A DNA stretch of 45,079 bases. It comes from Rhodospirillales bacterium (GTDB lineage Bacteria; Pseudomonadota; Alphaproteobacteria; ATCC43930; CGMCC-115725). A program made the position numbers and the translations under genes. The stretch is from NCBI GenBank assembly GCA_019689675.1, contig JADGGZ010000006.1, positions 1 through 45,079 on the forward strand. The letters run 5' to 3'. Below the pieces are notes generated by a model. That model had not been told where the DNA came from. It ran no database searches and was given only the letters and a program-made list of their open reading frames with translations. Positions 1 to 45,079 of the stretch are shown here, piece after piece (position 1 is the first letter of the stretch; every line of letters starts with the position of its first letter).

Positions 1-132
1 CGGATGAAGGAAGCGAAGACGGCGCCGATCCTCGCCGCGATGGAGCCGTCGAAGGCGAAGGCGGTCACCGTCGCGATTGCGGCGAAGGACGATCCGAAGC
101 TGAAGACCGCGAAGCTCGGGGCGAAGCCGTAA
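1..132 (+). CDS. motE: MotE-like flagellar motor chaperone, C-terminal end (partial)
   Basis: Only the last 43 codons are present, in frame from base 1 to a TAA at 130-132. The fragment contains MKEAKTAPILAAMEPSKAKA, which matches the MgtE-N-like helical repeat at the C-terminus of MotE proteins. MotE is a periplasmic chaperone for the flagellar protein MotC in rhizobia, and related proteins occur in many alphaproteobacterial flagellar clusters. The secreted TPR gene downstream on the same strand fits a flagellar cluster edge. The protein start and signal sequence lie outside the window. The family call rests on a short, low-complexity tail, so confidence is moderate. Confidence 0.6.
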   Translation, partial: RMKEAKTAPILAAMEPSKAKAVTVAIAAKDDPKLKTAKLGAKP

Positions 133-167
133 GCGCAGCGCCCGGCCGACCGGAGGCGGACTGCGCT
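132..167 (+). repeat. Inverted repeat after motE
   Basis: AGCGCAG (132-138) and CTGCGCT (161-167) form a perfect 7-bp stem directly after the motE stop. The loop holds a second small palindrome (CCGG, four bases, CCGG). No U-run follows, so it is not a standard intrinsic terminator. It could stabilise the 3' end of the transcript. Confidence 0.3.
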
Positions 168-257
168 CCATCGTCGCGTCATCCTTCGCGTCGCATGCAA
201 GGAGAAATTAACCGAACCTCGTGAGACTTCGGCCGAGGTGGGACAGGAGCTTGGTGA

Positions 258-2993
258 ATGACGGCGCTCGGCCGGCTCGCGTTCCTCGTCGCGACGGGGC
301 TGATGCTTTGCGTGCCGGCGTTCTCTTCCGCGCGCGCGACCGATCCCGCCGTACCTGTCGCCGTGACGACGTGGAAGGGCGATCCGCGCTTCGTCTTCAA
401 GTGGCGGCGGGACGTGGAGTTCGACGTCGAGGAAAGCGACGGCGAGGCGCGGATACGGTTTCTTGCGCCCGGCAAGATCGACGTCAAGGCGCTTGCGAAA
501 GCGAAATCCTTCGCACCGCGCGTCGTGAGCGGCCCCGGCGGCGACACGGTCATCCTGAAGCTGCCGGCGGATCGGCAACTCCGCCCCGCGCGAAGCGGCA
601 AGAGCATCGTCATCGACGTCGTCCCGGCGCCGCGTCGGCGCGTGACCGTTCCGCTCGCCGCCTCGACGCCGCCGCCGTTGCCGCGACCGAAGCCGCGCGA
701 GGAAAGCGTCGCCGCTTCGGCAGCTTCCGCTTCGTCGGTGCAGCGCCTCCTCGGCTCCGTCGTGGTCCGGTCGAGCTGGCAGGAGCATCGTCACTACATT
801 CGCTTCGACTGGCCCCGCCCGGTCGCCGCCGCCGTGTTCCGCCGCGGCAACTGGATCTGGGTCGTCTTCGACCAGGCGCTCCCGGTAAGCTTCGCCAACG
901 AGAAGAAGGCCGAGCTGATCCGGCCCGTCCCGCATCCGTCGGCGACGGTGTTTCGCATCGCGGCGCCGAGCGGCTTCAATCCGTCCATGGCACGCGTCGG
1001 TTCGGCCTGGGTCGTCGACCTTCAGGACCAGGCGCTCCGGCCCGAGCATCCGGTGCGCGTCGAGCCGCATCCCGAGATGATTCCGCCCCGCATCCGCTTC
1101 GGCCTGCGCCTCGCGGCGAGCGCGCCGATCGAGGTGGTCGATCCGGACCTCGGCGAGCGCCTCCTCGTCGTTCCGAACAGCGAGCTCGGCGAGGGGCTGC
1201 CACGGAACGTCGCGTTCGTCGATTTTCAGGCGCTGGCGAGCGCGCAAGGGCTGGCGCTGCAACCGACCGGGCAACCGCTCTCGATCGCCTCGGCCCACGA
1301 CGGCGTCGAAGTGATGGCGCGGGACGGGCTCGCTCTTGCCCGCTCCTCGTCGAGAGCGCTCGCCGAGGCGGCCGATCATGGGGAACGCCTTCTCGATCTC
1401 GCGGCGTGGGCCGCGCCCCCGGGCCGGCATCTCGAGAAGCGTCAGGCGCTCTCGGCCGCTGCGGCGCGCGCCCCCGAGAGCAGGCGTACGGCGGCCCGGC
1501 TCGACCTCGCGCGTTTCTACTTCGCCGAGGGGTTTGCGCCGGAGGCCTACGGCGTCCTGAAGGCGATCGAGCGCGACGATCCCGGCGTCTTCGCGCAGCC
1601 GGGCCCGCGTCTCCTCGAGGGGGCGGCCGCCTTCCTTGCCGGAAGGCCGGAAGAAGCGGCCGATGCGCTCGCCTCACCGTCGCTCGACGGCGAGAGCGAG
1701 GCGGCGGTGTGGCGCGCCGCGGTCGCGGCCTCGAAGGGGGACTGGGCGGCCGCCGCGCTGGGCTTCGCGCAGAGCAAGCCGATCCTCTCGGGTTATCCGA
1801 AGAAGATCCGCCATGCGCTGTCGCTCGCGGGAGCGCGCGCTGCCGCCGCGGCGGGGCAGGCAGATGCCGCGCGCAGCCTCCTCGAGCCGCTTCTCGAAGA
1901 GGAGCCAGCCCTGGGAGACCGCGGCGCCGCGCTTCTGCTTGTCGCGAAGATGCACCACCAGCAGGGCGATATCGGCAAGGCGGTGCAAATCTGGAACGAG
2001 CTGGCGTCGGGGCAGGACAAGGCGAGCCGCGTCAGGGCGCAGCTCGAGCGCACCCTCGCGCTTCTCGACAAGAAGCTCATCGAGCCCCGACCCGCGATCG
2101 AGCAGCTCGAAGCCATTCGAGCCGAGTGGCGGGGCGACGAGATCGAATTCCGCGCCTTGCGAAAACTCGCGATGCTCAAGGCGAAATCGGGCGACTGGCG
2201 TGGCGCGTTCGAGGCGTTCCGCCAACTGGAGGCGAATTTCCCGGACGCCGAGGAGCTGCCGGCGGTGACGGAGGAAGCGGTAGCGACGCTCGTCGATCTC
2301 TTCGGCTCGTCCGGCTTCGCCGAGGTTCCGCCGCTCGCCGCCTACAAGCTCTTCGAGCACTACGCGAAGCGCGTTCCGCCCGGAGAGCGCCGCGACGAGA
2401 TCGCCAAACCGCTCGTCGATCGTCTCGATGCGATCGACTTGCCGGCGTATGCCGCGAGCGTTCTCGAAACCCAGCTCGAGGATCGTGCGGTGGACGGAAA
2501 GACGGCCGGCCTCGTCACCCGGCTCGCCGCGTTGCGCCTCGCAGAGGGAAAGCCCGAGGCAGCGCTCGCCGCGCTTGCCCGCCCGGTGGGAGAGATCGCC
2601 CCGGCGCTCGCCGCCGAGCGCACCTATATCGAGGCCCGGGCGCTCGCGGGCCAGGCACGGGCGGCCGATGCGCTCGCCGCTCTCGGCGACGACACGACGC
2701 CGGCCGCCGACCGGATCCGTCTCGAGATCCTGACGCGCGAGAAGAACTGGAAGGACACGTTGCCGGTCTACGCGCGGCTCGCGCCGCCGGTCGCCGGCAG
2801 CCTCGACGCCGCCTCTGCCCGACTCGTCCTCAACTGGGCGACGGCGGCGACGCTCGCAGGCGACGATGAGGTCGTGGCGACGATCCAGGAGTCCTACGGC
2901 GCCCGCATGGACGAGAGCGAGGACCGCGATTCTTTCCGACTCGTCGTCGGCGACCTGCGCCCGCCGCGGCAGAAGGTCGCTGCCGCGCGCTGA
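258..2993 (+). CDS. Secreted tetratricopeptide-repeat protein, flagellar-cluster associated
   Basis: A 911-residue protein. The N-terminus is a clear Sec signal peptide (hydrophobic residues about 5-20, probable cleavage after SSARA near residue 27), so the protein is probably periplasmic. Residues about 30-330 form beta-rich segments with several WxxVFDQ and IRFDWP-type strands. From about residue 410 to the end the protein is alpha-helical with degenerate TPR units (RLDLARFYFAEGFAPEAYG, and later AAYKLFEHYAKR). The start has an AGGAG at 245-249, eight bases before the ATG. It follows a MotE-like gene, and similar long TPR proteins sit beside flagellar genes in Rhodospirillales (from memory). 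A role as a periplasmic scaffold for the flagellar motor is inference. The exact function is unknown. Confidence 0.75.
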   Translation: MTALGRLAFLVATGLMLCVPAFSSARATDPAVPVAVTTWKGDPRFVFKWRRDVEFDVEESDGEARIRFLAPGKIDVKALAKAKSFAPRVVSGPGGDTVILKLPADRQLRPARSGKSIVIDVVPAPRRRVTVPLAASTPPPLPRPKPREESVAASAASASSVQRLLGSVVVRSSWQEHRHYIRFDWPRPVAAAVFRRGNWIWVVFDQALPVSFANEKKAELIRPVPHPSATVFRIAAPSGFNPSMARVGSAWVVDLQDQALRPEHPVRVEPHPEMIPPRIRFGLRLAASAPIEVVDPDLGERLLVVPNSELGEGLPRNVAFVDFQALASAQGLALQPTGQPLSIASAHDGVEVMARDGLALARSSSRALAEAADHGERLLDLAAWAAPPGRHLEKRQALSAAAARAPESRRTAARLDLARFYFAEGFAPEAYGVLKAIERDDPGVFAQPGPRLLEGAAAFLAGRPEEAADALASPSLDGESEAAVWRAAVAASKGDWAAAALGFAQSKPILSGYPKKIRHALSLAGARAAAAAGQADAARSLLEPLLEEEPALGDRGAALLLVAKMHHQQGDIGKAVQIWNELASGQDKASRVRAQLERTLALLDKKLIEPRPAIEQLEAIRAEWRGDEIEFRALRKLAMLKAKSGDWRGAFEAFRQLEANFPDAEELPAVTEEAVATLVDLFGSSGFAEVPPLAAYKLFEHYAKRVPPGERRDEIAKPLVDRLDAIDLPAYAASVLETQLEDRAVDGKTAGLVTRLAALRLAEGKPEAALAALARPVGEIAPALAAERTYIEARALAGQARAADALAALGDDTTPAADRIRLEILTREKNWKDTLPVYARLAPPVAGSLDAASARLVLNWATAATLAGDDEVVATIQESYGARMDESEDRDSFRLVVGDLRPPRQKVAAAR

Positions 2994-3023
2994 CCGGGCG
3001 GCGTGCCGACCGGTGCGGCGCCG

Positions 3024-4013
3024 TCAGGCCTGGAGCCGGACGATGCGCTGCGTCTTCTCGCCGCGCTCGGAGAGCAGCCGGTCGAAATAGGCGATTGTCT
3101 TCTCGAGCCCGACCTCGAGCGGGACGGTCGGCTCCCAGCCGAGCAGGGCCCTCGCGCGGGTGATGTCCGGGCAGCGCTGGAGCGGATCGTCCACCGGAAG
3201 CGGACGATGCTCGATCCGGGACTTTGACCCGGTCATCCGGATGATCAGCTCGGCGAGCTCCTTGACCGGGATTTCCTGCGGATTGCCGAGATTGATCGGG
3301 CCGACCACGTCGTCGGGGGCCGCCATCATGCGCAACCAGCCCTCGATCATGTCGTCGACGAAGCAGAAGGCACGCGTCTGCATCCCGTCTCCGTAGAGCG
3401 TGATCGGCTCGCCTTTCAGCGCCTGGACGATGAAGTTGGAGACGACGCGCCCGTCGTTGGGATGCATGCGCGGACCATAGGTGTTGAAGATCCGAACCAC
3501 CTTGATCCGCAGCTTGTGCTGGCGGTGATAGTCGAAGAACAGGGTCTCGGCGCAGCGCTTGCCCTCGTCGTAGCAGGCGCGCGGCCCGATCGGGTTGACG
3601 TTGCCGCGATAGTCCTCGCGCTGAGGATGGACCGTCGGGTCGCCGTACACTTCCGACGTCGAGGATAGAAAGATCTTGGCCTTCGTGCGCTTGGCGAGGC
3701 CGAGCATGTTGATCGAGCCGATGACCGACGTTTTCGTCGTCTGAACCGGGTCGAACTGGTAGTGGATCGGCGAGGCCGGGCAGGCGAGATTGTAGATCTC
3801 GTCCACCTCGACGTAGAGCGGGAACGTGATGTCGTGGCGCATCGCCTCGAAATGCGGGTTCGAGAGCAAGTGCGCGATGTTGTCCTTTCGCCCGGTGAAA
3901 TAGTTGTCGACGCAGAGCACGTCGTGGCCCTGGTCGAGAAGGCGCTCGCAGAGATGCGACCCCAGGAAGCCGGCGCCGCCGGTGACGAGAACGCGCTTGC
4001 GGGTAGAGGTCAT
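3024..4013 (-). CDS. uxs: UDP-glucuronate decarboxylase (UDP-xylose synthase)
   Basis: A 329-residue short-chain dehydrogenase/reductase of the extended type, close to the usual Uxs length. It has GGAGFLG at residues 12-18 for NAD binding and a YxxxK catalytic pair at Y148 and K152. The SSTSEVYG stretch at 117-124 carries the family-typical Ser/Thr and Glu. It converts UDP-glucuronate to UDP-xylose and CO2 through a 4-keto intermediate. It lies 18 bp downstream of ugd on the same strand, and ugd makes its substrate, so the two form an obvious two-gene pathway. An AAGGAG about nine bases upstream supports the ATG at 4013. The family call is strong. A bifunctional ArnA-like role is unlikely because no formyltransferase domain is present. 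Confidence 0.95.
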
Positions 4014-4031
4014 CCTTGGCTTCTCCTTCGC

Positions 4032-5375
4032 TCAGGCGAGCTTGAGCTGGGCGGTCTTGGCCGGGGCGACGGGAGCGCGTCCGATCGAGACGTACTCGAA
4101 TCCGGCGGCTGCCATGTCGCTCGGCTTGTAGATGTTGCGAAGGTCGATCACGACCGGGCTCTTCATGAGGCGCCGGACCCGGTTCCAGTCGAGCGCCCGG
4201 AACTGGTTCCACTCGGTCACGAGGACGAGCGCGTCGGCACCGCCCATCGTCTCGTACGCGCTCTCGCAATAGAGGAGATCGGGGAGGAGCTTCTTGGCCT
4301 CCTCCATGCCCTCCGGATCGTAGGCGCGCACCGTCGCCCCGGCCTCGATGAGGGGCGGCAGGATCGCGAGGCTCGGGCTGTCCCGCATGTCGTCGGTGTT
4401 CGGCTTGAAGGTGAGGCCGAGCACGGCGATCGTCTTGTCCTTCACCGATCCGCCGCAGGCCGCGACGATGCGTTCGGCCATCGAGCGCTTCCGCGCCTCG
4501 TTCACCTTGACTACGGTTTCGACGATCTCGATCGGTGCGCCGGCTTCCTGCGCCGTCCTGACGAGGGCGAGGCAGTCCTTCGGGAAGCACGATCCGCCGT
4601 AGCCGGGCCCGGCGTGGAGGAACTTCTTGCCGATGCGTCCGTCGAGGCCGATGCCCTTGGCGACATCCTGCACGTCGGCGCCGACCTTCTCGCAGAGATT
4701 CGCGATCTCGTTGATGAAGGTGATCTTGGTCGCGAGGAACGAGTTCGCGGCGTACTTGATCAGCTCGGCGGTCTCGATCGTGGTGAAAACGATCGGCGTT
4801 TCGATGAGGTAGAGCGGGCGGTAGAGGGCGCGCATCACCTCCTGCGCGCGCTCGGACTCCGTGCCGATCACGACCCGGTCCGGGCGCTGGAAGTCGCCGA
4901 TCGCCGAGCCCTCGCGCAGGAACTCGGGGTTCGACGCCACGTCGAACTGGAGGTCGGGTCTCGCCTTCCTGATGATCGACTGGACCTTGCGGCCGGTGCC
5001 GACCGGCACCGTGGACTTGGTCACCACGACGGCATAGCCCGTGAGGGCTTGAGCGATCTCCTCGGCCGCGCCGAAGACGTAGGAGAGGTCGGCATGGCCG
5101 TCGCCGCGCCGGGACGGCGTTCCGACCGCGATGAAGACGGCGTCGACGCCGGCCACCGCGGAGCGCAGATCGGTGGTGAAGGAGAGCCGGCCGGCCCTGG
5201 CGTTGCTTTCGACGATCTGCTCGAGCCCGGGCTCGTAGATCGGGATCTCGCCCTTTCTCAGGCGGTCGATCTTGTTCTCGTCCTTGTCGACGCAGACGAC
5301 GTCGACGCCGAACTCGGAGAAACAGGCTCCTGAAACCAGTCCGACATAGCCGGTCCCGATCACTGCTATGCGCAT
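4032..5375 (-). CDS. ugd: UDP-glucose 6-dehydrogenase
   Basis: A 447-residue protein of the UDP-glucose/GDP-mannose dehydrogenase family. It begins with a Rossmann GTGYVGL motif (residues 7-13). The catalytic cysteine is C263 inside GPGYGGSCFPKD. The C-terminal UDP-binding domain includes LGLTFKPNTDDMRDSPS. It oxidises UDP-glucose twice with NAD to UDP-glucuronate in the cytoplasm. The ATG at 5375 has AGGAG seven bases upstream on the coding strand. It is the first gene of a ugd-uxs operon that diverges from galE. Members of this family are often regulated by tyrosine phosphorylation, but nothing here shows that. Confidence 0.97.
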   Translation of the reverse strand: MRIAVIGTGYVGLVSGACFSEFGVDVVCVDKDENKIDRLRKGEIPIYEPGLEQIVESNARAGRLSFTTDLRSAVAGVDAVFIAVGTPSRRGDGHADLSYVFGAAEEIAQALTGYAVVVTKSTVPVGTGRKVQSIIRKARPDLQFDVASNPEFLREGSAIGDFQRPDRVVIGTESERAQEVMRALYRPLYLIETPIVFTTIETAELIKYAANSFLATKITFINEIANLCEKVGADVQDVAKGIGLDGRIGKKFLHAGPGYGGSCFPKDCLALVRTAQEAGAPIEIVETVVKVNEARKRSMAERIVAACGGSVKDKTIAVLGLTFKPNTDDMRDSPSLAILPPLIEAGATVRAYDPEGMEEAKKLLPDLLYCESAYETMGGADALVLVTEWNQFRALDWNRVRRLMKSPVVIDLRNIYKPSDMAAAGFEYVSIGRAPVAPAKTAQLKLA

Positions 5376-5484
5376 CGAGTGCTCCTGAAAGACGACGCCC
5401 GAAAACGGCGCGCCCGCCTGCTTATTCCAAAAGCGGCGGCGGCAAAGCGCGGCGGACGATAGCGGTTGGACACGAAAAAATCAT

Positions 5485-5499
5485 ACCTGAATCGCAGGT
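5485..5499. promoter_or_regulatory. Inverted repeat in the ugd/galE divergent region
   Basis: ACCTG (5485-5489), five bases, CAGGT (5495-5499) form a perfect palindrome in the 268-bp region between the divergent ugd and galE starts. A second perfect palindrome, CCGGG-N5-CCCGG, follows at 5510-5524. Both have 15-bp overall symmetry, and the first sits in a locally A+T-rich stretch. An operator role is inference and no regulator is known. Confidence 0.4.
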
Positions 5500-5608
5500 T
5501 GCGACCTCTCCGGGGGTCTCCCGGGGCTGCGATGACAGCCCCTTGCTTGTCGCTTTCGCGCCCGCCGGGTCGGCGCTAGGGTGAGGAACGCGCCTCGCGC
5601 GGCTCGCG

Positions 5609-5636
5609 TTCAACATCATATTGATCCAGGTACACT
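5609..5636 (+). promoter_or_regulatory. galE: Weak sigma70-like promoter candidate for galE
   Basis: TTCAAC (5609-5614) and TACACT (5631-5636) are separated by 16 bp and resemble -35 and -10 boxes only loosely. If they are used, transcription would begin within a base or two of the galE ATG at 5644, giving a nearly leaderless message. That would agree with the absence of a clear Shine-Dalgarno sequence there. Confidence 0.25.
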
Positions 5637-5643
5637 CCCCCTA

Positions 5644-6624
5644 ATGGCGACGCATGTGCTTGTGACCGGCGGTGCCGGCTACATCGGCAGCCACGCCGCG
5701 AAGGCGTTGGCGCAGGCGGGTTACGTCCCCGTCACTTACGACAATCTCGTGTACGGGCACCGTGAGGCGGTCCGCTGGGGGCCGTTCGTCGAGGGCGACC
5801 TCGCTTCGAAGCCGCTGCTGATCGAGACGATGCGCCGCTACGAGGTGGCCGCGGTGATGCACTTCGCGGCCTACGCCTATGTCGGCGAGTCGATGACGAA
5901 CCCCCGGCTCTATTTCCACAACAATGTCGGCAACACGCTGAATTTGCTCGACGCGATGCTCGAGACCGGGGTCCGCCGGATCGTCTTCTCCTCGACCTGC
6001 GCGACCTACGGCGTGCCGGACAAAGTGCCGATGGACGAGTCGACCCCGCAGCGGCCGATCAATCCCTACGGCGAGACCAAGCTCATGATGGAGCGGGCGC
6101 TCTACTGGTACGGGCAGGCTTACGGCATCGCTTCCGTCTCGCTGAGGTACTTCAACGCGGCCGGTGCCGACCCCGACGGCGAGATCGGCGAGGCGCACGA
6201 CCCGGAAACCCACCTCATCCCCCTCGTGCTCGATGCCGCGCTCGGCCGGCGGCCCGAGGTGCAGGTCTTCGGCACCGATTACGAGACGCGCGACGGGACC
6301 GCGATCCGCGACTACATCCACGTGACCGACCTCGCCGACGCGCATGTGAAGGCGATCCAGTACCTGGAGCGCGGCGGCGCCACCATTCAGCTCAATCTCG
6401 GGACCGGGCAGGGCCACACGGTCAGCGAAGTGATCGCGGCCGTCGAGCGCGTCACCGGCCGCAAGGTGCCGCGCCGCGAGGTCGGGCGCCGGGCCGGCGA
6501 TCCGCCTTCGCTCGTCGCCGATGCGCGGCGCGCCGGGGAGGTCCTCGACTGGCGGCCCCGGATGAGCGATTTGGAGACGATTGTTCGGACCGCATGGGAG
6601 TGGCATAAGGGCCGCAACGCGTGA
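5644..6624 (+). CDS. galE: UDP-glucose 4-epimerase
   Basis: A 326-residue extended SDR, near the usual GalE length. GGAGYIG is at residues 9-15, SSTCATYG at 116-123, and the YxxxK pair is Y142 and K146. The substrate-binding stretch YFNAAGADPDGEIGEAHDPE is canonical for GalE. It interconverts UDP-glucose and UDP-galactose. The ATG at 5644 is preferred over an in-frame GTG at 5581. The fold begins six codons after the ATG, and the upstream 21 residues have no family match. It leads a plus-strand run with a GH-GT2 fusion and an ABC exporter, so the galactose donor is probably used for an exported glycan. Confidence 0.95.
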   Translation: MATHVLVTGGAGYIGSHAAKALAQAGYVPVTYDNLVYGHREAVRWGPFVEGDLASKPLLIETMRRYEVAAVMHFAAYAYVGESMTNPRLYFHNNVGNTLNLLDAMLETGVRRIVFSSTCATYGVPDKVPMDESTPQRPINPYGETKLMMERALYWYGQAYGIASVSLRYFNAAGADPDGEIGEAHDPETHLIPLVLDAALGRRPEVQVFGTDYETRDGTAIRDYIHVTDLADAHVKAIQYLERGGATIQLNLGTGQGHTVSEVIAAVERVTGRKVPRREVGRRAGDPPSLVADARRAGEVLDWRPRMSDLETIVRTAWEWHKGRNA

Positions 6625-6638
6625 GGCGGTAAGCCGCC
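6625..6638 (+). repeat. Small hairpin just after galE
   Basis: GGCGG-TAAG-CCGCC directly follows the galE stop and would form a 5-bp stem with a 4-base loop. No U-run follows, so it is at best an attenuator or mRNA-stability element between galE and the downstream fusion gene. Confidence 0.3.
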
Positions 6639-6731
6639 CGCATCCTCGGAACAGGGCGCCGCCTCGCGGAATAGAGCCTTTCGAGCCGCCGTTGTGGCCG
6701 CGAAAGGTAAACGGGAGCCCGAGAGTCCAAA

Positions 6732-9314
6732 ATGCATTCTGTCGAGGCCGCTGCCTCGCGTGTCGCCCGCGCGCCGTCGGCGCACGCCCAGATCAGGGTC
6801 CAGGGGAAGTTCTTCTTCGCCGGTCCGGAGAAGTATTTCGTCAAAGGGGTCACCTACGGGCCGTTCGCGGTCGGCTCCCACGGCTCCCAATTCCCCGAAA
6901 AGGAGATCGTCGCCAAGGACTTCGCCCTCATGGCGGCAATGGGCGCCAACACGGTCCGGGTCTTCACCGTCCCGCCGGTCTGGCTCCTCGACATCGCCGC
7001 CGACAACGGGCTCAAGGTGCTGGTCGGCCTGCCCTGGTCGCAGCACGTCACCTTTCTCGACAGCCGCGAAATCCAGGAAGAGGCGCGGCGGGCCGTGCTG
7101 AGCGGGGTTCGTGCCTGCCAGCGGCATCACGCCGTCTTCGCCTATCTCATCGGCAACGAGATCCCGCCGGACATGATCCGCTGGCACGGAGCCGACAAGG
7201 TCCGCGCCTTCCTCAAGGATCTCGTCGCCCGGGTGAAGGAGGAGGATCCCGGCTGCCTCGTCAGCTACGCCAATTTCCCCTCGACCGAATATCTCACGAT
7301 CGATTTCACCGACTTCCTCTGCTTCAACGTCTATCTGCACAACGAGGACGCGTTCCGGCGCTACGTCTCCCGGCTGCACAACCTCGCCGTGGACAAGCCG
7401 CTCGTGCTCACCGAGTTCGGCGTCGATTCGATGCGCGAAGGGGAGGAGGAGCAGAAGCGCATCCTTTCCTGGCAGATCCGGGCCGCGTTCGAAATGGGCG
7501 TCGCCGGCTCCTTCGTGTTCGCCTGGACCGACGAGTGGTTCACCGGCGGCCATCTCATCGAAGACTGGGCTTTCGGCCTCGTCGACCGGGATCGGAAGCC
7601 CAAGCCCGCCTTCTATGCCGTCAAGGAGCGCTACCAGGGTCCTCTGCCGCCGCCGCTCGCGCGCGCGCCTCGCGTCTCCGTCGTGGTCTGCGCGTACAAC
7701 GCCGAGCGCACGATGGACGCCTGCCTCGCCTCGCTCGAGACGCTCAACTATCCGGACTACGAGGTCATCGTCGTCAACGACGGCTCCAAGGACCGGACGC
7801 TCGAGATCGCGCAGAAATACAGCTACTGCCGGATCATCAGTCAGGAGAACAAGGGGCTTTCCGTCGCGCGGAACGTCGGCGCCGAGGCCGCCACGGGCGA
7901 GATCGTGGCCTATACCGACAGCGACTGCATCGCCGATCCCGACTGGCTCACGTATCTCGTCGCCAAGATGGAGTCCTCAGGGCTCGCGGCTTGCGGCGGG
8001 CCGAACTTTCCGCCGCCCGAGGACTCGCTCGTCCCGGCGGTTGTCGCGGTCTCGCCGGGCGGCCCGACCCACGTCCTCGTCTCCGACGATGTCGCCGAGC
8101 ACATCGCCGGGTGCAACATGGCGTTCCGCCGCGACGTGCTCTTAAAGCTCGGCGGTTTCGATCCCGTCTACCGGGCCGCCGGCGACGACGTCGACATCTG
8201 CTGGCGATTCCAGGACGCCGGGTACACGATCGGCTTCAGCCCGTCGGCGATGGTCTGGCACTGGCGCCGGAACACGGTGAAGGCCTACATCGACCAGCAG
8301 AAGGGGTACGGGAAGGCCGAGGCGCTCGTCTATTCGAAGCATCCGACGCGCTTCAACCTGTTCGGCCAGGCGAAATGGCTCGGCCGCATCTACGGCGACC
8401 TCTCCGCTTCGCTGCTCCTGTCGCGCCGGCCCGTGATCTATTCCGGCGTTTTCGGGCGGGGGCTCTTCCAGACGATGTACGAGCCGCCGAGCTCGCTCGC
8501 CGCCTTCCTCCCGCTCACCTTCGAATGGAACGTGGTCGCGATCGTCCTCGCGCTCGCCGGGGTGATCGTCGGCGGCTGGGCCTGGCTCCTGATCGTGCCG
8601 TTGCTGATCACCTTGACGCTCTGCGTCAACGGGGCGCTCAAGGCGAACATCGATCCGCGCTTCCGCGGGTTGAAGGCGCGGGCGCTCTGCGCTCTGCTCA
8701 TCTACCTGGGCCCGATCCTGCGCGGCTGGGAGCGGCTGAAGTGGCGCCTGAAGGAAATGCGCACCAACGATCAGTTCCGGTTCGCGCCGACCGAGCAGAA
8801 GGCGCGGATCGACCTGGCCGACCGTGCGCTCATCCTCTCCTATTGGAGCGAGAACGGCGACGAGAAGGAGGTGCTGATCGGCGGCCTCATGCGCTTCCTC
8901 GCGCCGCAGAAATACTTCATTGTCCCGGACACCGGATGGAGCGATTGGGACCTCAAGATCGCGCGCGGGCTTTGGAGCCGTGCCTACGTGACCGTGGTCG
9001 CGGAGAACCACGGCGGGATGAAGCGGCTCCTGCGCGTCCGGACTCAGATGCGGCTCTCGAAGCTCAGCGCGTTCGTGCTGCGGTCCTATGCGGTGGTGAC
9101 CGCGGCGGCGCTCATTCTCGGCGTGCCGACCGCGGCGGCCGTGATCGGCGCTGTGGGTCTCGGCCATTTCGGCTACATCGCCTGGCAGACGGTCAATTTC
9201 GGCCAGCTCATGCATCGGATCGTCGAGACGGTCGCCCGGGGCGGCCAGCTCCAGCCCCTGGAGCCGGTCGCGCGGGCGCTTCCCGTCGGCGCGCCGAAGC
9301 CCGCTCGGGCGTGA
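6732..9314 (+). CDS. Glycoside hydrolase-like/GT2 glycosyltransferase membrane fusion
   Basis: An 860-residue protein with three parts. Residues about 20-305 form a TIM-barrel hydrolase-like domain of the GH-A type. GNE places the likely acid/base at E143 and LTEFG places the likely nucleophile at E228. Residues about 313-560 form a family 2 glycosyltransferase. This part has SVVVCAYN, VVNDGSKDRT, the metal-binding DSD (D396-D398) and GDDVDICWR. Residues about 590-665 contain membrane segments, followed by a tail of about 190 residues with another hydrophobic stretch. No signal peptide is visible, so both catalytic domains should face the cytoplasm unless there is unseen topology. It sits between galE and an ABC exporter, which suggests polymer synthesis and export. 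The hydrolase part may trim or transfer glycosyl units. That role is inference. Confidence 0.82.
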   Translation: MHSVEAAASRVARAPSAHAQIRVQGKFFFAGPEKYFVKGVTYGPFAVGSHGSQFPEKEIVAKDFALMAAMGANTVRVFTVPPVWLLDIAADNGLKVLVGLPWSQHVTFLDSREIQEEARRAVLSGVRACQRHHAVFAYLIGNEIPPDMIRWHGADKVRAFLKDLVARVKEEDPGCLVSYANFPSTEYLTIDFTDFLCFNVYLHNEDAFRRYVSRLHNLAVDKPLVLTEFGVDSMREGEEEQKRILSWQIRAAFEMGVAGSFVFAWTDEWFTGGHLIEDWAFGLVDRDRKPKPAFYAVKERYQGPLPPPLARAPRVSVVVCAYNAERTMDACLASLETLNYPDYEVIVVNDGSKDRTLEIAQKYSYCRIISQENKGLSVARNVGAEAATGEIVAYTDSDCIADPDWLTYLVAKMESSGLAACGGPNFPPPEDSLVPAVVAVSPGGPTHVLVSDDVAEHIAGCNMAFRRDVLLKLGGFDPVYRAAGDDVDICWRFQDAGYTIGFSPSAMVWHWRRNTVKAYIDQQKGYGKAEALVYSKHPTRFNLFGQAKWLGRIYGDLSASLLLSRRPVIYSGVFGRGLFQTMYEPPSSLAAFLPLTFEWNVVAIVLALAGVIVGGWAWLLIVPLLITLTLCVNGALKANIDPRFRGLKARALCALLIYLGPILRGWERLKWRLKEMRTNDQFRFAPTEQKARIDLADRALILSYWSENGDEKEVLIGGLMRFLAPQKYFIVPDTGWSDWDLKIARGLWSRAYVTVVAENHGGMKRLLRVRTQMRLSKLSAFVLRSYAVVTAAALILGVPTAAAVIGAVGLGHFGYIAWQTVNFGQLMHRIVETVARGGQLQPLEPVARALPVGAPKPARA

Positions 9315-9351
9315 AATCCTCCCCCGTTCGCGGGGAGAGGCGAAAACCGCG

Positions 9352-11106
9352 ATGCTGGGCCTCGTAGGAAAGCTGCTGCCGTTCCTGCGCCCCTACGCGG
9401 GGCTCGTGGCGCTGGCGCTCGCGCAGGTCCTGATCATGACCGGCTTCGAACTCCTGAAGCCGTGGCCGCTCAAGGTCGTCATCGACCATGTGCTCGGCGA
9501 CAAGCCCTTTCCGTGGGGCGACGTGCCGAAGCTGCCGCTTCTGCTCGGAGCCTGCGTCGCGATCGTCCTCGCCACGGCGGGGGCGGGGCTCCTCAGGCTC
9601 TGGCACAACAACACCTCGATCGGCGTCGGCCAGTCGATGGTGAACGATCTCCGCGCGGCGCTCTACGCCCACCTCCAGCGCCTGTCGCTCGCCTTCCACG
9701 GCCGCCAGAAGGTCGGCGATCTCATGTACCGCGTCACCTCGGACACGTTCGCGGTGCAGACGATCGTCATGAACGGCTTCATGCCGATGCTCTCGGCGCT
9801 GATCCTGCTCGGCGGAATGCTGTGGATCCTGCTGCCGATGGATCCGGTGCTGACGCTCCTGTCGCTCACCATCGTTCCGGCGCTCTTCGTCCTCATCCTC
9901 GTGCTCAATCGCCGGATCGGGGAAATGGCGGCCGAGGTGCGCGACGCCGACGCGCGCGTCTACAGCGTCGTCCACTGGGCGATGTCGTCGATGAAGGTGG
10001 TGCAGGCCTTCACGAAGGAGGAGGAAGAGCACCGCCGCTTCGTCGCGGCGAGCCGCGACAGCCTCGGCAAGGCGCGGCGGCTCTACAACTGGCAGACTTT
10101 CTACTCGTGCGCCGTGGACAGCATCGTCGCCGCGGGCACCGCCGTCGTGGTCTACGCCGGCGCGCGTGCCGTGATGGACGGGCGCCTCACCCTCGGTCAG
10201 CTCATCGTCTTCATCTCCTACCTCGCCCAGCTTTACGTGCCGATCAATCAGATCACGCAGAGCTGGAGTCTCATCATCGGCGCCAAGATCGGCGCGAAGC
10301 GCGTCTTCGAAGTGCTCGATACCGACCCGGACCTTCAGGACGGCTGGCGCGACTTTCCGCCCGAGGGGGCGAGGGGCGAGGTCGAATGGCGCGGCGTCGG
10401 TTTCCGCTACCGCCCTGAGATGCCGGTGCTCCATCGCGTCGATCTCCGCGTCGCGCCGGGCATGAAGGTGGCGGTGGTGGGGCCCACCGGGGCCGGCAAG
10501 TCGACGCTCCTGGGGCTCGTGCCCCGCTTCTTCGACCCGAGCGAAGGCGCGGTGCTCATCGACGGCGTCGACGTGCGCGAGTACCGCATCAAGTCGCTGC
10601 GGCGCCAGGTCTCGATGGTGCTCCAGCCGCCGCTCGTCTTTCCGATCTCGGTGCGGGAGAACATCGCTTACGGCCGTCCCGAGGCGAGCCTCGAGGAGGT
10701 GAAGGCCGCGGCGCGGCTCGCGCGCATCGACGGCCTCATCGAGAGCCTGCCGCAGGGCTACGACACGATCATCGGCGAGGCGGGCGCCACGCTTTCGGAA
10801 GGCGAGAAGCAACGCCTCACGATCGCGCGCGCGCTCCTGCGCGACGCGCCGATTCTCATCCTCGACGAGCCGACCAGCGCGCTCGACGTCGAGACGGAAG
10901 CCGCGGTGATGGCCGGCATAGAGCGGCTGACCGAGGGCCGCACGACGTTCATCATCGCGCACAGGCTTTCGACGGTGCGGCGCTGCGATCTCATCCTAGT
11001 CCTCAAGGACGGCGTCATCGCCGAGCAGGGTACGCTCGACGAGCTTTTGCGCCGCCAGGGCGTCTTCGCCGAGTACTACGCGACCCAGTTCGCCGAAACG
11101 GCCTGA
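9352..11106 (+). CDS. ABC exporter, fused permease and ATPase (MsbA-like type)
   Basis: A 584-residue half-transporter with a six-helix membrane domain (about residues 1-320) fused to an ATPase. Walker A GPTGAGKST is at about 379-387. Walker B ILILDEPTSALD and the switch histidine in IIAHRLSTV are intact. The signature loop reads LSEGEKQRL instead of LSGGQ, a conservative-to-moderate departure. Such type IV exporters move lipids, glycolipids or oligosaccharides as homodimers. The gene lies 37 bp after the GH-GT2 fusion on the same strand, so it probably exports that enzyme's product. A beta-glucan or lipid-linked glycan exporter is plausible. The substrate is unknown. Its last 31 bp overlap the convergent MOSC gene. 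Confidence 0.9.
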   Translation: MLGLVGKLLPFLRPYAGLVALALAQVLIMTGFELLKPWPLKVVIDHVLGDKPFPWGDVPKLPLLLGACVAIVLATAGAGLLRLWHNNTSIGVGQSMVNDLRAALYAHLQRLSLAFHGRQKVGDLMYRVTSDTFAVQTIVMNGFMPMLSALILLGGMLWILLPMDPVLTLLSLTIVPALFVLILVLNRRIGEMAAEVRDADARVYSVVHWAMSSMKVVQAFTKEEEEHRRFVAASRDSLGKARRLYNWQTFYSCAVDSIVAAGTAVVVYAGARAVMDGRLTLGQLIVFISYLAQLYVPINQITQSWSLIIGAKIGAKRVFEVLDTDPDLQDGWRDFPPEGARGEVEWRGVGFRYRPEMPVLHRVDLRVAPGMKVAVVGPTGAGKSTLLGLVPRFFDPSEGAVLIDGVDVREYRIKSLRRQVSMVLQPPLVFPISVRENIAYGRPEASLEEVKAAARLARIDGLIESLPQGYDTIIGEAGATLSEGEKQRLTIARALLRDAPILILDEPTSALDVETEAAVMAGIERLTEGRTTFIIAHRLSTVRRCDLILVLKDGVIAEQGTLDELLRRQGVFAEYYATQFAETA

Positions 11107-11888
11107 TCCAGCACCTCGACCTTATCGCCGACGCGGATCGTGCCGGGCGCGTCGGGAATGAGGTTCTGCGCGAAGAACACCTCGCTGCCGCGCCGGCGGA
11201 AGCGGGCGAGGGTGCGGAGCGGCTCGCCGCCCGGCCCGCCCCTCTCTCCCGTCGTCTGGTCGGTGGTGGTGACGATGCAGCGGGCGCACGGCTTCACGAT
11301 CCGGAACACCGCCTCGCCGATGCGGATCCGGCGCCAGAAATCCTCCGCCCAGGGGGGCGCGCCTGCGACGACGATGCTCGGTCGGAAGCGATCCATGGGC
11401 AGCGGCGCCGGCATGCGCGCGTTGAGGTCCTGAAGCGACGATTCGCTCGCCAGCAGCAACGGAAATCCGTCGGCGAAGCTGACGCGATCCTCGGGCCGGC
11501 CGTACTCCGGGTCGACGGTGCGAGCCTTCGGGTCGTCCATGTAGGCGAGACGGAGGTCGCGGCCGAGAAGCGGCTCGAGCGTCGCCGCGCCGATGCGCGC
11601 CGGCACGGCGCTCCGCCAGACCGTGACGATTTGCCTCGGCGCGTCCGGCCCCGGCGTGGCGATGAAGACCGAGCGGTCGCCGCGCCGGAGCTCGACGCCC
11701 TCCGGCCCGGCGACGACGTCGATCGTCGCAAGGCGCGGCTCTTCGCGCTGCGTCACGAATCGGTTGTCGCGGTCGACGATCATCCAGCGGCGGTCGCCGG
11801 CGAGGCCCCACGGCTCGACGAGAGCTTCTTCCCGCGAATGCGCGCGGCACGACTTCACCGGATAGAGACGGATCGCGGCAAGGCGCAT
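11076..11888 (-). CDS. MOSC domain protein, YcbX-like
   Basis: A 270-residue protein. The N-terminal MOSC beta-barrel domain starts with RLAAIRLYPVKSCRA. The C-terminal MOSC domain carries the signature KPCARCIVTTTDQTTGE, with C201 and C204. One of these cysteines should be the conserved molybdenum-cofactor ligand. YcbX and mARC relatives reduce N-hydroxylated compounds with electrons from a partner reductase. No ferredoxin-like C-terminal domain is present, so an external donor is needed. The ATG at 11888 shares its A with the TGA of the upstream hydrolase (TGATG), which implies translational coupling. Its 3' end overlaps the ABC exporter by 31 bp. Confidence 0.88.
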   Translation of the reverse strand: MRLAAIRLYPVKSCRAHSREEALVEPWGLAGDRRWMIVDRDNRFVTQREEPRLATIDVVAGPEGVELRRGDRSVFIATPGPDAPRQIVTVWRSAVPARIGAATLEPLLGRDLRLAYMDDPKARTVDPEYGRPEDRVSFADGFPLLLASESSLQDLNARMPAPLPMDRFRPSIVVAGAPPWAEDFWRRIRIGEAVFRIVKPCARCIVTTTDQTTGERGGPGGEPLRTLARFRRRGSEVFFAQNLIPDAPGTIRVGDKVEVLDQAVSANWVA

Positions 11889-12631
11889 CAGAGGAGCTCC
11901 TCGAGCGTGCGCTGCAGGAGGGCGAGATCGGCCCCTGTCGAGAGGCGGTGATCGCCGTTCTTGACCAGCGTCACGCGCACGTCCTCGCTCACGAGGCGCT
12001 CGGCGAGCCGGAGGCTCGTTTTCCAGGGCACGTCCTCGTCCTTCATGCCGTGCAGCAGGCGCACGGGACAGGCGATATCTATGGTCCGCGACAGGAGGAG
12101 ATGATTCCGCCCCTCCTCGATGAGACGCCGGCTGACGATGTAGCCGCGCGGGTCGTATTGCGACGCGATGGTGATCGCGCCCTCTGCGAGGAGACGGCGC
12201 TGCTCCTCCGGCGAAAAGCTCGGCCACAGAAGGTCTTCGGTGAAGTCGGGTGCCGGCGCGATGCCGACGAGGGCGGCGACGCGCTCCGGCCGCGCGAGCG
12301 CCGCGAGCAGCATGATCCACCCGCCCATGCTGGAGCCGACGAGGATCAGCTTGCCCTCGGTGAGGCGATCGATGACGGCGAGCGCGTCGTCGCGCCAGCG
12401 GCCGATGGTCCCGTCGCGGAAGGCGCCGGTGGAGGCGCCGTGCCCGAAATAGTCGAAGCGGAGAAAGGCTTGTCCGCGCGCCTTGCAGAACGCCTCGAGA
12501 GCGGTCGCCTTCGTACCGGTCATGTCCGACATGAAGCCGCCCAGGAACACGATGCCGGGCTCCTTGCCGGGAAGGCGCCGGTAAGCGATTCTCTCGCCGT
12601 CGTCGCGGGCGAGGAATTGAGGTGGGGTCAT
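11888..12631 (-). CDS. Alpha/beta hydrolase
   Basis: A 247-residue alpha/beta hydrolase. The nucleophile elbow GSSMGG places the catalytic serine at S101. The acid is probably the aspartate in HGMKDEDVPW near residue 197, and the histidine is in NGDHRLS near residue 228. The small size and the FLGGFMSDMTGTKA and FDYFGHGAS segments resemble ABHD10-type thioesterases/esterases, though the substrate is unknown. It is translationally coupled to the MOSC gene. Its ATG at 12631 overlaps head-to-head with the proposed GTG start of the divergent GT4 gene, leaving almost no room for a classical promoter. Confidence 0.85.
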   Translation of the reverse strand: MTPPQFLARDDGERIAYRRLPGKEPGIVFLGGFMSDMTGTKATALEAFCKARGQAFLRFDYFGHGASTGAFRDGTIGRWRDDALAVIDRLTEGKLILVGSSMGGWIMLLAALARPERVAALVGIAPAPDFTEDLLWPSFSPEEQRRLLAEGAITIASQYDPRGYIVSRRLIEEGRNHLLLSRTIDIACPVRLLHGMKDEDVPWKTSLRLAERLVSEDVRVTLVKNGDHRLSTGADLALLQRTLEELL

Positions 12632-13824
12632 CGAGCGTTTCTAGCACCGAGCCGGTTCACGGAGGAACCCGGCCGCCTGCCGTCCTGCAAGTGCTGCCGC
12701 GCCTCGTTGCGGGCGGCGTCGAGCGCGGCACGATCGAGGTCGCGGGCGCGCTCGTCGCCGCCGGCTGGTCGGCCTGGGTCGCCTCCGAAGGGGGGCCGAT
12801 GGTGCGCGAGCTGCAAAAGCTCGGCGCCCGCCACGTCGAGCTGCCGCTCGCCTCGAAGAACCCTCTCGTCATGCGCCGCAACGTGGGCCGCCTCGCGGAC
12901 CTCATCGCGAGCGCCGGAATCGACCTCGTCCATGCGCGCAGCCGCGCCCCGGCCTGGAGCGCAGTGGCGGCCGCGCGGCGGACCCGGTGCCATCTCGTGA
13001 CGAGCTTTCACAACGTCTACGGCGCGGGGACGGCGCTGCGCCGGTGGTACAACTCCGTCATGGGGCGCGGCGAGCGCGTCATTGCCATCTCCCGCTTCGT
13101 CGCCGACAACGCGGTCGCGCTCTACGGCGTCGACCCGGCGCGCCTGCGCGTCATCCACCGCGGCGTCGACCTGAAGCGGTTCGACCCGGCGCGTGTCTCC
13201 GCCGAGCGGGTGGTACGCCTCGCCCGCGAATGGCGTCTGCCGGACGACGTTCCCGTCGTGATGCTTCCGGGCCGTCTGACGCGCTGGAAGGGCCAGCTGG
13301 ACCTCGTCGAAGCCATGGCGGTTCTCGGCCGGCGCGACGTTCGGTGCCTCCTCGTCGGCAGCGACGAGGGGAAGTCCGGCTATCGGCGCGAGATCGAGGC
13401 GGCAATCCGCCGCCACCGACTCGAGAGCGTGATCGGCATCGTCGAGCACTGCGCCGACATGCCGGCCGCCTACATGCTGGCGGACGTGGTGGTCTCCGCC
13501 TCGAACCGTCCCGAGGGCTTCGGCCGCGTCGCCGTCGAGGCCCAGGCGATGGGGCGTCCGGTGGTCGCCACCGACCATGGCGGCGCGCGCGAGACCGTGG
13601 TGTCCGGGGAGACCGGCTGGCTCGTGCCGCTGGCGGATCCCGCGGCGATGGCGAGCGCGATCGCGCAGGCGCTCTCGCTCGACCCGGAGCGGCGTTCGGC
13701 GCTCGCCGCGCGCGCCCGCGCGCACGTCGCTGCCAATTTCAGCGTCGAGGCGATGTGCGCGGCGGAGATCGCGGTCTACGAGGAACTCCTTTTCCCGGAA
13801 GCGCATCGGGCGGCAGCGGCGTGA
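12622..13824 (+). CDS. Glycosyltransferase family 4
   Basis: A 400-residue GT-B glycosyltransferase. The N-terminal part starts with VLQVLPRLVAGGVERG, the acceptor-domain glycine-rich loop. The C-terminal domain has the donor-binding PGRLTRWKGQ and the RPEGFGRVAVEAQAMGRP E-x7-E motif. It transfers a sugar from a nucleotide donor during glycan assembly. The start is uncertain. A GTG at 12622 overlaps the divergent hydrolase, and a GGAGG at 12661-12665 has no start codon at normal spacing before the conserved fold. It overlaps the GT9 gene downstream by 4 nt (GTGA), so the two are an operon. Confidence 0.88.
   Translation: MGSSSVSSTEPVHGGTRPPAVLQVLPRLVAGGVERGTIEVAGALVAAGWSAWVASEGGPMVRELQKLGARHVELPLASKNPLVMRRNVGRLADLIASAGIDLVHARSRAPAWSAVAAARRTRCHLVTSFHNVYGAGTALRRWYNSVMGRGERVIAISRFVADNAVALYGVDPARLRVIHRGVDLKRFDPARVSAERVVRLAREWRLPDDVPVVMLPGRLTRWKGQLDLVEAMAVLGRRDVRCLLVGSDEGKSGYRREIEAAIRRHRLESVIGIVEHCADMPAAYMLADVVVSASNRPEGFGRVAVEAQAMGRPVVATDHGGARETVVSGETGWLVPLADPAAMASAIAQALSLDPERRSALAARARAHVAANFSVEAMCAAEIAVYEELLFPEAHRAAAA
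12654..12669. repeat. Inverted repeat at the 5' end of the GT4 gene
   Basis: GGTTC (12654-12658), six bases, GAACC (12665-12669). It lies just upstream of the first conserved codons of the GT4 gene and covers a GGAGG. It could be an operator or an RNA hairpin. Nothing else supports a function. Confidence 0.25.
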
Positions 13825-14750
13825 CCGGCCGCATTCTCGTCATCAAGCTCGGCGCGCTCGGGGACTTCGTGCAGGCGACCGGGCCGATGAAGGCGATCCG
13901 CGCCCATCATCGCGACGCGCGCATCACGCTGTTGACGACGCGGCCGCTCGCCGAGCTCGCCGAGGCCTGCCCGTTCGTCGACGAGGTCTGGTACGACGAG
14001 CGGCCGCCGGTCTGGCGCCTCGACGCGCTCCTGGCGCTTCGGCGCCGGCTACGGGGCGCCCGGTTCGCGCGCGTCTACGATCTCCAGACGAGCGACCGCT
14101 CCGGCTGGTACTTCCGCCTAATGCTGCCCGATCCGCCGGAATGGTCCGGCATCGTCGCGGGCGCCTCGCATCCGCACCGCAACCCGGAACGCGACCGCAT
14201 GCACACGCTCGACCGGCAGGCCGAGCAGCTCGCCGCCGCCGGCATCGCGGAGGTTCCGGCACCGGACGTCTCCTGGGCAGTGGCCGATGTCGGCCGCTTC
14301 GCGCTCGCTCGCCCTTACGTGCTGCTCATCCCCGGCGGCTCCGCGCATCGGCCGGAGAAACGGTGGCCCGCTGCGCGCTATGCCGCGCTCGCGGCGGCGC
14401 TGGCCCGGGCCGGCATCGAGCCGGTGCTGATCGGCGGCCCGGCGGAGCGGGGGCTCGCAGGCGAGATCGCCCCGGCGCGCGACCTCATCGGGCGCACCTC
14501 CCTCCGCGACATCGTCGGGCTCGCGCAAGGGGCGTTGCGCACCATCGGGAACGATACCGGCCCCATGCATCTCGCGGTCGCTGCCGGGTCGCCCGCGACC
14601 GTGCTCTACTCGGCCGCCTCCGATCCGGCGCTGACGGCGCCGCGCGGGAGAGACGTCTTGATCCTGCGCCGCGATCCGCTCGCCGCGCTCGGCGTCGAGG
14701 AGGTCGCCGCGACGGTTCTCAGAGATGCAGCATCACGATGCCGCCGGTGA
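13821..14750 (+). CDS. Glycosyltransferase family 9 (heptosyltransferase-like)
   Basis: A 309-residue protein starting with a GTG that overlaps the GT4 stop (GTGA). It begins RILVIKLGALGDFVQATGPM, the typical GT9 N-terminus. The donor domain has LLIPGGSAHRPEKRWP and IGNDTGPMHLAVAAGSP. GT9 enzymes add heptose or related sugars to lipopolysaccharide cores. The product here could be an LPS core or surface glycan. Coupled to GT4, it may extend the same acceptor. Its 3' end overlaps the convergent small flippase gene by 32 bp. Confidence 0.92.
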   Translation: MTGRILVIKLGALGDFVQATGPMKAIRAHHRDARITLLTTRPLAELAEACPFVDEVWYDERPPVWRLDALLALRRRLRGARFARVYDLQTSDRSGWYFRLMLPDPPEWSGIVAGASHPHRNPERDRMHTLDRQAEQLAAAGIAEVPAPDVSWAVADVGRFALARPYVLLIPGGSAHRPEKRWPAARYAALAAALARAGIEPVLIGGPAERGLAGEIAPARDLIGRTSLRDIVGLAQGALRTIGNDTGPMHLAVAAGSPATVLYSAASDPALTAPRGRDVLILRRDPLAALGVEEVAATVLRDAASRCRR

Positions 14751-15051
14751 TGAGCACGAGGGCCAGCGCGTGCTGGAGCCCGAAGGGCTCGCCCCAGATG
14801 ACATGTGTCGTGTAGGCGACGACGACGTAGCCGATCGAGACCGTCGGATAGGCGATCGACACGGGGATTTTCTTGATCGCCGCAATGTAGAACACCGCCG
14901 CGGCGGCGTAGGCGACGAAGCCGACGATCGTGTAGGGATGGAGGAACTGCGCGACGACATGGTCGGTGCGCGCCGAGCCCGCCTTCAGAAGGATTTGGCC
15001 GGCGACCCCGAGCGCGATCCCGACCGCGAGCGCCGAATAGTAGACGAGCAT
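14719..15051 (-). CDS. Small four-helix membrane protein, SMR/ArnE-like flippase subunit
   Basis: A 110-residue protein with four hydrophobic helices and the SMR/EamA-like stretch KKIPVSIAYPTVSIGYVVV. It resembles ArnE-type subunits that move polyprenyl-phosphate sugars across the inner membrane, and small multidrug resistance proteins. Context favours the flippase role. It is translationally coupled (TGATG) behind a polyprenyl-phosphate GT2 in an operon with a GT-C transferase. It has no separate ArnF-like partner in view and may work as a homodimer. Its last 32 bp overlap the GT9 gene on the other strand. Confidence 0.78.
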   Translation of the reverse strand: MLVYYSALAVGIALGVAGQILLKAGSARTDHVVAQFLHPYTIVGFVAYAAAAVFYIAAIKKIPVSIAYPTVSIGYVVVAYTTHVIWGEPFGLQHALALVLITGGIVMLHL

Positions 15052-16037
15052 CACGCCACGCTGGAAAGATCGCGGGCCGCCGCCTCGCCCGCTTCGCACG
15101 CGGCCCTGTTCCTGTGGACCGCGCGCACGATCGCCTGCGGCTTCCGGTTCGCGGTGAGGTAAAGGCGGCCGAGATACTCGCCGACCATGCCGAGGATCAT
15201 GAGCTGGACACCCGAGAGCAGCAGCACGGCGGCCATGACCGACGCCCAGCCTTCCGGAGTCTTGTCGAAGAGAGCTTCGATGAGGACCGACAGCACGCCG
15301 ATCACGCCCAGGATGCTGAGGACGAACCCGGTAAGCGTGCTGACGCGCAGCGGCATCACCGAGAAATTGAGGAACATGTTGAGCCAGAGGCGCACGAGCC
15401 GGCGGAACGTGTAGTTGCTGCGCCCCGCGGCGCGCGGCAGATGCTTCACCGCCAGGCGCTCGAGCCGCGTCGTCGTCTGCATCACCAGCCCGTCGATGTA
15501 CGGAAACGGGCCGTCGTACCGCGTCACTTGCTCCACCACGAAGGCGGACAGGAGACGAAAGCTCGAGAGATAGAGGCCGCGCGGCTTGTCGAGGAGCCAG
15601 TCGGCGACCCGGTTCGTGAAGCGGCTGCCGAGATTCCGCCATGCGGCATGCTGCTTTTCGGCATAGTAGGTGTAGACGGCATCGGCGCCGGTCCGCTGCG
15701 CGTGCTCCAGGAGGCGGAGCACCTCCGAGGGCGGGTTCTGCAGATCGTCGTCCATGGTGACGACGTAGTCGCCGCGAGCGTGCCGCAGGCCGGTCATGAC
15801 AGCGTTGTGCTCGCCGAAATTGCGCGCGTGGTCCACGACGGTGAGCGGAACCGCGATCCGCTCGGTGAGCGCCCGACAGACGGCGAGGCTGTCGTCTGGG
15901 CTGCCGTCGACCACCAGCACGATCTCGTGCCCGCCGGGGACCGAGAGCCCGGCGAGCGCCTCGACGAGCTCGCCGACGGTCGCGGCGCCGTTGTAGACCG
16001 GCACCACGATCGAGAGCGTGAACGGACGCTCAGGCAT
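15051..16037 (-). CDS. Polyprenyl-phosphate glycosyltransferase, GT2 (ArnC/GtrB-like)
   Basis: A 328-residue protein. The cytoplasmic GT2 domain has LSIVVPVYNG, VVDGSPDDS and the metal-binding TMDDDLQNPP. Two C-terminal transmembrane helices (about residues 230-300) follow, as in DPM1, ArnC and GtrB enzymes. These load a sugar from a nucleotide donor onto undecaprenyl phosphate at the inner face of the membrane. It overlaps the upstream methyltransferase by 8 bp and the downstream flippase by 1 bp. Together with the GT-C gene this looks like a load-flip-transfer cassette. The sugar is not known. Confidence 0.93.
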   Translation of the reverse strand: MPERPFTLSIVVPVYNGAATVGELVEALAGLSVPGGHEIVLVVDGSPDDSLAVCRALTERIAVPLTVVDHARNFGEHNAVMTGLRHARGDYVVTMDDDLQNPPSEVLRLLEHAQRTGADAVYTYYAEKQHAAWRNLGSRFTNRVADWLLDKPRGLYLSSFRLLSAFVVEQVTRYDGPFPYIDGLVMQTTTRLERLAVKHLPRAAGRSNYTFRRLVRLWLNMFLNFSVMPLRVSTLTGFVLSILGVIGVLSVLIEALFDKTPEGWASVMAAVLLLSGVQLMILGMVGEYLGRLYLTANRKPQAIVRAVHRNRAACEAGEAAARDLSSVA

Positions 16038-16755
16038 GCTTCACCGCCACAGCCAGGATCGAGCCGCCGAAGGGGAGCCGCAGCCCTTTCTCTCTCATCC
16101 GCGCCTCGAGCCGCAGCACGGAAGAGAAGGCCCGCTCGACCAGCTCCGGCGCGAGGCTCACGTCGCTGCCGCGGCCGCGCAGCAATTTGCGTCGCGCCAC
16201 CATCAGCGGAAAGAGGAGCGTATTCCAATATCCCGCCCGGGCAAACCCGAACCCCGCCTCGCGCAGGAGCCGCAGGACGCCCCGCGCGGTATAGCGGCGC
16301 ACGTTGTCGACCGCGCGGTCGTGCTCGGAGAGGAGCCAGGCATAGGCCGGAAGATTGAGGATGAGGGCGCCCCCCGCCGCGAGGCATCGGCGGAACTCGG
16401 CAAGGCTCGCGCGCTCGTCGACCCCGGCGTGACAGAGGACGTCGCTGCTGAAGATCGCCGCGAGGGAGCCGTCAGGGAAGGGCATTGCTGCAACCGAGCC
16501 GGCGACCACCGGGGCGCCGCTCTTCACGCGCGCGACGGCGCACGCGGCGGGGTCGAGCTCCAGCCCGAATCCCCGCCCCGGGTGGGCGGCGGCGAAACGT
16601 TTGAGGAGCCCTCCCGTGCCGCAGCCCGCGTCGAGCACAGGCCCGCACGGCACCTCGGCCCGCTCGAACGCCGCCAGCATGTTGGCGTGCATCGCCTGGA
16701 ACCACCACATGCGGTCCTCGACGGAAGCGAGCTTCTCGTACTCGGCGCGCTGCAC
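16030..16755 (-). CDS. Class I SAM-dependent methyltransferase
   Basis: A 241-residue protein starting with a GTG that shares its first G with the TAG stop of the upstream gene. Motif I VLDAGCGTG is at residues 40-48, followed by an acidic residue in GFGLELD, and then AAIFSSDVLCHAG and LILNLPAYAWL. This is the Methyltransf_11/23 fold. The N-terminal YEKLASVEDRMWWF is typical of small methyltransferases in glycan clusters. Target could be a sugar or a lipid carrier. It sits between the GT-C and GT2 genes of one operon. The substrate cannot be read from the sequence. Confidence 0.87.
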   Translation of the reverse strand: MQRAEYEKLASVEDRMWWFQAMHANMLAAFERAEVPCGPVLDAGCGTGGLLKRFAAAHPGRGFGLELDPAACAVARVKSGAPVVAGSVAAMPFPDGSLAAIFSSDVLCHAGVDERASLAEFRRCLAAGGALILNLPAYAWLLSEHDRAVDNVRRYTARGVLRLLREAGFGFARAGYWNTLLFPLMVARRKLLRGRGSDVSLAPELVERAFSSVLRLEARMREKGLRLPFGGSILAVAVKHA

Positions 16756-18488
16756 TATTCGAGCTCGGTTCCGACCGCGAAGTTCTGCACGCGTGCGAGC
16801 GCGTTCGGATCGGGGCGGCTGCGCGCGGCGTTGATTTCGCGCCGGTCGAGCACGACGGAGAGCAGCGTATCCATCCGCTCGACGCGGAAGATCTCCTTGC
16901 CGTCCACCGACTTGTGGCAGTCGTCCTTGGTGAAGGCGATGAAGAAGTCGGCGGTCCGGGGATCGTCGGTGAAGATGAAATTCGGGGGGAAGAAGTTGGC
17001 GGCCGAGATCGGCGGGCCGCAGACCGCGACCCTGAAGTCGGTGTCGTCGAAATCGGAGCCGAACTCGGCGCGGAGATGGGCTTCGAGCCCTTCGACCGCC
17101 TCGGCGTAGGAATTGCCCCAGTAGTCGAGCTTGAACTTGCCCTCGGCGCCGGGCGTCCAGCCGATCAGCCCGTTGTAGTAGACGTACTGGTCGGGGTGGA
17201 GAGCCACCATCATGGCGAGGTGTCCGGCGAGATAGAGGCCGAGCGCGCAGGAGGCGGGTGCGCGCCAGCGCGTCTCGACGACGCGTCCGAGAATCCGGTC
17301 GGCGGCGAGCGCCGCGGCGACCGCGACGAGCGGCAGCACGAAGATGAAATGGCGCATGCCGTCGAACAGCACCGCCTTCACCGCGATCGCGTACGCGACC
17401 GGAAAGACGATGCCGAAGCCGAGCATGAAGTGCTGCAGGAAGCGGTCGCGGCCCGTCCGCCGCAGCGCGGTCGCGGCGAAGACGATCGCGGCGAGGAAGA
17501 GCGCGAGATGCAGCTCCGGCGTCTTGAGGACGAGATGGACCGGAAGATAGGTCCAGGGCAGGTCGGTCGCGGGGAAGTACTTTCCCCAGAAGATCGTCTT
17601 GAAGGGGAAGGTTTCGTGCGTGAAGAACGAGAGCGCCCGCAGCGGATTGTCGATCGGATCGAGCTGCGCCCAGGGCCAGCAGAGCAGCATCACCGGGTAA
17701 GAGACTGCGGCGGCGGGCAGGAGCACGCGCGAAAAGCCGCCCCAAGCGTCGGCGACGAGACGGCGCCCGTCGCGGTGCTCGGCGAGCCGCCACAGCGTCC
17801 AGAGCGTCAGCAGGAGCCCGAGATAGCAGAAGAGGAGAAGGCCGCCGACGCGCACCCCGAGGCCGAGTCCGGCGGCGACGCCGAACTTGACCGCGAGCGC
17901 CAGAGGCGGCGCTGGCAGCCGCGGCGCGATGCGGACCATGTAATAGGTCGACCAGACGACCGCGACCGCGAAGGGTATGTCCTTCGGGTTGTTGAACGAA
18001 TGGCCGTACCAGACCGGCATGAGGAGAAGGAGGAGGGCGGCGATGAACCCGGCGCGCGGCCCGCCGAGCGCCTTGCCCAGCTTCCAGACGCCGACGACGC
18101 CGACGAGGCCGACGAAGCCGTTGAGAAGGTGGCGCGTCTGGTAGGTGCCGATCGGCGAGAACTCGTTGAGGATCGCAGCGAGAAGGTCGAACGCGGCGCC
18201 ATAATTGTAGAGGTTGAGCCAGCTCAGCGCGCGCGTGTTATGGAAGAACGAGGTGTAGTACTCGAGGACGTAGACGCCGTACCAGTTGTGGACGTCCTCG
18301 TCCCAGGTCACGCCGTAATCCGCGAAGGTGAGGAGGACGAGGAAGGCGTTCGCGCCGAAGAGGAGATAGGCGAGGCGATGCCAGGCGATCCGGCCCTCGG
18401 GCGCCAGGAACCGCGCCGCCGCGGCCCGCAACGCTCCGAACCCGCCCCTTGCGGCCTTTCCCCCCAGAATGTTCCCCGCCACTGTCAT
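16755..18488 (-). CDS. GT-C membrane glycosyltransferase (PMT/ArnT-like)
   Basis: A 577-residue polytopic protein with about ten hydrophobic helices. The first periplasmic loop holds the acidic WDED at 62-65, the position of the catalytic acid in GT39/ArnT enzymes. HSFNNPKDIPFA follows in a later loop. The soluble C-terminal part (after about residue 430) is periplasmic by analogy. Such enzymes use polyprenyl-phosphate sugars to glycosylate lipids, glycans or proteins on the outer face of the inner membrane. It leads an operon with a methyltransferase, a GT2 that would make the donor, and a flippase. The acceptor is unknown. Confidence 0.85.
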   Translation of the reverse strand: MTVAGNILGGKAARGGFGALRAAAARFLAPEGRIAWHRLAYLLFGANAFLVLLTFADYGVTWDEDVHNWYGVYVLEYYTSFFHNTRALSWLNLYNYGAAFDLLAAILNEFSPIGTYQTRHLLNGFVGLVGVVGVWKLGKALGGPRAGFIAALLLLLMPVWYGHSFNNPKDIPFAVAVVWSTYYMVRIAPRLPAPPLALAVKFGVAAGLGLGVRVGGLLLFCYLGLLLTLWTLWRLAEHRDGRRLVADAWGGFSRVLLPAAAVSYPVMLLCWPWAQLDPIDNPLRALSFFTHETFPFKTIFWGKYFPATDLPWTYLPVHLVLKTPELHLALFLAAIVFAATALRRTGRDRFLQHFMLGFGIVFPVAYAIAVKAVLFDGMRHFIFVLPLVAVAAALAADRILGRVVETRWRAPASCALGLYLAGHLAMMVALHPDQYVYYNGLIGWTPGAEGKFKLDYWGNSYAEAVEGLEAHLRAEFGSDFDDTDFRVAVCGPPISAANFFPPNFIFTDDPRTADFFIAFTKDDCHKSVDGKEIFRVERMDTLLSVVLDRREINAARSRPDPNALARVQNFAVGTELE

Positions 18489-18562
18489 CTTGCCGGTCTC
18501 TTATGGGGCCGGCTGCGCCGTGCCCTTCTCGGTCCTTTCTCGGGCGGATGCCGGGCGGCGGG

Positions 18563-19738
18563 CTAGAGCCCGGCGGCCGACATGAGCGCGCGGAGAACGG
18601 GTCCGCTGCCGAAATATTCCGCGGCGATCTCGCGCGCCGCGCGCGCATGACGGTCGTAATTCGCGCGCACCGCGGCGATCGCGGCCGCAGCTTCCTCCAT
18701 CGTCGCGTATTCGAAAAGCCCCTCGCCCACCGGGTAGAACCGGCTGAATCCGGTCTTCATCGTGACCACGGGCCGGCCGCTCGCGAGATAGCAGACGCTG
18801 CGGTCGCTGAACCAGCCGCTGTTCGGCCGGACGTAGATGTCCTTCGCGACGGTGAATTCGCCGCGCGAGGAGCGGATGAATTCGGCGTAGGACTCCATCG
18901 AGGCGGAAACCGGGCGGGGATCGGTGAGGTCCCACCCGGCCTCGCGTACCTGGCGCTCGACCGCGGCGTCGGGCGGCAGCATCGCCATCAGGAACTTCTC
19001 GCCGGTGCGCTTCGGCACGTCGAGGAATTTCACGAAATTGACGTGTTTCGACCAGACGTAGGTCTCGCCGCCGAAGGCGATGTTCTTGCCTTTGTTCTCC
19101 CAGGTGGCGATGGTCGTCCAGGCTTCCGGGCGGCGCGGGTCGAGCGGCCATTCCTCCAGCACCACCGGCGGCCGCGTCGGCTTCCAGTCGATGCCGCAGA
19201 GCGGCACGACCCAACCGGGCCCCCCGACGTTCTCGCCGTAGGTGAAGAAATGCGTGTGCGCGTCGAGATAAGCGCGCGAGCCGGCGTCGGCCTCGGCGTA
19301 CTTGATCTGCTCGTAGACGGGGTCGGTATCGACCATGATCCGCACAGGGCAGGCGAGATGCTCCTCGCGCAGCCGCGTCGCTCCGCAGAGATTGATGAGC
19401 GCGTCGCTCTCGCGATAAAGGCGCCGCACCGTGTCGCGGTCGAGCCCGTGATAGACGTCGTTGATCGCGTCCCAGTACGCCCAGCGGTCGCCGAGCCCGG
19501 AGCGCTCCATCATCCGCCGCACGTAGGCGACGTTGTACGCGCACTCCATGACGACGCTGTTCTGCACGGGGTCGTAGGGGTTGGCCCCGTGATCCTCGAC
19601 GTACCAGCATTCGTAGCCGAGCCGCTCGAGCCCGAGCACGTACTGCATCGCCTGCCAGGCGATGCCGCCGAGCGGCATTTGACCTGCGAAGTGCAGGACG
19701 ACGATACGGCCGCGCCGGCGGCCTTCCTTGATCACCAT
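18563..19738 (-). CDS. GT-B fold glycosyltransferase, unassigned family
   Basis: About 391 residues. The conserved fold begins at RIVVLHFAGQMPLGG, and the C-terminal half has SDRSVCYLASGRPVVTMKTG and FEYATMEEAAAAI, as in CgeB/GT4-like transferases. I chose the ATG at 19738 because the fold starts about ten codons later. An in-frame ATG at 19807 would add 23 arginine-rich residues without family support. No clear Shine-Dalgarno is seen at either. It is 74 bp upstream of the GT-C gene on the same strand and could be co-transcribed. Donor and acceptor are unknown. Confidence 0.75.
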   Translation of the reverse strand: MVIKEGRRRGRIVVLHFAGQMPLGGIAWQAMQYVLGLERLGYECWYVEDHGANPYDPVQNSVVMECAYNVAYVRRMMERSGLGDRWAYWDAINDVYHGLDRDTVRRLYRESDALINLCGATRLREEHLACPVRIMVDTDPVYEQIKYAEADAGSRAYLDAHTHFFTYGENVGGPGWVVPLCGIDWKPTRPPVVLEEWPLDPRRPEAWTTIATWENKGKNIAFGGETYVWSKHVNFVKFLDVPKRTGEKFLMAMLPPDAAVERQVREAGWDLTDPRPVSASMESYAEFIRSSRGEFTVAKDIYVRPNSGWFSDRSVCYLASGRPVVTMKTGFSRFYPVGEGLFEYATMEEAAAAIAAVRANYDRHARAAREIAAEYFGSGPVLRALMSAAGL

Positions 19739-19903
19739 GCGGGGCGAGAACGGGCGTAGGAGAGGGCTATTCCTGCGGCTGATAGCCTGCCGCATGCCCG
19801 GGCGCAAGCGTGCGGAGCGGGGCTTTCAGCGGAGAGGCGCCGCGGCGACGCGTTCGCCTGGGCGAGGGTTGAACCCCTCGCAGGTCACGTGATAGGCAGG
19901 ACG

Positions 19904-20377
19904 ATGCTACGCGAACTTCTGGGGTTCGGTACCGCCACGGAAGAAGCAGAGAAGGACGAGACGTCGCTCCGGGTCGCGGCTGCGGCGCTGCTCGTCGAGA
20001 CGGCGTCGATCGACGATGCGTTCGACGAGAAGGAGCGCGAGGTCGTGAAGCGGCTCTTGCAGGAGCGCTTCGGGCTCGCGGCGGCCGAGGCCCATCGGCT
20101 TCTCGCAGAGGGCCAGCGCAGCCGCGACGCTTCGGCGCAGCTCTACGGCTTCGCCCGTGCGATAAAGGAGCGGCTCGATCCTGCCGAGCGGATCGAGCTC
20201 GTCGAGATGCTCTGGGAGGTCGCGTTGGCTGATGGCGCGCTCGATCCGCTCGAGGATACGCTCCTCCGGCGGATCGGCGGGCTCATCGACGTCCCCGACC
20301 GCGAGCGCGGCCTCGCGCGCCAGCGTGTTCTTGCCCGGCGAGGCGTTGAAGGAACGAGAACAGAGACGGAGCCATGA
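19904..20377 (+). CDS. TerB-family (tellurite resistance-like) helical protein
   Basis: A 157-residue all-helical protein with the TerB/DjlA-type repeat: [20 protein letters not shown] near the start and [20 protein letters not shown] later. Both hold acidic loops that bind metal in TerB structures. The protein is probably cytoplasmic. The ATG at 19904 is preferred to an in-frame GTG at 19889 because AGGCAGGA precedes it. Its stop overlaps the fdxA start (ATGA), so the two are translationally coupled. Function in alphaproteobacteria is unknown. The pairing with a ferredoxin may hint at a redox or envelope-stress link, but that is inference. Confidence 0.85.
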
Positions 20378-20709
20378 CCTACGTCGTTACGGAAGCCTGC
20401 ATCAAGTGCAAGTACATGGACTGCGTCGAGGTCTGCCCGGTCGACTGTTTCTACGAAGGCGAGAACATGCTCGTCATTCACCCGGACGAGTGCATCGACT
20501 GCGGCGTCTGCGAGCCCGAGTGCCCGGCGGAAGCGATCGTCCCGGACAGCGAGTCGGATGCGGCGCGCTGGGTCGAGATCAATCGGCAATACGCCGCCTC
20601 CTGGCCAAACATCACTCGGAAGGGTGAGCCCCCGCCCGATGCCGACGAGTGGAAGGGCGTTCCGAACAAGTTCGAGGAGCACTTCAGCCCCAACCCCGGG
20701 AAGAGGTAA
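20374..20709 (+). CDS. fdxA: Seven-iron ferredoxin FdxA
   Basis: A 111-residue ferredoxin that matches the Azotobacter FdI type along its length. Cysteines C9, C17 and C50 should hold the 3Fe-4S cluster, and C21, C40, C43 and C46 the 4Fe-4S cluster. C12 and C25 are the extra free cysteines of this family. The C-terminal [19 protein letters not shown] is also family-typical. It carries electrons in the cytoplasm, but its partner is not known in most alphaproteobacteria. It is coupled to the TerB gene and followed by a terminator and then carD. The fdxA-carD neighbourhood is common in alphaproteobacteria (from memory). Confidence 0.97.
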
Positions 20710-20736
20710 TCCCGGCTTAATAAACGTTAACCACTT

Positions 20737-20764
20737 CTTGCCGCGCCGGCTGCGGCGAGTTTTT
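20737..20764 (+). terminator. Intrinsic terminator after fdxA
   Basis: CTTGCCGC (20737-20744), a 7-base loop, GCGGCGAG (20752-20759) form an 8-bp stem with one G-U pair, followed by five Ts (20760-20764). This is the clearest rho-independent terminator in the window. It separates the TerB-fdxA unit from carD. Confidence 0.8.
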
Positions 20765-20948
20765 AAATTATTTCAATGAGTTGTGCCGCGGCGGCGGGGT
20801 GCGCATGGCGCCACCGCTAGCGCCGCGCCGCCGAATTTGTTATTGTGGCACATCAAACGGTTCCGCGAACCCCCTGTAGCGAGCCGGTGTTTCCCGGGCA
20901 GCCTGCCGCGTTCGTGTACCTCGGTGTGAGGCGGCCGTGGACCGTCCG
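20765..20948 (+). promoter_or_regulatory. carD: carD leader and presumed promoter region
   Basis: This 184-bp stretch begins with the most A+T-rich run seen nearby (20761-20776). It then has a G+C-rich pair of arms (CGGCGGCG and CGCCGCCG, ending near 20833) and the run AATTTGTTATTGTGG. Because a terminator lies just upstream, carD must have its own promoter here, but I cannot place convincing -35/-10 boxes. Confidence 0.4.
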
Positions 20949-20954
20949 AAGGAG
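20949..20954 (+). promoter_or_regulatory. carD: Shine-Dalgarno deciding the carD TTG start
   Basis: AAGGAG at 20949-20954 lies six bases before TTG at 20961. It is poorly placed for the in-frame GTG at 20937 or ATG at 20979, so it favours TTG initiation. Confidence 0.65.
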
Positions 20955-20960
20955 AATACC

Positions 20961-22016
20961 TTGCCGACGAAGATTGCGATGAAAAAGAATTCGAAGGGCG
21001 CTGCGAAGAAGCCGGCGGCGAAAGCCGCTTCGCGCAAGCCGTCGAGACCGGCCGCCCGCGCCGCCGCCGCGAAGCCGCTGAAGAAGGTGGCGCCGGCGAA
21101 ACCCGCCAAGAAGGCGGCGAAGCCGGCAGCGAAGCCCGTCGCCGCGAAGCCCGTCAAGACCCCGGCAAAGGCCGCGCGCGCCGGCGCGAAGCCGACACTG
21201 GCGAAGAAGCCCGCGGCGGCGACGCCGGTCGTCGCGAAGGCGAAGAAGCCGAAGCAAGCCGCCAAGCCCGCCGGCAAGGTCGTCGAGCTCCGCCCGTCGG
21301 CCGCAAAGCCGAGCGCTCCTCAGAAGCTTGCGCCGGTTCCGGAGAAGCCCGCGCCGGCTCCGGCGGCGGCCGCCAAGCCCGCGGCGGCGGTGCCGAAGCC
21401 AGCCGCTCCGGCGGCGCCGGCGGCAGCCGCCGCGTCCCGCCCCGCCGGGAACGTCGTGCCGATGAAGGCCGCGGCGCCGCCGATGGCGCCTGCGAAACAG
21501 GTCATCCATGTCGCGCCTCCTCCTGAGAAGCCGGCCTTTGCCGCGGGCGACTACGTCGTCTACCCGACGCACGGGGTCGGCAAGATCCTCGGCGTCGAGG
21601 AACAGGAGATCGCCGGCTACAAGCTCAGCGTCTTCGTCGTGCATTTCGACAAGGACCGCATGACCCTGCGCGTTCCGCTCGGGAAGGCGAAGGCTTCGGG
21701 GCTGCGCAAGCTGTCGACGCGCAAGGAGATGGACGCGGCGCTCGCCAAGCTGCGCGGTCGCTCGCGCGTCAAGCGGACGATGTGGAGCCGGCGCGCCCAG
21801 GAATACGAGGCGAAAATCAACTCCGGCGATCCTTCGTCGATCGCCGAGGTGGTGCGCGACCTCTATCGCAACGTCGGGCAGCCGGAGCAGTCCTACTCGG
21901 AGCGGCAGATCTACCAGGCGGCGCTCGACCGGTTGGTGCGCGAGTTCGCGGCCGTGGAGAAGATCGACGAAGAGACCGCTACCAAGCGGATCGAGCAGGT
22001 CCTGAACGCCGCCTGA
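20961..22016 (+). CDS. carD: CarD-family transcription regulator with histone H1-like N-terminal tail
   Basis: A 351-residue protein. Residues about 193-351 are a complete CarD domain: FAAGDYVVYPTHGVGKILG is the RNA polymerase-interacting domain, and the helical C-terminal DNA-binding part follows. CarD binds the RNAP beta subunit and stabilises the open complex at promoters. Residues 1-192 are an unusual low-complexity extension made mainly of Lys, Ala and Pro, with AKKPAAKAA and KKAAKPAAKP type units. Typical alphaproteobacterial CarD proteins are about 160-170 residues and lack this tail. The start is TTG 20961, backed by AAGGAG six bases upstream. The gene is seven bases before the next gene and behind a terminator, so it has its own promoter. 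The tail probably binds DNA non-specifically (inference). Confidence 0.9.
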   Translation: MPTKIAMKKNSKGAAKKPAAKAASRKPSRPAARAAAAKPLKKVAPAKPAKKAAKPAAKPVAAKPVKTPAKAARAGAKPTLAKKPAAATPVVAKAKKPKQAAKPAGKVVELRPSAAKPSAPQKLAPVPEKPAPAPAAAAKPAAAVPKPAAPAAPAAAAASRPAGNVVPMKAAAPPMAPAKQVIHVAPPPEKPAFAAGDYVVYPTHGVGKILGVEEQEIAGYKLSVFVVHFDKDRMTLRVPLGKAKASGLRKLSTRKEMDAALAKLRGRSRVKRTMWSRRAQEYEAKINSGDPSSIAEVVRDLYRNVGQPEQSYSERQIYQAALDRLVREFAAVEKIDEETATKRIEQVLNAA

Positions 22017-22023
22017 TCGGGCG

Positions 22024-22830
22024 GTGACCCCGACTGCTCCGCGGGACCGCGAGCGCTTCGCGCGGTTGCGCGGTGCCTCGCGCATCTGGGCCGTGGCGTC
22101 GATTCACGGCGAGGCGGCGCGCCTTGCGCGTCTGCACGAGAGCCTCTGGCCGCGACTTCGCTCGGGCGACCGCGTCGTCTATCTCGGCAACTATCTCGGC
22201 CGTGGGCCGGACATTCCGGGCACCGTCGCGGAGCTGCTCGCCTTCCGCTGCGCGGTCCTCGCGAAGCCGGGCGGCTTCGCGTGCGACGTCGTGTTCCTCC
22301 GCGGCGCGCAGGAGGAAATGTGGCAGAAGCTCCTCCAGCTCCAGTTCGCGAGCGCGCCGCGCGAGGTCTTCGCCTGGATGCTCGAGCACGGCGTCGGCGC
22401 GACGCTCGCGGCCTACGGAGCCGACGTTCAGCGCGGGATGCAGGCATGCCGGGAAGGCGCGATGGGGCTGACGCGCTGGACGGCGGGGCTGCGCCAGGCG
22501 ATGCACGCCGCGCCCGGGCATACCCAGCTCATGACCGCGCTCCGCCGCGCCGCGTTCAGCGAGGCGCTGCTCTTCGTCTCGGCCGGGCTCGACTTCTCGC
22601 GCCCGCTCGACGCGCAGGGCGACGCGTTCTGGTGGGGCGGCGGCCGCTTCCTCGATGCCGGCGCGTTTCCGGGGTTTCGCCGCGTGATCCGAGGCTACGA
22701 TCCGCGCCATGCCGGGCTCGTCGAGACGCCGGACGTCGTCTCGCTCGATGCCGGTTGCGGCTTCGGCGGCCCGCTTCTCGCCGCCTGCTTCGATCCTGAG
22801 GGCCGGATCGTCGAGACGCTCGAGGGATGA
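22024..22830 (+). CDS. Degenerate metallophosphoesterase-like protein
   Basis: A 268-residue protein with the layout of PPP/ApaH-type phosphoesterases but altered metal motifs. GDxHG appears as A25-S26-I27-H28-G29. GDxxDRG appears as G55-N56-Y57-L58-G59-R60-G61. GNHE appears as G94-A95-Q96-E97. Both bridging aspartates and the Asn-His pair are gone, and only His28 is left. The C-terminal half keeps the fold pattern (LLFVSAGLDFSRPLD, VVSLDAGCGFGGPL). It is probably a binding protein, not a phosphatase. It starts with GTG seven bases after carD and is likely co-transcribed, so a role linked to CarD or nucleotide sensing is possible. That link is inference. Confidence 0.8.
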   Translation: MTPTAPRDRERFARLRGASRIWAVASIHGEAARLARLHESLWPRLRSGDRVVYLGNYLGRGPDIPGTVAELLAFRCAVLAKPGGFACDVVFLRGAQEEMWQKLLQLQFASAPREVFAWMLEHGVGATLAAYGADVQRGMQACREGAMGLTRWTAGLRQAMHAAPGHTQLMTALRRAAFSEALLFVSAGLDFSRPLDAQGDAFWWGGGRFLDAGAFPGFRRVIRGYDPRHAGLVETPDVVSLDAGCGFGGPLLAACFDPEGRIVETLEG

Positions 22831-23051
22831 GGAGGGCGCGAGCCCCTTGCCTGGCCCTTGCGCTAGTTCGCATTTTGTTCTATTAAGGCCAGATGTTCTA
22901 CGGCGTCGCGGTCAGGGGCCGAGCCTCCTTTCGGGCGCCGCACCTGCGGATAGGGCCTGCAAATTTCCTGTTTTTTACAGGCGAAGAGGCGGATTTACAG
23001 GACCGCGAGAAGAGGGCCGGGAGGGCTTCCGCCGCCGCGCCGCGCGGTGTC
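22831..23051. repeat. Convergent intergenic region with short repeats
   Basis: A 221-bp gap between two converging genes. CCTGT (22967-22971), five Ts, ACAGG (22977-22981) form a small inverted repeat. The octamer TTTACAGG occurs at 22974-22981 and again at 22994-23001, a 20-bp spacing. The region also has an A+T-rich patch near 22870-22890. I see no credible gene here. It may act as a bidirectional terminator, but the stem is short. Confidence 0.35.
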
Positions 23052-24050
23052 TCAGCGCCGCGCCCGGGCCGAGCCCGTCAGCTGCAGGAAGATGTCGTGG
23101 AGGTCCGTCTCGACGGTGGTCACGTCCACGATGCTGAGGCCGGCCGCTTTCACCGCATCGAGGAAGTCGGAGACGCGCGTCCGGCTCGGCTGATAGTGGA
23201 GGACGAGGCGGCTCGGGCCGGTCAGCTCGACATGGAATTGGGCGAGCTCGGGCGGAAGGCGCGAAAGCGCCTCGGCGAGGGTGACGCGGAGTTCCTTGGC
23301 GTCCACCCGGCGCAGCAGCGCCTCGGTCGTATCGCACGCCACGACTTCGCCGCGGTCGATGATCGCGATCCAATCGCAGAGCTCCTGGGCCTCCTCGAGG
23401 TAGTGGGTCGTCAGAAGGATCGTCGTGCCGCGCGCGTTGAGCATGCGGACATGCGCCCAGAGCTGCTGGCGAAGCTCGATGTCGACGCCGGCCGTGGGCT
23501 CGTCGAGCACGAGCACCGGAGGCGCGTGCACCATCGCCTTCGCGACCATGAGGCGGCGCCGCATGCCGCCCGAGAGGGTGCGCGCATAGGCGTCGGCCTT
23601 GTCGGTGAGCCCGACGGCGGCCAGGATCTCGTCGGTGCGACGCTCCGATTTCGGAACGCCGTAGAGGCCGGCGTGAAGGTCGAGGAGCTCGCGCGGGGTG
23701 AAGAACGGGTCGATGTTGAGTTCCTGCGGCACCACGCCGATCGCGGCCCGCGCCGCGCGCGGGTCGGCGTCGATGTCGATTCCCCAGATGCGCGCCGTTC
23801 CGGCGGTCTTCGTGACGAGCCCGGCGAGAATGTTGATGATCGTCGACTTGCCTGCCCCGTTCGGACCGAGGAGGCCGAAGAGCGCGCCGCGCGGGATGAA
23901 GAGGTCGACGTTGTCGAGCGCCTTTTTGGGCGGGGAGCGCTTCGAGCCGGCATAGATCTTGGTGACCCCCCGCAGCTCTACCGCGGCTGGCGGGGTTTCG
24001 GCCGGCGTGCTGGCGCGCGGCGCGACTGTCGCTGCGGCTTCAGTGGACAT
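23052..24050 (-). CDS. ABC-2 type transporter ATP-binding protein
   Basis: A 332-residue ATPase. Walker A is GPNGAGKST (62-70), the signature is LSGGMRRRL (159-167), Walker B is VLVLDEPTAG (179-188) and the switch histidine is H216. The RRR after the signature and the C-terminal extension of about 80 residues match ABC-2 drug/polysaccharide exporter ATPases such as YadG and CcmA-like DrrA proteins. The ATG at 24050 (MSTEAAAT) is preferred to an in-frame ATG at 24077. No permease gene lies next to it in this window, so its membrane partner is encoded elsewhere. No clear Shine-Dalgarno is seen. Confidence 0.9.
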   Translation of the reverse strand: MSTEAAATVAPRASTPAETPPAAVELRGVTKIYAGSKRSPPKKALDNVDLFIPRGALFGLLGPNGAGKSTIINILAGLVTKTAGTARIWGIDIDADPRAARAAIGVVPQELNIDPFFTPRELLDLHAGLYGVPKSERRTDEILAAVGLTDKADAYARTLSGGMRRRLMVAKAMVHAPPVLVLDEPTAGVDIELRQQLWAHVRMLNARGTTILLTTHYLEEAQELCDWIAIIDRGEVVACDTTEALLRRVDAKELRVTLAEALSRLPPELAQFHVELTGPSRLVLHYQPSRTRVSDFLDAVKAAGLSIVDVTTVETDLHDIFLQLTGSARARR

Positions 24051-24136
24051 TGAAAGGGGCGCCGCAATGCGTATCATCCGCCCCGCATACGGGTCAATCC
24101 GGCCCCTCGATCCATCCGTTCCCGAATAAGAGAGCG

Positions 24137-24454
24137 ATGCCGCCCTTCGAGACGATCTACATCGACACCATGGTGGCCGCCTGCGACGGCGGCGGCGGTG
24201 CTCTCGGTCACCCCAGGGTGTTCCTGAACCTCTCGGCCACCGGCTCGGTCGAGTGTCCCTATTGCTCGCGCCTCTTCGTCAACAAGGCGCGGGCGGGGAA
24301 CGGCGCCGGAGTCGTGACCGCGGGGGCGGCCGGGCGGCTCGAGGCGGGGCATGGCGATCACGTGCCGCCCGGGACACCTGCGACAGGCGGCCCGTCCGCG
24401 AGCCCCGAGACCGCGGGAGCGCGCTCGAGCTCGGCGAGCCCGGCCAAGCCTTGA
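24137..24454 (+). CDS. zf-CHCC (NDUFS6-like) zinc-finger protein with long C-terminal tail
   Basis: A 105-residue protein. Its first 50 residues hold the CHCC zinc finger: Cys in AACDGGGGALGHP, the His in GHP, and CPYC for the last two ligands. This domain is the bacterial relative of the mitochondrial complex I accessory subunit NDUFS6. Most bacterial members are about 60-70 residues. Here a Gly/Pro/Ala/Ser-rich tail of about 50 residues is added, ending at the polA overlap. The tail may be real or may show decay of an older stop codon. The last four bases overlap polA (TTGA), so polA translation may be coupled to it. Confidence 0.8.
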   Translation: MPPFETIYIDTMVAACDGGGGALGHPRVFLNLSATGSVECPYCSRLFVNKARAGNGAGVVTAGAAGRLEAGHGDHVPPGTPATGGPSASPETAGARSSSASPAKP

Positions 24455-27225
24455 GCGCCGGGGCGCCCGCGCCCCGGCACGTCTATCTCATAGACGCGTC
24501 GGGCTTCATCTTCCGGGCGTACCATGCGCTGCCGCCGCTGAGCCGGGCCGACGGGACGCCGACGAGCGCCGTGCTCGGCTTCGTCAACATGGTCTTGAAG
24601 CTGCTCGAGACCACCGACGCCGATTACGTCGCCGCGGTCTTCGATTCCGCGCGCGTCTCGTTCCGGAACGAGATCTACGACCAGTACAAGGCGAACCGGG
24701 CGCCGCCGCCGGACGACCTCGTGCCGCAATTCGCACTCGTCCGCGAAGCCTGCGAGGCGTTCACGATCCCCATAATCGAGGCGCCCAACTACGAGGCGGA
24801 CGATCTCATCGCCACCTACACCCGCGAGGCCGTCGAGGCCGGCGCCAAGGTGACGATCGTCTCCTCGGACAAGGACCTGATGCAGCTCGTCCGTGACGAT
24901 GTCGTCGTCATGTACGATCCCATCAAGGAGAAGCCGATCGGCCCGGCCGAGGTGAAGGAGAAGTTCGGCGTACCTCCCGAGAAGGTCATCGACGTGCAGG
25001 CGCTCTGCGGCGACAGCGTCGACAACGTGCCGGGCGTACCGGGAATCGGCGTCAAGACCGCGGCCGAGCTCATCAACGCCTACGGCACGCTCGAGGAACT
25101 CCTCGACCGGGCCGCCGAGATCAGGCAGCCGGCGCGCCGGCAGCGTCTTCTCGACAACCGGGAGAACGCGCTCGTGTCGAAGCGCCTCGTCACGCTCGAC
25201 GCGCATGTCGCGCTGCCGCGCCCGCTCTCCGATCTCGCGCTGAAGCCCTACGACCGCGCGAAGCTCATCGCATTCCTGCAGGCGAACGATTTCCGCAAGG
25301 TGATCCAGCGGCTGGAGCAGGGCCGCTACGCTCGGACGACCGCCGGCGCGGCGCCGGCGCCGATCGTGATCCCGTCCGCCGACGAGTTCGCCAACCGGAA
25401 GTACGACACGATCGAGGACGAGGCGGCGCTCGAGGCAATCCTTGACGAGGCCCGGCGCGAGGGCCTCCTCGCGATCGAGGTGCTGACGACCCAGCCCGAG
25501 AGGGCGATGCTGCGCGCGGTAGGGATAGGGCTCGCGCTCGCGCCCGGACGCGCCGCCTATGTGCCGGTCGGGCACCGTCTTCCGCCGGAGACTCTCGGCC
25601 CCGAGCCGAAGAACTTGGACGAGCGGCGGGTGATGGCGCGTTTGAAGCCCGTCCTCGAGGATCCGGCGATCCTCAAGGTCGCGCACAACGCGAAATACGC
25701 CGCCCACGTGCTCGGCGGCTACGGCATCGACCTGAAGCCGATCGACTGCACCCAGCTCATTTCCTACGTGCTCGACGGAGCGCAGCACGGCCACGGGCTC
25801 GACGACCTCGCCGCGCGCCACCTCCGGCACGAGATGATCAAGTACAAGGACCTCTGCGGCAGCGGGAAGGCGCAGATCGGCTACGCCGAGGTTCTGGTCG
25901 AGCGCGCCGCGCCCTACGGCGCGGAGTGCGCCGACGTGGCGCTGAGGCTGCATCGTCTCTTGAAGCCCCGGCTCGTTCACGAGCGCATGACCGCCTTCTA
26001 CGAGACGGTGGAGCGTCCGTTGCCGCTCGTCATCGCACGCATGGAGCGGGCGGGGATCCGGGTCGATCGCGAGGAGCTCCGCCGCCTCGCTGCGGACTTC
26101 ACGCAGCGGATCGCCGGCCTGGAGCGGCAGATCTACGAGCTTGCCGGCACCGAGTTCACGATCGGCTCGCCCAAGCAGCTCGCCGAGGTGCTGTTCGAGA
26201 AGCTGAAGCTCACCCCGCGCGGGCGAAAGGGGAAGGCGGGGGCCTACAGCACCGACGCCTCGGTGCTCGAGGAGCTTGCCGCGCTGCACGACGTCCCGAA
26301 GCTGGTTCTCGAGTGGCGCCAGCTCACGAAGCTCAAATCGACCTACGCCGAGGCGCTCCTCGACGAGATCAACCCCGAGACGGGGCGCGTTCACACCTGC
26401 TTCCAGCTCGCCGCGACCTCGACGGGCCGCCTCTCCTCGAGCGAGCCCAATCTCCAGAACATCCCGATCCGGACGGAGGAGGGACGCAAGGTTCGCCGCG
26501 CCTTCATCGCCGAGCCGGGTCATCTCCTGCTTTCCGCCGATTACAGCCAGATCGAGCTGCGCCTCGCCGCGCATGTCGCCGACGTTCCCGGGCTCAAGGA
26601 GGCGTTCCTGCGCGGCGAGGACATTCACGCCGCGACGGCGAGCCAGGTCTTCGGCGTGCCGATCGCCGGCATGGACCGGGAGACGCGGCGGCGCGCCAAG
26701 GCGATCAACTTCGGGATCATCTACGGCATCAGCCCGTTCGGCCTCGCGGCCAATCTCGGCGTCTCGACGGGCGAGGCGGCCGAGTACATCAAGGCCTACT
26801 TCCAGCGCTTCCCCGGCATCCGCGACTACATGGAGCGGACCAAGGAGGAATGCCGCGAGCGGGGCTACGTGACGACGCTCTTCGGCCGCAAGTGCTGGAT
26901 TCCGGGCATCCGCGATCCGAACGTCACGCGCCGGAACTTCGCCGAGCGCCAGGCGATCAACGCGCCGCTTCAGGGGTCCGCGGCGGACATCATCAAACGC
27001 GCGATGGCGCGCGTTCCGCCGGCACTCGAAGGCGCGGGCCTGCGCGGCCGGATGCTGCTGCAGGTGCACGACGAGCTCCTTTTCGAGGTCCCTGAAGAAG
27101 AGGCGGAGGCGACGGCCGCGCTCGTCCGGGAGGTGATGGAAGGCGCCTGCGCGCCCGCGTGCCAGCTGTCCGTTCCGCTCGTCGTCGAGGCGCGCTACGC
27201 GGCCAACTGGGACGAGGCGCACTGA
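24451..27225 (+). CDS. polA: DNA polymerase I, polymerase intact, proofreading site lost
   Basis: A 924-residue three-domain polymerase that fills gaps and removes primers. The 5' nuclease (residues about 1-290) has YEADDLIAT, SSDKDLMQLV and GDSVDNVPGVPGIG. The polymerase domain has SADYSQIELR (D697) and VHDEL (D874). The 3'-5' exonuclease domain is present, but its metal carboxylates are not. The E. coli D355/E357 positions read E343/L345. D424 becomes A417 within HNAKYAAHVL. D501 becomes C493 in YGAEC. Proofreading should therefore be inactive, as in Taq and Bst polymerases. The start is TTG 24451, overlapping the zinc-finger stop as TTGA, since the fold begins about 11 codons later. The overlap suggests coupling. 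Confidence 0.95.
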   Translation: MSAGAPAPRHVYLIDASGFIFRAYHALPPLSRADGTPTSAVLGFVNMVLKLLETTDADYVAAVFDSARVSFRNEIYDQYKANRAPPPDDLVPQFALVREACEAFTIPIIEAPNYEADDLIATYTREAVEAGAKVTIVSSDKDLMQLVRDDVVVMYDPIKEKPIGPAEVKEKFGVPPEKVIDVQALCGDSVDNVPGVPGIGVKTAAELINAYGTLEELLDRAAEIRQPARRQRLLDNRENALVSKRLVTLDAHVALPRPLSDLALKPYDRAKLIAFLQANDFRKVIQRLEQGRYARTTAGAAPAPIVIPSADEFANRKYDTIEDEAALEAILDEARREGLLAIEVLTTQPERAMLRAVGIGLALAPGRAAYVPVGHRLPPETLGPEPKNLDERRVMARLKPVLEDPAILKVAHNAKYAAHVLGGYGIDLKPIDCTQLISYVLDGAQHGHGLDDLAARHLRHEMIKYKDLCGSGKAQIGYAEVLVERAAPYGAECADVALRLHRLLKPRLVHERMTAFYETVERPLPLVIARMERAGIRVDREELRRLAADFTQRIAGLERQIYELAGTEFTIGSPKQLAEVLFEKLKLTPRGRKGKAGAYSTDASVLEELAALHDVPKLVLEWRQLTKLKSTYAEALLDEINPETGRVHTCFQLAATSTGRLSSSEPNLQNIPIRTEEGRKVRRAFIAEPGHLLLSADYSQIELRLAAHVADVPGLKEAFLRGEDIHAATASQVFGVPIAGMDRETRRRAKAINFGIIYGISPFGLAANLGVSTGEAAEYIKAYFQRFPGIRDYMERTKEECRERGYVTTLFGRKCWIPGIRDPNVTRRNFAERQAINAPLQGSAADIIKRAMARVPPALEGAGLRGRMLLQVHDELLFEVPEEEAEATAALVREVMEGACAPACQLSVPLVVEARYAANWDEAH

Positions 27226-27230
27226 AGGCG

Positions 27231-27938
27231 ATGGCGAGGAGCCTCGCCCGCCTTCTGGGGGTTCTGGCTCTGCTCCTCGCCTTCGGAGCGGTTCTCTTCC
27301 TGCGGCCCGAGCTCCAAGGCCTCCTGACGGAGGTCGCCGAGCATAGAGCCGAGCTCGGCGCCTGGGTGGCGACGCATTACGCGACGGCGCTCCTCGCCTT
27401 CACCGCCGTCTACTTCGTGACCAAGGCCGCCTTTCTGCCGACCGGGCCGCTCCTCACGGCGCTCGGAGGGCTCTTTCTCGGCGTTCCGGCGACCGCCGCC
27501 GCCGCCTCGCTGGGCGGCGCCGTCGCCGCGGCGCTTCTCTACTTCATCGCCGATCTCGGGGTCGGGCGGCGTCTCAGGGCGCGCGCCTTTCCTTTCGTCG
27601 AGCGGGCGAGCGCCGGCTTCCGCCGCTACGGCTTCAGCTATCTCGTCGCGTTCCGTCTCGTCCCGGTGATGCCGTTCTGGGCCGGCTGCTTGGTGCCCGC
27701 CATTCTCGGCGTGCGCTTCGGGACGTATCTCGCAGCGACGATCGTGGGCAGCCTGCCGAGCGCCTTGCTCTACGCGAGCCTCGGCAACGGGCTCGGGCGG
27801 GCGCTCGATCAGGGACCGGTTTCGCTCGACGCTTTCTCGCGGCCCGACATCATCGGGCCGCTCTTCGGGCTCGCAGCGCTCGCTCTCGCGCCGGTGCTCT
27901 GGAGCAAGCTGCGCAGCCGCCGCGCCCGGCTCGTCTGA
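27231..27938 (+). CDS. TVP38/TMEM64 (DedA-like, VTT domain) membrane protein
   Basis: A 235-residue membrane protein with about six hydrophobic segments. The VTT core has FLPTGPLLTALGGLFLG and VAFRLVPVMPFWAGCLVPA, plus the downstream GSLPSALLYASLGNG. These proteins sit in the inner membrane and act as lipid scramblases or transporters in eukaryotes (VMP1, TMEM41B). Their bacterial role is related to envelope homeostasis. The ATG at 27231 is five bases after the polA stop, with AAGG just upstream, so it is probably co-transcribed with polA. It ends nine bases before the convergent NusG-like gene. Confidence 0.9.
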   Translation: MARSLARLLGVLALLLAFGAVLFLRPELQGLLTEVAEHRAELGAWVATHYATALLAFTAVYFVTKAAFLPTGPLLTALGGLFLGVPATAAAASLGGAVAAALLYFIADLGVGRRLRARAFPFVERASAGFRRYGFSYLVAFRLVPVMPFWAGCLVPAILGVRFGTYLAATIVGSLPSALLYASLGNGLGRALDQGPVSLDAFSRPDIIGPLFGLAALALAPVLWSKLRSRRARLV

Positions 27939-27947
27939 CCCGAGGCC

Positions 27948-28451
27948 TCAGGCGATCGCGCGGAGCGCGGTCGGCGGTACACGGACGCGGACCTCGCGCC
28001 CGAGCAGTTCGAGAAGCACGATCACCCGCTCGTCGTCGGTCGCCGCCTCGAAGAGGCCGACGCAGCCTTCAAGGGCTCCTTCCGCTATCGTCACGCGGTC
28101 GCCGCGCCTGAAATCGGCGGCGGAGCCGAGCACGACAAGGCCGCGCTCGTCCTCCCTTGCGCGGATCGCCTCGACGACGCCGTCCGGGACTGGGGCGGGC
28201 GCATCGCCGTGGGAGACGAGATCGGCGACGCCGACCGTCGAGCGGATCGCGCGCCAGCGCTCGGCGGCGAGATCGAGCTGGACGAAGAGGTAGCGCGGGA
28301 AGAGCGGCGCCGCGATCTCCTCCACCTTGCGGGCATGGCGCCGCCGTTTCGCGATGCGCGGCAGATAGGCGCGAAAGCGCTGGTTCCGGAGGTGCGAGAG
28401 CGCCTTCGCCTCGGCGTTCGGCTGCGTATGCACGACGTACCAGCGGTCCAT
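27948..28451 (-). CDS. NusG-family antiterminator paralogue (RfaH-like)
   Basis: A 167-residue NusG paralogue. The N-terminal NGN domain begins DRWYVVHTQPNAEAKALSHL and contains PLFPRYLFVQLDL. A KOW domain follows from about residue 114 (FRRGDRVTIAEGALEGCVG). Such specialised paralogues (RfaH, UpxY, LoaP) bind paused RNA polymerase and let it read through long polysaccharide operons. Canonical housekeeping nusG sits beside secE and ribosomal genes, which is not the case here. The gene is coupled (TGATG) to a winged-helix regulator and lies among glycan genes, so operon-specific antitermination is the best inference. No certain target element is seen. Confidence 0.9.
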   Translation of the reverse strand: MDRWYVVHTQPNAEAKALSHLRNQRFRAYLPRIAKRRRHARKVEEIAAPLFPRYLFVQLDLAAERWRAIRSTVGVADLVSHGDAPAPVPDGVVEAIRAREDERGLVVLGSAADFRRGDRVTIAEGALEGCVGLFEAATDDERVIVLLELLGREVRVRVPPTALRAIA

Positions 28452-29116
28452 CAGCCGGACTCCGTCGGCAGCGGCGGCCTCTGTCGCACGACGTGGAGGA
28501 GGGCGGGCGCGAGGACCCGCTCCTCCGGCAGCAGGGCGCGGGTGCGGTCGAAGCTCGCCTGCGGCTCGCGGAGGTCGGTCACGATCGCTGCGTCGATCTC
28601 GCCGAGGGCGCCGAGATCGCGCGCGACCGCGAGGCGGCCGAAGCGCGTCGCCTTGGGATCGACGAGCCCGACCAGATGCGTGTCGTGATTGTCCGCAACG
28701 AGCTTGGCGATTTCCGCGAGGTCGCCCGCGCCGATGAGGGCGACGCGCTTCCATCCACGCCGTCCGCACAAGGTGAAGAGCTCGTGGCACTGACCGCGTG
28801 CGAGACGGAAGAAGTCGAACGATTGCGACAGGTACTCGGCGGTGAGCCGGCTCTTCTCGGCGAAGCCCTTCGGCGTCAAGTAATAGGCATAGCGCCGCGC
28901 CGGGACGTGGGTGACCTTGATGTAGCCCTTGTTGACGCAGCGCTTGAGGTAGGCGTTCGCCAGTCCGAGCGCGATCCCGAGTTCGCGGGCGAGCGAGCGC
29001 TGCGTCACCACGGCGTTTCCGGCGACCGCGTTCAGCATGCCGAGGGTGATGGCCGCTTCGGCCCGATCGTCGGCGTCGCTTCCGCTGCTCACGGGGGCGG
29101 ACCGTAGGTTGTTCAT
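28451..29116 (-). CDS. Winged-helix regulator with C-terminal Rossmann-like domain
   Basis: A 221-residue protein. Residues about 25-85 form a winged helix-turn-helix: VTQRSLARELGIALGLANAYL is the HTH, and HVPARRYAYYLTPKG is the wing. After residue 123 a Rossmann-like fold follows (WKRVALIGAGDLAEIAKLV, GLVDPKATRFG), similar to nucleotide-sensing domains. This two-part design is known from regulators in alphaproteobacterial polysaccharide loci (from memory). It could sense a nucleotide sugar or coenzyme. The ATG at 29116 is chosen over an in-frame GTG at 29152. Its start codon lies inside a palindrome, consistent with autoregulation. It is coupled to the RfaH-like gene and divergent from an oxidoreductase. 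Confidence 0.85.
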   Translation of the reverse strand: MNNLRSAPVSSGSDADDRAEAAITLGMLNAVAGNAVVTQRSLARELGIALGLANAYLKRCVNKGYIKVTHVPARRYAYYLTPKGFAEKSRLTAEYLSQSFDFFRLARGQCHELFTLCGRRGWKRVALIGAGDLAEIAKLVADNHDTHLVGLVDPKATRFGRLAVARDLGALGEIDAAIVTDLREPQASFDRTRALLPEERVLAPALLHVVRQRPPLPTESG

Positions 29117-29125
29117 GCCGTGAAC
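29111..29125. promoter_or_regulatory. Candidate operator, GTTCA-N5-TGAAC
   Basis: GTTCATGCCGTGAAC is a perfect 5-bp inverted repeat with a 5-base spacer. It covers the start codon of the winged-helix gene (29116-29114) and lies 48 bp before the divergent oxidoreductase ATG. Its position fits a site for autorepression by the winged-helix regulator, but binding is not shown. Confidence 0.5.
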
Positions 29126-29144
29126 GTCAAGCTTTACGGGGCTG

Positions 29145-29162
29145 GACGGCACCTGTACCGTC
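29145..29162. promoter_or_regulatory. Second palindrome in the regulator/oxidoreductase region
   Basis: GACGGCACCTGTACCGTC is an imperfect 18-bp palindrome, with GACGG/CCGTC outer arms and AC/GT inner pairs. It sits 10 bp before the ATG of the divergent oxidoreductase (29173). It may be a second operator or overlap the promoter. Confidence 0.4.
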
Positions 29163-29172
29163 GCCGCCGCTC

Positions 29173-31287
29173 ATGAAGCAGATCTTCCAGAGCGCACGCT
29201 CGGGCAAGCTCGAGCTTGCCGAGGTGCCCGACCCGCAGGTCCGGCCGGGCCATGTCCTCGTCGCCACGCGGGCCTCGCTCATCTCGGCCGGGACCGAGCG
29301 GATGGTGGTCGATTTCGCGCGCAAGAGCCTCGCCGGCAAGGCGAGGGAGCGGCCGGATCTCGTCAAGAAGGTGCTTGAGAAGGCGCGGCGGGACGGGATC
29401 GCGGCGACGTTCCGCGCGGTCATGGCGCGGCTCGACGAGCCTCTGCCGCTCGGCTATTCGGCCGCGGGCGAGGTGGTCGAGGTGGGCGCCGGCCTCGAAG
29501 GCGTCTTCCGGAAGGGGCAGCGCGTCGCGGTGGCGGGCGCCGGGCTCGCCAATCATGCCGAGCTCAACGTCGTTCCGCGCAATCTCGCCGTTCCGGTGCC
29601 GGACGAGGTTTCGGACGAGGAGGCATGTTTCGCGACGCTGGGTTCGATCGCGCTGCACGCGGTGCGCGGGCTCGGCGTCGGGCTCGGCGACGTGGTCGCG
29701 GTGCTCGGCGTCGGACTGGTCGGCCAGCTCGCGGTGCAGCTCTTGGCGCTCCAGGGCGCGCGCGTGGTCGCGCTCGATTACGATTCCGGGCGGCTGGCGC
29801 TTGCGAAGGCGCATGGTGCAGAGCTCGCCTGGAACCTCGCCGAGCCGGGCGCCGCATCCGCGGTCGCCGCGCTCACCGGCGGAATCGGGTGTGATGCGAT
29901 CCTCGTCGCCGCCGCGACGGAATCGAGCGAGCCGCTCGAGCTGGCGGCCGAGCTCGCCCGCGATCGTGCGCGCGTCGTCATGGTCGGCAAGACCGGGACG
30001 GCCTTTCCTTACGCGGCGTTCATGAGGAAGGAGCTCTCGATCAGCGTTTCGCGTTCCTACGGGCCCGGCCGCTACGACGACGAGTTCGAGACCCGAGGCG
30101 TCAAGTATCCGGTCGGCTTCGTCCGCTGGACCGAAACCGAAAATCTGCGCGAGATCGTGCGGCTCATGACGCGCGGACTCGCGGTCGCGCCGCTCCTGAC
30201 GCACCGCTTCGCCTTCGAGGATGCCGAGCGGGCCTACGAGCTGGTGACGGGCGGCGGCGAGCCGCATCTCGGAGTCGTGCTTCGCTACGAGCCGCGCGCA
30301 CCCGCCGTGCGGCCCTCCTTCCCTGCGCCGCAGGCGGGCGCGCGGGGCTGCGTCGTCGGCGTCATCGGCGCCGGCGCCTTCGCGCGCACCGTGCTCTTGC
30401 CGGAGCTCGCGCGGATGAAGGACGTGACGCTGAGGACCATCGTTACGCAGCGCGGCATGACGGCCGAGCACGCGCGCCGGCAGTTCAGGTTCGAGCGCTG
30501 CGCGACCGAGATCGACGCGGTGCTGGGCGATCCCGCGATCAACGCTGTTCTCGTCGCGACCAGGCATGCGAGCCATGCCGAGCTCGCCGCGCGGGCGCTC
30601 GAGGCCGGCAAGTCCGTCTTCGTCGAGAAGCCGCTCGCGGTCGACGAAGCCGGGATCGAGCGCGTCCAAGCGGCGCGGGAGAAGAGCACGGGCTTCTTCC
30701 TCGTCGGCTTCAATCGCCGCTTCGCGCCGATGGTCGCGAAGGCGCGTGCGCATCTCGCGAAGATGGCCGGGCCGAAATTCCTGCTCTTGCGCGTCAATGC
30801 CGGCGCGCTGCCGTCCGAGAGCTGGATCAACGCCGCCGAGGAGGGCGGCGGACGCATCGTCGGCGAGCTCTGCCATTTCATCGATCTCGCGCGCGCTCTC
30901 GCCGGAAGCCCGATCGTCTCCGTCGATGCCTCGGCGGCGGGGCGCGACGACGTCTCGGTCGCGCTCGGCTTCGCGGACGGCAGCCTTGCGACGATCGCCT
31001 ATACCGCGCTCGGCGACACCGGGTTCAGCAAGGAGCGGTTCGAGGCCTTCGCCGGCGGCAGCGTCGTCACGATCGACAACTTCCTGACGCTCACCATCAC
31101 TGCCGATGGCCGCACGCGGACGGAGAAGGCCGCGCAGGACAAAGGGCATGCTGCCGAGCTCGCCGCTTTCGTGCGGGGCGTCGTCGAGGGGCGCCCCCCG
31201 GTCGCGGAGGCCGAGCTGGTCGAGACGAGCCGCGCCACGCTCGCCGTGCTGACGAGCCTGCGCGAAGAGCGCCGCGTATTGCTCTAG
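29173..31287 (+). CDS. Two-domain oxidoreductase: MDR dehydrogenase fused to Gfo/Idh/MocA
   Basis: A 704-residue fusion. Residues about 1-375 form a medium-chain dehydrogenase/reductase with VAVLGVGLVGQLAVQLL for NAD(P). The catalytic zinc ligands are absent: the CGTD position reads A39-G40-T41-E42 and the GHE position reads G94-Y95-S96. Residues from about 392 are a Gfo/Idh/MocA oxidoreductase with GVIGAGAFA and the EKPL lysine motif near 486. Such bi-domain proteins occur in polysaccharide loci and probably carry out linked redox steps on a nucleotide sugar. It is divergent from the winged-helix regulator with two palindromes between them. Its TAG stop shares the CTAG with the convergent CapD gene. 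Confidence 0.9.
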   Translation: MKQIFQSARSGKLELAEVPDPQVRPGHVLVATRASLISAGTERMVVDFARKSLAGKARERPDLVKKVLEKARRDGIAATFRAVMARLDEPLPLGYSAAGEVVEVGAGLEGVFRKGQRVAVAGAGLANHAELNVVPRNLAVPVPDEVSDEEACFATLGSIALHAVRGLGVGLGDVVAVLGVGLVGQLAVQLLALQGARVVALDYDSGRLALAKAHGAELAWNLAEPGAASAVAALTGGIGCDAILVAAATESSEPLELAAELARDRARVVMVGKTGTAFPYAAFMRKELSISVSRSYGPGRYDDEFETRGVKYPVGFVRWTETENLREIVRLMTRGLAVAPLLTHRFAFEDAERAYELVTGGGEPHLGVVLRYEPRAPAVRPSFPAPQAGARGCVVGVIGAGAFARTVLLPELARMKDVTLRTIVTQRGMTAEHARRQFRFERCATEIDAVLGDPAINAVLVATRHASHAELAARALEAGKSVFVEKPLAVDEAGIERVQAAREKSTGFFLVGFNRRFAPMVAKARAHLAKMAGPKFLLLRVNAGALPSESWINAAEEGGGRIVGELCHFIDLARALAGSPIVSVDASAAGRDDVSVALGFADGSLATIAYTALGDTGFSKERFEAFAGGSVVTIDNFLTLTITADGRTRTEKAAQDKGHAAELAAFVRGVVEGRPPVAEAELVETSRATLAVLTSLREERRVLL

Positions 31288-33176
31288 CCCGAGGCGGCCG
31301 TCGGCAGGGAGTCGTAGCGGCGATACTCGGGCACGAGGCGGTGAAGGAGCGCCTCGAGCGCGGCCGCGTCCGCCCTGCGGCAGACATTCGCGAGCTCGTC
31401 GAGAAGGCGCGCGAGGGTGGCAGGGTCGGCGGTCCGCGGCGCTGCGAGAAGAATGCCTTTGCACGCCGTCGGCAGCAGCGGCTCGGCGCCGTGGAAAATC
31501 TCCTCGAAGAGCTTCTCGCCGGGCCTCAGCCCGGTGATCTTGATCTCGATGTCCTCGCCCGGGCGCAATCCCGCGAGGCGGATCATCTGCCGCGCAAGAT
31601 CGATGATGCGGACCGGCTCGCCCATGTCGAGGACGTAGATCTTGCCTGGCTCGTCGCCGGCCATCGCGGTCGCCTGCAGCACGAGCTCGACGGCCTCGCG
31701 CACGGTCATGAAATAGCGCATCACCTCGGGGTGCGTGACGGTGAGCGGGCCGCCCGCGGCGAGCTGGCGCTGGAAGAGCGGTACGACCGACCCGGTGGAG
31801 CCGAGTACGTTGCCGAAGCGGACGGTGACGAAGCGGGTACCCTGGGTCCCGCGATCGAGATCGAGCGCCTGGCACCAGCTCTCGGCGATCCGCTTCGAGG
31901 CTCCCATGATGTTGGTCGGGTTGACCGCCTTGTCGGTGCTGATGAGCACCATGACCGCGACCCCGGCCGCCCGGCAGGCCTCGGCGACGTGCCGCGTTCC
32001 GATCGCGTTCGTTAGGATGCCCTCGAACGGGTTCGCCTCGACCATCGGCACGTGCTTCAAAGCGGCAGCGTGAAAAACGAGCTCGGGTCTCGCTTCGGCG
32101 AAAATGCGGCCGATCGCCGCCCTGTCTCGCACGTCGCCGAGCACGGCCCTGCGCGGCAGGTCGGGGAAGCGCTCCTGAAGCTCGAGATCGATCTGGTAGA
32201 GGTTGAACTCGCCGAAATCGACCAGCGTCACCTCGGCGGGGCCGAACTCGGCCACCTGGCGGACGAGCTCGCCGCCGATCGTGCCCCCTGCGCCGGTCAC
32301 CAGCACGCGCTTGCCTTGGACGAGCCGGCGCATGCCCTCGCGGTCGAGGACGGTCTGCGGTCGGCCCAGCAGGTCCTCGATCGCGACGGGCCGAACCTCG
32401 ATCCGATCCGTCACGCCGGACCGGAGCTCGGTCAGCTTCGGGAGGCGCGCCACCGTCATTCCGACGCGGTCGGCGGCGTCGACGAGGCGCCGCACCGTGG
32501 CGCCGTCGAGATCGTCCAGCGTCAGAATGAGCCGCTGAGGGCGCTTCCCGGCCGCTTCCAAGCGCTCGACGACCTGGGGAAGGTCGTCGAATGTGCCGAG
32601 GACCTCGATCCCGTGAATGTTCCGCCCGACCCGGCCGGCGGTGCCCGCGATCATGCCCACCGGGCTGTACAGAGAATCCTCGCTCCGCGTGGCGCGGATG
32701 AAGAGCTCGGCCGCGTCGCTCGCGCCGGCGAGAAGCACGGGAATGCCGGGACGCGGCGGCGGGCGGAACGAGAACGTGCCGGTGCGGCGGTCCTTGAGGA
32801 TACGGTAGGCGAAGCGGGGGCCGCCGAGGAGAACGAGAAGCACCCCCCACTCGATGATCGGCACCGAGCGCGGCAGGTCTTCGGCGCGGGTCAGAACGAA
32901 CAGGATCGGGACGAAGATGAGCACGACGAGCGTGACCGCCCGGACCAGATTGATCAGGTCGTTGAGCGAGGCGTAGCGCCAGATCCCGCGATAGAGCCGC
33001 AGGGCACGAAACACCACCGCGGCGACAGCGGTGACCAGCAGCGTCCCGTAGATCGTGAGCGTCGGCGAATAGCTCATGACCTCGCCGACCCGCAGCCACA
33101 TCGCGAGCGGGAAGGAGATCGCCGCCATGGCGATGTCATGGAGATAGGCGAGCTGTGCGTGGCGGAAGCGGAGCAT
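31284..33176 (-). CDS. NDP-sugar 4,6-dehydratase, membrane type (CapD/WbpM/FlaA1-like)
   Basis: A 630-residue protein. Four N-terminal membrane helices (about residues 10-120) are followed by a nucleotide-binding-like middle part (IPVLLAGASDAAELF) and a full SDR domain from about 288. The SDR has VTGAGGTIGGEL, the STDK stretch (S413-K416), and NIMGASK with Met424 and K428. Met instead of Tyr is usual in this family, as in WbpM. These enzymes make UDP-4-keto-6-deoxy-N-acetylhexosamine from UDP-GlcNAc. It lies 17 bp downstream of a small SDR that could be the 4-ketoreductase. Product is probably UDP-N-acetylquinovosamine or -fucosamine. The exact sugar is inference. Confidence 0.93.
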   Translation of the reverse strand: MLRFRHAQLAYLHDIAMAAISFPLAMWLRVGEVMSYSPTLTIYGTLLVTAVAAVVFRALRLYRGIWRYASLNDLINLVRAVTLVVLIFVPILFVLTRAEDLPRSVPIIEWGVLLVLLGGPRFAYRILKDRRTGTFSFRPPPRPGIPVLLAGASDAAELFIRATRSEDSLYSPVGMIAGTAGRVGRNIHGIEVLGTFDDLPQVVERLEAAGKRPQRLILTLDDLDGATVRRLVDAADRVGMTVARLPKLTELRSGVTDRIEVRPVAIEDLLGRPQTVLDREGMRRLVQGKRVLVTGAGGTIGGELVRQVAEFGPAEVTLVDFGEFNLYQIDLELQERFPDLPRRAVLGDVRDRAAIGRIFAEARPELVFHAAALKHVPMVEANPFEGILTNAIGTRHVAEACRAAGVAVMVLISTDKAVNPTNIMGASKRIAESWCQALDLDRGTQGTRFVTVRFGNVLGSTGSVVPLFQRQLAAGGPLTVTHPEVMRYFMTVREAVELVLQATAMAGDEPGKIYVLDMGEPVRIIDLARQMIRLAGLRPGEDIEIKITGLRPGEKLFEEIFHGAEPLLPTACKGILLAAPRTADPATLARLLDELANVCRRADAAALEALLHRLVPEYRRYDSLPTAASG

Positions 33177-33193
33177 GGGCCGCGCCGACCCTA

Positions 33194-34024
33194 TCACAGC
33201 GCGCTTCTGGCCGTCTCGGCGAGCGCCGCTGCGGCGGACAGCGGTGGCGACCAGCCGAAATCGCGCCGAAAGGCCGTGTCGTCGAGCTGCAGCGAGTCGA
33301 TGAGCGGCGCCGGCGCGAAACGGCGCAAGATCGCCTCGGGGAGGGCGAAGAGCCGGGGCGCCATCCCGAGGCTCCGCCGCAGCTCCGTGACGAGCTCGGG
33401 CGTGGAGAAATCGCCGTCGCGGACGTGGTAGACGCCGCTCTCGACCGGACCTTCGAGGCAGCGCACGATGGCGTCGGCGAGATTGCCGACGGCGATGAGG
33501 CTGCGGCTGTTCGCGACCGCGGCGAAGGGCAGGGGGAGTCCGGAGCGACACAGGCGGAGAAGGGCGCGGAAGTTCGCCCTGACGCCGGGCCCGTGCACGA
33601 GCGGCGGCCGCAGGACGAGGGCACGGGGGAGCGCTTTCTCGGCCGCGAGCTTCGATGCGGCGTAGGGACCGACGGGGGCAGGCGCATCGGTTTCGCGAAA
33701 CGGGCGATCGCTGCGCTCGCCCATCACCTTCGCCGTGCTCAGGAAGACGAAGCGCCGCACCCTTGCGGCTTCGGCCGCTTCCGCGAGCCCGGCCGTCGCC
33801 TGTCGGTTGACGCGGTCGAACGTCTCCGGGGCTGCCCTTTCGTCATGGACCTGGGCCGCCAGATGGACGATTGCCTCGATGCCTTCGATCGGCCAACGGG
33901 TTCTTGGTCCGATCTCGCCGACTTCGCGCCTTCCGGCCCGCACGACGACATGCCCGCGCGACTCCAGCAGCGGGATGAGGGCGCGGCCGACGAATCCGCC
34001 CGGCCCGGTCACCAGAACGCGCAT
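33194..34024 (-). CDS. Small NAD-dependent epimerase/reductase (4-ketoreductase candidate)
   Basis: A 276-residue SDR. The N-terminus RVLVTGPGGFVGRAL binds NAD(P) (GxxGxxG). FLSTAKVMG supplies the Ser/Thr, and PYAASKLAAE is the YxxxK site. Length and sequence style resemble WbpV/WbpK-type 4-reductases that act on UDP-4-keto-6-deoxy-GlcNAc. It is 17 bp upstream of the CapD-type dehydratase in the same operon, which supplies exactly that substrate. An epimerase activity cannot be excluded. ATG at 34024. Confidence 0.85.
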   Translation of the reverse strand: MRVLVTGPGGFVGRALIPLLESRGHVVVRAGRREVGEIGPRTRWPIEGIEAIVHLAAQVHDERAAPETFDRVNRQATAGLAEAAEAARVRRFVFLSTAKVMGERSDRPFRETDAPAPVGPYAASKLAAEKALPRALVLRPPLVHGPGVRANFRALLRLCRSGLPLPFAAVANSRSLIAVGNLADAIVRCLEGPVESGVYHVRDGDFSTPELVTELRRSLGMAPRLFALPEAILRRFAPAPLIDSLQLDDTAFRRDFGWSPPLSAAAALAETARSAL

Positions 34025-34058
34025 GAGTCCTCGAACGGAAATCCGCTGCGGCGGCGAG

Positions 34059-34102
34059 AGCGGCCGCGGAGGCCGCGGAAAGGTATCGGCGCCGCGGCCG
34101 CT
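34059..34102. repeat. Perfect 11-bp inverted repeat in a divergent promoter region
   Basis: AGCGGCCGCGG (34059-34069) and CCGCGGCCGCT (34092-34102) are perfect inverted arms around a 22-bp loop that holds another GGCCGCGG. The 9-mer CCGCTGCGG also occurs at 34043-34051 and 34098-34106. This lies between the divergent SDR and YdcF genes. Its high G+C makes chance occurrence more likely. Confidence 0.4.
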
Positions 34103-34170
34103 GCGGTGAATAACGGACCGGTGCAGGGGGTGCGGAGAAGCTTCGCCATTTCGGCGCTAGGCTATACGGG

Positions 34171-34908
34171 ATGGACTTTGCTCTCTCCAAGCTGCTCTGG
34201 GCGGTCCTCGCCCCGAGCAACCTCCTTCTCCTCCTCCTCGTCCTCGCCCTGGTGCGGCGGCGGCTGGTCTGGTTCGTGGTGCCGGTGCTCGCGATCATCG
34301 CGGTGCTTCCGGTGGCAGCGTTGCTCGCCCTGCCGCTCGAGAACCGATATCCGCAGCCCGCACCCCCCGACAGGGTCGACGGTATCGTCGTCCTCGGCGG
34401 CGGGCTCGACGGCCCCTTGAGCGATGCCCGCGGCCAGCCGGCGCTCACCGAGGCGGCGGAGCGGCTCACCGCCGCCGTCGCTCTCGCGCGCCGCTATCCC
34501 GAGGCGCGGATCGTGTTCTCGGGCGGCGAGGGCACGCTTTTGCCGCAAGGCCATGCCGAGGCGGACGCGAGCGTCGCGTTCTTCACGGCGCTCGGGGTGC
34601 CGCGCGAGCGCCTCATTATCGAGAACAGGTCGCGCAACACCTGGGAGAACGCGCTCTTCGCGCGCGAGGCGGCGCAGCCGAAGTCGGGCGAGACGTGGCT
34701 TCTCGTGACATCGGCATGGCACATGCCGCGGGCGCTCGGCTGCTTTCGTCGCGTCGGCTGGGAGGTGCTGCCGTGGCCGGTCGACTACCGCACGAACCCG
34801 CGCAGGCTGGTTCCCGGCTTCGCGCTGGGCGAAAACCTTGCCGCTCTCGATCTCGTGGCGAAGGAATGGGTGGGCTTGGCGGCCTACTGGGCCATGGGCC
34901 GGATTTGA
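34171..34908 (+). CDS. YdcF/DUF218-family membrane protein
   Basis: A 245-residue protein with two N-terminal membrane helices (about residues 5-55) and then a DUF218 domain. Conserved stretches are GIVVLGGGLDG, ARIVFSGGEG, IENRSRNTWENA and TSAWHMPRALGCF. The domain should face the periplasm. Family members such as SanA, YdcF and ElyC are linked to envelope integrity or peptidoglycan/lipid-carrier metabolism. Its divergent partner is an NDP-sugar SDR. It ends 13 bp before the convergent response-regulator gene. Confidence 0.9.
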   Translation: MDFALSKLLWAVLAPSNLLLLLLVLALVRRRLVWFVVPVLAIIAVLPVAALLALPLENRYPQPAPPDRVDGIVVLGGGLDGPLSDARGQPALTEAAERLTAAVALARRYPEARIVFSGGEGTLLPQGHAEADASVAFFTALGVPRERLIIENRSRNTWENALFAREAAQPKSGETWLLVTSAWHMPRALGCFRRVGWEVLPWPVDYRTNPRRLVPGFALGENLAALDLVAKEWVGLAAYWAMGRI

Positions 34909-34921
34909 GCGCGGTGCGGCC

Positions 34922-35329
34922 TCATGCGCGAGCCGCATAGCTGCCGATGCTCGGGCCGTCATCGAGCGCACGCATCACCACGCTCGCGAGCTCGCTCGGC
35001 CGGTAGGGCTTTTTCAGCATCGGCGCGCGAATCATCTGGCCGGTGATCCGGGAAGTGAAGCCGGCGAACCCGGTCGTGTAGACGATCTTGAGGTCGGGCC
35101 TGATCCGGCGCGCTTCGATCGCCAGACGAAAACCGTCGAGCTCTCCCGGCATCACGATGTCCGTGAACAGAAGATCGACGACGAGCCCGTTCCGGATGAG
35201 GGTCAGCGCGGCGTCGCCGTTCGCGGCGGGGAGGGCGCGATAGCCGGCCTCGTGCAGAATGGCGACCGCCAGCGCCCGGACGTCGTCGTCGTCGTCGACC
35301 ACTAGGACCGAAGCGGCAGGAAGGTTCAT
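34922..35329 (-). CDS. Single-domain response regulator
   Basis: A 135-residue receiver without an output domain. The acidic pocket is in VVDDDDD near residue 12. The phospho-acceptor is D57 (TDIVMPG), the switch Thr is in VYTTGF (T85/T86) and the Lys is in LKKPYRP (K106/K107). It should be phosphorylated by a histidine kinase encoded elsewhere. Single-domain receivers in alphaproteobacteria often act in motility or stress phosphorelays. It lies 43 bp after the end of the glycan operon on the same strand. Whether it is co-transcribed is not clear. Confidence 0.9.
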   Translation of the reverse strand: MNLPAASVLVVDDDDDVRALAVAILHEAGYRALPAANGDAALTLIRNGLVVDLLFTDIVMPGELDGFRLAIEARRIRPDLKIVYTTGFAGFTSRITGQMIRAPMLKKPYRPSELASVVMRALDDGPSIGSYAARA

Positions 35330-35372
35330 GACGCGGTCATTATGGCCCTCGCCGAGCGCGCGGCAATCGGTC

Positions 35373-35702
35373 CTAAAGAACGATGAAATTAACCTCCCAG
35401 GCGGACGCTGCTTCGTCCCAGCCGAAACGGCCCTGCTTCGCGACGGCGTTCATCTGCCGCTCGCGCCACAGCGCATCGTCGCGCAAGAGACGGAGGGCCG
35501 CTTCCGCCAAGGCGGATTCCCCGCGGACGACGAAGCCGGTCGTGCCGTGTTCTACCCGCTCGCGCATGCAGGCGATGTCCTCGACGACGGCGGGTACGCC
35601 CATCGCCCGTGCTTCCGCCGCGGAAATGCAGAACGTCTCCCCTTCGTCGCCACGGTAAAGAAAGACGCGGGCCTGCGACAATTCGCGCGCGAGCTCGACG
35701 TT
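35373..35702 (-). pseudogene. C-terminal remnant of a GT4 glycosyltransferase
   Basis: The frame encodes about 109 residues matching only the last part of GT4 enzymes: ELARELSQARVFLYRGDEGE, then ISAAEARAMGVPAVVED (the E-x7-E region) and a terminal helix. The N-terminal acceptor domain and about 250 residues are missing. Homology begins immediately after the TGA of the upstream glycosyltransferase, as if a deletion joined the two. The best internal start is a TTG at 35681, but a 102-residue product could not be an active transferase. I read it as a decayed gene. It is not closely similar to the intact GT4 at 38965. Confidence 0.7.
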
Positions 35703-35703
35703 A

Positions 35704-36789
35704 TCAGGCGGCCTTGCGCCGCTCCAGCGCCTCGAGCACGTAGCCTTCGAGATCGAGCGCGCGGCGCTCGGACGTGTGCTCGGCGAGGACCCGGGCCCGC
35801 GCGCGCTCGCCGATCCGGCGCCGGATGCGATCGGAGATACCGCGAATGATCGCCGCGCACTCCTCGGAGCTGCGAGCGACCATGATCTCCTCGCTGGGCT
35901 TGAAGATCGTCTCGAGGCCGGGCCAAGGATCGCTGATGATCGGAACGCCGCAGGCCGCGGCTTCGAAGAGCCGCACGGAGGGGCTCCAGCCGGTCCGCAC
36001 CATCGCCGCGCGCGTCACGTTGAGCGTCCAGCGCTGCGCGTTGTAGAAGCCGCGATGCTCGCCCGGCGGAAGATGCTCGATCCGCTCGACGTTGACGGGC
36101 CAGTCGATCCCCTCCGGGTATTGCGGCCCGGCAACTACGAACCTGCCGCGTGGCCAGGAGCGCGCCGGGACGAGGAGCAGCCGTTCGAGCTTCGGCTGAC
36201 GATCCTCGCTGTAGGTTCCCATGTAGCCGAGATCCCAGCGGCGTCGGCCGGGTTCCGGAAAATAGGTTTCAGGATCGACGGAGCAGTAGAGGGCGCGCGC
36301 CGACTTGGCGCGGTGCGCCTGCTCGAGGCGGCGCAGAAGCGGGCCGCCCGTGAACGAGAGATAGAGATCCCAACGTGGAATGAGGTCGGGCGAGAGGTAC
36401 TCGTAGTCGCCCCGCTGCAGCTTGGCGAGCGTCACGGGCGTGTCGATGTCGTAGAAGGCGGTGACGCCGCGCGCCTCTTGAAGGAGCCACTTGCCGACCG
36501 CCACGCCGTCGGGGACGTAGGAGCCGAGAATGACGAGATCGGCGCGGCGGATCTCGCCGGCGTAGCGGTCCTTCAGCTCTTCGAGAGAGCGGTAGAGCCG
36601 CACGCGCCCGAGCTGCGTTGACGCAAGATCGCGGTTCCGGGCGTACCAGGGCACGTCGCGCTCGAGAAAGAGCACGTTGTGGCCGCGTCGCGCGAGCTCG
36701 CGCACGAGGCCGCGATAGGTCGTGGCGTGCCCGTTGCCCCATGACGAGGTGATCGAGAGGCCGAGGAGGACGATCGAGAAGCGTCTCAC
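35704..36789 (-). CDS. CgeB-like glycosyltransferase, copy 1 of 3
   Basis: A 361-residue GT-B protein starting with a GTG that overlaps the upstream stop (GTGA). The N-terminal domain has SSWGNGHATTYRGLVRELAR. The C-terminal donor domain has LYCSVDPETYFPEP, LGYMGTYSEDRQPKL and SVRLFEAAACGVPIISDPW. This is the CgeB/Glyco_trans_1_2 type, first known from Bacillus spore-coat proteins and common in bacterial surface-glycan clusters. It lies in an operon with two close relatives and nucleotide-sugar epimerases. Specific donor and acceptor are unknown. Confidence 0.85.
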   Translation of the reverse strand: MRRFSIVLLGLSITSSWGNGHATTYRGLVRELARRGHNVLFLERDVPWYARNRDLASTQLGRVRLYRSLEELKDRYAGEIRRADLVILGSYVPDGVAVGKWLLQEARGVTAFYDIDTPVTLAKLQRGDYEYLSPDLIPRWDLYLSFTGGPLLRRLEQAHRAKSARALYCSVDPETYFPEPGRRRWDLGYMGTYSEDRQPKLERLLLVPARSWPRGRFVVAGPQYPEGIDWPVNVERIEHLPPGEHRGFYNAQRWTLNVTRAAMVRTGWSPSVRLFEAAACGVPIISDPWPGLETIFKPSEEIMVARSSEECAAIIRGISDRIRRRIGERARARVLAEHTSERRALDLEGYVLEALERRKAA

Positions 36790-37880
36790 GGCGCGGTCTC
36801 GACCCTGGCGCCGAGGATCTTTTCGACGAGCTCGATCCGCTTGCCGTAGGTGTGCTCGGCGATCGCCCGCCGATAGGCGGCACGGCCGATCTCGGTGGCG
36901 CGCTCCGGCGTGAGGCCGAGAAGGATCGATGCGACCTCCTCGCCGTCACGGGCGACGAGGAGTTCCTTGCCCGGTTCGAAGAAGTGCTCGATCCCGGCCC
37001 ATTCGTCGGTGATGACGCATGAACCTGCGCCCGCCGCCTCGAACACCCGGGTCGCAGGGCTCCAGCCGTTGCGCGCCATGCTGTCCCGGCTGATGTTGAG
37101 CACCGCGCGAGGCGTGCAGTTGAAGGCGTTGTGATCGCGCGTGTAGACGTGGCCGAGATGGGTGACGTTCGCCGGCATCGGCTTGTCGTTCCAGCCGTTG
37201 CCGCCGAGGAGGAATCGCTGCGCGGGCATGCGCGAAGCCGGGAAGAAGAAGAACTCCTCGACGCGCGCCTCGCGGTCGGGCAGCCGGTTGGCGAGGAGCG
37301 CGAGGTCGGCCGTGAAGCGCCGATCCGGCGGCACCGGGAAATGGGTCATGGGGTCGAGGCCGTTGTAGATCGGCACGCATTCCCGCGCGCCGAACTCGCG
37401 GTAGGCGCGCACGACCGGGTCGCCGCCGCCGTAGGTGAAGATGAAATCGTAGCGCGGCACCGCCTGGTGGAACGTGTCGTTCGGGTTCTCGCCGAGGCGC
37501 TGGAGCGTCGCCGGTGCGTCGACGTCCCAGAAGACGACGATGTTCCCTGGGCGCTTCAGGTTGGCGACCTCGGCCTCCAGCAGCGCGTCGTGCGCGCCGA
37601 CGCCGCTCGCCTTCACGATCACGTCGGCGTCGGCCGCCTCATCGAGCGCGCGGTAGGCTCCTTCCTCGCCATCGGCCGGATAGACGACGACGCGCGCCCA
37701 CGACGGGTCGGGAATGTCGCGGTGCTTCTGCCGGTCGTAGGCGTCGGGCTCGTAGAAGCTGATCCTGTGCCCGCGCCCGGCGAGCGCGCGCAGGATGCCG
37801 CGGTAGTAGGTCGCCGCCCCGTTCCAGTAGGCCGAGACGAGGCTCGAGCCGAAGAAGGCGATGTTCAGGCCGCTCCGCAT
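36786..37880 (-). CDS. CgeB-like glycosyltransferase, copy 2 of 3
   Basis: A 364-residue paralogue of its neighbours. The N-terminus has SAYWNGAATYYRGILRALAG, equivalent to the WGNGHATTYRGL stretch of copy 1. The donor part has YNGLDPMTHFPVPPDRRF and ATRVFEAAGAGSCVITDEW. It overlaps copy 1 by 4 bp and copy 3 by 16 bp, so all three are translated from one message. Copies 1 and 2 resemble each other most (VFYDxD-type middle segments, GWSPSVRLFEAA versus GWSPATRVFEAA). The substrate is unknown. Confidence 0.85.
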   Translation of the reverse strand: MRSGLNIAFFGSSLVSAYWNGAATYYRGILRALAGRGHRISFYEPDAYDRQKHRDIPDPSWARVVVYPADGEEGAYRALDEAADADVIVKASGVGAHDALLEAEVANLKRPGNIVVFWDVDAPATLQRLGENPNDTFHQAVPRYDFIFTYGGGDPVVRAYREFGARECVPIYNGLDPMTHFPVPPDRRFTADLALLANRLPDREARVEEFFFFPASRMPAQRFLLGGNGWNDKPMPANVTHLGHVYTRDHNAFNCTPRAVLNISRDSMARNGWSPATRVFEAAGAGSCVITDEWAGIEHFFEPGKELLVARDGEEVASILLGLTPERATEIGRAAYRRAIAEHTYGKRIELVEKILGARVETAP

Positions 37881-38965
37881 GCGGGATGTCCCATTTCCTC
37901 GATGATGCCGATGAGTTCGTCGATGCGATGGGCGCAGGTGTGGCGCGCCAGAATGCGCGCGAGCCCCGACGCAGCGAGCGCGTCGGCGCGCGCCCGATCG
38001 TTCAGCAGAAGCCGCAGATGCCGCTCCGTCTCCGCGCCGTCGCGCGCCAGAAGATAGTCCTCGTTCGGACGGAAAAGACCTTCGGCATCCTCCCAAGGCG
38101 CCGAGACGAGCGGCGTTCCGCAGGCGAGCGCCTCGAAGACGCGGATCGTCGGAATGCCGGGAAGCGCTCGAGTGTAGGGACCGCGGGGCACGTGAATCGT
38201 CACGCGGTGCCGCGCGAGAACCTGCGGGACGCGATGGTTGGGAAGATAGCCGCGGAACGAAAGGCCGGCCGCCGCAACGGCTCGGAGCGCCTCCGGCGGG
38301 TATCGCACGCCATGCACGCCGGTGCACAGGCCGAGCCGGCGCACCGGACCGAGAAGATACTCCTCGAGCTCCTTCGTGCGCTCGTCGTCTCCCCAGTTGC
38401 CGATCCAGACGAGATCGCCCTTGTTCTCGGCGTCGAGCGGGTGAAAGACCGAGACGTCGGCGGCCTCGTGCCAGGTCCAGGCGCGGTAGCCCTTCTTCTC
38501 GTAGATCCGGCGCAGCACCTCGCCGAAAGCGAGGATCCCGTCGAACCCGGAGAGGTCGAAGCGCGCCATCTCGTGCGGCGCGGTGACGGCACGATGGTGC
38601 GTGTCGAGGAAGAGGAGCCGGTACCCGCCGTGCGTCTTTCGATGTCTCGACAGACGCGCGATGAGCGCCGGATCGGACCATTCGTGCGCGATGACGAGAT
38701 CGCCGCCGTCGAGCGCCCGGTCGAGATCGAACGCCGCGAGATCGTAGGTCTCGCTCGCGAGGTCGGGATAGGCTTCGCGCCACGTCTCGGCGGCGGCTTC
38801 GCCCTCCGAGAGGAGGAGGTTTTCGAGGCTCCAGGGCCTTGCCGGCTCCAGGGCCCGGACCGAATGGCCGCGCCGCTGCAGCTCGCGGCAAATGCCGCGC
38901 AGGAAATGCGCGTTTCCGTGATTCCAGTCGGAACGCAGCGAGTGGCAGAAGAGGACGAAGCGCAT
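37865..38965 (-). CDS. CgeB-like glycosyltransferase, copy 3 of 3 (divergent)
   Basis: A 366-residue GT-B protein. The N-terminus SDWNHGNAHFLRGICRELQR aligns with copies 1 and 2. The C-terminal domain has LVWIGNWGDDERTKELEEYL and TIRVFEALACGTPLVSAPW. Its middle region differs from the other two, so it may use another acceptor. It starts at the ATG that shares its A with the upstream GT4 stop (TGATG). Confidence 0.85.
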   Translation of the reverse strand: MRFVLFCHSLRSDWNHGNAHFLRGICRELQRRGHSVRALEPARPWSLENLLLSEGEAAAETWREAYPDLASETYDLAAFDLDRALDGGDLVIAHEWSDPALIARLSRHRKTHGGYRLLFLDTHHRAVTAPHEMARFDLSGFDGILAFGEVLRRIYEKKGYRAWTWHEAADVSVFHPLDAENKGDLVWIGNWGDDERTKELEEYLLGPVRRLGLCTGVHGVRYPPEALRAVAAAGLSFRGYLPNHRVPQVLARHRVTIHVPRGPYTRALPGIPTIRVFEALACGTPLVSAPWEDAEGLFRPNEDYLLARDGAETERHLRLLLNDRARADALAASGLARILARHTCAHRIDELIGIIEEMGHPACGAA

Positions 38966-39975
38966 CAGGCGGCCATCTCCCGCGCTGCGGCGGACGTGAG
39001 GCGCGTGTAAGCGTCGCGATAGGCGGCGGCCGTGAGCGCGATCGGGAATTCTTGTGCGCGTCGGCGCGCGCGCTCCGAGTACTCGACGCGCATCTCCCGA
39101 TCGGCGATGAGCCTCGGAAGGCAGTCGAGCCCGAAAAGCGCGGCTCCCTCCCAGTTCTCGCGGAGGCTCGGAATGTCGCCGAGGACGAGTGCGCAGCCCG
39201 ACGCTGCCGCCTCGAGCACGGATAGCCCGAACGGCTCATAGCGCGCCGGAAAGGCGTAGATCGCCGCGCGCGCCATGAGAGCCGCGACCTCGTTCGCCGG
39301 CAGCCGGTCGAGCGCTTCGGCGTGCGCGAAGGCGATCCCTCCCGTCTCGCCCGCGATGAGCACCGGCCAGCCCCACTTCCGATCGAGGGCGCGAAGATTC
39401 TTCGCCTCGTCCCAGATCCGCCCCGCCGCGAAGACGAAGTCCTCCTTCGGCGCCGGACGGAAATCGTCGAGCGCGATGCCGTTCGGAATGATGCGCGCCG
39501 CGCGCGGAGCGCCGTAGTGCCGTGCGGCCGCTTCCATCATCGAGGCGCTCGGCGCCACCACGAGGTCGGCGGCGGCGAGTCCTCTCGCGACCGCCTGCCG
39601 GTATCGCGCCCAGGCGGCCGGCGCGCTCTCGCCGCGCACCGCCTCCCACCAGGAGAGGACGCAGGAATGCGCGACCACGAGAACCGGCGCCCGCCACGGC
39701 AGCGATGCGTGAACGTAGCCGTTGAGATGGACGACATCGGGGCGAAGCTCGGCCTCGAGGGCGAGGAGCCACTTTGCGGCCTCGTCGAGCTCGTCCCAGG
39801 AATCGTCCATCCATTCGAGCTTGAAAGGAGCGTGGACGACGCGCGCGTTCGAATCCGGCGGCTTCGGACCCATGACGGCGAGCGTGAAGTCGATGTCAGG
39901 GAGCGCCCGGACGAGGGCGTTGGCATAGGTCCAGACGCCGCCGACGCCGTCCGCGGTCATCAGAACGCGTTTCAT
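38965..39975 (-). CDS. Glycosyltransferase family 4
   Basis: A 336-residue GT-B enzyme. The N-terminus VLMTADGVGGVWTYANALVR has the glycine-rich acceptor loop. PNGIALDDFRP and RYEPFGLSVLEAAASGCALV mark the donor domain and E-x7-E motif. It overlaps the radical SAM gene by 4 bp (ATGA) and the next transferase by 1 bp. It is one of four intact transferases in this operon, which would suffice to build a repeat or side chain of several sugars. Confidence 0.92.
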   Translation of the reverse strand: MKRVLMTADGVGGVWTYANALVRALPDIDFTLAVMGPKPPDSNARVVHAPFKLEWMDDSWDELDEAAKWLLALEAELRPDVVHLNGYVHASLPWRAPVLVVAHSCVLSWWEAVRGESAPAAWARYRQAVARGLAAADLVVAPSASMMEAAARHYGAPRAARIIPNGIALDDFRPAPKEDFVFAAGRIWDEAKNLRALDRKWGWPVLIAGETGGIAFAHAEALDRLPANEVAALMARAAIYAFPARYEPFGLSVLEAAASGCALVLGDIPSLRENWEGAALFGLDCLPRLIADREMRVEYSERARRRAQEFPIALTAAAYRDAYTRLTSAAAREMAA

Positions 39976-41270
39976 TCGGCCGCCGCCCGCTCGAGCTCGT
40001 GCAGCGGGCGCGGGCGCTGCTCCTGGATGTCGCTGAACCGCTCGAAGAGGCGGAGATAGTGCTCGTGCGCGCGTTCCCAGGCGTCGTCGTCCGGAAGACC
40101 CCAGAGAAGCCGATAGTCCGGCGAGCCCGGATAGGGGAAGAGAGGGACCGGCTCGTTGGCCCAGACGCCGTGGCGCTGCAACCGGTCGCGCCAGGCCGCG
40201 ATCTCGTCGGGGTCGTCGAGATCCGGCGAGGCGATGAGATTCGCCTGGACGAAGGCGACATGGCGCTTGGCGAAGACGAGCCGTTCCGTGAGATCCTCGG
40301 TGGCGATCCGGCAATCCTTGTCGAGGCGCTCGCGCCCTTCTGCGGAAAGGCTTTCCACGCCGGCCTCGATCGAGACGCAGCCGGCGCGGCCGAGCAGCTC
40401 CAGCATGTCGGGCTTCCAGAGGTCGATCCGGGTCTGGATGCCGAACTTCACCGGACGGTCGGCGAGCGCGGCGAGCAGCGGCCGGTTCGGGAGGAAGATC
40501 TCGTCGATGAAGTAGACGTACTCGACGCCTTGCGCGAGGAGCCGGTCGAGCTCGGCGAGAACCGAAGCGAGGGGCCGCCGCCGGTACCGGTCGCGGAAAT
40601 TCTCCTTGGCGCAGAAGGTGCAGCTGTAGGGACACCCGCGCGAGGTCTCGATCTCGGCGCCAGCGGCGGCAGGCTCGGCGTCGAAGCGATGATGATGGTG
40701 AAGATGCCGGCGGACGAGCGCCTCCTCCCAGAGGAGCGTGGGAAGCCTCTCGAGATCGCTTGCGTGAGGGCCGCCCTGGACGACGATCTCGCTGTCCCTG
40801 CGATAGGCGATCGAGAATATGCCGCCCCACGCCTCGCGCGGCGTTGCTGCGAGACGCACCAGGGTTTCCTCCGCCTCCCCCATTACCGCGACGTCTACTC
40901 CGAGCTTCCGCAAGGTCGCTCTCGGCGTCGTCGAGGCATGGGGACCGATCGCCACCCTCGAGCCCGGGATGCCGTCGAGTTCGGCGAGCGTCTCCTGGGC
41001 GACGCGCAGCTCCGGCGGCGCGCAGCGCCAGAAGAGGTAGCTGGGCGCCGTCGTGATCACCGTCATCTCGGGTTCGAACGCGGCGACCGCCGCGCGCAGC
41101 TCCGAGCGGCCGAGACCGGCGAGATGCGCGTCGAAGAGCGCGACCTCGTGGCCCGCTTCGCCGAGCATCTGCCGCGCGTAGCCGTATTCGAGGGGGAGAT
41201 GCGGCTCGCGGCAGCCAAAGTAGATCGAGCCGTCGAAGCTCCAGGGCGGGTTGACGAGCGCGATCCTCAT
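39972..41270 (-). CDS. B12-binding radical SAM enzyme in a glycan operon
   Basis: A 432-residue class B-type radical SAM protein. The N-terminal cobalamin-binding domain has DxHxxG at D47-A-H49-L-A-G52. The radical SAM cluster motif CxxxCxxC is C213, C217 and C220, and the rest of the barrel is present (YFIDEIFLPN, SIEAGVESLS). Enzymes of this type perform C-methylation, ring rearrangement or other radical steps. Relatives beside NDP-sugar epimerases and glycosyltransferases exist (from memory), with no settled activity. Here it overlaps an epimerase and a GT4 by 4 bp each. It probably modifies the sugar nucleotide or the growing glycan. The reaction is unknown. Confidence 0.9.
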   Translation of the reverse strand: MRIALVNPPWSFDGSIYFGCREPHLPLEYGYARQMLGEAGHEVALFDAHLAGLGRSELRAAVAAFEPEMTVITTAPSYLFWRCAPPELRVAQETLAELDGIPGSRVAIGPHASTTPRATLRKLGVDVAVMGEAEETLVRLAATPREAWGGIFSIAYRRDSEIVVQGGPHASDLERLPTLLWEEALVRRHLHHHHRFDAEPAAAGAEIETSRGCPYSCTFCAKENFRDRYRRRPLASVLAELDRLLAQGVEYVYFIDEIFLPNRPLLAALADRPVKFGIQTRIDLWKPDMLELLGRAGCVSIEAGVESLSAEGRERLDKDCRIATEDLTERLVFAKRHVAFVQANLIASPDLDDPDEIAAWRDRLQRHGVWANEPVPLFPYPGSPDYRLLWGLPDDDAWERAHEHYLRLFERFSDIQEQRPRPLHELERAAAE

Positions 41271-42325
41271 CGCGCCGCGACCCGTTCGGCGATGGCACGT
41301 CGGGCGCGGAGCGGGGTCCGGTTCGCGGCGAGCCAAGCCCAGAGGCGCTCGAGGCCTTGCCCGATGGGGATGCGCGGGCGCCAGCCGGTGGCGCGCGTGA
41401 ACGCGCCGTGATCGGAGACGTAGAAGCGTTGGTCGCCGATCCGCCAGCCACCCCATTCGAGGCGGGGAGTGCCGCCGGCGAGGTCGCCGATGAGCTCGAT
41501 CAGCTCGAGAAGGCTGATCGCGTTTCCGGGGCCGCCGCCGATGTTGAAGGCGCGGCCGGAGAGCTCCGGATGCCGTTCGGCCGCGAGGAGCGCGTCGACG
41601 AGATCCTCGACGAAGAGGATGTCGCGCACCTGCCGGCCGTCGCCGTAGAGCGTGATGGGCTTGCCTTCCATCGCACGGATGAGGAAGTGCGCGACCCAGC
41701 CCTGGTCCTCGGTGCCGAACTGATGCGGCCCGTAGATGCAGCTCATGCGGAAGACCGTCGCGCGAAGGCCGTAGCTGCGCGCGTAATCGAGGACGTACTG
41801 GTCGGCGGTTCCCTTCGAGCAGCCGTAGGGGCTGTGGAAGTCGAGCGCGCGACCCTCGTCGATGCCTTTGTCGTGCGGTACGGCGGCGAGATAACGGAGC
41901 GTGTCGGGGTGAAGTCCGACGTTCTCTAGCGCCCCATACACCTTGTTGGTCGAGGTGAAGAGAACGGGAGGGAGGTGCGCGGTGTTGCGGATGGCCTCGA
42001 GCAGAGTGAGCGTCCCGAGCGCGTTTACCGAGAAATCCTCGACCGGGTTCGCGAGGCTCGTGGTGACCGCGACCTGGGCGGCGAAATGGTAGATCCGCGC
42101 CGCGCGGCAGACCGCGGCGCGCAGTCGCTCGCCGTCGCGAATGTCGGCGCGCTCGCACTCGATCCGGTCGCCATAAGCGGCGCGCAGCCAGGCGAGGTTC
42201 TTCTCGACGCCCGGCCGCGAGAGATTGTCGTAGACGAGGACCCGCCGGCCGCTCGCAGCCAGCCGGGCGACGAGATTGGTACCGATGAAGCCGGCGCCGC
42301 CCGTGACGAGGGTGAGCCCGGTCAT
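41267..42325 (-). CDS. NDP-sugar epimerase, CDP-paratose 2-epimerase (RfbE)-like
   Basis: A 352-residue extended SDR. It has GGAGFIGTNL, the STNKVYG stretch and LDFHSPYGCSKG with the YxxxK pair. These latter segments, plus TTSLANPVEDF and DQGWVAHF, agree closely with CDP-tyvelose/CDP-paratose 2-epimerase RfbE as I recall it. The enzyme inverts C2 of CDP-3,6-dideoxyglucose in O-antigen biosynthesis. No CDP-glucose pathway genes are in the window, so the natural substrate may be another NDP-sugar. It overlaps the radical SAM gene by 4 bp (ATGA). Confidence 0.88.
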   Translation of the reverse strand: MTGLTLVTGGAGFIGTNLVARLAASGRRVLVYDNLSRPGVEKNLAWLRAAYGDRIECERADIRDGERLRAAVCRAARIYHFAAQVAVTTSLANPVEDFSVNALGTLTLLEAIRNTAHLPPVLFTSTNKVYGALENVGLHPDTLRYLAAVPHDKGIDEGRALDFHSPYGCSKGTADQYVLDYARSYGLRATVFRMSCIYGPHQFGTEDQGWVAHFLIRAMEGKPITLYGDGRQVRDILFVEDLVDALLAAERHPELSGRAFNIGGGPGNAISLLELIELIGDLAGGTPRLEWGGWRIGDQRFYVSDHGAFTRATGWRPRIPIGQGLERLWAWLAANRTPLRARRAIAERVAAR

Positions 42326-43437
42326 ACCGTGAGGCCCCGGCGCTCCAGCGCGCGCCGCATCTCGGCGATGCGGTCCTTCGCGATCTGGCCCTCGAGCCAG
42401 CCTGCGAGCTCGAGGATGCCGCCTTCGAGGTCGACGCGGGGACGATAGCCGAGAACCTGCTTCGCCCGCGCGCTATCGGCGAAGCAGTGGCGTATGTCGC
42501 CGACGCGGTACTTGCCGGTGATCTCGGGCTCGATGTTCTTGCCAAGCTGCTCGGCGAGCTTCAGGGCGATCTCGTTGACGGTGCGCGGAGTCCCCGAGCC
42601 GATGTTGAAGACCTGCCCGGCGGCGGACGCGGTCTCGTACGCAAGACGGCAGCCCTCGGCGACGTCGTGTACCGAGACGAAATCGCGCTTCTGCTCGCCG
42701 TCCTCGAAGATGAGCGGCGGCTTGTCGTTGAGAAGCCGTGCGGCGAAGATCGCCAGCACTCCGGTATAGGGGTTGGAGAGCGCCTGGCGCGGGCCGTAGG
42801 TGTTGAAGAACCGGAGCGCCACGGTCGGGATGCCGTAGGCGGCGCCGGCGACGAGGCACATTCTCTCCTGATCGTATTTCGAGAGCGCGTAAACGGAGGC
42901 GAGCGCAGGCGGCTTCGTCTCGGGCGTCGCGACGGGCACGAGCCGCTCGCGCTTTCCGTTCTTCGGCTCCCACGATCCGCGCCGGAGCTGATCGAGGCTG
43001 CGATCGGCGCACGTGACGAGACGCCCGTTCGCCGTCTTGTAGAGACCCTCGCCGTAAACGCTCATGCTCGAGGCGACGACCAGCCGCTCGACCGGACGTT
43101 CGATGAGCGCCTCCAGAAGAACGGCGGTGCCGAGATTGTTGACAGCGGTGTACTGGGCAAGCTCGTACATGCTCTGCCCGACGCCGACCATGGCGGCGAA
43201 GTGGAACACGCCATCGACGCCGCGGAGGGCCTCGCGCACGGCGTCGGGATCTCGCACGTCGCCCTCGATCAACTCGACCTCGGGATCGAGGTAGCGCGGC
43301 CTTCTCGCGCCGGCGCCGTGCACCTGGGGCGATAGATTGTCGAGAGCGCGGACCCTGTAGCCGCGGCGGAGCAGATTGTCGGCGAGATGCGAACCGATGA
43401 AGCCCGCTCCGCCGGTGATCAGAATCCGACCCGCCAC
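42322..43437 (-). CDS. NDP-sugar epimerase, dTDP-L-rhamnose 4-epimerase-like
   Basis: A 371-residue extended SDR and first gene of the operon, starting at a GTG with GAGAGGGG just upstream. It has GGAGFIGSHL, MVGVGQSMYELAQYTAVNN, SSMSVYGEGLY and SVYALSKYDQE with the YxxxK pair. These match dTDP-L-rhamnose 4-epimerases (WbiB-like, from memory), which make dTDP-6-deoxy-L-talose. It overlaps the next epimerase by 4 bp (ATGA). A different hexose substrate is possible. Confidence 0.88.
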   Translation of the reverse strand: MAGRILITGGAGFIGSHLADNLLRRGYRVRALDNLSPQVHGAGARRPRYLDPEVELIEGDVRDPDAVREALRGVDGVFHFAAMVGVGQSMYELAQYTAVNNLGTAVLLEALIERPVERLVVASSMSVYGEGLYKTANGRLVTCADRSLDQLRRGSWEPKNGKRERLVPVATPETKPPALASVYALSKYDQERMCLVAGAAYGIPTVALRFFNTYGPRQALSNPYTGVLAIFAARLLNDKPPLIFEDGEQKRDFVSVHDVAEGCRLAYETASAAGQVFNIGSGTPRTVNEIALKLAEQLGKNIEPEITGKYRVGDIRHCFADSARAKQVLGYRPRVDLEGGILELAGWLEGQIAKDRIAEMRRALERRGLTV

Positions 43438-43604
43438 TAGCCCCTCTCACCGCCCTTGCTCGCGAAAAAGATGCGCGACCGCCTGCCTGCGGAAACAGGG
43501 CGGGGGTGGGTAAGTTCCTTTATTGCGGTCCCCGGCAAGCGACGCTGCGGTCGCCCTGCCTTTCGCGCGAGCCGGCGAGCTCCAGTTCGCCGCCGCGTCC
43601 TCGA
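43438..43604 (-). promoter_or_regulatory. Region upstream of the glycan operon
   Basis: This 167-bp gap is the only space where the operon from 43437 downward could have its own promoter. It includes the A+T-rich AATAAAGGAACTTA (coding strand, near 43510-43530) preceded by TTGCCG, but the spacing to a -10 box is poor. No terminator for rarA stands out, so read-through is possible. Confidence 0.3.
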
Positions 43605-44909
43605 TTATTCGCGATCGCGTTTGGCGGCGCGGAGCTTCGCCCAGTAGTCGAGCCGCTTGCGAATCTCGCGTTCGAAGCCTCGTTCGGCGGGATCGTAGAA
43701 GCGCGGCCGCTCCATTCCGTCGGGAAAGTAGTTCTGGCCGGAGAAGCCCTCTTCGGTGTCGTGGTCGTAGGCGTACCCCTTGCCGTAGCCGAGCTCGCGC
43801 ATGAGCCGCGTCGGCGCGTTGAGGATGTGCTTCGGCGGCATCAACGAGCCGGTTTCGCGCGCGGCGCGGCGCGCCGCTCCGAACGCGGTATAGACCGCGT
43901 TCGACTTCGGCGCGGTCGCGAGGAAGATGACGAGCTGCGCGAGGGCGAGCTCGCCCTCGGGCGAGCCGAGCCGGTCGTAGGTCTCCCACGCGGCGATCGC
44001 ATGCTGCAGGGCCGCCGGCTCGGCAAGGCCTATGTCTTCGACGGCGGCGCGCGTCATGCGGCGCAGGATGTAGATCGGATCCTCCCCGCCCTCGAGCATG
44101 CGGGCGAGCCAATAGAGCGCCGCGTCCGCATCCGAGCCGCGCACCGATTTGTGCAAGGCGCTGATGAGATTGTAGTGGCCCTCCTGCGCCTTGTCGTAGA
44201 GAGGCGCCCGGCGCTGCACGGTTTTCGCGAGTTCGGCTGCTCCGAGCGTTTTCTCGGCGGGAAGCAGCGCCAGCTCCTCCACGAGATTGAGGAGGAAGCG
44301 CCCGTCCCCGTCCGCCATCGCCTTCAGCGCCTGACGCGCCTCGGAGTCGAGCGGCAGCTTCCGGCCGAGCTCGGCCTCGGCGCGCGCGAGAAGCTGCTCG
44401 AGCGCGGCATCGTCGAGCCGGTGCAGCACGAACACTTGAGCGCGCGAGAGAAGCGCACCGTTCAACTCGAACGACGGATTTTCCGTCGTCGCTCCGACGA
44501 GGATGATCGTTCCGTCTTCGACATAGGGCAGGAACGCGTCTTGCTGCGTCCGGTTGAAGCGGTGGATCTCGTCGACGAAGAGGAGCGTGCCGCGTCCTAC
44601 TGCGCGACGCTGCTTGGCGGCATCGAAGACTTTGCGCAGATCGGCGACGCCGGAGAAGACCGCCGACAGCGGCTCGAAGTGGAGATCGGTATGCTCGGCC
44701 AGAAGGCGGGCGATCGTCGTCTTGCCGCAACCGGGCGGACCCCAGAGGATCATCGAGGCGAGCCTGCGCGAGGCGACCATCCGCCCGATCGGCGCATCCG
44801 GCGCAAGAAGATGGTCCTGCCCGATCACCTCCGAGAGCCGCTTCGGCCGCAGCCGATCGGCGAGCGGCCGCGGCGCCAGCGTTTCGAACAGCTCGGGGCC
44901 GCGCGCCAC
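43605..44909 (-). CDS. rarA: Replication-associated recombination protein RarA (MgsA) AAA ATPase
   Basis: A 434-residue AAA+ ATPase of the RarA/Mgs1/WRNIP1 family. Walker A is GPPGCGKTT (57-65) and Walker B is FVDEIHRF with D113-E114. The C-terminal tetramerisation part ends in KRLDYWAKLRAAK. It acts at stalled replication forks in the cytoplasm. It starts at a GTG five bases after the stop of the DegP-type gene, so the two are probably co-transcribed. The pairing with a DegP-like protease is common in alphaproteobacteria (from memory). Confidence 0.95.
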   Translation of the reverse strand: MARGPELFETLAPRPLADRLRPKRLSEVIGQDHLLAPDAPIGRMVASRRLASMILWGPPGCGKTTIARLLAEHTDLHFEPLSAVFSGVADLRKVFDAAKQRRAVGRGTLLFVDEIHRFNRTQQDAFLPYVEDGTIILVGATTENPSFELNGALLSRAQVFVLHRLDDAALEQLLARAEAELGRKLPLDSEARQALKAMADGDGRFLLNLVEELALLPAEKTLGAAELAKTVQRRAPLYDKAQEGHYNLISALHKSVRGSDADAALYWLARMLEGGEDPIYILRRMTRAAVEDIGLAEPAALQHAIAAWETYDRLGSPEGELALAQLVIFLATAPKSNAVYTAFGAARRAARETGSLMPPKHILNAPTRLMRELGYGKGYAYDHDTEEGFSGQNYFPDGMERPRFYDPAERGFEREIRKRLDYWAKLRAAKRDRE

Positions 44910-44914
44910 CGTCT

Positions 44915-45079
44915 TCAGCCCTGAATCTGCAGATTGAGAAGCCGGCCGCCGCGCTTGATCGCGAACGCCCAGCCGGAGCGGGTCCGTTCGAGCCGCTCTC
45001 GGAGCTGCGCCACGGTCTCGACGGGCCGGCCGTCGAGGCCGGCGATGATGTCGCCCGGCTGCAGCCCGATGCGCTGCGC
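44915..45079 (-). CDS. DegP/Do-type serine protease, C-terminal PDZ domain (partial)
   Basis: The last 54 codons lie in the window, to a TGA at 44917-44915. The sequence is a PDZ domain end: RIGLQPGDIIAGLDGRPVET, then a helix and a final beta strand ending LLNLQIQG. This is the usual C-terminus of Do-family periplasmic proteases. The protease domain and signal peptide are outside. It lies just upstream of rarA. Confidence 0.8.
   Translation of the reverse strand, partial: AQRIGLQPGDIIAGLDGRPVETVAQLRERLERTRSGWAFAIKRGGRLLNLQIQG

Follow-up and report, generated by a model that had tools for sequence, protein, structure and literature searches.

A conserved operon with a B12-type radical SAM enzyme is one module of a multi-phylum gene system that may make a stress-related oligosaccharide

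The operon at positions 35704 to 43437 on the minus strand of the DNA analyzed here (45,079 nucleotides from a Rhodospirillales bacterium, the window) is one module, or half, of a larger gene set that is present in several bacterial phyla. We propose that this conserved system may make a methylated, radical-modified, and often inositol-based oligosaccharide that is cytoplasmic and induced by stress, a proposal to which we give slightly less than an even chance. It is from gene content, gene order, co-occurrence, a promoter motif, and folds that we infer the reactions, the inositol acceptor, the solubility, and any protective role of the product. TIGR04295 and TIGR04290, two NCBIfam families without a function, now become parts of one system with a parts list and a likely regulator. 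Should the product prove to be a sugar that protects against stress, a widespread compound would have been overlooked so far. Several carriers can be cultured (Azospirillum, Methylobacterium, Bradyrhizobium, and Tistrella), which opens the product to a direct metabolomic search.

The operon and its wider gene system

The operon contains seven open, intact genes in the order epiA-epiB-rSAM-GT1-GT2-GT3-GT4 (Table 1). Successive genes overlap by 4, 4, 4, 1, 16, and 4 bp, in agreement with the initial annotation, which described seven intact genes in fixed order with overlaps of 1 to 16 bp. That annotation let the operon run from 34922 to 43437; the part from 35704 onward stands, but 34922 to 35699 does not belong to it. 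The response regulator in the excluded part has a homologue near only two of the related loci. The possibility that the glycosyltransferase remnant once belonged to the set was considered and rejected, as the related loci have no good counterpart. The idea of a degraded, nonfunctional operon was also rejected, because all seven frames are intact and the remote modules are conserved.

Table 1. Positions of the features discussed in the text, numbered along the window
Feature	Position	Strand	Description
UDP-glucuronate decarboxylase-like SDR (UXS-type)	3024..4013	-	Pfam assignment; 56% identity to the terminal UXS of the Bradyrhizobium operon
UDP-glucose dehydrogenase gene	4032..5375		Adjoins the UXS-like gene
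WbpM/FlaA1-like gene	31284..33167		Surface-glycan gene
Single-domain response regulator	34922..35329	-	PF00072; unrelated neighbor
C-terminal remnant of another GT-B glycosyltransferase	35373..35699	-	108 aa; PF13692; outside the conserved set
GT4 glycosyltransferase	35704..36789	-	PF13524; position conserved; last gene of the operon
GT3 glycosyltransferase	36786..37880	-	PF13524; position conserved
GT2 glycosyltransferase	37865..38965	-	PF13524; position conserved
GT1, GT-B glycosyltransferase	38965..39975	-	PF13439/PF13692; position conserved
B12-binding-domain radical SAM protein, TIGR04295	39972..41270	-	432 aa; PF02310 and PF04055
epiB	41267..42325	-	352 aa; CDP-tyvelose 2-epimerase-like SDR; PDB matches 1orr (268 bits) and 9rl0 (266 bits)
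epiA	42322..43437	-	371 aa; GTG start; NAD-dependent SDR epimerase/dehydratase, GalE/WbpP-like; PF01370
EcfG-type promoter-like site GGAACTTACCCACCCCCGCCCTGTT (GGAAC-N17-GTT)	43494..43518	-	57 to 81 bp before epiA

The same gene order, which the initial annotation suggested looking for in other alphaproteobacteria, is found there and well beyond. It is preserved, with few exceptions, across about 80 loci from Alphaproteobacteria, Acidobacteriota, Cyanobacteria, Myxococcota, Nitrospirota, and Desulfarculales. The annotation had also stated that its reading would be refuted if the radical SAM gene stood among unrelated neighbors in most genomes; as the order is kept across phyla, that objection fails. 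One genome has the epimerases, GT1, GT2, the methyltransferase, and the GH39-like gene and lacks the radical SAM gene.

The further parts of the system are an inositol-3-phosphate synthase (IPS), a histidine phosphatase, a fifth glycosyltransferase (GT5), a nucleotidyltransferase, a TIGR04290 methyltransferase, and a GH39-like protein, and all of them are encoded elsewhere in the window's genome. GT5, the nucleotidyltransferase, the methyltransferase, and the GH39-like protein form one module on contigs C12 and C333, and IPS (66% identical) and the phosphatase form another on contig C21. The full 15-gene form is present on two Bradyrhizobium sp. 195 plasmids, where the order is IPS, phosphatase, glycosyltransferase, NTP transferase, TIGR04290 methyltransferase, "beta-xylosidase," phosphopentomutase, epiA through GT4, and UXS. 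TIGR04290 was found in all 13 genomes with TIGR04295 among 387 genomes of the class, only 14 of which carry TIGR04290 (hypergeometric P of 2e-23), and the pairing holds even when the genes lie 450 kb apart or on separate contigs. Inositol does not seem to be a universal part, since IPS lies beside the operon in alphaproteobacteria only (0 loci from other groups) and, within the class sample, was found in only 6 of the 13 genomes that carry TIGR04295. IPS was detected with PF01658; PF07994 gave a false negative.

The radical SAM protein of the window and the methyltransferase of its genome are clear members of TIGR04295 (B12_rSAM_oligo) and TIGR04290 (meth_Rta_06860), respectively. Both are "hypothetical equivalog" families with no assigned function, although the name of the former already hints at an oligosaccharide. 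In the open literature that we searched, TIGR04295, TIGR04290, Rta_06860, and the pairing of these genes are not mentioned.

Predicted enzymes of the pathway

The radical SAM protein scores 716 bits against TIGR04295 (cut-off, 400; model positions 1 to 422) and has a predicted cobalamin-binding Rossmann domain (PF02310, 40 bits against a cut-off of 32). The initial annotation reported both a DxHxxG and a CxxxCxxC motif, and the window protein indeed has both, the former as DAHLAG. The cluster motif CxxxCxxC is invariant among 56 relatives. DxHxxG is not family-wide, as position 49 is His in 27 of these relatives and Gln in 26; this lower-ligand motif is present in only some B12-dependent radical SAM methylases. 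The AlphaFold model (pLDDT, 90.7) matches known folds across residues 1 to 418, covering both domains, so that by its fold the protein is a full-length B12-type radical SAM enzyme. The nearest folds to the model include TsrM (Z, 27.7), OxsB (27.5), MgmA (26.9), and AprD4 (26.2), all at a Z of about 26 to 28. Of these, TsrM and MgmA are methylases, OxsB contracts a ring, and AprD4 is a sugar diol dehydratase.

Together with CysS and TokK, these enzymes share their fold with the model over both domains (Z of 20 to 28) but are only 15 to 21% identical to the window enzyme, so that neither reaction nor substrate can be transferred. As no solved enzyme is more than weakly similar in sequence, neither a methylase nor a rearrangement is strongly favored. 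We think that the enzyme may alter an unactivated carbon, most likely by C-methylation. Alternatively, and in line with OxsB and AprD4, it may act on a glycoside by radical rearrangement, epimerization, or diol dehydration, and a neighboring SDR would then reduce the product. AprD4 acts on an aminoglycoside sugar with a reductase as its partner. We hold this alternative to be a real possibility, if not the expected outcome: the folds of OxsB and AprD4 are as near as those of TsrM and MgmA, and the DxHxxG histidine is not conserved, but the B12-binding domain is kept above its cut-off. It would be compatible with the rest of our proposal. Thus, where the initial annotation saw a glycan-building operon making a branched or C-methylated sugar, conservation across phyla bears out the glycan-building operon, but the type of sugar is not established by nearest folds of such mixed reaction types.

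The two epimerases had been likened to RfbE and to dTDP-rhamnose 4-epimerases. The first label fits epiB, which aligns with the CDP-tyvelose 2-epimerase RfbE over nearly the full length (Table 1), compared with 140 bits for the next family. CDP-tyvelose 2-epimerase is an O-antigen enzyme, which would suit a role in surface glycans. Unlike RfbE, epiB is fused with a GH39-like domain in several genomes, and CDP-paratose pathway genes are absent from the operon. The second label could not be established for epiA, as no NCBIfam equivalog cut-off was passed among the models shown; the closest was GalE, with 148 bits against a cut-off of 262. The best PDB matches of epiA are varied SDRs, and it is 61% identical to its Bradyrhizobium counterpart.

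The stand-alone GH39-like protein, encoded outside the window, is a circular permutant of the domain that is fused to epiB in other genomes. It differs in this permutation from the GH39 glycosidases and PslG, to which it shows a partial fold match (GH39 beta-xylosidase) and a weak sequence match (PslG), respectively. The WNEPN and SEVG glutamates are retained. In a simple fold search, its model matched whole barrels poorly (TM mostly 0.2 to 0.45), as expected for a permutant.

A stress-type promoter motif and the possible product

The window has only three GGAAC-N17-GTT sites, counting both strands, and one of them lies before epiA. In this genome the motif, always with an N17 spacer, precedes the first gene of all three modules, and these sites end in TGTT instead of the usual CGTT. 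It was found before epiA in 25 of 50 alphaproteobacterial loci (0.7 expected), in contrast to 0 of 28 other loci, and before IPS in 13 of 28 loci (0.27 expected); it is nearly absent at internal genes and was seen again in later-fetched loci. In the remaining half of the alphaproteobacterial loci, the 350 bp next to epiA lack the motif. The motif agrees with the published consensus of the general stress factor EcfG (PMC6599016), and the first genes of the system's modules share GGAAC-N16-18-GTT sites with the EcfG regulon. In Tistrella, an EcfG-like sigma gene immediately precedes the operon, and genes for Ku and topoisomerase IB lie beside it; genes of these types also occur in the S. melonis regulon (PMC6599016). 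The alphaproteobacterial operons are probably often under an EcfG-like general-stress ECF sigma promoter.

In S. melonis, genes for an exopolysaccharide protein and for glycosyltransferases are also EcfG dependent (PMC6599016), which would suit a different reading, in which a branched or C-methylated sugar from the operon would be attached to a surface polysaccharide (O-antigen, capsule, or exopolysaccharide) whose polymerization and export are left to other loci. Besides the resemblance of epiB to an O-antigen enzyme, this reading could draw on other surface-glycan genes in the window, namely, the WbpM/FlaA1-like gene, GT2-family transferases, and an ABC exporter. We nevertheless consider it unlikely. 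The initial annotation, which suggested that the operon may decorate another glycan, had noticed that it encodes no polymerase, flippase, or exporter, and the same is true of the wider system: these genes and an initiating transferase are not among the gene clusters that recur beside the operon, which sets it apart from Wzx/Wzy or ABC surface polysaccharide loci. Membrane segments are absent from all 15 proteins of the full set, and the same set is found in phyla with very different surfaces, whereas O-antigen loci vary. That the operon forms just one piece of a multi-locus system and carries a stress-type motif speaks more for a product that is cytoplasmic and related to stress than for decoration of a surface glycan.

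An attachment of the oligosaccharide to lipid or protein, as a cytoplasmic-face glycolipid or glycoprotein of stress or dormancy, seems rather improbable to us. GT2 to GT5 carry the PF13524 domain, whose transferases resemble CgeB-type spore glycosylation enzymes, but no gene for a lipid-carrier transferase or an acceptor protein recurs in the related loci.

In the soluble pathway that we prefer, an EcfG-like sigma factor would turn on the operon in alphaproteobacteria. The two SDRs would make NDP-sugars, with epiB probably inverting C2 and epiA probably acting at C4, and a UXS-type enzyme, where present, would yield UDP-xylose. In the window's genome the UXS-like SDR, next to a UDP-glucose dehydrogenase gene, is a possible supplier. 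IPS and the histidine phosphatase, from their separate module, may provide myo-inositol or its phosphate, which in alphaproteobacteria is the probable acceptor. Four to five GT-B enzymes would then attach sugars one after another, the TIGR04290 enzyme may O-methylate, and the TIGR04295 enzyme could make one change, most likely a C-methylation, at an unactivated carbon beyond the reach of ordinary chemistry. The permuted GH39-like enzyme might trim or transfer one residue. The end product would be a small oligosaccharide, soluble or peripherally attached and perhaps stress protective. We are more doubtful about the most specific version, in which stress would induce a cytoplasmic metabolite of a new class, myo-inositol based and O-methylated with one carbon altered by B12-radical chemistry, made by a soluble system of 8 to 15 genes in several phyla and under general stress response control in alphaproteobacteria.

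As for the regulators, a NepR model had no match in the window's genome; in the sample of relatives, 27 of 61 genomes gave one. This genome has four PhyR_sigma2-type matches, in frames of 194 to 211 aa, none of PhyR length. Autoregulation of its EcfG-like sigma genes was considered and rejected, as the motif is absent at three of the four. At the C272 locus, five motif sites lie within 3.2 kb.

Gene order and extent of the operon

The genes described here almost certainly form one conserved system. The initial annotation had placed an operon for an unusual glycan at 34922-43437. All seven of its named genes are present and intact on the minus strand, with successive overlaps of 4, 4, 4, 1, 16, and 4 bp, so that the gene set stands, but the lower end was drawn too wide.

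Features of the window
Feature	Position	Remark
Second, separate glycan region	2946-16037	
UDP-glucuronate decarboxylase-like gene	3024-4013	
DUF218 gene	34171-34908	strand opposite to operon, downstream
Single-domain response regulator	34922-35329	outside operon proper
C-terminal third of unrelated glycosyltransferase	35373-35699	outside operon proper
Operon proper	43437-35704	minus strand
TIGR04295 radical SAM gene	39972-41270	
GGAAC-N16-18-GTT site	43494-43518	57-81 bp before epiA
RarA	43605-44909	upstream of operon

The second glycan region also encodes a UDP-glucose dehydrogenase, an NAD-epimerase, an ABC exporter, and a pair of family-2 glycosyltransferases, of which one carries a fused glycosidase-like domain.

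When one genome per species was scanned, 220 stretches proved to encode relatives; for the best 80 of these, the flanking sequence was also read, to at most 10 kb either way. Almost all keep the order epiA-epiB-rSAM-GT1-GT2-GT3-GT4; they come from Alphaproteobacteria, Acidobacteriota, Cyanobacteria, Myxococcota, Nitrospirota, and one Desulfarculales MAG. Among 85 loci, which include plasmid copies and the window, epiA occurs in at least 80, epiB in at least 74, GT1 in at least 82, GT2 and GT3 in at least 79 each, and GT4 in at least 72; some loci are contig fragments, and these counts are therefore lower bounds.

Extra genes and their co-occurrence with the core

Several further genes adjoin the core in these 85 loci: a GH39-like protein annotated as beta-xylosidase (52, fused forms counted), a TIGR04290 methyltransferase (50), a UDP-glucuronate decarboxylase (35), a histidine phosphatase (34), an inositol-3-phosphate synthase (IPS; 28), a fifth PF13524 glycosyltransferase (GT5; 24), a nucleotidyltransferase (23), and a phosphopentomutase-like protein (10). 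The full set of fifteen is found on each of two different conjugative plasmids of Bradyrhizobium sp. 195 (L121 and L122). In the window's genome the extra genes are remote from the operon: GT5, the nucleotidyltransferase, and TIGR04290, followed by the GH39-like gene, lie on contigs C12 and C333, with the TIGR04290 gene split between the end of the former and the start of the latter, and the IPS-histidine phosphatase pair lies on C21. Convergent to this pair are a GT4-type glycosyltransferase and a PIG-L/LmbE-like gene (L180:3265-5156), whose translations, judged by eye, recall mycothiol-type GlcNAc-inositol chemistry.

A sample of 387 genomes from the class contains 13 with TIGR04295 and 14 with TIGR04290, and every genome in the first group also belongs to the second (hypergeometric 2e-23, calculated over related genomes and not a strict probability). 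The two genes are far apart or on separate contigs in G335, G169, G214, and the window's genome. This inheritance together without linkage is strong evidence that they act in a single pathway. Both families are listed in NCBIfam as hypothetical equivalogs, which indicates that parts of the system were noticed earlier; a search of the open literature, outside which most subscription journals lie, turned up neither the system nor its regulation nor the GH39-like permutation.

The single-contig 3.2-Mb genome G316 (L178) has the second module, with its methyltransferase and GH39-like genes, together with epiA, epiB, GT1, and GT2, and lacks the TIGR04295 gene, a natural radical-SAM-less variant. 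A protein of about 570 amino acids is conserved near the operon (L085:16800-18515 and eight other loci; cluster 36); it has no Pfam match and by eye is seemingly phosphoribosyltransferase-like plus kinase-like.

Enzyme families and the proposed product

EpiB is by its scores clearly related to CDP-tyvelose 2-epimerase (268 bits to 1orr; next family, 140 bits), and EpiA is a GalE/WbpP-like SDR that reached no more specific family. GT1 is a GT4-type enzyme, and GT2, GT3, and GT4 contain PF13524. The radical SAM protein belongs to TIGR04295 (716 bits against a cut-off of 400). In an alignment of 56 sequences, with relatives 59 to 70% identical to the window protein, CxxxCxxC and H193-H194-R195 show no variation; the latter three residues belong to a nearly constant HHHHRF motif about 20 residues before CxxxCxxC. 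The DxHxxG motif on which the first reading leaned is not conserved, His-49 being Gln in 26 of the 56. The structural model of the protein (pLDDT 90.7) aligns with B12-type radical SAM enzymes across both domains (TsrM, Z 27.7; OxsB, 27.5; MgmA, 26.9; AprD4, 26.2). As these four represent three different kinds of reaction, the modeled fold settles the class and fits more than one chemistry; the chances that the radical step is a C-methylation are about even.

The stand-alone GH39-like protein, modeled as a confident barrel (pLDDT 88.6), is on its sequence a circular permutant. Its N terminus is the acid/base strand (IWNEPNNKSHWD), and the segment expected before that strand (TSPP..FAEFCA.M.RRY) forms its C terminus. 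Compared with the N-terminal domain fused to Tistrella EpiB, it aligns as two swapped blocks of 97 and 61 bits, whereas a doubled copy aligns as a single run of 297 columns and 148 bits. The protein has two forms (L132:613-1542; L119:11956-14004), this permutant and an unpermuted domain on the EpiB N terminus, the latter a fusion that ties a glycosidase-like activity to the epimerase step; some genomes have both (e.g., L089 and L072).

Membrane segments are absent from every protein of the set, and the earlier remark that a polymerase is missing holds more widely, as the loci read share no recurrent gene for a transporter, polymerase, or lipid carrier. Together with the kinds of enzyme present, this makes a cytoplasmic oligosaccharide the simplest reading, one that we favor slightly. 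A small modified oligosaccharide would be assembled stepwise in the cytoplasm, often on inositol, by the sugar-nucleotide and inositol-synthesis enzymes, the four or five transferases, an O-methyltransferase, and the radical enzyme, although inositol as the acceptor is a tentative assignment.

A stress-type promoter motif

The site before epiA is one of only three GGAAC-N16-18-GTT sites on both strands of the 45-kb window. Of 50 alphaproteobacterial loci, 25 have the motif in the 350 bp preceding epiA, where first-order shuffles predict 0.7. The second module begins with IPS, and the motif precedes that gene in 13 of 28 cases against an expected 0.27; internal genes hardly ever have it. This hypothesis was drawn from the first set of loci. 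In loci added later, the motif precedes epiA in about 4 of 13 loci (L160, L165, L173, and L175; P of the order of 1e-4) and the second module's first gene in L166, L170, L175, and L177. Each of the three modules in the window's genome is preceded by such a site, always with N17 spacing.

The EcfG motif of Sphingomonas melonis is GGAAC-N17-20-GTT, and Ku and topoisomerase IB are among its EcfG targets (PMC6599016); the Tistrella operon has Ku, topoisomerase IB, and an EcfG-like sigma gene as neighbors. The motif was found before epiA in none of 28 loci of other phyla, which fits the description of EcfG as exclusive to Alphaproteobacteria (PMC3892343). The operon promoter is probably of the ECF stress type, and in alphaproteobacteria oligosaccharide assembly would then be induced under stress. 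A search of the window's genome gave four PhyR_sigma2-type matches and none for NepR. One candidate for the operon's sigma factor is the EcfG-like gene on contig C272 (L134), which lies amid five GGAAC-N16-18-GTT sites in 3.2 kb, near what by eye are a stress-type SDR and an alpha-amylase-family gene.
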